Source: Argopecten irradians
Taxonomy: Eukaryota > Mollusca > Bivalvia > Pectinida > Pectinidae
Assembly (NCBI RefSeq): GCF_041381155.1
Contig: NC_091147.1
Coordinates: 31,531,349-31,595,348 of the forward strand
Reading direction: 5' to 3'
DNA: 64,000 nt
Positions within the stretch are counted from its first letter, which is position 1, and every line of letters begins with the position of its first letter. The translations under genes and the position numbers were made by a program. The notes under the pieces were generated by a model. The model had not been told where the DNA came from, did not search any database, and was given only the letters and a program-made list of their open reading frames with translations. Positions 1-64,000 of this stretch are shown piece after piece.

Positions 1-3000
1 TTAAAGATTTTAGCCTTTTTGACTCCTGTGACCTTGAATGAAGATCAAAATTTGAACAAACTTGATAGCCCTTCATCCCAGCATGTCACGGGCTCAATAT
101 CAGGTCTCTAGGCCTCTTATATATAGTTATTCAACAAGAAGTTGTTTAAAGATTTTAGCCTATTTGCCCACTGTGAACTTGAATGAAGGTCAAGGTCATT
201 CATTTGAACAAACTTTGTAGCCCATCATCCCAGCACGTGCAAGCCCTCTATGGGTAACATGGGCCTTCTTGTTCTTGAGAAGAAGTTGTTGAAAGATTTT
301 AGCCTTTTGGACCCCTGTGACCTTGAATGAAGATCAAGGTTATTCATTTGAACAAACTTGATAGCCCTTCATCCCAGCATGTCATAGGCCCAATATCAGT
401 ACCCTGGGCCTCCTGGTTCTTGAGAAGCAGTTGTTTAAAGATTTTGGCTTTTTTGACCCCTGTGACCTTGAATGAAGATCAAGGTCATTCATTTGAACAA
501 ACTTGATAGCTATAGCCCATCATCCCAGCATGTCACAGGGCCCAATATCAGGTCTCTAGGCCTCTTAATTATTCACAAGAATTTGTTTAAAGGAATTTAG
601 CCTATTAAACACCAGTGACCTTAAATGAAGGTCAAAGTCATTCATTTGAACAAACTTGGTAGCCCTTCATCCAAGCATGCTACAGTCCCAATATCAGTAT
701 CCTGGGCCTTCTGGTTATTGAGGAGTCGTTTAAAGATTTAAGCCTTTTTGACACCTGTGACCTTGAATGAAAGTCAAGGTCATTCATTTGATCCAACTTG
801 GTAGCCCTTCATCCCAGCATGCTGCAGGCCCAATATGGGTATACTTGGTCTTTCGGTTCTTGAGAAGAAGTTGTTTTAAAATTTTAGCCTTTTTGACCCC
901 TGTGACCTTGAATGAAGATCAAGGTCATTCATTTGAATAAACTTGGTAGCCCTTCATCCAAGCATGCTACATGCCCAATATCAGTACCCGGAGCCTTCTG
1001 GTTCTTGAGAAGAATTTGTTTAAAGATTTTAGCCTTTTTGACTCCTGTGACCTTGAATGAAGATCAAAATTTGAACAAACTTGATAGCCCTTCATCCCAG
1101 CATGTCACGGGCTCAATATCAGGTCTCTAGGCCTCTTATATATAGTTATTCACAAGAAGTTGTTTAAAGATTTTAGCCTATTTGCCCACTGTGAACTTGA
1201 AAGAAGGTCAAGGTCATTCATTTGAACAAACTTTGTAGCCCATCATCCCAGCACGTGCAAGCCCTCTATGGGTAACATGGGCCTTCTTGTTCTTGAGAAG
1301 AAGTTGTTGAAAGATTTTAGCCTTTTGGACCCCTGTGACCTTGAATGAAGATCAAGGTTATTCATTTGAACAAACTTGATAGCCCTTCATCCCAGCATGT
1401 CATAGGCCCAATATCAGTACCCTGGGCCTTCTGGTTCTTGAGAAGCAGTTGTTTAAAGATTTTGGCTTTTTTGACCCCTGTGACCTTGAATGAAGATCAA
1501 GGTCATTCATTTGAACAAACTTGATAGCTATAGCCCATCATCCCAGCATGTCGTAGGGCCCAATATCAGGTCTCTAGGCCTCTTAATTATTCACAAGAAT
1601 TTGTTTAAAGGAATTTAGCCTATTAAACACCAGTGACCTTAAATGAAGGTCAAAGTCATTTATTTGAACAAACTTGGTAGCCCTTCATCCAAGATGCTGG
1701 CCCAATATCAGTACCCTTGGCCTTTCAGTTCTTGAGAAGAAGTTGTTTAAAGATTTTAGCCTATTTGCCCACTGTGAACTTGAATGAAGGTCAAGGTCAT
1801 TCATTTGAACAAACTTGTAGCCCATCATCCCAGCACGTGCAAGCCCTCTATGGGTAACATGGGCCTTCTTGTTCTTGAGAAGAAGTTGTTGAAAGATTTT
1901 AGCCTTTTGGACCCCTGTGACCTTGAATGAAGATCAAGGTTATTCATTTGAACAAACTTGATAGCCCTTCATCCCAGCATGTCATAGGCCCAATATCAGT
2001 ACCCTGGGCCTTCTGGTTCTTGAGAAGCAGTTGTTTAAAGATTTTGGCTTTTTTGACCCCTGTGACCTTGAATGAAGATCAAGGTCATTCATTTGAACAA
2101 ACTTGATAGCTATAGCCCATCATCCCAGCATGTCACAGGGCCCAATATCAGGTCTCTAGGCCTCTTAATTATTCACAAGAATTTGTTTAAAGGAATTTAG
2201 CCTATTAAACACCAGTGACCTTAAATGAAGGTCAAAGTCATTCATTTGAACAAACTTGGTAGCCCTTCATCCAAGCATGCTACAGTCCCAATATCAGTAT
2301 CCTGGGCCTTCTGGTTATTGAGAAGTCGTTTAAAGATTTAAGCCTTTTTGACACCTGTGACCTTGAATGAAAGTCAAGGTCATTCATTTGATCCAACTTG
2401 GTAGCCCTTCATCCCAGCATGCTGCAGGCCCAATATGGGTATACTTGGTCTTTCAGTTCTTGAGAAGAAGTCGTTTTAAAATTTTAGCCTTTTTGACCCC
2501 TGTGACCTTGAATGAAGATCAAGGTCATTCATTTGAACAAAGCTTGGTAGCCCTTCATCCAAGCATGCTACATGCCCAATATCAGTACCCGGAGCCTTCT
2601 GGTTCTTGAGAAGAATTTGTTTAAAGATTTTAGCCTTTTTGACTCCTGTGACCTTGAATGAAGATCAAAATTTGAACAAACTTGATAGCCCTTCATCCCA
2701 GCATGTCACGGGCTCAATATCAGGTCTCTAGGCCTCTTATATATAGTTATTCACAAGAAGTTGTTTAAAGATTTTAGCCTATTTGCCCACTGTGAACTTG
2801 AAAGAAGGTCAAGGTCATTCATTTGAACAAACTTTGTAGCCCATCATCCCAGCACGTGCAAGCCCTCTATGGGTAACATGGGCCTTCTTGTTCTTGAGAA
2901 GAAGTTGTTGAAAGATTTTAGCCTTTTGGACCCCTGTGACCTTGAATGAAGATCAAGGTTATTCATTTGAACAAACTTGATAGCCCTTCATCCCAGCATG

Positions 3001-3488
3001 TCATAGGCCCAATATCAGTACCCTGGGCCTCCTGGTTCTTGAGAAGCAGTTGTTTAAAGATTTTGGCTTTTTTGACCCCTGTGACCTTGAATGAAGATCA
3101 AGGTCATTCATTTGAACAAACTTGATAGCTATAGCCCATCATCCCAGCATGTCACAGGGCCCAATATCAGGTCTCTAGGCCTCTTAATTATTCACAAGAA
3201 TTTGTTTAAAGGAATTTAGCCTATTAAACACCAGTGACCTTAAATGAAGGTCAAAGTCATTTATTTGAACAAACTTGGTAGCCCTTCATCCAAGATGCTG
3301 GCCCAATATCAGTACCCTTGGCCTTTCAGTTCTTGAGAAGAAGTCATTCAAAGATTTTAGCCTTTTTGACCCCTGTGACCTTGAATGAAGATCAAGGTCA
3401 TTCATTTGAACAAACTTGGTAGCCCTTCATCCAAGCATGCTACATGCCCAATATCAGTACCCTGTGCCTTCTGGTTCTTGAGAAGAAT
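1..3488. repeat. ~146-bp tandem repeat array with higher-order structure, cut by window start
   Basis: About 24 head-to-tail units of roughly 146 bp. Each carries recognisable blocks such as 'gtgaccttgaatgaag', 'cattcatttgaacaaac' and 'gcccttcatcccagcatg'. A distinctive unit variant (gactcctgtgacc followed by a shortened middle) recurs near 20, 1040 and 2641. These spacings are about 7 and 11 monomers, so multi-unit blocks have been duplicated. The short frames in this stretch are by-products of the repeat. The array resembles the tandem core of bivalve interspersed repeats, but no element ends are visible. It stops at about 3,488 and is followed by ~95 bp of unassigned sequence. Confidence 0.95.
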
Positions 3489-3989
3489 TACTAAATACCT
3501 GGACACCAATGATTAACCCGGTTAGTTCTGCTATATCACTCATTATATATCATTTCACTCTTGTCACAGGAGGCCAACTCAATGACAAGAGCCCAGAGGA
3601 CCTGTATCGCTCACCTGTTTTTTTTTAGTAATTATCACAAAGACTCTGACAATTAGAAAAATTAGCAAAATTGACTTCCAAAGTTTAATTTTGTATCACA
3701 ACCATACAATGATGCTATTGATACCATACAAATATGCTATCCAATACAAAAGTTCAGAGACAAAGTAATTTATATGAAAATAGTAGCCTAATTGACCTTT
3801 TTGACCCCGGATCTATTGCCGTCTAAGGCCCCTGGGGTCAGCCCTATCATTTGTACAATTTCAAATCCCAACCCTATAAGGATGCTACCATTGCATTATG
3901 AGTGCTCTTCCATGCTTAGTTGCAGAGAAGAAGTCGTTTATATGGAAATAGCTAAATTGACCCCTTTTGACCCCACCCTTCAGGCCCCA

Positions 3990-4026
<37 letters not shown>
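3990..4026 (+). repeat. 37-base G homopolymer
   Basis: An unbroken run of G inside one core unit of the Helitron-like element, where sister units have only 5-6 G. It could form G-quadruplex DNA and is prone to length change and sequencing error, so its exact length is uncertain. Confidence 0.9.
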
Positions 4027-4027
<1 letters not shown>

Positions 4028-4488
4028 CAGCCCCATCATTTGCAAAATTTTGAATCTAAACCCTATAAAGATGTAACCATTGCATTATGAACGTAATCCC
4101 ATGTTAAGTTGCAGAGGAAAATTAAGTCATTTATATGGAAATTGATCACTTTTGACCACACCCCTCAGGCCCCCGGGGGGTCAGTCCTATCATTTGCACA
4201 AATTGGAATCCTCACCCCATAAGGATGCTACCATTGCATTATGGGTGCTATCCTATGCTTAGTTGCATAGAAGAAGTCATTTATATGGAAATAGCCAAAT
4301 TGACTCCTTTTGACCCCACCCTTCAGGCCCCCAGGGGGTCAGCTTCATCATTTGTACAATTTAGAATCCCCACCCTATAAGGATGCTACCATTGCATTAT
4401 GGGTGCTATCCCATGCTTGGTTTCAGAGAAGAAGTCGTTTAAATGGAAATAGCCAAATTGACCTCTTTTGACCCCGCCCCTCCAGTCC

Positions 4489-4490
<2 letters not shown>

Positions 4491-4529
<39 letters not shown>
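4491..4529 (+). repeat. 39-base G homopolymer
   Basis: A second long G run at the same position of a different core unit. Sister units carry a short cccccgggggg block here, so the run is an expansion of a pre-existing short G tract. Confidence 0.9.
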
Positions 4530-4530
<1 letters not shown>

Positions 4531-5494
4531 CAGCCCTATCATTAGTACAATTTTGAATCCCCTCCCTATAACACTACTACCATTGCATTATGAGTGCTGT
4601 CACATGCTTGGTTTCAGACAAGAAGTCGTTTATGTGGAAATAGCCAAATTGACCCCTTTTGACCCCACCCCTCAGGCCCCCGGGGGGTCAGCCCCATTTT
4701 TTGTACAATTTTGAATCCCCATCCTATAACGATGCTACCATTGCATTATGGGTGCTATCCTATGCTTAGTTGCATAGAAGAAGTCATTTATATGGAAATA
4801 GCCAAATTGACTCCTTTTGACCCCACCCTTCAGGCCCCCAGGGGGTCAGCTTCATCATTTGTACAATTTAGAATCCCCACCCTATAAGGATGCTACCATT
4901 GCATTATGGGTGCTATCTCATGCTTGGTTTCAAAGAAGAAGTTGTTTATATGAAAATAGCCAAATTGACCCCTTTTGACCCCGCCCCTCAGACCCCCAGG
5001 GGGTCAGTCCTATCATTTGTACAATTTTGAATCCCCATCCTATAACGATGCTACCATTGCATTATGAGTGCTGTCACATGCTTGGTTTCAGACAAGAAGT
5101 CGTTTATGTGGAAATAGCCAAATTGACCCCTTTTGACCCCACCCCTCAGGCCCCCGGGGGGTCAGCCCCATTTTTTGTACAATTTTGAATCCCCACCCTA
5201 TAAGGTTATGGAGAAGAAGTCGATTGTTGACGGACGACGGACGCTGGACGCTGCGGTATCCCATAAGCTCACCTTGGTCCTTCAGACCAGGTGAGCTAAT
5301 AAATTGATAGAAGCTCAGTCAGTGAGTATCTCATGAAAGTTGCAAGAGATTGAAAAATGCACTGAAGATATGTAAGTTAGTGTTTATGTACATAAGAGTA
5401 AGTTTAGTTGTTTAGTAGTTCAGAATTGTTCTTTACCACATTCAGAAAACCAGGAAAAACATTTTATTACAATGAAAATAATATCAGTTATGCC

Positions 5495-6772
5495 ACCAAT
5501 CAATGATTGCCAAAGATATTCTGTGACCTAATTAATCTCCAAAGGATATTCTATGACCCATTCTCCAAAGAATATTCTGAGACTTAATTAATCTCCAAAG
5601 CATATTCTGTGACCTAATTAATCTCCCAAGGATATTCTGTGACCAAATTAATCTCCCAAGGATATTTTGTGACCTAATTAAACTCCCAAGGATATTTGTT
5701 ACCTAATTAATCTCCCAAGGATATTCTGTGACCTAATTAATCTCCAAAGGATATTTTGAGACTTAATTAATCTCCCAAGGATATTCTGTGACCTAATTAA
5801 TCTCCAAAGCATATTCTGTGACCTATTTAATTTTCAAAGCATTTTCTGTGACGTAATTAACCTCCCAAGGATATTCTGTAGCCTAATTAATCTCCCAAGG
5901 ATATTCTGAGACTATTTAATCTCAAAAGCATTCTCTTTGACCTAATTAATCTCCCAAGGATATTCTGTGATCTCATTAATCTCCCAGTGATATCCTGAGA
6001 CTTAATTAATAACTCAAGGATATTCTGTAACCTAATTAATCTCCAAAGAATATTCTGAGACTTAATTAATCTCCAAAGCATATTCTGTGACCTAATTAAT
6101 CTCCCGAGGATATTCTGTGACCTAATTAACCTCCCAAGGATATTCTGTGACCTAATTAACCTAAAAAGGATATTCTGTGACCTAATTAACCTCCCAAGGA
6201 TATTTTGAGACTTAATTAATCTCAAAAGCATATTTTGTGACCTAACTAATATCCCAGTGATAATCTGTGACCTAATTAATCTCACATTTATATTCTATGA
6301 CCTAATTAATCTACCAGGGATAATTTGTGACCTAATTAATCTCCCAAGGATATTCTGTGATCTCATTAATCTCCCAGTGATATCCTGAAATTTAATTAAT
6401 AACCCAAGGATATTCTGTAACCTAATTAATCGCCAAAGGATATTCTGTGACCTGATTAATCTTTGAAATCAAAGCATATTCTGTGACCTGATTAATCTTT
6501 AAAATCAAAGCAGATTTTGTGACCTAATTAACCTCCCAAGGATATTCTGTGACCTAATTATTCTCCCAAGGATATTCTGAGACTGAATTAATCTCAAAAG
6601 CATATTCTGTGACCTAAGTAATATACCAGTGATATTTTGTGACCTTATTAATCTCAGTTATATTCTATGACCTAATTAATCTACCAGGGATAATTTGTGC
6701 CCTAAATAATCTCCCAAGGATATTTTGTGACCTAATTAATCTCCCAAAGATATGTTATGACCTAATTAATCT
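5495..6772. repeat. 30-bp minisatellite, left segment
   Basis: About 40 copies of a 30-bp unit (ctcccaaggatattctg + tgacctaattaat) with frequent substitutions and a few 31-37-bp variants. Because 30 is a multiple of three, a 132-residue frame stays open on the minus strand (5,887-6,285). Its product is only a ten-residue repeat, and it is not called as a gene. The array resumes at 7,725. Confidence 0.95.
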
Positions 6773-7724
6773 AATAGAGCTGGGTACCACGGAAAAAAAA
6801 AGTACTGCGGTATACCGCGGTATTTCATCAAATACCACGGTATGTACCGCGGTATACCACGGATATCATGGATCATAACTGAAATCACAATAACAATTGA
6901 TAATAATGCAGATTTTTAATCATATATATTTTTCAGATGAACAGACATTAAAATTAACAAACTCAGTAGACAAAAGGCAAGATATCAACAATGACAACTA
7001 CATATGAGTATTTTTAGGATTGACTAGTAATTAATAATAATTATGACTAGAGTACCAACGTCAGTTTCGACATAACTCTTGCCACAATATATATGTCATA
7101 TTGTCAGTTTGACTATACTTGAGTCTACAACAAACCATTACTTAAAAAACAATTAACTTTCTGAAAGGCTCATATTCAAAAAGTCTTCCTTATCCTGATA
7201 ACGTGCATCAAGATCCATAATTGATGATGCCGACGCACGTGGGACACCAGATTAGATGTCCCACCGCCGGTACATTTCACACTGACATCACAAGTTCGGC
7301 AAACAGCAACCGACTCCTTGATTAAGCCATCACATTTCCTTTTTTTGAGCGCAAAATGGCGCCAGATGTCGGACTTAGCACGACGATTTGATATCAGTTC
7401 ATATGGCCTTTCTGTTGCGTCCGCCATCTTTAATTATTCACTGCGGGACAAGCCCGTTTCTATAGTAACATGCTTACAAGTTACGAGACGGCGATCGAGA
7501 ATGGGATATATGACTGGTTGGTCAGCGAAACTATATGAAATTAACATTTATTTTTTTAGTTTGCGATGGTATTAGTTGGAATTACAAACACTTAATTTCC
7601 TTTGGACGGAAACTGCCAAAGTTTACCGAAGTACCAGTACAGTACAAGTGTACCGCAGTACGTACCTCGTCAGGTTTTACCGCGGTTTCCTGGTATGCCG
7701 GTAATACCCCCCACCATTACTAGG
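6773..7724 (-). mobile_element. hAT-like DNA transposon remnant inserted in the 30-bp minisatellite
   Basis: About 950 bp of unrelated sequence interrupts the 30-bp array, which resumes directly on the right. The left edge reads agagctgggtacc, which resembles hAT terminal repeats. The right edge, read on the minus strand, gives ctagtaatggtggggggta. The match between the two ends is weak and no clear 8-bp target duplication was found. Both ends are rich in palindromic 'taccgcggta' motifs. A BED-type zinc finger coding fragment lies inside on the minus strand; no catalytic transposase domain remains. Read as an internally deleted, non-autonomous remnant. Confidence 0.5.
7176..7427 (-). pseudogene. 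BED zinc finger fragment of a hAT-type transposase
   Basis: Eighty-three codons. Residues ~18-66 match a BED finger: SDIWRHFALKK, then a Cys pair in VAVCRTCDV, then a His pair in SNLVSHVRRHH, giving C-x2-C...H-x4-H spacing. BED fingers are DNA-binding domains found at the N terminus of hAT transposases and in domesticated ZBED proteins. The homology stops shortly after the last His, and no catalytic region follows before the element ends. It therefore looks like the surviving first piece of a transposase rather than a working protein. A short host ZBED-like exon is the alternative, but the position inside a discrete insert argues against it. Confidence 0.55.
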
Positions 7725-8030
7725 GATATCTATGACCTAATTGATATCCTAAGTTATTCTGTGACGTAATTAATCTCCAAAGCATATTCTGTGACCTAAT
7801 TCATCTCCCACGGATATTCTGTGACCTAATTAACCTCCCAAGGATATTCTGTGACCTAATTAACCTCCCATGGATATTCTGTGACCTAATTAATCTCCCA
7901 AGGATATTCTGTGACCTAATTCTTCTCCCAAGGATATTCTGTGACCTAATTCATCTCCCAAGGATATTCTGTGACCTAATTAACCTCCTAAGGATACTCT
8001 GTAAAACTAATTAATCTCCCAAACCACAGT
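7725..8030. repeat. 30-bp minisatellite, right segment
   Basis: About ten more copies of the unit seen at 5,495-6,772, in the same orientation. The two segments were one array before the hAT-like insertion. Confidence 0.9.
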
Positions 8031-8115
8031 AAAAGCTAACAAGGTAACTGATATTCGGGAAAATGTTGACAATAGTGATATATTAGCATTATTTCTCTGG
8101 GAAAAATGGATCTTA

Positions 8116-8750
8116 TTTTGTCCACCTGTCTCTGTCTAGACTGTCACTGCCCACCTGTCTAGACTGTCACTGTCCACCTGTCTATACTGACACTGTCCAC
8201 CTGTCTATACTGACACCATCCATCTGTCTATACTGACACTGTCCACCTTTCTATACTGACATTGACTGTCCACCTGTCTATACTGACACTGTCCACCTGT
8301 CTAAACTGACACTGACCACCTGTTTATACTGATACTGACCACCTGTCTAGACTGTCACTGTCCACCTGTCTATACTGACACCACCCACCTGTCTATACTG
8401 ACACCACCCACCTGTCTATACTGACACCACCCACCTGTCTATACTGACACTGACCACCTGTCTATACTGATACTGACCACCTGTCTATACTGATACTGAC
8501 CACCTGTCTAGACTGTCACTGTCCATCTGTCTATACTGACACCACCCACCTGTCTATACTGTCACTGTCCACTGTCTATACTGACAATTTCCACCTGTCT
8601 ATACTGACACTGTCCACCTGTCCATACTGACACTGACCACCTGTCTATACTGACACTGACCACCTGTCTATACTGACACTGTCCAGCCGTCTATACTGAC
8701 CCTGTCCACCTGTCTATACTGACACAACCAACCTGTCTATAAAGACAAGG
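8116..8750. repeat. ~22-bp minisatellite
   Basis: About 28 head-to-tail copies of a unit of about 22 bp (ccacctgtctatactgacac plus one or two bases), with variants such as 'actgtcactgt'. It begins after ~85 bp of non-repeated sequence following the 30-bp array. Confidence 0.93.
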
Positions 8751-11649
8751 TCAACCTTTTGTACTATATAAATACTACCTGCATTAGAGGGTGAGCATAG
8801 CACGGTCTGATGTCTTGTGTACAACTATTTCCAGGACATTTGATGAAGGCAATCAGCGATATTCCCTAAACTCAGGTATCTGATTACTAATTATCATCTA
8901 TGGTTGTCAGGTATCACCAGTCGTCATCTACAATTAAAATCGCTATTAACAGGTGGGTATATACATGTATGTGATCACATGTACATGTTTACTCCATGCT
9001 CATGTATCTGTTACTATCGTGTTAATCTAGACCTAGCTACATTTGTACCTGACGCTACATCGATAAAACGATTATTGGATTATTGATGCGTCCAGAAAGT
9101 CGATAAATCATTACTCTGTTTACAGTGTCCAGTTAGATCAATAGATGGTCAAAGAAAGAGGGATGTGAATTATATATATATATATGTTAAATCAATACTG
9201 TACACTCATGTCCGAACACCGACTGAAGGAGACAAATAAAGACCATGTGTCGTGCCGCGCGTGGGATCACGCCCCTTTGCCTGAGATCACGAGGCCCATG
9301 CCAGCATCCACGCTTTTCACTGCTGGTTTCAGAGCGATTATTTGTGTGGCGACATCGTTCGATTTAAGTCATGTGTATAAATCGAAAGAAAATGGATACA
9401 AAGAGGTTATACATGTGTACACTCACCTGCCGTCTGTCTGTGTCCAGCCTCCTTGTAACGTCTATTCTCGTGTGTCTTTCTCGATAAAATAAGTAACGTC
9501 TCGTCTGCTCGCCATCATATATATATATATACAATATCAAAAAAGCACGTGACCAAAGTAGCGGAACAAAGCATCAGCTGATCAAAACAACACCATTCTG
9601 TGTAAACCAGACGAAATCCGTCAGTGTTTAGCCTATCTTCAGCATTCACATATGGTCCAGAGTATAGGCCAAACTGAATTTCACGATAAATACCTCAGAA
9701 TTAATGATATCGTAAAAGTTTACTGTATTTTTCCCGACGTCATCGCCAGCTGACCTAATTTGGGTTCAAGGGTCAAGTAATGGGGCCAAAAGGGGGTAAT
9801 TGAAACAGGCCTACATGTAAATATTGGTCTGTTGCTTACCGCGTAGACCAATACAAAAGTCTTTTTTATTTGTATGATTGACTATGTACATGTATATATA
9901 TTCGTTCAATATCGATAGTTATAGGCCAAGTTAAACGCCGATTTGATTTCATACCAATGATTGTTTTCAGTTTCTGTGTACACATGTTTGTGTTGCGTAG
10001 GGTGACGCAACATTACTCAGTTGAATACGTTATGACTATAAATCATTAATAACAGATTCGTTACAACTATAAACATTCGTGCCCTAGTGTCTTTTTATTG
10101 ACTTTTAATTACAGAAATATTTACTTCCGTTCACCCATACACTATTTGATGTAGCTGGATATCTATATATACATGTACTACTGTGTATACAATACATGTA
10201 CATTCATAAGCATGTAAACATGTATACATTATCAACGTTTTATAGCGCTTCATTTATCTTGTAATGTAACCTACATGTAGCTTTTAATTCGTATTTTTAT
10301 TCCAATTAAGATAAGTAATTCTGTGTAGGGATCGTCCGAAACACATTCATACTTTTCCCGCCAATCTATTACGATTATATTTGATGATAATTTTTTATCG
10401 TGATAAAACGTTGATATTTGTATTTTTGATAGAATCAGTTTATGCTTAAAAGTGTTTCGTAAGCCTTATAAGGCTGAATGTTGATATTAGTTTTATGGCT
10501 TTATATATTATATACTTGATCGTTTTATATATATACATTTATATATTATATACTTGATCGTTTTATATATATACATGTATACATGTCCATGTATATTAAC
10601 ATGTGACGTATATATATACATATAAATGAAATATTATTAATTGATTGATTGATTTACAAATAGGAATGATGATAAAGTTTATCCCTATGGTCACTCAATC
10701 CGTCATTCAAGATGTCAAAATTAATCAGGCTAGTATAAATACATTTGTAGGTAATATAGCCAACTATAATATACACGCCCCTTATAACAATTATAACATT
10801 TTGACGAAGTTGATTCTTTTTTTAACCTGAATAAACCAATCGGGTTTTTTTTAAGTTGATATATTTTCTTAATAGATAAATCGACCAGTTCCGATGTCAC
10901 ACGATAATAAAACATGTTATACATTTTGCAAAATAAATACACACGTGTATAATTCAAATATATTTAATGCTATTTTACGAAAATAAATCCTATTCTCAAT
11001 GGCCATTTCATTGATATGGGACTGGTTGTACTGATGTCTTACTTAAAAATCGTTCAAATTAAAAATTTACAGAATTAAAAAATAATGAAGGTTTTCCTTT
11101 ATTTTCTGTGAAAAAGCGGAGGGAAGGAGAAACTTCTCTCTTAAAACCATACCCGTACCAGAGACATAGATAATTTAATTTAATTACTTTTTAAATCTCT
11201 GCCCGTACACACTATATTTCTTGTGTCAAAACTTTAACTAATGTATTCAGCATGTAATGTTGTTATCGCAACATTCAACACAAAAGACCTTATAAAGTTC
11301 TCACTGGCCCGGTCTACTTACAAGATGGCCCAGACTATTCAATGTATAATACAAGGTATTGACCAGCCGTAAGTATTCATTTTAAACAACCCATTTATTA
11401 CATATCTTAGATATTTATTTCAAACCTTTTGATTCGGTTAATTTAAAAGGTGTACTATATATAAAAACCCAAGGCCACACTGATAGCCAAGCCTTTGTAG
11501 ATAGGTAGGAGCTGCAGCTTAACGATGATGATATTTGTATTTCCTATTTAGGTCTATGTGAACACCTACACATTCCTCTGTTGACCAGATCGGCGTCGGA
11601 ATTTACACACACAGACGCACATTCAAAATAGTAAGGTATTCGTTTTCAA
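8751..11649. other. Gene-free A+T-rich stretch
   Basis: No coding region, RNA gene or mobile element could be supported. Short frames here (such as 9,184-9,492) show no recognisable domain. The stretch has many tatata and acatgt runs, and an imperfect tandem duplication of ~50 bp around 10,498-10,590 in which 'ttgatcgttttatatata' occurs twice. Confidence 0.6.
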
Positions 11650-11795
11650 AGAAATGTATCCGCACTCCACGGAAATGTATTTGACCTCACGAAAATGTAT
11701 CTGTTACCACGAAAATGTATCGATTACCACGAAAATATATATCCGACCCATAGAAATGTATTACCGGCTTCGCGAAAATGTATTCGACCTTATAA
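11650..11795. repeat. Degenerate ~22-25-bp minisatellite
   Basis: Six or seven diverged copies of a short unit built on 'cgaaaatgtatc' with 'accac' or 'gacc' between. The 131-residue frame at 11,654-12,049 starts in this repeat and runs into the dispersed repeat beside it, so it is not called as a gene. Confidence 0.65.
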
Positions 11796-11803
11796 AAATC
11801 CTC

Positions 11804-12025
11804 TTCGATACTCCAGGAATTGCAGACGTTATATCCACACCTGGACAACATTTTAGTGAAACTGAAGGCAGTCCAGGAAAAAATAATAATAAAAAGATCA
11901 ATAACATGTCTGCTGAGACCTCTTTTGAAAGCCAACCACAGTACCGTTATTCGATTACTTTGATGTACATCAAAGGGCCAACATTACCTGAGGCCGCAGT
12001 GGTCGAGTGGTCAAGAATGGTATTT
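11804..12025 (+). repeat. Dispersed repeat, first of several copies in the window
   Basis: The block starts 'tcttcgatactccagg', continues 'gacgttatatccac' and later contains 'gatgtacatcaaa'. The same ordered motifs occur at 45,433-45,600 and in its inverted counterpart near 61,645-61,790; a partial inverted copy is at 21,320-21,376. Near its right end 'ggtcgagtggtcaag' resembles a tRNA A-box, so a SINE relationship is possible but unproven. Confidence 0.55.
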
Positions 12026-12334
12026 CATAAATTAAGGACTGAAATGTAATAATTGTAAAAATCATAGATGCTCCACAGCTGACAAAAATTGCAGGAATTA
12101 ATGTTTTTTTCCTTGGTTACAAAAAATAGTTACCACCATTGAAAAGTTTGAGCTTCTAATTTAATTATTTCAAGTTAAAATATAAAAATGATTAATTGCG
12201 CTCGGACGACAAAAATCCATGGCGCTATGTCATAACTGGAATAAAATACTGATTGCGATTGTACAAAAAGCAAAACAAATTGTTTTGTATTATCTTTGTG
12301 TTTTGAGACAAATACATATACTAGAGTGAATATA

Positions 12335-12369
12335 CGTACCCGGCCTACTATACCTTTCGGCCGGGTACG
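12335..12369. repeat. Perfect 11-bp hairpin
   Basis: cgtacccggcc (12,335-12,345) pairs perfectly with ggccgggtacg (12,359-12,369) around a 13-base loop. It lies between the left edge of the insert and the start of the foldback element. Function unknown. Confidence 0.8.
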
Positions 12370-12395
12370 AATTGGTCCCTATGTGTCGTAGTGAA

Positions 12396-15312
12396 TAGGC
12401 CATGGGCTAGGAGGGTCCCACATGCACCCCCAAACCTCCGAACCAATATTTTTCTTAACCCTTATGACCCACTGATCACAAATCAAAATGTAAACATTGC
12501 ATAAGTTGGGATGAACTTCCGGTTATGACGTCATCAAGATGGCCGCCATCTCAAATTTTACAAAAAAAAAAAATGAAAAATAGTCATAACATTGACATTT
12601 TTCAACCGAAATAGACAAATGAGTTATCAAAATGATCACAATAGAACAACAAATACATATCAGGACCATATAATCCAATATATGTAGTGATTTTTACGCA
12701 GGAAATGAAAAAATAGGATTTTAAGCTCAAAAATGGTGATTTTTCAGCTAATTTTTCATATTTTGCTTGACGCAGCAAAAATGTTTTCCAACAGCAAACT
12801 ATTATTGCTAAACAGTTTTTTGTCCACTTATGAATCAGTTTAAACAACAACAGCAAAAACACCAATGTTAACATTGTATAAGTTCCGGTTATGACGTCAT
12901 CAAGATGGCCGCCATCTCGAATTTCACTGAAAAATGAAAAATAGTCATAACATTGCCATTTTTGAACTGAAGTAGACAAATGAGGTATCAAAATGACCAC
13001 AATTGAACAAAAAATACACATCAGGACCGAATAATCCAATACATGTAACGATTTGTACATAGGATATGAAAAAAAAACGATTTTAAGCTAAAAAATGATA
13101 ACTTTTCAACAAATTTTTCATATTTGTCTCCAAGCAGCAAAAGTGTTTCCCAACAATATTTATTGGTCGTAATCAGTTTTTTTTTATCTCTTTTCAATCA
13201 GTAAAAAAACAATAAAAATATATAGAAATGCAAAAGAGAATTATTGTTATTCCATCATTTGGTTTACAAAACATCACCGTTTGCGTATACAGGGCATATG
13301 AATGTTATTTTTTCCAAACCGCCGACACTACAGTTTCCTGGTGCCTTAGAATTTCCTGAATATAACATCGGCTATTGGAAATTGATATCTACACAAATTT
13401 GAATTTAAAGTTGGCTGAATATTTAAGTGGGACTTCAAAATAATTCATTTTCATGTTTGAAATATTGTAGACTAGTAGCGTCTCAAACTGAATTATTACA
13501 GCAAAACGCCAACTAATAGCTATATGGTATCAAATTAAAACTGAGGTAATTCTGTCATTCCGTAAATACCATGACACTTTCCGAAACGTTTTGTGCCTTT
13601 TAGAATGAGCACATCCAGTGTTATTTCCTGTGTATAACGTAGGAAATGTCAGATGGTTACTTAACAGTGACAAATATTTCTTTCACTGGTTCTTTGTCTT
13701 CGATGGCGATGAGCTGATGAGCTGATGTGATACTACATTACCGGGTTGCCATCGTGGTTGTAACATGTCAACCGTCCATGGCCAGAGTTAACATAAGAAA
13801 CATCGATTTCAGGGATGTGGCAGCTCTTCCTGTTTCCAACCTAGTGATTCACATATCGTATATGATGTTCCAGACTTCCCCGCAGATCACCAGATCCACA
13901 TTCTGCAAAGGTTTGAGCTGGTTCTCCTGGATTCGTATGAAGCACAATTCCTCATTCTTGTGAACCTTCAGTGACCATAGATGGATGACACAGGTGGATT
14001 CTTTGAGGTCATAAATGAGGTCTGCAGTGAAGTTCTACTATTTGACAAGTCTGGAAAGCACTGTAGAGAACTTTTTTTCTGGAGAGTCTTCAATGGTATC
14101 TTTACGCATACACCATATGTGACACAACCAGCACCTTCAAAGGAGTGGGAAGAGTCAAACCAATGAAAAACATTTACATTTATGGCCTCATTAATGACCT
14201 CGATGATATCACCTGTGCCATTTATGGTCGCACGAGGGTCAACGAGATTGATGAATGGTTCTAAGGAGAACCAATTCCACCATTCGAATAATGTGGATCT
14301 GGAGTAGTTTCTATTATGCCGGAGAAGTCTGAAACAACATATACGAAATGTTGGAATCTGAGGGATATCCCACATCTCTGAACCTGTTGTTCCTGATATG
14401 AACTCTGACCATGGATGGGTCATGAAAGATGACAGGCTAGAACAACACTGGTAATGTAGTGTCACATCAGCTCATCGACATTGAAGACGACGCTCTTGCT
14501 TTCGACGAATTTGATACTGATATCTCGATTATTCCTGATGACTTGGACTACCAGCTACCAAACATGCCGAGTCTTTTCAGTGGATGGAGCAGCAAGGCGA
14601 GAAAGCACGCACAATGATAATGGTTATCTGACACTGTAGTAACCATTTATTATTTTGCTTATGCTATGCATAGCAAATAAACAATGAATGTTCTCATTTT
14701 CAAAGACACAAACGTTCTGGAAACTGTTAATGATATAAACGGAATCACAGGCTCAGGTTACATTTGTTACTCTATGAGTAGGTGTTGTGCTGTAAAAAAT
14801 ATTTTTGAGACGCTGGTTTGGAGTTCGAAAAAATAGCATATGCCCATTATACGCATCTGGTGATGTTTTGTAAACCTAATGAGGGTATAACAATAATTGT
14901 CTTTTGCATCTCTATATATTTTTGTTGTTTTGTTTTACTGATTGAAAAGAGATCAAATAACTGATTACGATCAATAATAATTGTTGGGAAACATTTTTGC
15001 TGCTTGGAGACAAATATGAAAAATTTGTTGAAAAGTTATCATTTTTTAGCTTAATTTGTTTTTCATTTCCTACGTACAAATCGCTACATGTATTGGATTA
15101 TTTGGTCCTGATGTGTATTTGTTGTTCAATTGTGGTCATTTTGATACCTCATTTGTCTACTTCAGTTCAAAAATGGCAATGTTATGACTATTTCTCATTT
15201 TTAGTGAAATTCGAGATGGCGTCATAACCGGAAGTCCATCCCAACTTATGCAATGTTAACATTTTGCCCCCCCCCCCCCCCCGCATGTGGGACCCTCCTA
15301 GCCCATGGCCTA
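12396..15312. mobile_element. Foldback-type element with long imperfect inverted arms
   Basis: Both ends read 'taggccatgggctagg' then 'gggtcccacatgc' when oriented inward. Blocks then pair inverted across the element: 'acttccggttatgacgtc', 'aggaccgaataatccaat', 'gttttgtaaac', a diverged 'acgttttgtgcctt' block and 'gatgagctgatgtga'. The inner arms centre near 14,070-14,095. The left arm is longer because it holds two tandem copies of a ~430-bp module (12,480-12,880 and 12,880-13,300), while the right arm has one. Inside are two diverged inverted copies of a segment that gives a 165-residue minus-strand frame (13,968-14,465) with no recognisable domain. No transposase was found. A 17-base C run lies near the right end. 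Confidence 0.7.
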
Positions 15313-15735
15313 GGAGCACTGCTTCCGAAAATCACTCGGACATAATTTTCTTTTCCTTTTTGTAGGTTTCCAATTATTTTATGCGTTTTCATGCATTTAC
15401 ATATTATTTTTATCCAAAACAATCATAACTATCATTCTTAATATCTACCGTACCGCTCACAAGACGTCAAATTCACAATTTGTGGACTTGCCGTATAAAT
15501 GTATTGTGAAAAAAAAATAATGCCTCGATGAGAATTTGATATTTTATGTGGTTCAGTTTTATTACCTAGTAGGTAAGTGATAACAAACAAGTACGATAAA
15601 AATGCAAACAAATGTTTTATAATGGTTTGCATAATCATTACTTTGCTCCATTAGCAGTAATAGGCACCAATTGTAGCTCTAAAGACGACACTATTTTCTG
15701 TCAAAAAGTATTTTGAGCTACAATATTGCAGCTAT
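15313..15735. other. Unassigned flank of the foldback element
   Basis: Sequence between the foldback end and the resumption of the split MITE; probably part of the same insertion. It holds an inverted pair, attgtagctc (15,670-15,679) and gagctacaat (15,715-15,724). No gene seen. Confidence 0.5.
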
Positions 15736-16525
15736 ATACATATATGAGTAAACACCAATTATCGTTGATGACGAGAATCTTTTATGCTCTGTCGGCGGTG
15801 GAACACCATATTACCTAATTACAAATAATCTGCTCACTTTGATCGGTTGGTCAAAATAATTTATACTTGTATGTAGCTAGGATACCAGTACCTGCAATAT
15901 TGTAGAAGAAAATATTATCACATGTCACCGATTCTAACGAGCCAAACTATGAATCTGTTTCATCCACTGTCATTGTCTATCATCGGTACACCGGAAATAG
16001 CTACATGTATACTCGAAGCGACAGCTCAAAAATACAGCATGACAGGGGATGATTCAGCCATTGTTTTTAACTATACAGCACAATAATGCGGACTGTATCC
16101 TGGTCTCGTCGTTTCAGAAAACATTCGAATTAAATTAAATGTAAAACTTGGGGAATTTTAATGCGTCTTTATTGAATAATCTGTGAAGATATATGGTGTG
16201 TACATGATAAAAATTTATGTTACTCACATATTTTCGTTTATTTTGAAATGATTATATGGTTTTAACCCAAATCACCTTTCTTACACGAAATGATATACAT
16301 ATATGTTCATTAATACAAAATGTTGGTAACCTGGGTTTCTTCAATGATTTGTAGATATTCGTTTTATAAGGAGACATCAGTGTACGGAGTATAGCTAAAA
16401 TTCTTATTGTGGTGTACGGAGTATAGCGTAATAGTATCAATGATTTAATGTATATTTACCTCATTCAATTGATTATTTCGATTTGTTTGCTTCATATTGA
16501 CGATCCTGTTTACACATGTGTCTGC

Positions 16526-16605
16526 AACTTCGCTAGCCAAGGGTATTTAGTCTGATTATCTTCCTACAAATGGAAATCAGCTAAATACCCTTGACTAGCG
16601 AAGTT
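16526..16605. repeat. Small palindrome, 25-bp arms
   Basis: The left arm (16,526-16,550) starts aacttcgctag and ends gggtatttag. The right arm (16,581-16,605) is its reverse complement apart from about one mismatch. The loop is ~30 bases. Probably a tiny foldback MITE. Confidence 0.8.
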
Positions 16606-17629
16606 GATGTGTCCAGTAAAACGACAAAATCAGCCAGTAACTATTGAAAAGCAGTCAAAACTGTTAATACGGCACCCGTAATAGAAAATTAATTTAAAAC
16701 AGAGTTTGAGTTTAAGGTTATCACTTAAATATAAAACATGTTTTTTTTTAAATTAATAGTTTTTGAACTATGGTATGCAGAAGTGAAACGATTGACTTTG
16801 GTATAACGTATTTACTTACGCGATCTTGTAATTTCCCAGTACGTATATGTGTTACAGTGGATATATTTTCTGATAATGATAGTACAGTGTAATTGTATTT
16901 TTATTATCAAAAGAGGTATGAAGGAACCAGTCATGTGATGGTATACATGTTGTTCTGACGATAGTATTACGTTTTCCCTGTTTTACTTTTAACGTTATCC
17001 TGAACGTTTGTCGTTTCAACACAAGACGAACAAGCAAACTCCTTCATTCTCTTTGCTGACGGCAGAGGGACCATCGAGTTATAGGCATACTTTCCCTAAG
17101 CTAACTACTTTTTAGTGTATTTGTGCATAAATATAAAGTTTAAACATTATGCCATGGTCTGATATGACTAGTTATTCCAAATCAATATGATTAATATTAA
17201 TATGATTGTTGAAAGTATGAAAATAAGTTATTTTACAAGGTTTGTCCAAAACCTGACATTAAAAACCGACAGTGCATTTTCATTTATTGGTGTATAAGTT
17301 AACAGAATTTTATTATCCTACTGCATCTAACTATTTAAGAGTGTATTTCAAAAACCCAGGAGGCATACATAGGTACATCTGCCGATCGTAAAAATGGCGA
17401 AGTTGCCAAGTTCTCTAATATCATATTATAAGACTTTTTCAAATGTGGATATGAAGGATAGGAATATTATGCCACGACTGAAAGTCAATTTTCCATATAT
17501 GAAAAGTACGTGATATTTTCAGCACAAATTACATTGTTTGCATCTTTCATAGTAAAACCAGTCAAGTTTGTGAAAAAATGTTTAAATTTTACCGAGGAAA
17601 TAGAAATTTTGTTGACGCCGTGACGTCAC

Positions 17630-17667
17630 GAGGCTTTATTGCATGGGAAACCATGCAATACAGCCTC
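17630..17667. repeat. 17-bp hairpin with GAAA loop
   Basis: gaggctttattgcatgg (17,630-17,646) pairs with ccatgcaatacagcctc (17,651-17,667) with one mismatch around the tetraloop gaaa. The stem is shorter than a typical pre-miRNA. It lies inside a 74-residue frame that has no known domain. Function unknown. Confidence 0.75.
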
Positions 17668-17843
17668 AGGCGACATGTAACCCGTGGGTATGAAAGAAAT
17701 ATATATATGTTTCTGGTATGGGGCAATGTATACAAAGGGTGGACTAATTCCCGTGCGCCTGAGAGATGCCATGACAGAAGCGATTTGGTTATATTGCTAT
17801 AAACGGCTATGAAAGTTACTCATGGATATTGCTATTTTTTGTA

Positions 17844-18015
17844 TGTTTGTTTGTTTGATTATTTTAACGTCCTTTTAATAGCCAGGGTCATGTAAGGACG
17901 GCCTCCCGTGTATGCAGTGCATATCGTGTGTGAAGTGCGATGTGCGTGTTTTGGGAGACTGCGGTATGTTCGTGTATACGGGAGGGAACTTAAAATTTCC
18001 CATAGGGTTATTGGA
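17844..18015 (-). repeat. SINE-like mollusc repeat (fragment)
   Basis: The stretch opens with tgtttgtttg and 'attttaacgtcc', then 'agccagggtcatg' and 'taaggacg'. The reverse complement of this block resembles the 3' tail of a repeat common in mollusc genomes. A related block on the plus strand is at 21,280-21,320 (acgtccttacatg ... aggacgtaaaac). No promoter boxes could be confirmed. Confidence 0.4.
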
Positions 18016-18260
18016 ATACATGGCACTGTTGTGCCTTATTATAAGTCAGATAAATGTTGAATAAACCGTAGGAGCAAAACAGGTTATCTTAGAGAGCGGA
18101 TTTCAGAAAATGTAACAGACAAATGGGCGGATAAATTAAAATTGCACGTAATACCCCTGTTTCGGTGAAAGCGGGGATAATTAAAAGTTAAAAACTTTGT
18201 AAATGTCATATATTGTTTCGATGCTTTATTTGTGATTGTAAATTCAACTATGATTATTTT

Positions 18261-18624
18261 TTTAAAGATGCTCCACCGCTGACAAATGATATTTTTTCAT
18301 TATCAAAAAAAGAAGCAGACGATTTAGTATTTTTCTTCAGTTACAAAAGTTACTAACTTTACACCATTACCACCGTTGAAAAGGTTTAGCTTCTAATTTT
18401 ACTTCAAGTTAAAAATATGAAAAATAATTAATTGCATCCCGAAAAGATTCCGTGGCACTATATCCTATATGGAATGAAGTACTGATTGCACATGCACTAA
18501 AGGCGAAATAAATTATTACATAATATTTTTTGTGTTAATTAGGCATATATATACACGATTGAACACCAATTATTGCTCAAATAATGAATATCATTTATAC
18601 TCTGTCGGCGGTGGAGCATCTTTA
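18261..18624. mobile_element. MITE, apparently complete, ~364 bp
   Basis: Terminal inverted repeats of ~22 bp: left 'aaagatgctccaccgctgac', right its complement 'gtcggcggtggagcatcttt', with one mismatch. Both ends are flanked by TTAA or TA, so a TTAA or TA target is likely. No coding capacity. The second copy in the window is the split one at 12,060-15,808. Confidence 0.8.
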
Positions 18625-19133
18625 AAGATAGCAAATTCCTAACAACGAACACGATTAAAATTTGTTTTAAACTTGCTATACTCCGTACACATGTTATTTT
18701 GAAATGACTATACTCCGTACACAAGACGACTAAATTACGTATTGAAAACGGCATTTATAGTACAAATCATGTTGTTCTATCGGTCTCATTGCAATATTAT
18801 AGCAATTATACATATTGCTGATATACAATTAAAATCATCCAAGCCGAATATTTGCAATAAAATAGAACTATTTTCAGATTTCAACATCTCGCCGAAAGTA
18901 CGCGCCATGTACACCATACATATTGTCAAATAATTTTATAGTGACTCCTTCAATTTACATAGTTTATACCTTTAACGAATCTAGAATAGTTTGTGTAACA
19001 CCTAAACCAGGAAATGATTAGCAATATTACTTTTATATAGCTAAAAACATTGATTTAATTATCGGTGTTTTGTGCTGTCGCTTCGAGTGTAGCTATTTCC
19101 GATGTATCGTGATATCTAGACGATGGTAGTAGC

Positions 19134-20175
19134 ATAGGTATTTAGCACGCTGATAAGTCAAAGACCCACTATATAGAGAAAGGTAAGGAACTCCTCTGTG
19201 ACGCAAAATTGGGTAATTTAGTTCAAAGTGTTGTAAAAAAATATCCAGACCAGATATTTCAACGACTTTGGTCTTAATTGAAAGTTAAGATGTTACACTT
19301 CACGATGATAACAAGAAATCCTACTGAACTTATCTACTTTTTTCACAAACAGCCTCGAAACTTGAAAAATTGACGAATTTCCGTTAGTCGGACACGATCG
19401 AGAACATTTTTGCAAACGAAAATGTCTATTCGCTACACTGAAAACACGGCAGCCTACAATAACAGGCTTTGACATAAACAAACAACAGGTGAAAACAAAT
19501 GTATTTACTTGTTTGACAGTTCGTTCAAATCCCCCTTTCGTGGTCCTTATGTCGTTTTTCAGCGTTAATAGTTATCCGGGTCAGGTTGACTGCCATTTTG
19601 CCACTATCTTGAAAGTTATGTATAGCCTAATCTCATTGGTCGGTTGGTTTTAGCTTAGCCAATGAGATTAGGCTATACATAACTTTCAAGATAGTGGCAA
19701 AATGGCAGTCAACCTGACCCGGATAACTATTAACGCTGAAAAACGACATAAGGACCACGAAAGGGGGATTTGAACGAACCGTCAAACAAGTAAATACATT
19801 TGTTTTCACCTGTTGTTAGTTTATGTCAAAGCCTGTTATTGTAGGCTGCCGCGTTTTCAGTGTAGCGAATAGACATTTTCGTTTGCAAAAATGTTCTCGA
19901 TCGTGTCCGACTAACGGAAATTCGTCAATTTTCAAGTTTCGAGGCTGTTTGTGAAAAAAAGTAGATAAGTTCAGTAGGATTTCTTGTTATCATCGTGAAG
20001 TGTAACATCTTAACTATCAATTAAGACCATAGTCGTTGAAATATCTGGTCTGGATATTTTTTTTACAACACTTTGAACTAAATTACCCAATTTTGCGTCA
20101 CGGAGGAGTTCCTTACCTTTCTCTATATATTAGTCTATAGTGGGTCTTTGACTTATCAGCGTGCTAAATACCTAT
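19134..20175. mobile_element. Near-perfect 1.04-kb palindrome (foldback element or hairpin-RNA locus)
   Basis: The left arm (19,134-19,639, starting ataggtattt) is repeated as its reverse complement from 19,659 to 20,175 (ending aaatacctat). The loop is only 19 bases (19,640-19,658). The arms differ by a handful of substitutions, one ~11-base insertion in the right arm and small homopolymer changes. Any transcript crossing it would fold into a ~500-bp duplex. No domain is recognisable in the short frames of the arms, and no target duplication is obvious at the ends. Confidence 0.85.
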
Positions 20176-21189
20176 CACAAGGGTATACATATATGATAGA
20201 AAGAAATCAGAGTTACCGGGATTGTCTTCACAGAGAAATAATATAAAATGAAAAATATCCCAACTCCACTTTGTAAGTAATAATATAAATCCACGTTAAT
20301 TTATGAATGTTATAAACCTACTTCATAGTATTCTGTTAAAAAGTTAAACTTTAATTTGATTATGGTCAGAAATGCAAAGATATATGATTTATATTAATAT
20401 TTAAAAAGATTTATTTTAGTTGTTATATTAAATTAAGTTCAATTCTGGAGGCATGTTTCTTTTTTCTTTCAAACACAGATGCATAATGTACCTTGGTGTA
20501 ATAAAAGTCCCTAAACCCTGATTGGCTTTCCCGAATACCTACATGTACGTATGTCTGTTCCTTTTGTTGGTGGGTGGATCGGAGGTCCCATATACATATC
20601 GTCCGGAACTATATGGATATTATTCTCGTGATAATATTCTATGAGTTCAGGATGATATACATATATGCTATGGATAGGTGACCCCTTAAAGGATACACAT
20701 ACCAGTCGTTTGACGACTGAGCTTGAAACTACAAAGAGAGGGGAGTAATGGTGTGGAATGAGGCAGAGAGAAAGTGTCTGATGGGTAGAAAAATGCATTC
20801 GTATGATGTGTAATGTATATAGACTATTTTGAAAATATCGCTGTATTTATCATCACCGTTGTTAAATATTGTACAATGCTTGTGTTATCAACATTTATTA
20901 CTTTACGAATAGTTACGCTAAGTCACGAATTAAATTATGTTCTCAATACACCTATAATACTAAAAGTGTCCAGAAATGCAGGGACGGGAATCCTGATTTA
21001 CAGTATTAATTTGGATTTTATAAACTGTCTCATTTTAAAATAGGCCTATATAAAAAGCTGAGTCGTAGAAATCTGATCCGGTTTCCTGGATTGTTTACAC
21101 TGTTCCGGGACAAGCTGTTTTGGAGGGACTTTGCATCTACATTGATTCAGCATTGAATTCATCCATGAAGATATCCCCTAAAAAGAGCC
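20176..21189. other. Gene-free stretch
   Basis: A+T-rich sequence. Frames of up to 95 residues (20,511-20,798 minus) show no known domain and no splice or conservation evidence. Nothing further is supported. Confidence 0.5.
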
Positions 21190-21376
21190 CTCTGCCTCTA
21201 GGTCGCAGGTTCCAAGACCAAATTGCCAGGTTTTGACCGTTGGACGGTGGTTTTACTCAGGATACTCCAGTTTTCCTCAAACCTAACACGTCCTTACATG
21301 CGACTAGGACGTAAAACATGACAGGGGTAGAATAACGACAGTGGTAGTAACCCCTGTCTGGAGCATCGAGGATGCA
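21190..21376 (+). repeat. Two adjoining dispersed-repeat fragments
   Basis: 21,190-21,320 resembles the 3' half of the mollusc SINE-like repeat also seen inverted at 17,844; 'gcaggttccaagacc' could be a degenerate Pol III B-box. Directly after it, 21,320-21,376 (aacgacagtggtag ... ggagcatcgagga) is an inverted fragment of the dispersed repeat found at 11,804 and 45,433. Confidence 0.45.
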
Positions 21377-22084
21377 TGGACATGGATATAATGCCTCATG
21401 TAATTTAATAGATCTAAAATATTCGACCTGAAGTAAATGAATTTGACCTAAAGAAAAGTGGTGGTTTTTTTTTTCAATTTCACAGAAAACTGTACCTATG
21501 TGTATCTACATGTATAGTCAGATCCAAGTATAATACGCGAGCGTTCTACGGGAGGTAACTCTTATGATGAAGAAGGAATAACGTTAACTCTATGCTCCCT
21601 TTATCCTATTTTTATTATGAAATTTTCGGTAGGATTTTAAATAACCGATGCGCAAACACTAACATTAACAAATCAGCCAATGTTCCTCCTTAATTTACTG
21701 GTAGATTTTCATGCTATTGTTTTGTTGTTATTGATTTTTTTAGTAAGAAGCGTCTAAACACTTGCATAAGGGACTTGAAATCTGCATGTGTACGAGTGCT
21801 AAAACCGAGAATTTCGGAATCATTTCTGTCCATCTGTTTCTGTGTGTGAATGTTTGTCTGTCCGTCCCTACACTAAAACCTTCGTTTGCCCGTCTCTCCG
21901 CTCACCAGACTGACTTCGAACGGAATGACGCATGTGTCATCACTTGTTCGATTTCGTACTCAGTTGGTTATCAAGGTTTGGGGGAAAGGGTTCGGTAATA
22001 TAAGCTGTGTCGGGGTGGACGTACCTTCAAGGTTCTATTTATGACCATGGACTATGACTGATACAGAGTTTCAAGGTTGCTTTG

Positions 22085-22511
22085 ATATACTGTCATGATC
22101 TATAAATGTATTTATAGCTTGTTCTACTGCCATTATACATAAATGTATCTACAACTTATTATACCGTCTTTATCTTTATATCTATAAATGTATTTATAAC
22201 TTGTTCTAATGCCATTATATATAAATGTATCTACAACTTAGTATACCGTCTTTATCATTATATCTATAAATGTATTTATAGCTTGTTCTACTGCCATTAT
22301 ACATAAATGTATTTATAACTTGTTCTACTGCCATTATACATAAATGTATCTACAACTTATTATACCGTCTTTATCATTATATCTATAAATGTATTCACAG
22401 CTTGTTCTACAGTCATTGTATCTATAAATATATTTACAGATTGTTCTACTGTCAATGCATCTATAAATGAATTCACAGCTTTTTCTGCAGTCAATGTACC
22501 TATAAATATAT
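22085..22511. repeat. 39-bp satellite, segment 1
   Basis: Diverged units of 'tctataaatgtatt' + 'tacagcttgttctactg' + 'tcattata', unit length about 39 bp with some variants. The array is cut at 22,511 by the Ngaro-type element and resumes at about 30,287. Confidence 0.9.
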
Positions 22512-22746
22512 TACTGATTACCGACGTGTACGGTAATCAAAGTTATTGAAGCCATTATGGAAGTTTAGTATGTGTCATACGTAAGGTCACAGGAGTTACC
22601 CCCCTTTGACAGTAGTTAATAATTTAGAGTTATCTCGCTTTGCATAGGAAAGCATTGTATAGAACGTTATCCCAGCATGCTAAGTTAACATCCGGTCATC
22701 GACAGATTAGCAAATAAGAGGCACATGCTTGCAGAGAATTTTAATT
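22512..22746 (+). repeat. A1 split direct repeat (5' terminus)
   Basis: 235 bp, repeated almost exactly at 27,584-27,817 and 28,935-29,169. It marks the left end of the Ngaro-type element and probably includes the promoter and leader, since the first coding region starts only ~23 bases later. Confidence 0.85.
22515..22539. other. Putative recombinase crossover site in A1
   Basis: tgattaccg and cggtaatca form a perfect 9-bp inverted pair around the 7-base spacer acgtgta. Two inverted arms around a 6-8-base spacer is the usual core site of tyrosine recombinases. It lies three bases inside the element's left end. The same 25 bases recur at 27,587-27,611 and 28,938-28,962. Confidence 0.6.
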
Positions 22747-22769
22747 TGTACTGATCGGATTTCTTAAGT

Positions 22770-23774
22770 ATGCCAAGAGGTCTTGGAATTAGGAAGCGGC
22801 GAGGTCCCGGGGTGGCTTTGTCTCCGCCCCCAGAGAAAAGAAAAGGGGGAAGGCGAGCAGTTCCCCTCCCAAAAAGGACGGAGACCGCCGCTGGCGAGAC
22901 CCGGAGGGAGACTCCACGTGGTCAGCTGCCAGAGGTACCAGTAGTAGAGCTAGAGGAGGTACAAGTGGAGGATGGGATCACAGGTATGGGCATAGAGCCC
23001 GAACCGCAGATGTTATTAAATGTACATGATAATGGTTACAATAATAGCACTACCCCCGAGATCGAAATTATCCCCCTGGAGTCCGACTCCATCGGTGACC
23101 ATGTGCCCCGGGCTATAAAACAAAAAATCTGGGGTCACGAGTATATAAATTTGGCCCTTCTTTTAAAGGGCTACTCAGAATTGAATGACTTTTGCACTAG
23201 TGCGCCACTGGTTGTCGGATCCAGTGGGATGATAGAGACCCGCCCCCCTACGTGTAAAGAAAAAATACCAAATGTGGAGAAATGGACAGATGCTTTCCAC
23301 ATTTATATGTCCATTTATTTGGAAAGATTCCCCGCTAAGGTACAGGAACTTTTGCAGTATGTAAAAACAATACGTGGGGCAGCTTGTCAGGGTGTGCCGG
23401 GGGGTTGGCGAGTGTATGATGAGCAATTTAGGGCTCGTCTTAGTCAATCTCCTGGTTTAGCATGGAACCAAATTAATTCAAACCTTTGGCTCCGGGTAAT
23501 GACCCCTCAAGCCGGTGGAATGGGGAAGAACAATGTGGTCAAGGGAGGTAACAAGGAGTGGGGTGGGAAACATTCCAAGCCATCGCCTTGCTTTGGCTTC
23601 AATAGGAGTAAATGTACGTATAGTAACTGCAGGTACACTCATGTTTGCAGTATTTGTGCTGCTGACCATAGTGCATTGCAGTGCACTAAGTCTTTTCGGC
23701 CCTCAGCTGCAAGTTCCAGTCAAGGAAAAAACCCCCATGGCAGTGTCCAGTCTGGGAAAAACCCCAATAAATAG
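22770..23774 (+). CDS. Gag-like protein of the Ngaro-type element
   Basis: 334 codons from an ATG just after A1. The N terminus (residues ~1-60) is basic and proline/arginine-rich, as in nucleic-acid-binding Gag regions. The middle has no domain I recognise. The C-terminal part (residues ~268-305) has closely spaced Cys and His: CFGFNRSKC, then CRYTHVCSIC and DHSALQC, of which the last part (C-x2-C-x3-H-x4-C) is like a zinc knuckle. The expected role is packaging element RNA. The reading region overlaps the start of the reverse transcriptase frame, the usual compact arrangement in this family. The Gag assignment rests on position plus the Cys/His cluster. Confidence 0.7.
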   Translation: MPRGLGIRKRRGPGVALSPPPEKRKGGRRAVPLPKRTETAAGETRRETPRGQLPEVPVVELEEVQVEDGITGMGIEPEPQMLLNVHDNGYNNSTTPEIEIIPLESDSIGDHVPRAIKQKIWGHEYINLALLLKGYSELNDFCTSAPLVVGSSGMIETRPPTCKEKIPNVEKWTDAFHIYMSIYLERFPAKVQELLQYVKTIRGAACQGVPGGWRVYDEQFRARLSQSPGLAWNQINSNLWLRVMTPQAGGMGKNNVVKGGNKEWGGKHSKPSPCFGFNRSKCTYSNCRYTHVCSICAADHSALQCTKSFRPSAASSSQGKNPHGSVQSGKNPNK

Positions 23775-25350
23775 TAAAAAATTAAAACAGGAATTGCTTG
23801 ATTACCCAAACCATCAAATCACACAGGAGCTTGTTGATGGTTTTTCAGAGGGATTTCCTTTGCATTATCAGGGTATTAGGGAGGATACTGATTGTTTAAA
23901 TTTAGGTTCAGTCAGACAGAATGTCAATATGGCCCTTAAAAAAGTTCAAAAAGAGGTGGATCTTGGAAGGGTTGCCGGTCCATTTAAGGAAAGACCTTTA
24001 CCAAATTTGAGACTTTCTCCTTTGGGTCTGATTCCAAAGAGTACACCGGGGGAGTTTCGTTTAATCCACCACTTGTCACATCCTAAAGATAATTCAGTTA
24101 ATTCTGGTATCGATTCGGATTTGTGTTCTGTTCAGTATACCAAATTTGATGCGGCGATTGAATTGGTCCAAAATTTAGGTCAAGGGGCTTTATTAGCAAA
24201 ATCCGATATCAAATCAGCTTTTAGGTTACTGCCAATATCTCCACAAGACTTTGATTTATTGGGATTTAAGCTTCGGGGTTATTATTATTTTGATAAATGC
24301 TTACCGATGGGATGTTCATTATCATGCAGCTTATTTGAGAAATTTTCAAGTGCTTTAGAATGGATAGTTCAAAATAAATCAGGAAAACGATCTGTATTAC
24401 ATTATCTTGATGATTTCCTTTTTGGAGGTAAAGCTGGTTCCACCCAATGTAAGGATTTATTGGAATGTTTCTTAGCTTCTTGTGAAAACCTGGGAGTCCC
24501 TATTGCTGAGGAAAAGACGTTAGGCCCTTGCACTGTGTTATGTTTCCTAGGTTTAGAAATTGATACTGTAAATCTTACAATTAAAATTCCTGCAGCTAAA
24601 GTAGTTGAGATTTGTGAGAAGCTAGAAAATGTGTTCTCAAAGCAGAAAGTAACTTTAAGGGAAATGCAGTCGTTGATTGGGGCATTACATTTTGCTTGTA
24701 GGGCTGTAAGACCTGGGCGGACTTTTTGTCGACGTCTAATTAATTCAATTAAGGGTTTAACTCAGCCCCATCATCGCATTCGGGTTACTGGGGAAGTCAA
24801 GCAAGATATTGAGGCATGGTTATATTTCTTTAAGGGTTTTAATGGAGTTTCAGTGTTTCTAAACAAGGAATGGGAGAGTTCTCAGGATTTGTGTTTGTAC
24901 ACTGACAGCGCCGGGGGCCCAGGAATGGGGTTTGGGGCCTTTTTTAATGGTAAGTGGTGTTTTGGAGTATGGCCAGTCAAATGGCATGATCAGGGCTTAA
25001 CCAGAAGTATTACACTGCTTGAATTTTTCCCAATTTTAGTGGCCATAGTTGTTTGGGGGGAATTACTAACTAATAAAAAGATATTGTTTAGGTCAGACAA
25101 TACAGGAGTTGTAAGCATCATTAATTCTCTAACATCTAAGTCAGATCTGGTTATGAAACTAGTCCGGTCATTTGTTTTGAGATGTTTAAAATTTAACATA
25201 TTGTGTAAATGTTCACATATCCCTGGTGCTGATAACACTGTTGCTGATTCAATTTCACGTTTGCAGTGGGACAGATTCTTCCAGTTAGCTCCAGGCGCAG
25301 AACGGGAGCCACATGTGGTGCCAAACCATCTATGGGAAATCTTCAATTAG
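23515..25350 (+). CDS. Reverse transcriptase-RNase H of the Ngaro-type element
   Basis: The open region is 611 codons; the true N terminus is unclear because the first part overlaps the Gag-like region. Reverse transcriptase blocks run from residue ~145 to ~350: LSPLGLIPKS, FRLIHHLSHP, LLAKSDIKSAFRLLP (first catalytic Asp), CLPMGCSLSCSLFE and the catalytic VLHYLDDFLFGG. A thumb-like region with CFLGLEID follows. An RNase H domain occupies ~460-590, with LYTDSAGG, a Glu in TLLEFFPIL, RSDNTGVVSIIN and a late Asp in GADNTVADSISR, giving the expected acidic set. It would copy element RNA into DNA. Sequence features fit DIRS-like rather than LINE reverse transcriptases. Its end overlaps the recombinase frame by ~85 bases. 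Confidence 0.85.
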   Translation: MEWGRTMWSREVTRSGVGNIPSHRLALASIGVNVRIVTAGTLMFAVFVLLTIVHCSALSLFGPQLQVPVKEKTPMAVSSLGKTPINSKKLKQELLDYPNHQITQELVDGFSEGFPLHYQGIREDTDCLNLGSVRQNVNMALKKVQKEVDLGRVAGPFKERPLPNLRLSPLGLIPKSTPGEFRLIHHLSHPKDNSVNSGIDSDLCSVQYTKFDAAIELVQNLGQGALLAKSDIKSAFRLLPISPQDFDLLGFKLRGYYYFDKCLPMGCSLSCSLFEKFSSALEWIVQNKSGKRSVLHYLDDFLFGGKAGSTQCKDLLECFLASCENLGVPIAEEKTLGPCTVLCFLGLEIDTVNLTIKIPAAKVVEICEKLENVFSKQKVTLREMQSLIGALHFACRAVRPGRTFCRRLINSIKGLTQPHHRIRVTGEVKQDIEAWLYFFKGFNGVSVFLNKEWESSQDLCLYTDSAGGPGMGFGAFFNGKWCFGVWPVKWHDQGLTRSITLLEFFPILVAIVVWGELLTNKKILFRSDNTGVVSIINSLTSKSDLVMKLVRSFVLRCLKFNILCKCSHIPGADNTVADSISRLQWDRFFQLAPGAEREPHVVPNHLWEIFN

Positions 25351-26252
25351 AGATTGAGACTTTAATTCAGGGTAGTTTGTCCAATAATACAAAGCAGGCA
25401 TACAGTACAGGCCTGTCATCTTTTAAAAAATTCCGAGAGTTATACAGGCTATCTGAGATGTGGCCTGTGCCTATCAATCATTTGCTACAATATGTGGCTT
25501 ATTTATCTATCAGTGGAGCATCCCCTAGCACTACACAAACTTACTTGTCAGGTATAAGTTACCACCACAAAATTAAGGGGTGGGGGGATCCTGCAAAACA
25601 ATTTTTAGTACAGAAAGTTATGGAAGGTTATAGGCGTACAAAGGCATCTCCTGATGTGCGAGCTCCAATTACCTTAGATATCTTAAGGAAGATTGTAGGT
25701 GCATTACCGTTTGTTTGCACTTCAACATATGAAACAAGTTTATTTCGTGTGGCCTTCCTGTTAGCCTTTTTTGGTTTTATGAGGGTTGGTGAACTTACTA
25801 GTACTGCTAATTCAGATCATGCAGTGGGACTATCAGATGTGTCTTTAAATGATCAGGAGGTGACATTAAAACTAACCCACTCAAAAACAGATCAGACAGG
25901 TAAGGGTCATATTTTGGTTATCAGTGCTTGTCCAGATTTATCATTGTGCCCGGTTAAGGCAACATCAGCATTCCTTAGGATACGTCCTAAATCTCTAACT
26001 CGTGAATTTCTTTGCCATGCTAGTGGAAGGTCATTGTCGCGTTACCAATTTTCAGCAGTTTTGAAGAAAACATTGCAGTTCGCTAATGTCCCAGCTGCCA
26101 ATTTTAAAACTCACAGTTTTCGCATAGGGGCGGCGTCTGCGGCTTCGTTGCAGGGAACTCCGGATGAACAGATAAAAGTGCTGGGCCGCTGGAAGTCGGC
26201 ATGTTTTCAGAGATACATACGTATTAGTGCTCCAACATTGTTATGCCGTTAG
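25266..26252 (+). CDS. Tyrosine recombinase of the Ngaro-type element
   Basis: 328 codons in a frame overlapping the reverse transcriptase end. An N-terminal helical, core-binding-like part (SNNTKQAYSTGLSSFKKF, residues ~38-55) is followed by the catalytic domain. All active-site positions are visible: Arg in FFGFMRVGELT, Lys in THSKTDQTGKGH, the H-x-x-R box in THSFRIGAASAA, Trp in LGRWKSACF and the nucleophilic Tyr in QRYIRI. The enzyme is expected to insert a circular DNA copy by strand exchange, which leaves no target duplication; the flanks agree. The likely site of action is the inverted-arm motif in each A repeat, an inference from its form. Confidence 0.85.
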   Translation: MGQILPVSSRRRTGATCGAKPSMGNLQLEIETLIQGSLSNNTKQAYSTGLSSFKKFRELYRLSEMWPVPINHLLQYVAYLSISGASPSTTQTYLSGISYHHKIKGWGDPAKQFLVQKVMEGYRRTKASPDVRAPITLDILRKIVGALPFVCTSTYETSLFRVAFLLAFFGFMRVGELTSTANSDHAVGLSDVSLNDQEVTLKLTHSKTDQTGKGHILVISACPDLSLCPVKATSAFLRIRPKSLTREFLCHASGRSLSRYQFSAVLKKTLQFANVPAANFKTHSFRIGAASAASLQGTPDEQIKVLGRWKSACFQRYIRISAPTLLCR

Positions 26253-26373
26253 CTGTTTATTACTGCTTGTTTAAGGACATACTTTAATTTACCAGTAGCG
26301 TTGTTCGTTTTTGTGTATATGCTGTAATTAATTAGAGTAGGACAGATGCTAATATTGTAAGTTCATTACAGAT

Positions 26374-26952
26374 GTGTGGATCATTGGGTCTTCATTAGTT
26401 TATTGGGCAGAGAAGAGGGCAATACAGAGACTGAACAACAACCTTCGTCTTGAGAATATTAAAGTAGACATTACATGGACAGGTATTCGGGGTATGCATT
26501 GGCGGGATTTAATCCCTAAGGTCCGTCAGATGTTGTCAGTGAGTCAGGCAGGTCCCCCTTCTATGATGATATTACATTTGGGCTCCAATGATTTAGTTGA
26601 CCGCCCATGTGCTGAGTTACAAGAGGCAATTGCAAATGATATCCAATTGCTCCACCAGCTATGCCCGAAGACTGTCCTGGTCTGGTCAGATGTTTTGTGT
26701 AGGTTGTTTTGGTTTGGGGCTGGGAATTTGAGAGCAGTTGAGAGAAAGCGGGCACGGATAAATAGGAAAGGTAGAAAAGTAGTGAGAGCCTTTGGGGGGA
26801 AAATCATACACCATACAGAAATATCTTTTGATTGTCCAGGCCTGTTTCGTAAGGATGGTACTCATTTGTCTGATATTGGTAATGATATATTTATAACTGA
26901 TTTTCAATCAGCACTTGAGACATTCGTGAAAACAAATGCTATAGCTTTTTAG
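26374..26952 (+). CDS. SGNH hydrolase-like protein of the Ngaro-type element
   Basis: About 192 codons. It carries the four signature blocks of SGNH/GDSL hydrolases: Ser in WIIGSSLVYWA (block I), a Gly in the ITWTGIRG region (block II), Asn in LHLGSNDLVD (block III) and Asp-x-x-His in KDGTHLSDIGNDIF (block V). SGNH enzymes are usually esterases or lipases. Similar domains are known as accessory regions of some Ngaro and other retroelements, where their role is unsettled. It lies 121 bases after the recombinase, and its mode of expression is not evident; splicing from the upstream region is one option. Its stop is ~70 bases before the B1 repeat. Confidence 0.75.
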   Translation: MWIIGSSLVYWAEKRAIQRLNNNLRLENIKVDITWTGIRGMHWRDLIPKVRQMLSVSQAGPPSMMILHLGSNDLVDRPCAELQEAIANDIQLLHQLCPKTVLVWSDVLCRLFWFGAGNLRAVERKRARINRKGRKVVRAFGGKIIHHTEISFDCPGLFRKDGTHLSDIGNDIFITDFQSALETFVKTNAIAF

Positions 26953-27586
26953 CTGCTAAAATTAAAGGGCGTAGGGCATTGGTTGTTGCCAGATTGGGGC
27001 AGTAAGCTTTGCTTTCTGTTTGGCGGAATTCTGGCAAGTTGGCGGCAGCATGTGTCAATAAGCAAATTCCCCTTTCATTTTTAAGTGGTACGGGTATCCA
27101 GGGTAGGTCTGCTTGGTTTCCCAAGGGACATAACTCAGGAGGAAAAGTGATAAGGGGAGGTAACTCTGCAAGAGATGGATGATAGATCCAAGTTTGGGTG
27201 TTGGCTATGGGAGCCATCACAGTGTTTCATAGGCAACTGCTTGGAGCACACCAGCATGGTGTGCTTACACAAGAGTTGTGTTCGCCTGGTTTCCCAGGGA
27301 ACAGCCCTATAGTGTTGCTGTTTGTTGCTCATTATGCTGGTGGGCATTCAGCTTGGTGCTGTTTGTCGGGTAACCATGCAGGTGAGCATTCAGCAGTTTG
27401 CTGTTTGCTGGACACTATGCTAGTGGGCATTCGGCTGGAGATATCAGTCTCTTGTAGAGTTTCAGGTATATATAAATATATATGCTTGTTGGCACATGCT
27501 GCTGCTGTCTGGTTCAAAAAATCTGTGGCCGTATCCCAGCAATGAGTTTGTGTTGTTTGTATGGAATAAGGGTCTTGAAATAATAC

Positions 27587-27611
27587 TGATTACCGACGTG
27601 TACGGTAATCA
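27587..27611. other. Putative recombinase crossover site in A2
   Basis: Same 25-base inverted-arm motif as at 22,515, here four bases after the B1/A2 junction begins. Confidence 0.55.
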
Positions 27612-28937
27612 AAGTTATTGAAGCCATTATGGAAGTTTAGTATGTGTCATACGTAAGGTCACAGGAGTTACCCCCCTTTGACAGTAGTTAATAATTTAGA
27701 GTTATCTCGCTTTGCATAGGAAAGCATTGTATAGAACGTTATCCCAGCATGCTAAGTTAACATCCGGTCATCGACAGATTAGCAAATAAAGGCACATGCT
27801 TGCAGAGAATTTTAATTCCCACCCTCCCAACCCCTATTTCTAGTTGACATTCATTGTTTTATTACAGTATTGGTAAAATAACTTGTATGCTGTGCTTAAG
27901 CAATATTCTGCTGTTAGTTCTTTTTGTTTCAGTTTTCTCCAAGACATTATCTGGATATTTGGAAACATATACCTGACAAGGACGTTGTACAGTGTGATTC
28001 ATAGCGTGCCTTATTTCAGAAATCATTCTGGAGTTGTGTTCGGTTTTGTTGGCTAGTGGACTGTAAGTATTATTGTCTCGTATTAATGGACGATTCATGT
28101 GTGAGCTTTTCCTGGTGAGGACATGTTATGCCAGTGTGCTCAACAACAAAAAATTGGTGAAGAGTTAAAATTAAACTGCGCTTACTTTAAAGATTAAAAA
28201 GTGTGCAATTCATCAATTAACAACATTGATAGCAAAGTTCATTTGGATAAACAGGACTTTAACAGAAGTGAGTGATACTACATCATCTACATGGGAAAGA
28301 ATATCAAGTGACTATGATAATTCCATGTTTTGTTTGTTTTCTTTGTCACAGGTTTGCTGTTTTGAATAAATTAGCGGAATTCTGGCAAGTTGGCGGCAGA
28401 ATGTGTCAATAAGCAAATTCCCCTTTCATTTTTAAGTGGTACGGGTATCCAGGGTAGGTCTGCTTGGTTTCCCAAGGGACATAACTCAGGAGGAAAAGTG
28501 ATAAGGGGAGGTAACTCTGCAAGAGATGGATGATAGATCCAAGTTTGGGTGTTGGCTATGGGAGCCATCACAGTGTTTCATAGGCAACTGCTTGGAGCAC
28601 ACCAGCATGGTGTGCTTACACAAGAGTTGTGTTCGCCTGGTTTCCCAGGGAACAGCCCTATAGTGTTGCTGTTTGTTGCTCATTATGCTGGTGGGCATTC
28701 AGCTTGGTGCTGTTTGTCGGGTAACCATGCAGGTGAGCATTCAGCAGTTTGCTGTTTGCTGGACACTATGCTAGTGGGCATTCGGCTGGAGATATCAGTC
28801 TCTTGTAGAGTTTCAGGTATATATAAATATATATGCTTGTTGGCACATGCTGCTGCTGTCTGGTTCAAAAAATCTGTGGCCTTATCCCAGCAATGAGTTT
28901 GTGTTGTTTGTATGGAATAAGGGTCTTGAAATAATAC

Positions 28938-28962
28938 TGATTACCGACGTGTACGGTAATCA
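28938..28962. other. Putative recombinase crossover site in A3
   Basis: Third copy of the motif, at the B2/A3 junction. Confidence 0.55.
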
Positions 28963-30286
28963 AAGTTATTGAAGCCATTATGGAAGTTTAGTATGTGTCA
29001 TACGTAAGGTCACAGGAGTTACCCCTCTTTGACAGTAGTTAATAATTTAGAGTTATCTCGCTTTGCATAGGAAAGCATTGTATAGAACGTTATCCCAGCA
29101 TGCTAAGTTAACATCCGGTCATCGACAGATTAGCAAATAAGAGGCACATGCTTGCAGAGAATTTTAATTCCCACCCTCCCAACCCCTATTTCTAGTTGAC
29201 ATTCATTGTTTTATTACAGTATTGGTAAAATAACTTGTATGCTGTGCTTAAGCAATATTCTGCTGTTAGTTCTTTTTGTTTCAGTTTTCTCCAAGACATT
29301 ATCTGGATATTTGGAAACATATACCTGACAAGGACGTTGTACAGTGTGATTCATAGCGTGCCTTATTTCAGAAATCATTCTGGAGTTGTGTTCGGTTTTG
29401 TTGGCTAGTGGACTGTAAGTATTATTGTCTCGTATTAATGGACGATTCATGTGTGAGCTTTTCCTGGTGAGGACATGTTATGCCAGTGTGCTCAACAACA
29501 AAAAATTGGTGAAGAGTTAAAATTAAACTGCGCTTACTTTAAAGATTAAAAAGTGTGCAATTCATCAATTAACAACATTGATAGCAAAGTTCATTTGGAT
29601 AAACAGGACTTTAACAGAAGTGAGTGATACTACATCATCTACATGGGAAAGAATATCAAGTGACTATGATAATTCCATGTTTTGTTTGTTTTCTTTGTCA
29701 CAGGTTTGCTGTTTTGAATAAATTAGCGGAATTCTGGCAAGTTGGCGGCAGCATGTGTCAATAAGCAAATTCCCCTTTCATTTTTAAGTGGTACGGGTAT
29801 CCAGGGTAGGTCTGCTTGGTTTCCCAAGGGACATAACTCAGGAGGAAAAGTGATAAGGGGAGGTAACTCTGCAAGAGATGGATGATAGATCCAAGTTTGG
29901 GTGTTGGCTATGGGAGCCATCACAGTGTTTCATAGGCAACTGCTTGGAGCACACCAGCATGGTGTGCTTACACAAGAGTTGTGTTCGCCTGGTTTCCCAG
30001 GGAACAGCCCTATAGTGTTGCTGTTTGTTGCTCATTATGCTGGTGGGCATTCAGCTTGGTGCTGTTTGTCGGGTAACCATGCAGGTGAGCATTCAGCAGT
30101 TTGCTGTTTGCTGGACACTATGCTAGTGGGCATTCGGCTGGAGATATCAGTCTCTTGTAGAGTTTCAGGTATATATAAATATATATGCTTGTTGGCACAT
30201 GCTGCTGCTGTCTGGTTCAAAAAATCTGTGGCCTTATCCCAGCAATGAGTTTGTGTTGTTTGTATGGAATAAGGGTCTTGAAATAA

Positions 30287-30870
30287 TAATAGATTGTTCT
30301 ACTGTCAATGTATCTATAAATGTATTATAACTTGTTCTACTGTCATTATATATATCATTGTATTTACAACTTAGTATACCGTCTTTATCTTTATATCTAT
30401 ACATGTATTTACAGCTTGTTCTACAGTCATTGTATCTATAAATGGAATTATAACTTGTTATACTGTCATTGTATCTGTACATGTATTTGCATCTTGTTCT
30501 ACTGTCATTATATCTATAAATGTATTCACAGCTTGTTCTACTGACATTATATCTATAAATGGAATTATAACTTGTTATACTGTCATTGTATCTGTACATG
30601 TATTTGCATCTTGTTCTACTGTCATTATATCTATAAATGTATTCACAGCTTGTTCTACAGTCAATGTATCTATAAATATATTTATAGATTGTTCTACTGT
30701 CATAATATCTATAAATGTATTCACAGCTTGTTCTACAGTCAATGTATCTATAAATATATTTATAGATTGTTCTACTGTCAATGTATCTATACATGTATTT
30801 ACATCTTGTTCTACTGTCATTATATATCAATGTATTTACAACTTATTATACCGTCTTTATATTTATATCT
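30287..30870. repeat. 39-bp satellite, segment 2
   Basis: About 15 units, resuming directly after the Ngaro-type element and ending at the LTR element. The 198-residue minus frame (30,234-30,830) and the plus-strand frames here come from the unit length being a multiple of three. Confidence 0.93.
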
Positions 30871-31541
30871 TTAATAAAGAAAATGTGTGTTGTTTTCAAG
30901 TTCAGTTCGTTGGTAATGAGTATAAATTGCAGGACACAAAGCGAAGAATTCAAGTGGAGTTTGCTTTTCTCTTGTATTTCTTTCTCATATATCAAACATA
31001 TGTGGCACATTACATAGAAATAAAATGAAAGTTCACTCGTATTGGTAATCCAATATGTAGACACCGAATTAGTTGTCCGTAGATGGCGATCCACCTTATA
31101 AAAGTTCAGAATTGGAATAATGTTCACACACAGTTCACTATCTGGTAATCCAAGAAATATCCGTAGTGACCGCCTTGAAGGTTGGGGTTCCAACTGATGT
31201 TTATAAATCAGGCATGGGTTTTTATAATAAAATGACCATTGTCCAATAGGTAAACCCGGATGTAATCAAGATTAATAGCATAAAGATAGTATCACAATTA
31301 AACGAGTAGACAATATATCGACAGTTTGATAGAAAATATATCTACTTAAGCTTATCAATGACACCATCGCCTCAAGGAAGGTTATAAACACTTTGACATG
31401 TGAATACTATATGTAATTGTCGGTCACTCCACAAAAATAAGACCACAATGCCTTAGGGTAGATTTTAAACTGATCAACATATCTATAGGTAAAATATACA
31501 ATTATATAACAACAAAGAACATCTCAAATTTCTCTATGACA
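30871..31541 (-). repeat. 3' LTR
   Basis: Left copy on the plus strand, which is the 3' LTR in element orientation. Shares its full length with 32,909-33,584. Confidence 0.8.
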
Positions 31542-31802
31542 ACTTCCTTCTCGCTCAGGAAGACTCTGTCCCAGAGTCTAAATTATTTGTCAAACAAGTC
31601 AGTGTTGATAATCTAAATACACCTAGGCTTTTCTCAACTGTATAACGTTCATTCAATAGATTGTCCATCAAATTAACACACATGTAATAAAAGTGGATAC
31701 TGTTGTTTTCAAGAGACTGTCATTGGATTTCATTGACTCCTTCAAATCTAGAAGTATAATTAGCTTAAGCTTAAGCATGGGTTAGCAAAAACTGCTAAAA
31801 AC

Positions 31803-32801
31803 TTAATAGTAACCAAATTGGTTTCCAAAATTTCCTCGTCTTCGATTTGGCCGAAATGGTTGGTTATGATTGGGAAGTGCGTCATTTTGACAATTTTGTC
31901 GAGACGTTTGAGAATTTACAAGCAAATTTTCTCTTTCGAAATTCTGAATCGTGCTTTCAGGATTAGCGATTGTTTCCTTATATTTTGTGATGTCTTTTTC
32001 AAGACGAGCTATTTGACCAGATTTATCATCGTTTCTTTTTTCAAAAAATGCATTCTCCCGTTTTAAACGCTCATGTTCACTCTGATACAAATTAAACGTT
32101 TCTGCAAAGCTGACTCTTAACTCATTAGTATAAGTTTGATTCTCGTTTAGTTCTAATTTCAAGCGTTCATTTTCAGCTTCAAGATTTTCTTTGGTGCTTT
32201 TGAGCTCTTTAATTTCCAGCTCGTTTTCATTTGTGCCATTGTTGCTTTTGATCTGTGGTACAATTTGTACTTGAATTTGATTTCTTTTGTTTATTTTTGT
32301 GAATTCTGAGTCAGAAAGGTCCGAAAATGGAAATTCACATACTATTGATTTTCGCGAGATGAACTCTGACATGCGTTTTGCGTCCCTGCTTTTATGAAAT
32401 TTACTTTTTGATTTATGATTTTGGTTTGATTGGCCCGAAATTGGGCGCTTTGAAAAACAAGCCGGTGAGAAATGTCCGAATTTGCCACATTTGAAACATT
32501 GGGCTGATTTTGCCTGACAAGAGATATTAACGTGCTCTTGAAAATAACGGAATACCCACTTACCACATCTAAAACACTGATTCCGAGGCGACGATGTAGG
32601 GCTGTTAGATGACATAGGGGGTCCCTGGTGCCTTGTAGCCGTCGTTTGGCAGACGTCGTCAGGTGAACGTGTCCATCTTCGGTTGACAGGTAGATTTGGT
32701 AAAAACGTTGTTCGTGTCGCTGAGGGGAATGCTCTTTGGTACGACGTGTTGTTTCGGTATGTGGTATCCATTGTTGAAATGCGGAGCAGATTTGTGGCCA
32801 C
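31803..32801 (-). CDS. Gag-like zinc-knuckle coiled-coil protein of the LTR element
   Basis: 332 codons. A basic N-terminal third is followed by two Cys/His clusters: CFRCGKWVF (with a later His and Cys) and a canonical knuckle CFKCGKFGHFSPAC (C-x2-C-x4-H-x4-C) around residues 75-115. Residues ~195-305 are rich in Glu, Lys, Leu and Asn with heptad-like spacing (LEAENERLKLELNE, ERLKRENAFFEKR), predicting a long coiled coil. It would bind RNA and oligomerise, as a nucleocapsid does. Knuckles before a C-terminal coiled coil is not the usual Gag order, so this may be an atypical Gag or an unrelated protein captured by the element. Confidence 0.6.
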   Translation of the reverse strand: MATNLLRISTMDTTYRNNTSYQRAFPSATRTTFLPNLPVNRRWTRSPDDVCQTTATRHQGPPMSSNSPTSSPRNQCFRCGKWVFRYFQEHVNISCQAKSAQCFKCGKFGHFSPACFSKRPISGQSNQNHKSKSKFHKSRDAKRMSEFISRKSIVCEFPFSDLSDSEFTKINKRNQIQVQIVPQIKSNNGTNENELEIKELKSTKENLEAENERLKLELNENQTYTNELRVSFAETFNLYQSEHERLKRENAFFEKRNDDKSGQIARLEKDITKYKETIANPESTIQNFERENLLVNSQTSRQNCQNDALPNHNQPFRPNRRRGNFGNQFGYY

Positions 32802-32908
32802 AGTCTTAGTCTTGGTGCTCCAAGGTTTAGGTCTCGCTGAGGTTCCCGGGGATCTTGTGCGTAACTTGGCTTACCTGTGGCAAGTTACTCCGAATTCTCT
32901 CACCAATT

Positions 32909-33584
32909 TTAATAAAGAAATTTGTGTGTTATTTTTCAAGTTCGGTTCGGACCGTTGGTAACGATATAAATTGCAGGACACAAAACGAAGAATTCAAGTG
33001 GAATTTGCTTTTCTCTTGTATTTCTTTCTCATATATCAAACATATGTGGCACATTACATAGAAATAAAATGAAAGTTCACTCGTATTGGTAATCCAATAT
33101 GTAGACACCGAATTAGTTGTCCGTAGATGGCGATCCACCTTATAAATGTTCAGATTGGAATAATGTTCACACACAGTTCACTATCTGGTAATCCAAGAAA
33201 TATCCGTTGTGATCGCCTTGAAGGTTGTGGTTCCAACTGATGTTTATAAATCAGGCATGGGTTTTTATAATAAAATGACCATTGTCCAATAGGTAAACCT
33301 GGATGTAATCAAGATTAATAGCATAAAGATAGTATCACAATTAAACGACTAGACAATATATCGACAGTTTGATAGAAAATATATCTACTTAAGCTTATCA
33401 ATGACACCATCGCCTCAAGGAAGGTTATAAACACTTTGACATGTGAATACTATATGTAATTGTCGGCCACTCCACAAAAATAAGACCACAATGCCTTAGG
33501 GTAGATTTTAAACTGATCAACACATCTATAGGTAAAATATACAATTATATAACAACAAAGAACATCTCAAATTTCTCTATGACA
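32909..33584 (-). repeat. 5' LTR
   Basis: Right copy on the plus strand, the 5' LTR in element orientation. It ends against the satellite with the target duplication tatct. Confidence 0.8.
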
Positions 33585-35117
33585 TATCTATAAATGTATT
33601 TATAGCTTGTTCTACTGCCATTATATAAAAATGTATTTACAACTTATTATACCGTCTTTATCATTATATCTATAAATGTATTTATAACTTGTTCTACTGC
33701 CATTATATATAAATGTATTTACAACTTATTATACCGTCTTTATCATTATATCTATAAATGTATTTATAGCTTGTTCTACTGCCATTATACATAAATGTAT
33801 CTACAACTTATTATACCGTCTTTATCATTATATCTATAAATGTATTTATAGCTTGTTCTACTGCCATTATACATAAATGTATTTATAGCTTGTTCTACTG
33901 CCATTATACATAAATGTATTTACAACTTATTATACCGTCTTTATCATTATATCTATAAATGTATTTATAACTTGTTCTAATGCCATTATATATAAATGTA
34001 TCTACAACTTATTATACCGTCTTTATCATTATATCTATAAATGTATTTATAACTTGTTCTACTGCCATTATATAAAAATGTATTTACAACTTAGTATACC
34101 GTCTTTATCTTTATATCTATAAATGTATTCACAGCTTGTTCTACAGTCATTGTATCTATAAATGGAATTATAACTTGTTATACTGTCATTGTATCTATAC
34201 ATGTATTTACACCTTGTTCTACTGTCATTATATCTATAAATGTATTCACAGCTTGTTCTACTGTCAATGCATCTATAAATGTATTCACAGCTTGTTCTGC
34301 AGTCAATGTATCTATAACTATATTTATAGATTGTTGTGCTGTCAATGTATCTATAAATGTATTATAACTTGTTCTACTGTCATTATATATATCGATGTAT
34401 TTACAACTTATTATACCGTCTTTATATTTACAAATGTATTTACAACTTGTTATACTGTCATTATTTCAATAAATGTATTTACGGCTTGTTGTCATTGTAT
34501 CTATAAATGTATCTACAGTTTTTCTACTGTCATTGTATCTATAAATATTTTCACTGCTTCTTCTGCTGTCATTATATTCTTTAGATGTGTTAACAGTTTG
34601 TTCTACTGTCACTGTATCTATAAATATAGATACAGCTTGTTGTCATTATATCTATAAATATATTTACAGTTTGATCTTCTGTCATTATATATTTACATGT
34701 ATCCACAGTTTGTTTATTTTCACTGCTTGTTCTGCTCTCATTATATTCTTAAGATGTATTAACAGTTTGTTCTACTGTCATTGTATCTATAAGTATATTT
34801 ACAGCTTGTTCTACTGTCATTATATATTTACAGTTTGTTCTACTGACAGTATATCTATAAATATTTTTACAGCTTGTTCTACTATCATTGTATCTATAAA
34901 TGTACATACAGCTTGTTCTACTATCATTGTATCTATAAATGTACATACAGCCTGTTCCACTTTCATTGTATCTATAAATGTATTCGAAGCTTGTTTTACT
35001 GTCATTATATCTATAAATGTATTCAAAACTTGTATTACTGTCGTTGTATCTATTAATGTATCTACAGTTTGTTCTACTGTCATTGTATCTATAAATGTAT
35101 TTACAGCTTGTTCTACT
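33585..35117. repeat. 39-bp satellite, segment 3
   Basis: About 39 units, more diverged to the right, ending at the LINE-like fragment. The 173- and 280-residue plus frames and the 149-residue minus frame in this stretch translate the repeat; the 280-residue one also runs on into the LINE-like fragment. Confidence 0.93.
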
Positions 35118-36300
35118 GAGAGCCGCCTGAGACATCAAGTTATTGTTGAAACAACGTTCGTAGGACGCCAGGGACTGGGTACAAGTCATGTGCAGCACTG
35201 GGGGACATCAGATAAAGCCGACAAGAGGAAGATGGTACAGGAAAACATCAGGAAAATGGAGGAGGAAATCAGGAAAGCCAAAGTGGTGAAGATGGGAGCC
35301 CAGGGAGCATGGACGAGATGGGGAACTACAGACAGAAGACTGTCTTGGTCGGACATCTGGCGCATGGAACCTTGCCGAATCCAGTTCCTGCTGAGGTCAG
35401 TTTACCTCCTTGCTTTCCTCGCCTACTAACCCCCATATATGAGGCCTGACTGAGACTCCAGACTGCCCATTGTGCAACTGACCAGGAAACCTTGCGCATG
35501 TACTATCAGGATGCAATATCGCTCTTACGCAAGGACGCTACAGATGACGCCATTATAAGGTGCTCCGATTTCTCGAAACAAAAGTGCAGACTTCAGTCAA
35601 AACTGAAGTTTTTCTCCTTATGTAACTTATATGAAAACTTACGACTTAAGTAATTTTTATTTCGAGAAATCGGGGCCAGGCTGACATCCTGGAGAGGGAG
35701 AGGATTAAGAAGCGGAAGCCTGCGACGAATTGTACATTCATCAATTTTGTACGAGTCGAAGATGGAGGACACACTTCTTCAACTGTTCACCAGGGGGAAT
35801 CCTTGACGGCGCACATAACCGGGAGATGTGGGTCGATCTAGACAGGAGACTGGTATTTCCCGACATCATCCAGACCAATCTGCGTCCAGATATCCTCATA
35901 TGGTCAACACAGGGAAAGAAAATGGTCATAGTGGAATTGACATTTCCATGGGAAGAAAGATGTGAGGAGGCATTTGAGCGAAAGAAGGGGAAGTATGAAG
36001 AATTGGCAGGAGACATCAGGGCCCTAGGGTGGAGTGTTTGGGTCTTCCAAATGGAGATCGGATGCAGATGGTTTCCTGCACATTCAACAAGGAGAATGTT
36101 TGCAGCACTCGGTGTGAAGGGCAGAGACAGGAAAGCAGCAGTGGACCGAATGTCAAGAACAGCAGAGAAGTCTTCCAGCTGGCTGTGGTGGAGACGACAA
36201 GACATGGACTGGAAGCTATCCACAGATGACGCTGATGACGTCTGTGGAGCTGTAAACCAGGGATTGTATTTAGGTAATATTACTATACTGGACTGCCAGT
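35118..36300 (+). pseudogene. C-terminal part of a LINE-like RT element protein, broken
   Basis: In order: a region with WTRWGTTDRRLSWSDIW and CRIQFLLRSVY (35,200-35,420), remnants of a GRYRWRH block near 35,532, then an open stretch 35,787-36,220 with GGILDGAHNREMWVDLDRRL, LRPDILIWS, VIVELTFPWEERCEEAF and WLWWRRQDMDW. These blocks occur together at the C terminus of RT-bearing element proteins in many animals (recognised from memory). 'RPDI...VELT' resembles the PD...E core of restriction-like endonucleases, which would fit a LINE of the R2-like grade, but the exact family is unsettled. Reading needs at least two frame changes between 35,430 and 35,790, and an insertion lies at 35,565. The left edge runs directly into the satellite, so the N-terminal part is missing. 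Confidence 0.6.
35565..35673. mobile_element. 109-bp mini-element with 14-bp terminal inverted repeats
   Basis: ccgatttctcgaaa (35,565-35,578) is the exact reverse complement of tttcgagaaatcgg (35,660-35,673). It interrupts the LINE-like fragment and has no coding capacity. An internal inverted pair (acttcagt/actgaagt) is also present. Confidence 0.6.
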
Positions 36301-36539
36301 GACTTCCAGGAGAGACTGGATGGCAACCAAGGACATATTGGAGACGCTGGAAAGACAGATGGCATCTAGGAACAGACTAGTACCAGGATGAAGTGGGGCA
36401 GCTTCGCACTTCACAGTACCCGCGAGGATACAACCTACAACCAGCTACGAATTGACATACAGAGCAACACACCCAGAGTCTTCCGAGAGAGGGGGAGGAT
36501 GAAAGATAGAGAGGACAGACAACACGGCAAAGGCTAGGC

Positions 36540-37169
36540 TCGTCCAACGGACTTTGACTGGAAAGGAAGTAGAGTTCAAGTGCCACTGTGGGAAAGTCTG
36601 CAAAAAACTTCGAGGCTTACGGATCCATCAGGCGAAAGCGAAGTGCCAAACTGAGGAGAAACGGCAGCAGCGCACAGATACATGTATACCATCAGGTGAG
36701 ACGCAGGAGGTTCCCAGCCAGGATTTACAACAAAGTGCTGAAGACCTCTCCGCTGGTGTGTCGTCACAGCGAGACACCGCGAGTTCACTTGAGGGAGAAT
36801 AGGGTCGAGGAACTATAGCAGATGAACCTACAGTCGAAAGGAGGAGAAAAGTGGCCTCGCATAAACGACAAGGACACATGGAAACAACTAGATGAGGATT
36901 TGGATACGATGCTGGAGACAACACTGCAAGGTGGAGTGGAGAGAACGATTAAGTCCTTGACAACAATTATGTACACATTGGGATGTGAAAGATATGGCAC
37001 AGACGAACAGAAAAAGCAAGCTAATTCCCACCAACCGAACAGAAGGTAACACCAGATTAAGGAATCGGTTCAGAAGGTCGAACATCACGGAGAGGATCGG
37101 TTTGCAACAGCTGCGAGACGACCTCAGGAAACAACTGAGATCACTTCAGAACGCTGAGAACACCAGAAA
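36540..37169 (+). pseudogene. N-terminal part of a LINE-like RT element protein, broken
   Basis: A zinc-finger-like block (FKCHCGKVCKKLRGLRIHQ, with Cys, Cys, His and a final Cys; 36,578-36,650) is followed, in a shifted frame, by KWPRINDKDTWKQLDEDLD and ERTIKSLTTIMYTLGCERYG (36,849-37,000), then a basic helical stretch (ERIGLQQLRDDLRKQLRSL). This is the order expected upstream of the RT domain in the same kind of protein as the C-terminal fragment at 35,118. It therefore starts a second, head-to-tail copy. It is cut at 37,169 by the Helitron-like element. Frame changes between blocks mark it as dead. Confidence 0.55.
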
Positions 37170-39258
37170 ACAAGAGGCCCAGAGGGCCTGTATCGCTCAC
37201 CTGGTTTGTAATGCCAAATAATTTTCTGAATACAGGTTCATTGTTTCTTTTCTGAAGGAATTTTAATATTAACCTCTAAATCCCCTATTGGGCCCCACCC
37301 CTCCTGCCCCCTGGGGGTCAGAGCCAAAATTTATACAAGTTCTGTTCCCCTTCCACAAAGGATGTTTCTGCATGGCCAAATTTGGTTACATTCCATGCAG
37401 AACTCTATGACTAGTAGCGATTTAAAGAATTTACCTCTATTTCCCCTATTGGGCCCCACCTCTCCTACCCCCGGGGGATCAGAGCCAAAATTTCTACAAG
37501 TTCTGTTCCCCTTCCCCCAAGGATGTTTGTGGCCAAATTTGGTTACAATCCATGCAGAACTCTATGAGAAGTAGCGATTTAAAGGATTTACCTCTATTTC
37601 CCCTATTGGGCCCCGCCCCTCCTACCCCCAGGGGATCAGAGCCAAAATTTATACAAGTTCTGTTCCTCTTCCCCCAAGGATGTTTGTGGCCAAATTTGAT
37701 TACAATCCATGCAGAACTCTAGGACAAGTAGCGATTGATAGAATTTACCTCTATTTCCCCTATTGGGCCCCGCCCCTCCTGCCCACAGGGGGTCAGAGCC
37801 AAAATTTATACAAGTTCTGTTCTCCTACCCCCAAGGATGTTTGTGGCCAAATTTAGTTACAATCCATACAAAACTCTAGGACAATTAAGTAGCAATTTAT
37901 AGAATTTACCTATAATTCCCCTATTGGGCCCCGCCCCTCCTGCCCCGGGGACCAGAGCCAAAATTTATACAAACTCAGTTCTTATTCTCCCAAGGATATT
38001 TCTGGCCAAATTTGGTTACATTCCATGCAGAACTCTATGACTAGTAGCGATTTAAAGGATTTACCTCTATTTCCCCTATTGGGCCCCACCCCTCCAGCCC
38101 CCGGAGGGCCAGAGCCAAAATTTATACAAGTTCTGTTCCCCTTCCCCCAAGGATGTTTCTGGCCAAATTTGGTTACAATCCATGCAAAACTCTACGACTA
38201 GTAGCAATTTATAGGATTTACCTCTATTTCCCCTATTGGGCCCCGCCCCTCCTGCCCCCGGGGGGTCAGAGCCAAAATTTATACAAGTTCTGTTCCCCTT
38301 CCCCCAAGGATGTTTGTGGCCAAATTTGGTTACAATCCATGTAGAACTCTATGACAAGTAGCGATTTAAAGGATTTACTTCTATTTCCCCTATTGGGCCC
38401 CGCCCCTCCTGCCCCGGGGGGGGGGGGGGGGTCAGAGCCAAAATTTATACAAGTTCTGTTCCCCTTCCCCCAAGGATGTTTCTGGCCAAATTTGGTTACA
38501 ATCCATGCAGAACTCTACGACTAGTAGCAATTTATAGGATTTACCTCTATTTCCCCTATTGGGCCCCGCCCCTCCTGCCCCCGGGGGGTCAGAGCCAAAA
38601 TTTATACAAGTTCTGTTCCCCTTCCCCCAAGGATGTTTGTGGCCAAATTTGGTTACAATCCATGTAGAACTCTATGACAAGTAGCGATTTAAAGGATTTA
38701 CTTCTATTTCCCCTATTGGGCCCCGCCCCTCCTGCCCCCGGGGGGTCAGAGCCAAAATTTATACAAGTTCTGTTCCCCTTCCCCCAAGGATGTTTCTGGC
38801 CAAATTTGGTTACAATCCATGCAGAACTCTACGACTAGTAGCAATTTATAGGATTTACCTCTATTTCCCCTATTGGGCCCCGCCCCTCCTGCCCCCGGGG
38901 GGTCAGAGCCAAAATTTATACAAGTTCTGTTCCCCTTCCCCCAAGGATGTTTGTGGCCAAATTTGGTTACAATCCATGTAGAACTCTATGACAAGTAGCG
39001 ATTTAAAGGATTTACCTCTATTTCCCCTATTGGGCCCCGCCCCTCCTGCCCCCGGGGTGTCAGAGCCAAAATTTATACAAGTTCTGTTCCCCTTCCCCCA
39101 AGGATGTTTGTGGCCAAATTTGGTTACAATCCATGCAGAACTCTATGACTAGTAGCGATTTAAAGGAAATGTTGACGGACAGACGGACGGACGGACGACG
39201 GACGACGGACGCCGCGCCATGACATAAGCTCACCGGCCCTTCGGGCCAGGTGAGCTAA
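37170..39258 (+). mobile_element. Helitron-like non-autonomous element (pearl/HINE type) with ~155-bp tandem core
   Basis: The 5' end (acaagaggcccagagggcc, then gctcacctgg) matches the element at 3,585. The core (about 37,260-39,165) is ~12 copies of a ~155-bp unit with 'cccctattgggccccgcc' and 'ggccaaatttggttaca'. From 38,153 on it repeats as near-identical two-unit blocks of ~314 bp. An ACGG microsatellite (39,176-39,210) leads to a strong 3' hairpin: agctcacc (39,227-39,234) with ggtgagct (39,249-39,256) outside ggccc/gggcc. The end is CTAA at 39,255-39,258. The core differs from that of the 3.6-kb element while the ends agree, so this is another subfamily. It is inserted in the LINE-like remnant. 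Confidence 0.75.
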
Positions 39259-39352
39259 AAAGGACGTTCCAGGTTAGGAGTCGAAACGTTCAGGGAGAAG
39301 AGGACCTGGCTGATGACGTCTGTGGAGCTGCAATTCAGGGATTGCTTTTAGG
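39259..39352 (+). pseudogene. Tail fragment of the LINE-like element protein
   Basis: Directly after the Helitron-like element the sequence can be read as LADDVCGAAIQGLLLG, closely matching DADDVCGAVNQGLYLG at 36,228-36,275. It is the last piece of the interrupted copy, joined after loss of its middle. Confidence 0.5.
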
Positions 39353-40698
39353 TAAAAGTATTTAAAATACAATGACTAAAACTCCATTACAACAATCTAC
39401 GGAAATGGTTTATTATTACATTATTTGTATTACTGAAAGTCAACATTTCAAATAATACATTTAACTAACAGAAAATGTTCAAATACACAGTTATTCATAT
39501 GTTAATATGTTTATAGGTACATATATTAATCTGTATAAAGGTACATATGTTAACCTTTATACAGGTACATATGTAAATATATAAGTACATATATATAGTA
39601 CATATATTTGAGCAATAAAGAATTGTTTTCTGTTATACCAACTGGTCACTCCCATAAATGAGTAAACTATGGATGAATTAGGATTAGGTGATATACGCTC
39701 CAAATGTAGACAATGTTCTGTAAATTACCTTGTACAAGATGAAGGGATGACGAGAAACAATAAAGAATAAAATGTGTAAGATATTTGGAATTCAATAACA
39801 CAGAAGTAGATGATGTGTCAACACCACAACACTTAGCAATCTGATTAAAATACACATCATCAGATACACTATGTTATATCTATTCAGACAGGACAACAAT
39901 CATTTTGGGATTTTTTCGTCCATCCATTCTGATCTATCAGAGTTACTCCCCTTCGTTTCACTTCGTCAGTCCTCTTCATTTTCTCCGGAACTCACAGAAG
40001 TAAGCGAGATGTTCCGATTGCCTGTCAGAAAACTGTTTCAAAATAAAGTCTTTTTTTATTGCTAGTAATCTACCGGGACTCTCTGCCTATTAGAGCTTCC
40101 ATGGTTTACCATTCGTAATAACAAATATATCGTTAACATAAGCACATTTTTTTCTGATGAATTCTTTGAATGCTGTTACACACAGTAAAAAAATCAAGAA
40201 ACCTATATCATCACATAAAAAACAAAGTATTGATATTGCTTGTCAAATAACTATTATATAATACATATATTGTTAGAAAAACATGGTGGTGAATCGAACT
40301 CGGATCCTTCCGATACTGTGTGGCGATTCAATAACGTGAGCTAAGCAGAATTAAGCCAAACAGTGTTCAGCTTTTGATTCATTTATCCACTACGTTTTTC
40401 TCGTTTGTCGGTACCAGGGCATCCGAGGACCACTTTATAGGGATAATATAAGGATTTAAAAAACATTACAGGTATTAGGTTTACGGCTTGATATGTTTGT
40501 CGTACAGTATGTAGAATGTTTCTTATGCTTTCTTCACGATTCAATACTTCCTACTGGATAACGATCTTCCAAACATCAGTACTGTGACATAAAGTACTCG
40601 CTACATTTATAGTTCAAGTAAGTTAACTTAAATAACGCAACTGTTCATTTGTCCGGGCTCTGCCGGAGTATCAAAATTTCTCTCTCGCCGCTAGGATT

Positions 40699-40774
<76 letters not shown>

Positions 40775-41005
40775 CTTTTCCTCTCTTCCTATGTATCTTT
40801 TGTTACGGGAACAAATAGAAATCTGCATTATATAATTTTGTTGTGCTAGATTTTCTTAACATGAGATGGGCATAGTAAATTTTTTTTCAACTGAATTGCT
40901 CTAATCAATCTAGTATCGATTCAGAAAAATCAATTGTATACCGTTATTTTTTATGTTCCTCTAAAAGTGTTCATATTCGGAGAAACGTATATCGGTAATC
41001 TCCCT
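39353..41005. other. Gene-free stretch 3' of the DUF1647-family gene
   Basis: No coding region was recognised. It contains a patch of repeated 'aggtacatat' (39,515-39,605) and a CT/CG microsatellite. The bases just left of 41,006 are the 3' flank of the minus-strand gene. Confidence 0.5.
40705..40775. repeat. Compound (CT)n(CG)n microsatellite
   Basis: About 27 CT units followed directly by about eight CG units. The alternating CG part could adopt Z-DNA. Confidence 0.95.
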
Positions 41006-43598
41006 TTAGTTCTTACTAGGCCACGAAGAGTCTGGCATGTACAATTGTATTATGTTATTGTTTATGATAAAGAATCTGTTTACAAATCTTTCTATCTTTT
41101 CGTCGATTCGTCTATGACATATCTGGGGCCGTATTCGTTCATTAGGGTCGTAATCGCTAAAACAGCAGTTTCCAGCGGAAAACTTTGCTTTATCAAACTG
41201 AAACCAGTTTTTCAACAAAATGTTGATAGCAGATTCGTCATATTGGTGACATTTGGCATAAAGTCTTCCTGAAAAATCGAAATCACAGTTAGTTCGAGAT
41301 CCGGGGGGCGCAAGACACGCAGGATCCATAGTGCAGGAGAGAAGGTGCTTCATAAAATGTTCTCTGAGCTCGGCCGTATTGTGCATGATTAAAGCGAATA
41401 TTTCAATATGTGGATGTTTGGATAACTCTTTTCTGTCAGTCTTGATGAACTTGTACATGTCGGGGTGTGTAACAGCGAAGGTCGTGTAACTGGCCGCATG
41501 TCCTAAAACCAGAACACTGGTGTCGTGAGCTTTTGGGTATTGCGACAGTAGTTTCTTGGAATTCTTCAAACGCATTTTGTGGTTCAACCAGGTGATGTGT
41601 TCAAACTCGGTTACAGCAAGCTATAAAAAAAAGTTATGTAATAAATACTTTTAAAATGAAGGAAACAACTAAATAGACGTTTCCACATTAATATAAAGGG
41701 CCGATAGTGTTTGGACACATTTGCAAATCTGTGTAGTATCGTGGAACCAAGTGGATGCCGACATCCAAACACTTACACATTATAGATAAAAATCGATTGA
41801 CATTTCTAACACTTATAATCTACAGATCATACATTGATCTTTTATAAGAACTTATTTGTCAAAAACTCTTAAATAGCCAGTTGCTATCAGGAAGTTAAAA
41901 GCATTGCATCTCGGGTTAATAAGTACTTCTATTTTCAATATTTTCAATATTGTTATAATATTTTTTCATTTTATTCTCTTTTTTCAAACGAACGTAAACA
42001 AAGCACTTAACTCCCTACGGGCCAATCTTTAATATATTCTTTCGAGAAGACTTATATCAACTGTTGTAATTAGTGTAGAATACGTACGTGCATAACAAGA
42101 GGCCGCCAATGGAAGTTGGTGACGTTCTGCACAAACTTAGGAAATACGTCCAACAAAAGGTGACGCATGCGTACATTGCACATAGCTGACAACTGAAAGT
42201 TGAAACAAAATTTAAACACACGGAAGGAAGGAAGAAAGGAAGGATGAGAGATATGTACTTAACATCCTTATCAATTGACTGCAAAAACGAATATGAAAGT
42301 GTGTGTTTAGCGCTACAGTGGAGCTAGCTCATGTTTACAATTTCAGATACATTAAGGTCAATCTAAACACATACCAATTTGTGTTGTCGTGGCTCAAGGT
42401 CGATGTCATAGACATAAATCTTCTCGTCTGGGAAGAAGCGTTGTACCGAAAGGATCAGCTGCTCCACTTTCAGGATGTCTTTTTTAAGAGCAGCGGTGAC
42501 GAGGTTTGGCAGACCATGATCGTGAGGACGCACGACTTCTCGATAACTCTTGGGAATCTCCTCAACTTTCTTTACCGCCTCCTGGATTTTCTGCACTTCC
42601 TTGGCGGGTTCCACTTCCGGATTGTTGGGTGGCGGCTCCTCCTGGACTCCAGCAGGATTCTTGATTTCATCGTAAGTATCCTCCATTATATTTCCTATCT
42701 CCTTTTGAATTTCCTGTTCCGCTCGATTAATGTTCTCGTTTTCCAAAACATCCTCTTTCAAATCTACAATTTGTTCAAATGGAGCTTGGTCAACTGGAGC
42801 CGGGATCTCATCAGCCTCTATAATTCTGGCACTTTCTTCAGCCCGATGCTCTGCCACATTCTCCTCGTTTGCTTCTTTGAAAACTTGATTTTGATCTAAG
42901 GGCTTACCAAAAGTTTCTTGGTTTTGGGCCATATTGTGCTCATTTTCTCTGAATATCCTTTCGGCCATATCTTCAGCTTTTCTATCAACACTTTCATGAT
43001 GGTTACCGTTTACATCATCCAGTATCCGACCGCCAGGTGGCTCTTGGTTAACCGGAACTTCCACTGGCGCCGCGTCGTGGAGTGGCTCGTTTTTACTTTG
43101 AAGGTTGATGCTATCTTCGATTGGTTCTTTGTTTTGTTGCAGTTCCTCGACATGATGAGCCTACGATAAAGAGAGTTATCGTTTGAAAAGCGATTGAATT
43201 ATAAACAAACTGTATAATTGTTACAAAGTAAATTCAGACTATGCTCACAAATTATACAATAATGGTGGAAATACTTCCTTAACATCATGGAGTAAATTCT
43301 TGTTACATATTTATATAAATGTATCTTTTTTAAAATCTCCTAGATCCGCCATGGACATGTTCATGAAGGGTGCACGGTTTCAACAACTCGAATTTTCCCC
43401 TTTGTCACCAATAATATATTTACCTGAAATATCTCCCGGTATATGGAGTGGATTGCTATTCCAAGAATAATCAAGATGACGTATTTCAGAATTTTCTTGT
43501 AACTGATTCTCTTGACCCGGAAGGACTTGGTCATTTGCACTGCGCCACCGAGTTCTAGGCTACCGATCGGGTCACGCTGGTTTTTTCTTCCTCAACAT
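41006..43598 (-). CDS. Type II membrane protein of the DUF1647 (glycosyltransferase-like) family, four exons
   Basis: Exons (minus strand): 43,598-43,424; 43,160-42,375; 42,192-42,088; 41,620-41,006 with stop. All introns are GT-AG (gtaaat...cgtag, gtatgt...tttcag, gtacgt...tatag) and phase 0; the product is ~559 residues. Residues ~36-54 (KILKYVILIILGIAIH) form one membrane anchor after a basic tail, so the body should face the Golgi/ER lumen. Residues ~59-275 are an acidic, low-complexity stem. The DUF1647 region follows (~277-540): NLVTAALKKD, FFPDEKIYVYDIDLEP, LSAMCNVRMRHLLLDVFP, WRPLVMH, ITWLNHKMRL, CLAPPGSRTNCDF and YAKCHQYDESAINILL. The family resembles glycosyltransferases but its reaction is unknown. 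WLNHK lacks the Asp often found there. Relative to the copy at 63,628, exon 1 here has one extra A (six, not five, after gaag), which stops the frame after eight residues. Starting at the in-frame ATG at 43,534 would still give a ~538-residue anchored protein. A sequencing error is equally possible. Confidence 0.8.
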
Positions 43599-45648
43599 GG
43601 TACTACCAGTCTTATGGACAGATGGCGATGTATTCCCCCTCACAGCCTGTATACGGTCCGTGGTCGTGAGTTAACACTTCTCTAATTACTGACGTTGTTT
43701 TCTAAGAACACAAACCTTTCCACGAATAATCTCGTTTACTTTTAGACGTGGATGTTACAGTTCCCGTGAATTGGCCTACAAACACAAACGGCTCAGCTAA
43801 ACCTTGGTCCTTCTCGGATAGTTTCTTTTCAAGTTCCTTTTTCCAAACGTATTTGAAAATCACGGTTCCAACGTAAACTCAAAGTCCACAAATGGTATAT
43901 ATCCACTCTGAAATTATAATGTCCATGAGTATTTGAAATTTCAAACTTCTTTAGAGTTCACTTTAGTAGTTCTTTTGATAGAGTTCTACGTTGATGTTTC
44001 TGTAAGCGTAAGTAGTTCACGCGTTTGGTACAACTAAAGGCTTCGGAGGCTGTTCGATAGATAACGACTGGGTGTATCGGGAAGTAGATGTGGCAATCAA
44101 TTTAACGTGTCTCCGCATTAACAGATGTCGCCGAACAGAAATCTTAAATCGATCCGATTTGTAAAACGTTGTCGATAAAGATGGGATTCATTGAGACTGA
44201 GTTAAACTTGTTTCTGATGTAGTGTCATTGCGAACGAACATATCTATATGTCGCGGTGTTTAAATTCACCATATATATAATATGTATTATATATGGTGTT
44301 TTAACTACATGCGCTGTGTATTGTCTTAATTTACATGTCCCTGTGTCTGTCTGAATTTACATGTCCCTGTGTCATGTAATGTCCTGTACATGTAAATCTG
44401 TGTGTGTAAGTTGTTATGATGACGTATGAGAGGCGAGAGAATGGATTGGTTGAATGTGTCACATTGACCCTGCATGACCCTGTCCTTGGTCGGTGAGGTT
44501 AGGGTAATGCATAGAGTCATGTGACAGTAAATTAAATGTTATTTGTAAATATATGTAACTCGGAAATTAAAATACATTTTACTATTATAATATAATAAAT
44601 AGATACCTGTTTATATTTTATACCTTACAGTATAAATATAGAAGATATAGTAGTCGGTTCATTTATGTGTCCCTATATATTGTCAGGTATTGTTCTTTTT
44701 ATTTCAGGGTTATCTGTCTCCGTTTGTGTGTAATAAATATTGTCAACTGTTAATAGCTGTTGGATTCTATTTGTGTACTCGTGAACCAATACCCATATTA
44801 TAATCACTCTCGTGACATATATGATAAAACAGAAACCTAATTTGGTGGACGGCAGATAGAGGGGACCCCTAGCTATAGGTGCCAACATAGAACGGGTTTT
44901 ACAACAGCGACGAGTAATAGCACAATTTGAAAGAGAAAAACGTGCTTCCTGTTTCAAATTAATGATTTTAAAAACAGGTAAAATTAATTATCTTCATTGT
45001 CATTGTGGCACACAACATTTTAACAAGAAAAGATGGTAAAATCAGGCTGCAATATAATAATCCTTAGTAATATTTAATAAAGCAAATATGGTTGTAAATT
45101 AATACTGATATACTAGGAAAGTAGTGAGACAAGAATTCTACTCCCTTTACACAGACTTTTGATATATTGCAGCTGCAGCAGGGGATTCAGAGAGATTGTT
45201 TGTTTGTTTGATTTTTTGTTGGGTGGGTGTATTCTTTAGGAAACCCATCATCCAGACAGAATGTTTATTGTCCTTGATTATTGCTATTATATATAATTAG
45301 TTGGTCAGAATATGGAGTTTTCCCCTGAAATAAATACGTAGTTGCTGTTACTGGATGGTTTAAGCTTGACGATTTATATACGTGTGTTTCTTGTGAACAG
45401 TTATTACAGAAGTGCAATATATCATTTCAGTCATCCTCGATACTCCAGGGGTTACTATTACTGACGTTATATCCACCCCAGGACTATCTCATCTGAACCA
45501 ATCACAAGCCTGCATTTGACCACTATATACAGAGCGACGCCAAACTTCAAAGCCACGGTGTAGTTATACGGCTATTTTGATGTACATCAAAAGGCTTATT
45601 TACCTGTTTAGTTCTGTTGCACTCAGTTTAAAGGGACAATTCAGGCTA
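43226..45648. repeat. Left arm of the 2.4-kb inverted repeat flanking the 27-bp satellite
   Basis: Sequence from intron 1 of the DUF1647-family gene through exon 1 and ~2 kb of upstream DNA; it recurs inverted at 61,576-64,000 with roughly 99% identity by eye. It contains an A+T palindrome (caccatatata ... tatatggtg, near 44,268), a copy of the 11,804-type dispersed repeat (45,433-45,600) and a 94-residue minus frame (44,673-44,957) with no known domain. The arms continue past the window on the right. Confidence 0.9.
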
Positions 45649-45843
45649 AATTAACATTAAAATTTGTACATATATCGGAAAAAACAGTTCTAATGGAAAT
45701 TAGATCAGCTGGTTTTACTGTAATATGCCAGAAAAGCCCATAGTGGTGAAATGCATGTGGAGTGTTCAAACTCGTTCGCTGTCCGCCATTACACATTGTG
45801 GTCGAACTTCTTGTATGCCGAACCCTGTCCCTTGCTCGTAGAG
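45649..45843. other. Unique sequence present only on the left side of the satellite
   Basis: About 195 bases between the left inverted arm and the first satellite unit. The right arm abuts the satellite directly, without this sequence. It reads like ordinary intergenic DNA. Confidence 0.7.
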
Positions 45844-48800
45844 TAATTAATCATAAGTACACATGTACAGTAATTAATCATTAGTACACATGTACAGTAA
45901 TTAATCATAAGTACACATGTACAGTAATTAATCATAAGTACACATGTACAGTAATTAATCATAAGTACACATGTACAGTAATTAATCATAAGTACACATG
46001 TACAGTAATTAATCATAAGTACACATGTACAGTAATTAATCATAAGTACACATGTACAGTAATTAATCATAAGTACACATGTACAGTAATTAATCATAAG
46101 TACACATGTACAGTAATCAATCATAAGTACACATGTACAGTAATTAATCATAAGTACACATGTACAGTAATCAATCATAAGTACAAATGTACAGTAATTA
46201 ATCATAAGTACACATGTACAGTAATTAATCATAAGTACACATGTACAGTAATTAATCATAAGTATACAGTAATTAATCATAAGTACACATGTACAGTAAT
46301 TAATCATAAGTACACATGTACAGTAATCAATCATAAGTACACATGTACAGTAATTAATCATAAGTACACATGTACAGTAATTAATCATAAGTACACATGT
46401 ACAGTAATCAATCATAAGTACACGTGTACAGTAATTAATCATAAGTACACATGTACAGTAATCAATCATAAGTACACATGTACAGTAACACATAAGTACA
46501 CATGTACAGTACTTAATTATAAGTACACATGTACAGTAATTAATCATAAGTACACATGTACAGTAATTAATCATAAGTACACATGTACAGTAATTAATCA
46601 TAAGTACACATGTACAGTAATTAATCATAAGTACACATGTACAGTAATTAATCATAAGTACACATGTACAGTAATCAATCATAAGTACACATGTACAGTA
46701 ATTAATCATAAGTACACATGTACAGTAATCAATCATAAGTACACATGTACAGTAATTAATCATAAGTACACATGTACAGTAATTAATCATAAGTACACAT
46801 GTACAGTAATTAATCATAAGTACACATGTACAGTAATTAATCATAAGTACACGTGTACAGTAATTAATCATAAGTACACATGTACAGTAATTAATCATAA
46901 GTACACATGTACAGTAATTAATCATAAGTACACATGTACAGTAATTAATCATAAGTACACATGTACAGTAATTAATCATAAGTACACATGTACAGTAATT
47001 AATCATAAGTACACGTGTACAGTAATTAATCATAAGTACACATGTACAGTAATTAATCATAAGTACACATGTACAGTAATCAATCATAAGTACACATGTA
47101 CAGTAATCAATCATAAGTACACGTGTACAGTAATTAATCATAAGTACACATGTACAGTAATTAATCATAAGTACACATGTACAGTAATTAATCATAAGTA
47201 CACATGTACAGTAACAATAAGTAACATGTACAGTATTAATCATAAGTACACATGTACAGTAATTAATCATAAGTACACATGTACAGTAATCAATCATAAG
47301 TACACATGTACAGTAATTAATCATAAGTACACATGTACAGTAATTAATCATAAGTACACATGTACAGTAATTAATCATAAGTACACATGTACAGTAATTA
47401 ATCATAAGTACACATGTACAGTAATTAATCATAAGTACACATGTACAGTAATTAATCATAAGTACACATGTACAGTAATTAATCATAAGTACACATGTAC
47501 AGTAATCAATCATAAGTACACATGTACAGTAATCAATCATAAGTACAAATGTACAGTAATCAATCATAAGTACACATGTACAGTAATCAATCATAAGTAC
47601 ACATGTACAGTAATTAATCATAAGTACACATGTACAGTAATTAATCATAAGTACACATGTACAGTAATTAATCATAAGTACACATGTACAGTAATTAATC
47701 ATAAGTACACATGTACAGTAATTAATCATAAGTACACATGTACAGTAATTAATCATAAGTACACATGTACAGTAATCAATCATAAGTACACATGTACAGT
47801 AATTAATCATAAGTACACATGTACAGATTAATTAATCATAAGTACACATGTACAGTAATTAATCATAAGTACATGTACAGTAATTAATCAAAGTACACAT
47901 GTACAGTAATTAATCATAAGTACACATGTACAGTAATTAATCATAAGTACACATGTACAGTAATTAATCATAAGTACACATGTACAGTAATCAATCATAA
48001 GTACACATGTACAGTAATTAATCATAAGTACACATATGTACAGTAATTAAGCATATAGTACACATGTACAGTAATTAATCATAAGTACACATGTACAGTA
48101 ATTAATCATAAGTACACATGTACAGTAATTAATCATAAGTACACATGTACAGTAATTAATCATAAGTACACATGTACAGTAATCAATCATAAGTACACAT
48201 GTACAGTAATTAATCATAAGTACACATGTACAGTAATCAATATAAGTACACATGTACAGTAATTAATCATAAGTACACATGTACAGTAATTAATCATAAG
48301 TACACATGTACAGTAATTAATCATAAGTACACATGTACAGTAATCAATCATAAGTACACATGTACAGTAATTAATCATAAGTACACGTGTACAGTAATTA
48401 ATCATAAGTACACATGTACAGTAATTAATCATAAGTACACATGTACAGTAATTAATCATAAGTACACATGTACAGTAATTAATCATAAGTACACATGTAC
48501 AGTAATTAATCATAAGTACACATGTACAGTAATTAATCATAAGTACACATGTACAGTAATTAATCATAAGTACACATGTACAGTAATTAATCATAAGTAC
48601 ACATGTACAGTAATCAATCATAAGTACACATGTACAGTAATCAATCATAAGTACACATGTACAGTAATCAATCATAAGTACACATGTACAGTAATTAATC
48701 ATAAGTACACATGTACAGTAATTAATCATAAGTACACATGTACAGTAATTAATCATAAGTACACATGTACAGTAATTAATCATAAGTACACATGTACAGT

Positions 48801-51800
48801 AATTAATCATAAGTACACATGTACAGTAATCAATCATAAGTACACATGTACAGTAATTAATCATAAGTACACATGTACAGTAATTAATCATAAGTACACA
48901 TGTACAGTAATCAATCATAAGTACACATGTACAGTAATTAATCATAAGTACACATGTACAGTAATTAATCATAAGTACACATGTACAGTAATTAATCATA
49001 AGTACACATGTACAGTAATTAATCATAAGTACACATGTACAGTAATTAATCATAAGTACACATGTACAGTAATTAATCATAAGTACACATGTACAGTAAT
49101 TAATCATAAGTACACATGTACAGTAATTAATCATAAGTACACATGTACAGTAATTAATCATAAGTACACATGTACAGTAATCAATCATAAGTACACATGT
49201 ACAGTAATTAATCATAAGTACACATGTACAGTAATCAATCATAAGTACACATGTACAGTAATCAATCATAAGTACACATGTACAGTAATCAATCATAAGT
49301 ACACATGTACAGTAATTAATCATAAGTACACATGTACAGTAATCAATCATAAGTACACATGTACAGTATTTAATCATAAGTACACATGTACAGTAATCAA
49401 TCATAAGTACACATGTACAGTAATTAATCATAAGTACACATGTACAGTAATTAATCATAAGTACACATGTACAGTAATTAATCATAAGTACACATGTACA
49501 GTAATTAATCATAAGTACACATGTACAGTAATTAATCATAAGTACACATGTACAGTAATTAATCATAAGTACACATGTACAGTAATTAATCATAAGTACA
49601 CATGTACAGTAATTAATCATAAGTACACATGTACAGTAATCAATCATAAGTACAAATGTACAGTAATTAATCAAATTAATCATAAGTACACATGTACAGT
49701 AATCAATCATAAGTACATGTACAGTAATAATCATAAGTACACATGTACAGTAATAATCATAAGTACACTGTACAGTAATTAATCATAAGTACACATGTAC
49801 AGTAATAATCATAAGTACACATGTACAGTAATTAATCATAAGTACACATGTACAGTAATCAATCATAAGTACACATGTACAGTAATTAATCATAAGTACA
49901 CATGTACAGTAATCAATCATAATACACTGTACAGTAATAATCATAAGTACACATGTACAGTAATCAATCATAAGTACACATGTACAGTAATTAATCATAA
50001 GTACACATGTACAGTAATTAATCATAAGTACACATGTACAGTAATTAATCATAAGTACACATGTACAGTAATTAATCATAAGTACACATGTACAGTAATT
50101 AATCATAAGTACACATGTACAGTAATTAATCATAAGTACACATGTACAGTAATCAATCATAAGTACACATGTACAGTAATTAATCATAAGTACACATGTA
50201 CAGTAATACAGTAATTAATCATAAGTACACATGTACAGTAATTAATCATAAGTACACATGTACAGTAATTAATCATAAGTACACATGTACAGTAATTAAT
50301 CATAAGTACACATGTACAGTAATTAATCATAAGTACACATGTACAGTAATTAATAATAACTATACATGTACAGTAATTAATCATAAGTACACATGTACAG
50401 TAATTAATCATAAGTACACATGTACATTAATTAATCATAAGTACACGTGTACAGTAATTAATCATAAGTACACATGTACAGTAATTAATCATAAGTACAC
50501 ATGTACAGTAATTAATCATAAGTACACATGTACATTAATTAATCATAAGTACACATGTACAGTAATTAATCATAAGTACACATGTACAGTAATTAATCAT
50601 AAGTACACATGTACAGTAATTAATCATAAGTACACATGTACAGTAATCAATCATAAGTACACATGTACAGTAATTAATCATAAGTACACATGTACAGTAA
50701 TTAATCATAAGTACACATGTACAGTAATTAATCATAAGTACACATGTACAGTAATTAATCATAAGTACACATGTACAGTAATCAATCATAAGTACACATG
50801 TACAGTAATCAATCATAAGTACACATGTACAGTAATTAATCATAAGTACACATGTACAGTAATCAATCATAAGTACACATGTACAGTAATCAATCATAAG
50901 TACACATGTACAGTAATTAATCATAAGTACACATGTACAGTAATCAATCATAAGTACACATGTACAGTAATTAATCATAAGTACACATGTACAGTAATTA
51001 ATCATAAGTACACATGTACAGTAATCAATCATAAGTACACATGTACAGTAATTAATCATAAGTACACATGTACAGTAATTAATCATAAGTACACATGTAC
51101 AGTAATCAATCATAAGTACACATGTACAGTAATTAATCATAAGTACACATGTACAGTAATTAATCATAAGTACACATGTACAGTAATCAATCATTAGTAC
51201 ACATGTACAGTAATTAATCATAAGTACACATGTACAGTAATTAATCATAAGTACACATGTACAGTAATCAATCATAAGTACACATGTACAGTAATTAATC
51301 ATAAGTACACATGTACAGTAATTAATCATAAGTACACATGTACAGTAATTAATCATAAGTACACATGTACAGTAATTAATCATAAGTACACATGTACAGT
51401 AATTAATCATAAGTACACATGTACAGTAATTAATCATAAGTACACATGTACAGTAATTAATCATATAACATGTACAGTAATTAATCATAAGTACACATGT
51501 ACAGTAATTAATCATAAGTACACATGTACAGTAATTAATCATAAGTACACATGTACAGTAATTAATCATAAGTACACATGTACAGTAATTAATCATAAGT
51601 ACACATGTACAGTAATTAATCATAAGTACACATGTACAGTAATTAATCATAAGTACACATGTACAGTAATCAATCATAAGTACACATGTACAGTAATTAA
51701 TCATAAGTACACATGTACAGTAATTAATCATAAGTACACATGTACAGTAATTAATCATAAGTACACATGTACAGTAATTAATCATAAGTACACATGTACA

Positions 51801-54800
51801 GTAATTAATCATAAGTACACATGTACAGTAATTAATCATAAGTACACATGTACAGTAATTAATCATAAGTACACATGTACAGTAATTAATCATAAGTACA
51901 CATGTACAGTAATTAATAATAACTATACATGTACAGTAATTAATCATAAGTACACATGTACAGTAATTAATCATAAGTACACATGTACAGTAATTAATCA
52001 TAAGTACACATGTACAGTAATCAATCATAAGTACACATGTACAGTAATTAATCATAAGTACACATGTACAGTAATTAATCATAAGTACACATGTACAGTA
52101 ATCAATCATAAGTACACATGTACAGTAATTAATCATAAGTACACATGTACAGTAATCAATCATAAGTACACATGTACAGTAATTAATCATAAGTACACAT
52201 GTACAATAATTAATCATAAGTACACATGTACAGTAATTAATCATAAGTACACATGTACAGTAATCAATCATAAGTACACATGTACAGTAATTAATCATAA
52301 GTACACATGTACAGTAATTAATCATAAGTACACATGTACAGTAATAAATCATAAGTACACATGTACAGTAATTAATCATAAGTACACATGTACAGTAATT
52401 AATCATAAGTACACATGTACAGTAATTAATCATAAGTACACTGTACAGTAATTAATCATAAGTACACATGTACAGTAATCAATCATAAGTACACATGTAC
52501 AGTAATTAATCATAAGTACACATGTACAGTAATCAATCATAAGTACACATGTACAGTAATTATCATAAGTACACATGTACAGTAATTAATCATAAGTACA
52601 CATGTACAGTAATTAATCATAAGTACACATGTACAGTAATAATCATAAGTACACATGTACAGTAATCAATCATAAGTACACATGTACAGTAATCAATCAT
52701 AAGTACAAATGTACAGTAATTAATCATAAGTACACATGTACAGTAATCAATCATAAGTACACATGTACAGTAATTAATCATAAGTACACATGTACAGTAA
52801 TTAATCATAAGTACACATGTACAGTAATTAATCATAAGTACACATGTACAGTAATTAATCATAAGTACACATGTACAGTAATCAATCATAAGTACACATG
52901 TACAGTAATCAATCATAAGTACACATGTACAGTAATCAATCATAAGTACACATGTACAGTAATTAATCATAAGTACACATGTACAGTAATTAATCATAAG
53001 TACACATGTACAGTAATTAATCATAAGTACACATGTACAGTAATTAATCATAAGTACACATGTACAGTAATTAATCATAAGTACACATGTACAGTAATTA
53101 ATCATAAGTACACATGTACAGTAATTAATCATAAGTACACATGTACAGTAATCAATCATAAGTACACATGTACAGTAATCAATCATAAGTACAAATGTAC
53201 AGTAATTAATCATAAGTACACATGTACAGTAATCAATCATAAGTACACATGTACAGTAATCAATCATAAGTACACATGTACAGTAATTAATCATAAGTAC
53301 ACATGTACAGTAATTAATCATAAGTACACATGTACAGTAATTAATCATAAGTACACTGTACAGTAATAATCATGTACATGTACAGTAATTAATCATAAGT
53401 ACACATGTACAGTAATTCAATCATAAGTACACATGTACAGTATCAATCATAAGTACACATGTACAGTAATCAATCATAAGTACACATGTACAGTAATTAA
53501 TCATAAGTACACATGTACAGTAATAATCATAAGTACACATGTACAGTAATTAATCATAAGTACACGTGTACAGTAATTAATCATAAGTACACATGTACAG
53601 TAATTAATCATAAGTACACGTGTACAGTAGTAATCATTAGTACACATGTACAGTAACATCATGTACACATGTAATTAATCATAAGTACACATGTACAGTA
53701 ATCAATCATAAGTACACATGTACAGTAATTAATCATAAGTACACATGTACAGTAATCAATCATAAGTACACATGTACAGTAATTAATCATAAGTACACGT
53801 GTACAGTAATTAATCATAAGTACACATGTACAGTAATTAATCATAAGTACACATGTACAGTAATTAATCATAAGTACACATGTACAGTAATTAATCATAA
53901 GTACACATGTACAGTAATCAATCATAAGTACACATGTACAGTAATTAATCATAAGTACACATGTACAGTAATTAATCATAAGTACACATGTACAGTAATC
54001 AATCATAAGTACAAATGTACAGTAATCAATCATAAGTACACATGTACAGTAATTAATCATAAGTACACATGTACAGTAATTAATCATAAGTACACATGTA
54101 CAGTAATCAATCATAAGTACACATGTACAGTAATTAATCATAAGTACACATGTACAGTAATCAATCATAAGTACACATGTACAGTAATCAATCATAAGTA
54201 CACATGTACAGTATTCAATCATAAGTACACATGTACAGTAATAATAATCATAAGTACACATGTACAGTAATTAATCATAAGTACAGATGTACAGTAATAA
54301 TCATAAGTACACGTGTACAGTAATTAATCATAAGTACACATGTACAGTAATCAATCATAAGTACACGTGTACAGTAATCAATCATAAGTACACATGTACA
54401 GTAATTAATCATAAGTACACATGTACAGTAATTAATCATAAGTACACATGTACAGTAATTAATCATAAGTACACATGTACAGTAATTAATCATAAGTACA
54501 CATGTACAGTAATCAATCATAAGTACACATGTACAGTAATCAATCATAAGTACACATGTACAGTAATAATCATAAGTACACATGTACAGTAATCATAATA
54601 CATGTACAGTAATTAATCATAAGTACACATGTACAGTAATCAATCATAAGTACACGTGTACAGTAATTAATCATAAGTACACATGTACAGTAATTAATCA
54701 TAAGTACACATGTACAGTAATTAATCATAAGTACACATGTACAGTAATTAATCATAAGTACACATGTACAGTAATTAATCATTAGTACACATGTACAGTA

Positions 54801-55049
54801 ATTAATCATAAGTACACATGTACAGTAATTAATCATTAGTACACATGTACAGTAATTAATCATAAGTACACATGTACAGTAATTAATCATAAGTACACAT
54901 GTACAGTAATTAATCATAAGTACACATGTACAGTAATCAATCATAAGTACACATGTACAGTAATTAATCATAAGTACACATGTGTACAGTAATTAATCAT
55001 AAGTACACATGTACAGTAATTAATCATAAGTACACATGTACAGTACAGA
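45844..55049 (+). repeat. 27-bp satellite array, forward orientation
   Basis: About 340 units of taattaatcataagtac + acatgtacag. The unit contains the palindrome-like gtacacatgtac. The commonest variant is a T/C change (taattaat versus taatcaat), with rarer cacgtg and caaatg forms. Local higher-order structure is visible, for example a 3-unit (81-bp) pattern around 50,940-51,270. Units are very uniform. Because 27 is nine codons, frames of up to 673 residues stay open on both strands at once; these are not genes. Confidence 0.97.
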
Positions 55050-57480
55050 TTAATTACTGTACATGTGTACTTATGATTAATTACTGTACATGTGTACTTA
55101 TGATTAATTACTGTACATGTGTACTTATGATTAATTACTGTACATGTGTACTTATGATTAATTACTGTACATTTGTACTTATGATTAATTACTGTACATG
55201 TGTACTTATGATTAATTACTGTACATGTGTACTTATGATTACTTATGATTACTGTACATGTGTACTTATGATTGATTACTGTACATGTGTACTTATGATT
55301 GATTACTTACTGTACATGTGTACTTATGATTATTACTGTACACGTGTACTTATTAATTACTGTACTGTACTTATGATTGATTACTGTACATTGATTATGT
55401 ACTGTACATGTACTTATGATTACTGTTACTGTACATGTGTACTTACATGATTAATTTACTGTACATGTGTACTTATGATTAATTACTGTACATGTGTACT
55501 TATGATTAATTACTGTACATGTGTACTTATGACTTATGATTAATTACTGTACATGTGTACTTATGATTAATACTGTACATGTGTACTTATGATTAATTAC
55601 TGTACATGTGTACTTATGATTAATTACTGTACATGTGTACTTATGATTAATTACTGTACATGTGTACTTATGATTAATTACTGTACATGTGTACTTATGA
55701 TTAATTACTGTACATGTGTACTTATGATTAATTACTGTACATGTGTACTTATGATTATTACTGTACATGTGTACTTATGATTAATTACTGTACATGTGTA
55801 CTTATGATTGAATTACTGTACATGTGTACTTATGATTAATTATGTACACGTGTACTTATGTTGATTACTGTACATACTTATGATTATTACTGTACATGTG
55901 TACTTATGATTAATTACTGTACATGTGTACTTATGATTAATTACTGTACATGTGTACTTATGATTAATTACTGTACATGTGTACTTATGATTAATTACTG
56001 TACATGTATACTTATGATTAATTACTGTACATGTGTACTTATGATTAATTACTGTACATGTGTACTTATGATTAATTACTGTACATGTGTGTACATTATG
56101 ATTAATTACATGTTATGATTAATTACTGTACATGTACTACTTATGATTAATTACTGTACATGTGTACTTATGATTAATTACTGTGTGTACTTATGTTAAT
56201 TACTGTACATGTGTACTTATGATTAATTACTGTACATGTGTACTTATGATTAATTACTGTACATGTGTACTTATGATTAATTACTGTACATGTGTACTTA
56301 TGATTAATTACTGTACATGTGTACTTATGATTAATTACTGTACATGTGTACTTATGATTAATTACTGTACATGTGTACTTATGATTAATTACTGTACATG
56401 TGTACTTATGATTAATTACTGTACATGTGTACTTATGATTAATTACTGTACATGTGTACTTATGATTAATTACTGTACATGTGTACTTATGATTAATACT
56501 GTACATGTGTACTTACTTATGATTAATTACTGTACATGTGTACTTATGATTATTACTGTACATGTGTACTTATGATTAATTACTGTACACGTGTACTTAT
56601 GATTAATTACTGTATTTATGATTACTTACTGTACATGTGTACTTATGATTACACTGTACATTTGTACTTATGATTAATTACTGTACATGTGTACTTATGA
56701 TTAATTACTGTATGATTGATTATTACTGTACATGTGTACTGTATTATTACTGTACATGATTGATTAATTACTGTACATGTGTACTTATACTGTACATGTA
56801 CTTGATTAATTACTGTACATGTGTACTTATGATTAATTACTGTACTTATGATTAATTACTGTACATGTGTACTTATGATTAATTACATGTGTACTTATGT
56901 TGTTACTGTACTTACTTATGATTAATTACTGTACATGTGTACTTATGATTAATTACTGTACATGTGTACTTATGATTGATTACTGTACATGTGTACTTAT
57001 GATTAATTACTGTACATTTGTACTTATGATTAATTACTGTACATGTTACTGTACTTATGATTAATTACTGTACATGTGTACTTATGATTAATTACTGTAC
57101 ATGTGTACTTATGATTAATTACTGTACATTGTACTTATGATTAATTACTGTACATGTGTACTTGATTAATTACTGTACATGTGTACTTATGATTGTACTT
57201 AATTAATTACTGTACATGTGTACTTATGATTAATTACTGTACATGTGTACTTATGATTAATTACTGTACATGTGTACTTATGATTAATTACTGTACATGT
57301 GTACTTATGATTAATTACTGTACATGTGTACTTATGATTAATTACTGTACATGTGTACTTATGATTGATTACTGTACATGTGTACTTATGATTAATTACT
57401 GTACATGTGTACTTATGATTAATTACTGTACATGTGTACTTATGATTAATTACTGTACATGTGTACTTATGATTAAATTA
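55050..57480 (-). repeat. 27-bp satellite array, inverted orientation
   Basis: From 55,050 the same unit runs as its reverse complement (ctgtacatgtgtac + ttatgattaatta). The switch lies in 'cagtacagattaattactg'. Units are mostly clean to 56,570, then carry increasing short deletions and duplications, with a clean block at 57,193-57,475. Confidence 0.95.
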
Positions 57481-60400
57481 CTGCTTACGATGTACTAATG
57501 ATTTTAATTAACTTACACAGTATGATGAGCTTGAGAGATTAGAATTAGATTGTACTAACGTGAGAGGAATCTTATGATTGAGATATATATGTAATATGTG
57601 TGTACTTATGATTAATGTGATGTAACCACGAGATAGCTTAGATTGAGAGATGACAGTACTGTATGTTATACTTATGATTACAGAATACTTAGTACGAGTG
57701 TGTACAGTATGATGAGAATTACTGAGAATATTTTGTACTGAATATGATTGATTACTCGTCTCACAGTTATACTTATATTTGATTTACTGTACACGTCGTA
57801 CTTATGTATTGAATTAACTGTACATGTTGTACTTATGATTAAGTACTGTACCACTTGTTACTTTATTGATTAATTTATTGTACGTCGTGTACTTATGATT
57901 AATTTATTTACCTGTACATTTGTACATATGATTGCAATTACTGAGTATACATGAGTATAGTACTTATTATTGATTACTGTTACATTATGTACTTAATGAT
58001 TAAGTACAGTTACACGCTATACGTAATGCTTTATTATTTAAACATCGTGTACGTGTGAATCACTTACTATATATTAAAAGTATGTGAACTACGTATGAGT
58101 TATTAATTAAATGTACTGTGTGTGAGTAACTAATGCGAATTTACGTACATGTAACATGTATACTTATGATTTTATTACTGTTACCATGTTTACGAAATGA
58201 TTGATATTACTTTTGACATGCTGGTGTACCTTATGATTGATTACTGTAAATGAGAGTGACTTATGAGTGACTTCCTGCTACAGATCGCCTATCTTATGAA
58301 CTTGGTTTATCTGTTACAGGTGGTCAATTTTATGACTTGCTTACTGGTACATGCTGTTACTTGTTGATATTGATTAACGGTGTTACGTGTTGTATGGCAG
58401 ATTAAAGGACCTTTACAGTTTACGCGCATGATGTTGGAGTTATGTTTAATTACTGTACTCATGTGGTGTACTAATGGTTTATATTACTGTACTATGCTGG
58501 TACTTTTGAAATAATTACTGATTACAGTGTGCACTTATGATTGATTACTGTACATTTGGTACTTATGATTGATTGATTTACTGTATTATGTGTTCCTAAA
58601 GACGTATTTTCTGTACATGGATAGTACCGCTACGATTGATTACTGCTACATAGATGATACTTATTGATCAGAAATTCGTGAACATTGGTTTATACGCTTA
58701 TGTAGTGCATACACTATATTCCACGTGTATATTTGAATGAAGTTGACAGATTACTGAGTGCATTTGTCTCGAATAATTATTGATTAATTGAATCGATCAT
58801 GAATTGCATTTACTGTATGTATTGACCTTGATTACTTGTACGATGGTGCTGTACTCCTGAGATAATATTAACTGATCCATGTGTGACCACCTAGTTGATT
58901 TAGTGTACCTGGTTTTACCCCCCCCCCCCCCCTGCGTGACGTGTAGCTAATTGATTAATTTCTTGTTAACGTCTGTACTTGATGGATAAAGTACTGTACA
59001 CGTGTTAGTTATTATGGATTACTGTTCATGTATACTGTCTTGAATTATGTTATCTGTATGATTCTTCCCATGTACAATATTTAATACAAAAGTGATTATA
59101 AAATAGCTGTACACGGACATCTTTATAATTAATTTGTACTGCTACGCACGTATACCTTATTTATTAAATACCGTATAGTAGATACTTAATGCTTAATTAT
59201 AGTTACAATGTGAACTTTTGATGAATTACTGTCTCTACAATGTGTTACTTATGAGTTGAATTACACTCTTCCATGTGTTCTTCTGGATTGAATACTGTTA
59301 TATATGTACTTCATGATTGATTACTGTTCAGGGGCCTTGGTACTTCATAATTTAAGTGTGTTACTGTGACGAATTCTTGTACTTAGGCATGAGTTGCAGT
59401 ACATGTGTACTTATGCTTACATACGTGTACTACGAGGACTTGATTAATATTGATTACTTGACATGGTGTAGCTATTTGCATTGAATTTTACGTTACACGT
59501 TGTTTTTATGATTAATTATAGTACTCATGCAAATGATAAATATAATATGATAACATTACATCTGTACTCATTGATGGAATACTTGTAGCGTTGTAATTAC
59601 TGCTGTAACTCATGTGTCAGACTTTTCATTCTAATCGATTTAATTACTGCTAGCAGTGTCAGTACTTATGATTGATTACTGTACGTATGTGTAACATAAA
59701 TGATTAGATTAACTCGAGTACAGTTGCTGAACGTTGATGATTAGATTTCTGTACATTGTGTAGAATCATGATTGATTACTAGTGACATGTGTGGTACCCA
59801 TTTTTGCCCCCCCTACATTTTGTACTTATGAGATCTCGATTATGCTGTACACGCGTGTACTTAGTGATTATATTAAGTGGTAACGATGTAGTTAGTATGG
59901 ATACATTTGTAATCTATCTTTGTTATCATTGTTAGTACGTTATCCTCTATGATTACGCGTACATGTATGTAGCTGTGATGGTCATTACGTGACACGAGTT
60001 AATGTACTTAAGAGTTGAATACGATGGTACATGGTGGTACTGTATTAGGAAGTGTTGTACTGATTACGTTTGTACGTATGAGTTATTTACGTGTACAGAA
60101 GTATGTTTGATGACCCCCCCCCCCCCGCCCCCCCGCAAGTCCCCCCCCCCCTATTTACACGTGGTTGAGAGCGTATGATTAAGTTACTGTACATTTAGAT
60201 ACTTAGAGTGAACATACACTGTACGACGGGTGTATTCACTTAGTAGAGTGATAACGATTGGTACACGGTACGTGTAGTTGCGTATTAATTACGTGTAGCA
60301 GTGTATCTGAGGGACTATCACTTGAGTAACATGTGTACTTAAAATGATTGGACTTTACCTGTTACATTTGTACTTTATGATTGACAGTGTACTCTACATG

Positions 60401-60935
60401 GTGCAGGTGTATGAATTAATGACTGTATCCAGATGTGACTGTTTGTGATTAGTTACTGGTTATGATCCGAGTAACTTATGATTCCTATGACGTAGTAACA
60501 TGTGTACCTGGATGAGTAAATATACTACTGCTAATTGTGATGTGCTAAGTGATTAACTGTGTGTACACGTTATACATGTATCGATGTAATAACTAGTAAC
60601 AATGAATAGTACGCACTGATTTAATTATATTTCACACGTTGATGATGATCGGAGTATCTGGTACATTCTGTACTAGTATCGATTTGTGTTACTTTTATCA
60701 GATGCACTGTATGTATCTGATTACTAGTTAACATTCTTGTTACTTACGCGATTGATTATTGCGCTATCATTTATTACTGTAGAAGATGAAGATTATCTCT
60801 ATATTGTTTTATGTTGTACTTACTGTAGAGCGTAAATGTATATTTTGAATACTTGTTACACGTGTACTATGGATAAGAAATTGTAATGTGTCATTGTGTA
60901 CTTATGTATTATTTTCTGTACATGCTGTTAATTTA
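57481..60935 (-). repeat. Highly scrambled continuation of the 27-bp satellite
   Basis: Satellite words (tgtacttatgatt, attactgtac) are still recognisable, but almost every unit carries random-looking insertions, deletions and substitutions. Runs of C break in at 58,917-58,932, 59,803-59,810 and 60,113-60,151. No gene or other element is seen. The error-like texture suggests a poorly corrected long-read consensus rather than biological decay. Confidence 0.75.
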
Positions 60936-61545
60936 TGATTGATTACTGTACATGTGTACTTATGATTAATTACTGTACATGTGTACTTATGATTGATTAC
61001 TGTACACGTGTACTTATGATTAATTACTTGTGTACTGTGTACTAATTTACTGTACATGTGTACTTATGATTAATTACTGTACATGTGTACTTATGATTTA
61101 CTGTACATTACTTATGATACATGTGTACTTATGATTAATTACTGTACATGTGTACTTATGATTAATTACTGTACATGTGTACTTATGATTAACTTACTGT
61201 ACATGTGTACTTATGATTACATGTGTACTTATGATTACTGTACATGTGTACTTATGATTAATTACTGTACATGTGTACTTTATGATTGATTACTGTACAT
61301 GTGTACTTATGATTGTACTTATTAATTACTGTACATTTGTACTTATGATTAATTACTGTACATGTGTACTTATGATTAATTACTGTACATGTGTACTTAT
61401 GATGATTACTGATTATTACTGTACAAGTGTACTTATGATTGATTACTGTACATGTGTACTTATTATTGATTACTATTGATTACTTAACCCCTGACTATCT
61501 CATAGTACATAACAAGTGTACTTATGATTGATTACTGTACATTGT
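60936..61545 (-). repeat. 27-bp satellite, inverted, cleaner right end
   Basis: Recognisable inverted units resume and run, with some truncated copies, to within ~30 bases of the right inverted-repeat arm. Confidence 0.9.
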
Positions 61546-61575
61546 TTAGTACTATATGATTAATTACTGTACACG

Positions 61576-64000
61576 TTAGCCTGAATTGTCCCTTTAAACT
61601 GAGTGCAACAGAACTAAACAGGTAAAATAAGCCTTTTGATGTACATCAAAATAGCCGTATAACTACACCGTGGCTTTGAAGTTTGGCGTCGCTCTGTATA
61701 TAGTGGTCAAATGCAGGCTTGTGATTGGTTCAGATGAGATAGTCCTGGGGTGGATATAACGTCAGTAATAGTAACCCCTGGAGTATCGAGGATGACTGAA
61801 ATGATATATTGCACTTCTGTAATAACTGTTCACAAGAAACACACGTATATAAATCGTCAAGCTTAAACCATCCAGTAACAGCAACTACGTATTTATTTCA
61901 GGGGAAAACTCCATATTCTGACCAACTAATTATATATAATAGCAATAATCAAGGACAATAAACATTCTGTCTGGATGATGGGTTTCCTAAAGAATACACC
62001 CACCCAACAAAAAATCAAACAAACAAACAATCTCTCTGAATCCCCTGCTGCAGCTGCAATATATCAAAAGTCTGTGTAAAGGGAGTAGAATTCTTGTCTC
62101 ACTACTTTCCTAGTATATCAGTATTAATTTACAACCATATTTGCTTTATTAAATATTACTAAGGATTATTATATTGCAGCCTGATTTTACCATCTTTTCT
62201 TGTTAAAATGTTGTGTGCCACAATGACAATGAAGATAATTAATTTTACCTGTTTTTAAAATCATTAATTTGAAACAGGAAGCACGTTTTTCTCTTTCAAA
62301 TTGTGCTATTACTCGTCGCTGTTGTAAAACCCGTTCTATGTTGGCACCTATAGCTAGGGGTCCCCTCTATCTGCCGTCCACCAAATTAGGTTTCTGTTTT
62401 ATCATATATGTCACGAGAGTGATTATAATATGGGTATTGGTTCACGAGTACACAAATAGAATCCAACAGCTATTAACAGTTGACAATATTTATTACACAC
62501 AAACGGAGACAGATAACCCTGAAATAAAAAGAACAATACCTGACAATATATAGGGACACATAAATGAACCGACTACTATATCTTCTATATTTATACTGTA
62601 AGGTATAAAATATAAACAGGTATCTATTTAATATATTATAATATTAAATTGTATTTTAATTTCCGAGTTACATATATTTACAAATAACATTTAATTTACT
62701 GTCACATGACTCTATGCATTACCCTAACCTCACCGACCAAGGACAGGGTCATGCAGGGTCAATGTGACACATTCAACCAATCCATTCTCTCGCCTCTCAT
62801 ACGTCATCATAACAACTTACACACACAGATTTACATGTACAGGACATTACATGACACAAGGACATGTAAATTCAGACAGACACAGGGACATGTAAATTAA
62901 GACAATACACAGCGCATGTAGTTAAAACACCATATATAATACATATTATATATATGGTGAATTTAAACACCGCGACATATAGATATGTTCGTTCGCAATG
63001 ACACTACATCAGAAACAAGTTTAACTCAGTCTCAATGAATCCCATCTTTATCGACAACGTTTTACAAATCGGATCGATTTAAGATTTCTGTTCGGCGACA
63101 TCTGTTAATGCGGAGACACGTTAAATTGATTGCCACATCTACTTCCCGATACACCCAGTCGTTATCTATCGAACAGCCTCCGAAGCCTTTAGTTGTACCA
63201 AACGCGTGAACTACTTACGCTTACAGAAACATCAACGTAGAACTCTATCAAAAGAACTACTAAAGTGAACTCTAAAGAAGTTTGAAATTTCAAATACTCA
63301 TGGACATTATAATTTCAGAGTGGATATATACCATTTGTGGACTTTGAGTTTACGTTGGAACCGTGATTTTCAAATACGTTTGGAAAAAGGAACTTGAAAA
63401 GAAACTATCCGAGAAGGACCAAGGTTTAGCTGAGCCGTTTGTGTTTGTAGGCCAATTCACGGGAACTGTAACATCCACGTCTAAAAGTAAACGAGATTAT
63501 TCGTGGAAAGGTTTGTGTTCTTAGAAAACAACGTCAGTAATTAGAGAAGTGTTAACTCACGACCACGGACCGTATACAGGCTGTGAGGGGGAATACATCG
63601 CCATCTGTCCATAAGACTGGTAGTACCATGTTGAGGAAGAAAAACCAGCGTGACCCGATCGGTAGCCTAGAACTCGGTGGCGCAGTGCAAATGACCAAGT
63701 CCTTCCGGGTCAAGAGAATCAGTTACAAGAAAATTCTGAAATACGTCATCTTGATTATTCTTGGAATAGCAATCCACTCCATATACCGGGAGATATTTCA
63801 GGTAAATATATTATTGGTGACAAAGGGGAAAATTCGAGTTGTTGAAACCGTGCACCCTTCATGAACATGTCCATGGCGGATCTAGGAGATTTTAAAAAAG
63901 ATACATTTATATAAATATGTAACAAGAATTTACTCCATGATGTTAAGGAAGTATTTCCACCAGTTATTGTATAATTTGTGAGCATAGTCTGAATTTACTT
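61576..64000. repeat. Right arm of the 2.4-kb inverted repeat
   Basis: Reverse complement of 43,226-45,648 with a few substitutions and one-base indels; it begins 'ttagcctgaattgtcc' right next to the satellite and reaches the window end. Confidence 0.9.
63628..63801 (+). CDS. Exon 1 of a second DUF1647-family gene copy (partial, runs off the window)
   Basis: 58 codons from ATG to the donor cag|gtaaat, phase 0. It encodes a basic cytosolic tail (MLRKKNQRDP), then the membrane anchor KILKYVILIILGIAIH and SIYREIFQ. The frame is intact here, unlike the left copy, which has one more A in the homopolymer. By analogy with the left copy (intron 1 of 263 bp), exon 2 would begin about 64 bases beyond the window. 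Whether this is a second gene or the other haplotype of the same gene cannot be told. Confidence 0.7.

Follow-up and report, generated by a model that had tools for sequence, protein, structure and literature searches.

How does a retrotransposon with its own tyrosine recombinase fix the point at which its ends are joined to a target? The question is raised by an Ngaro-type element of Argopecten irradians, spanning 22512–30286 of a 64,000-nucleotide stretch of NC_091147.1 (the window), in which the 25-base inverted motif TGATTACCG-N7-CGGTAATCA occurs letter for letter at 22515–22539, 27587–27611 and 28938–28962. Shuffles predict 0.04 matches; the three observed confirm the inverted site that the initial annotation had placed at the head of each A repeat; genome-wide, 17 exact copies were found. 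The left arm begins three bases within A in all three window copies (joint after 22511; B/A junctions after 27583 and 28934). The motif may well form half of this tyrosine-recombinase retrotransposon's attachment site.

Architecture of the element

All features of the element lie on the forward strand. A left flank of 39/82-bp minisatellite (22098–22511, detected by TRF), ending in AAATATAT at the joint, is followed by the A1 repeat (22512–22746), which begins with TACTGATTACCG, forms the left end of the element and carries the inner stem-loop TGATTACCG-ACGTGTA-CGGTAATCA at 22515–22539. An ORF in the gag position (22770–23774, without a Pfam match at E 0.01) precedes a reverse transcriptase/RNase H ORF (23515–25350; in the scanned stretch 23740–25350, RVT_1 at 3.5e-13 and RVT_3 below cutoff), a tyrosine recombinase ORF (25266–26252; Phage_int_SAM_1 at 2.3e-5, above cutoff, and Phage_integrase at 0.0018, below cutoff) and a GDSL/SGNH-type hydrolase ORF (26374–26952; Lipase_GDSL_2 at 2.2e-6, under the curated cutoff). 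Shortly ahead of B1 stands an imperfect hairpin, CAGTAAGC-TTT-GCTTTCTG followed by TTTGGCGG (27000–27018), which was recognised by eye, was missed by the hairpin script and has counterparts in other families. B1 (27020–27583) meets A2 (27584–27818, inner stem-loop at 27587–27611) in a complete putative attachment-site hairpin at 27574–27623, with the joint between 27583 and 27584. The filler X of the A-X-B unit (27819–28367) and B2 (28371–28934) lead to a second complete junction hairpin, B2/A3, at 28925–28974 (joint between 28934 and 28935). An extra A-X-B unit then comprises A3 (28935–29169, inner stem-loop at 28938–28962), a second X copy (29171–29719) and B3 (29723–30286), the right end of the element, which closes with CTTGAAATAA. 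In the right flank (30287–30867), the minisatellite of the left flank resumes at TAATAGATTG.

Assignment to the Ngaro elements follows from a reverse transcriptase with a weakly matched RNase H, a tyrosine recombinase rather than a DDE integrase, and split direct repeats of the form A1-ORFs-B1A2B2 with one additional A-X-B unit; a Pfam scan of the four ORFs at E 0.01 also returned no methyltransferase-like domain, as is usual for the group. The same scan gave no HUH single-strand transposase domain, which separates the element from IS200/IS605. No relatives in viral contigs were confirmed with either the recombinase or the reverse transcriptase as query. The full catalytic set ascribed to the recombinase was borne out in part: HSFR, W and Y align with the nearest solved chain, Cre, but weakly (E 0.5), and R (FMRVGE) and K (HSKTD) were chosen by eye. 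The occurrence of A..B units singly, in twos or in threes is compatible with the closing or resolving of a circle, as initially proposed, and also with homologous recombination.

Position of the joint and its target

Left ends were read in 16 of 39 A matches in one search and in 12/15, 5/32, 4/40 and 3/32 in the following ones, giving 40 left ends in five families, of which 37 were clean and three were not. Near-copies (L034 and L039, of L030 and L037), a match that begins inside A (L035) and internal junctions (L074, L084) were dropped. All 37 clean ends carry TA at -3/-2, reading NTA[A/T/C]^ and then the element (26 TAA, 9 TAT, 2 TAC), and their joint lies at TAH^, 2–4 nt outside the left arm. 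In the window family, joints are found at NTAH^TAC, 3 nt outside the arm. Both ends were read in 11 copies of this family, and the TAC of the element occupies +1 to +3 in all eight that have a clean left end and are informative at these positions.

The window copy is inserted in a minisatellite whose intact unit at 30730 matches the joined flanks at 56 of 60 positions without a gap; therefore, the target was not duplicated in this copy. At +2 its right flank has A where the matching unit has T, which would allow for a short mixed stretch. Several exceptions were recorded: a left end with target-like bases at +1..+7 (L023), a right end with target-like bases at -8..-1 (L004), a right end shorter by one base (L041), a copy without the hairpin (L079) and one that is not clear-cut (L080). 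Four stretches were examined for the B1 end, of which L097 fell short of it, and the right ends of two C15 copies, where the B match stops short, were left out.

The arms thus mark the joining point, as the initial annotation supposed, but the breakpoints it expected within the 7-base spacer fall elsewhere, since the whole palindrome lies inside the element. The inverted arms of a canonical core site are present; strand exchange between them is contradicted, and because the joints lie outside the arm the site is not a canonical core site. The 7-nt spacer is better read as a hairpin loop.

Pairing at the junction across families

The 9-bp arms proved to be the inner half of a longer, imperfect dyad, CTTGAAATAA^TAC-(TGATTACCG-N7-CGGTAATCA)-AAG-TTATTGAAG, unmentioned in the initial annotation and whole only where B precedes A, at 27574–27623 and 28925–28974. 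One strand of such a junction can be folded into an outer stem (..ATAA^ with TTAT..), a small internal loop, an inner stem and an apical loop; for B1/A2, the predicted dG is -9.9 kcal/mol (z -4.4), and DNA folds of the junctions range from z -2.5 to -6.8. A possible third arm at the end of B, GGGTCTTGA, as a mirror of the arm in A (5/9 by eye), was rejected, as it did not recur by eye in L059.

This two-part hairpin was found in ten families of the Argopecten irradians genome with mostly different letters. The arms are kept as a pair, whereas their letters and the loop length (inner-arm spacing of 2–9 nt) vary between families. The inner arms form 68 of 70 pairs, a sum reached in none of 20000 arm permutations; arms exchanged among families form 2.4 of 7. 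Of the outer pairs at -7..-5, 21 of 30 are formed, a total that 2 of 20000 permutations attain. As the arms were selected for pairing, these permutations demonstrate family-specific pairing and not the existence of hairpins, and they ignore relatedness (L066 and L068 share inner-arm letters) among families that all come from one genome. Five of six junctions (L068 fails) have a perfect and correctly placed inner stem of 7 bp, against 252 of 16595 positions, while a loose combined descriptor is satisfied at 2002 of 18379 background positions. ATAA/TTAT is constant in eight of the ten families (L070 and L102 depart from ATAA), so that, as in attC, the crossover would lie at a fixed short motif at the foot of an imperfect hairpin whose letters vary while its pairing persists. 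Within the window family, the older copies L036, L037, L039, L040, L042 and L043 have a common C-to-A change at arm position 8, which leaves seven outer pairs, or six in L042 with its second change.

Loci L058, L060, L062, L065 and L067 yielded no acceptable junction; the best scores of L065 and L067 slightly exceed those of ten shuffles each (12.0 vs 11.5; 15 vs 14) at sites without other support. The junction score of L066 is equalled by that of an AT-rich run within the same locus. L064, which carries the site of L063, was not treated as a separate family, and L103 repeats L102. Retention of the fold while the letters change suggests that the fold itself helps insertion.

The order of the units was examined in A-copy searches of four families, of which that for L063 scored 40 of 105 candidates. 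Among the matches scored, all 25 countable A-copy pairs have the ORF unit first. A recombinase search, in which 130 of 817 candidates were scored, placed a recombinase match inside at least 18 of these pairs, and no permuted insertion ([A-X-B][A-ORF-B]) was found; two pairs, 10,966 (C12:6.12M) and 3,201 (C16:18.13M) apart, were excluded from the count. An A-A spacing of 422–860 occurs at three places in the L071 family, and the one that was read, the mini-element L104, retains A, the pre-B hairpin and B in the usual order, as judged by the pre-B1 hairpin. It appears that of two identical junctions per element only one is used.

A possible folded attachment site and its alternatives

On our reading, held with roughly balanced confidence, the attachment site is recognised partly by its fold, probably as a single strand like integron attC. 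Where the B end meets the A start, one strand would fold into a two-storey hairpin, with the ..ATAA of B and the TTAT.. inside A as the outer stem, the 9-bp arms as the inner stem and the former spacer as the apical loop. The two stems would serve as the two binding boxes of the recombinase, presumably that of the element itself, which would join target and element at the base of the internal loop: NTAH^ of the target to TAC.. of A, and ..ATAA^ of B to the remaining side of the target, without duplication. A single strand would be exchanged and the second made by synthesis. Insertion would split the outer stem between the two ends of the element; therefore, integration would be one-way. More tentatively, a group of eukaryotic retrotransposons may integrate single-stranded cDNA in this attC- or CTX-like manner, through a folded DNA hairpin and their own tyrosine recombinase, with drifting arm letters and NTAH as target. 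DIRS elements reportedly have linear single-stranded cDNA, to go by the title of a paper. The sequences directly show where the joint lies, which triplet is targeted, that the fold persists with changing letters and that the ORF unit comes first; the folding strand we infer, and two points count against it: a duplex dyad would give identical pairing, and a linear intermediate would equally explain the single used junction.

It is possible, if doubtful, that the site acts as ordinary duplex and never forms a hairpin. A recombinase dimer or tetramer would then bind it, and the inner arms would provide binding or accessory sites next to the TAA^ crossover. According to the available part of PMC3212892, tyrosine recombinases typically recognise inverted arms of 11–13 bp around 6–8 bp, and recombinase divergence among the families (34–49% identity to that of the window, among the matches scored) could drag both arms along. 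However, the joint falls beyond the arms, most copies show a seemingly sharp exchange with no 6–8 bp overlap, and the inner-arm spacing is variable; moreover, identical B1/A2 and B2/A1 sites should both serve, yet one order prevails, unless the intermediate is linear.

Less probable still is a hairpin acting in the transcript, through cleavage, a template jump or a reverse-transcription splint, that sets the cDNA ends which the recombinase then uses. Any full transcript contains B1/A2, the second, variable-arm hairpin lies just 5' of B1, and non-standard pairs on the sense strand include four G-T/T-G and no A-C besides eight others, a small count that also speaks for the folded-strand reading; against this, the target TAH resembles the B-end TAA at the foot of the fold, which is expected of a recombination joint and not of an RNA end. 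A regulatory palindrome (host factor or promoter element) near the end by chance is very unlikely: it does occur in A1, a possible holder of the promoter, but pairing is kept between families although letters differ, only 2–4 nt separate it from the joint in the five families whose left ends were read, and the outer stem needs B, which A1 lacks. Crossover within the 7-base spacer is hardly tenable despite perfect 9-bp arms and a 7-bp spacer, as the clean left ends and the empty-site comparison contradict it and the loop differs in length and letters between families.

To our knowledge, DIRS-order integration has been modelled rather than measured, and we know of folded-strand recombination only from bacteria and phage. 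As the joint and the target triplet are defined and ten families retain the fold, oligonucleotide substrates are testable at once. If the single-strand reading is true, folded-strand recombination also operates in eukaryotic retrotransposons, and both the single used junction of two identical ones and the absent target duplication are explained.

Comparison with known systems places the element closest to Ngaro retrotransposons of the DIRS order, which, in the portions of the sources available, have a reverse transcriptase, a tyrosine recombinase, in some a hydrolase, and split direct repeats A1-[ORFs]-B1A2B2 (PMC8547959, PMC9210276). The window element shares all of these and differs by its extra A-X-B unit and its folded junction site, the latter absent from those portions. 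DIRS1-like elements, in the available text, integrate at a 3-bp circular junction without target duplication, with NTT termini in 23 of 28 annotated elements, most commonly ATT (PMC3266345). The 3-bp junction and the lack of duplication are common to both; DIRS1 has inverted terminal repeats, and that text mentions no DIRS1 hairpin. The partly available literature searched, to which the founding Ngaro papers do not belong, contained no description of a hairpin or palindrome at the ends of Ngaro or DIRS elements.

The ends of IS200/IS605 resemble the present site in their subterminal hairpin, in retaining a short target motif on the 5' side of the left end and in the lack of duplication, but an HUH enzyme acts there instead of a tyrosine recombinase. 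CTX-type phage attP, folded from a single-stranded genome into a hairpin on which tyrosine recombinases act, would share the hairpin and one-way integration; CTX depends on host XerCD and a dif target, whereas the present element has its own recombinase and dispersed TAH targets. Integron attC is a bacterial gene-cassette site with a GTT triplet, cut in its outer box, whereas the present site belongs to a eukaryotic retroelement with TAH^. The attC sites are described, in the available part of the source, as imperfect inverted repeats of palindromic organisation and variable sequence and length, of which the folded bottom strand recombines (PMC8876359).

Layout of the element and its joint with target DNA

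The element (22512-30286) has the order [A-ORFs-B][A-X-B][A-X-B]: A1 (22512-22746) and B1 (27020-27583) enclose the ORFs, followed by A2 (27584-27818), X (27819-28367), B2 (28371-28934), A3 (28935-29169), a second X (29171-29719) and B3 (29723-30286). Among its ORFs are those for a reverse transcriptase, a tyrosine recombinase and, with a match below the curated cutoff, a GDSL-type hydrolase. This content and the layout, the only features used for assignment, fit published descriptions of Ngaro. The inverted site noted in the initial annotation, TGATTACCG-ACGTGTA-CGGTAATCA, was confirmed exactly at 22515, 27587 and 28938 (three matches against 0.04 expected from shuffles) and occurs 17 times in the 846-Mb host assembly. 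Elsewhere in the window, a very long 27-bp satellite (45838-57483) holds more than 340 copies in its first part, and its unit switches strand at about 55046.

Left ends were read in 40 copies from five families. All 37 clean ends show NTA, then A, T or C (26 TAA, 9 TAT and 2 TAC), and then the element; the other three loci are L023, L079 and L080. Because the third target base differs with the target, the joint lies directly behind it, 3 nt outside the left arm. The crossover had been placed in the 7-base spacer, but no clean copy has its joint there. At the right end, GAAATAA precedes target DNA in 10 of the 12 window-family copies read (exceptions, L004 and L041). Among 11 copies with both ends read, eight are informative at the first three positions after the joint, and all eight carry the element's TAC; two are uninformative, and in one (C9:42.5M, L023/L099) the left end is altered. 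The last base before the joint is informative in three pairs (window, C4:37.9M and L072/L059), being a target base at the left end and the element's A at the right. Two single-unit elements, L033 (C4:37920951) and L023 (C9:42537770), have altered left arms, and about 7-10 target-like bases flank L023 on both sides. Two further copies 34 kb apart (C15:4945601 and C15:4979884) have nearly identical left flanks and probably represent a segmental duplication.

A putative family-specific hairpin at the B/A junction

In other families, the B end was defined by the point at which B1 and B2 diverge, without reference to any hairpin. An inverted repeat begins 2-4 nt past this end in each of L059, L061, L063, L068, L070 and L071. 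Among the six junctions known when the stem was tested, five (window, L059, L061, L063 and L071) have a perfect 7-bp inner stem at that place, against a background of 252 of 16595 positions in the same loci; L068 has one mismatch. L066 and L069 show the same arrangement within a longer tandem repeat, where divergence does not mark the B end; L066 scores 15, above the best of ten shuffles (13.5), but an AT-rich stretch of the same locus reaches an equal score. With L102, located by offset from a related element without a B2 check, the families number ten, the window family included. No acceptable junction was found at five loci lacking a visible B1/B2 pair (L058, L060, L062, L065 and L067), of which L065 and L067 gave matches slightly above ten shuffles at positions without other support.

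Beyond the inner stem lies an outer arm pair, ATAA at the B end facing TTAT in A, so that only a B/A junction holds the whole site. These letters are constant in eight of ten families (L070 has AAAAAT and L102 ATTAA). The proposed check of whether the arms are kept as a pair in related families was run on the ten families of this genome and bore the pairing out: 68 of 70 inner positions pair within families, against 2.4 of 7 after arms are swapped between families, and the observed sum was reached in 0 of 20000 arm permutations. Outer positions -7 to -5 pair in 21 of 30 cases (reached in 2 of 20000). Since the arms were chosen for pairing and kinship was ignored (L066 and L068 share inner-arm letters), this control supports family-specific pairing only. 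As DNA, the junctions fold with z of -2.5 to -6.8, and 0 to 3 of 200 shuffles fold equally well. Of the non-standard sense-strand pairs, four are G-T, none is A-C and eight are of other kinds, which hints that the sense strand is the one that folds. Ngaro ends were nowhere described as carrying a hairpin or palindrome in the literature covered, which did not extend to the founding Ngaro papers; priority is therefore not established.

Unit number, mini-elements and a second hairpin

Three copies (C4:37.9M, C9:42.5M and C4:33.7M) end at B1 with target immediately after, so elements carry from one to three units, delimited by the joint, a ladder that either site-specific or homologous recombination can produce. 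In the L071 family, the first unit of the mini-element L104 (C16:28689640-28690340) measures 422 bp; A, a pre-B hairpin and B are still present but the ORFs are not, suggesting that the three remaining parts are the cis requirements. A spacings suggest similar mini-elements on C12 and C3, and L043 (C3:10130070-10133296) is a 1.7-kb, internally deleted window-family copy with both ends kept.

The pre-B hairpin lies immediately 5' of B1 (window 27000-27029; L063 1241-1265), with family-specific arms adjoining GGCGG signals; several loci read GGCGG-arm-loop-arm-TTTGGCGG. A script run without shuffle control found it in 11 of 15 loci, L067 lacking it; L061 and L066 were added by eye, and the window's copy is imperfect. 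None precedes B2 in the loci checked (L066, L068, L069 and L071). It is perhaps a reverse-transcription start or an RNA-processing signal.

Choice of junction and comparison with DIRS1-like elements

A two-unit element contains the junction internally (B1/A2), and joining its ends would create it a second time (B2/A1). If a circle could use either junction equally well, roughly half of all insertions would be expected in permuted order, starting with the A-X-B unit. Counted from coordinates, with two odd spacings excluded, 25 A-copy pairs in four families show the spacing of the ORF unit and no pair is X-first; in 18 of these 25, a recombinase match falls between the A copies. A recombinase reading duplex DNA could hardly distinguish identical duplex sites, whereas a difference between single- and double-stranded DNA could set them apart. 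The use of one junction would likewise be accounted for by a linear intermediate. Linear single-stranded cDNA is reported for DIRS elements. Taken together, a joint that is sharp in most copies, the triplet in the target, the fold and the use of one junction favor a folded single-strand attachment site, an inference whose chances we put at about even.

The window copy sits within a 39-bp minisatellite. When 30 bases of each flank were joined at the inferred joints and compared with the unit at 30730, 56 of 60 bases were identical without gaps, one mismatch being +2. The ungapped match to an intact unit implies that insertion caused no target duplication. DIRS1-like elements have a 3-bp junction and share this absence of target duplication with the window element (PMC3266345).
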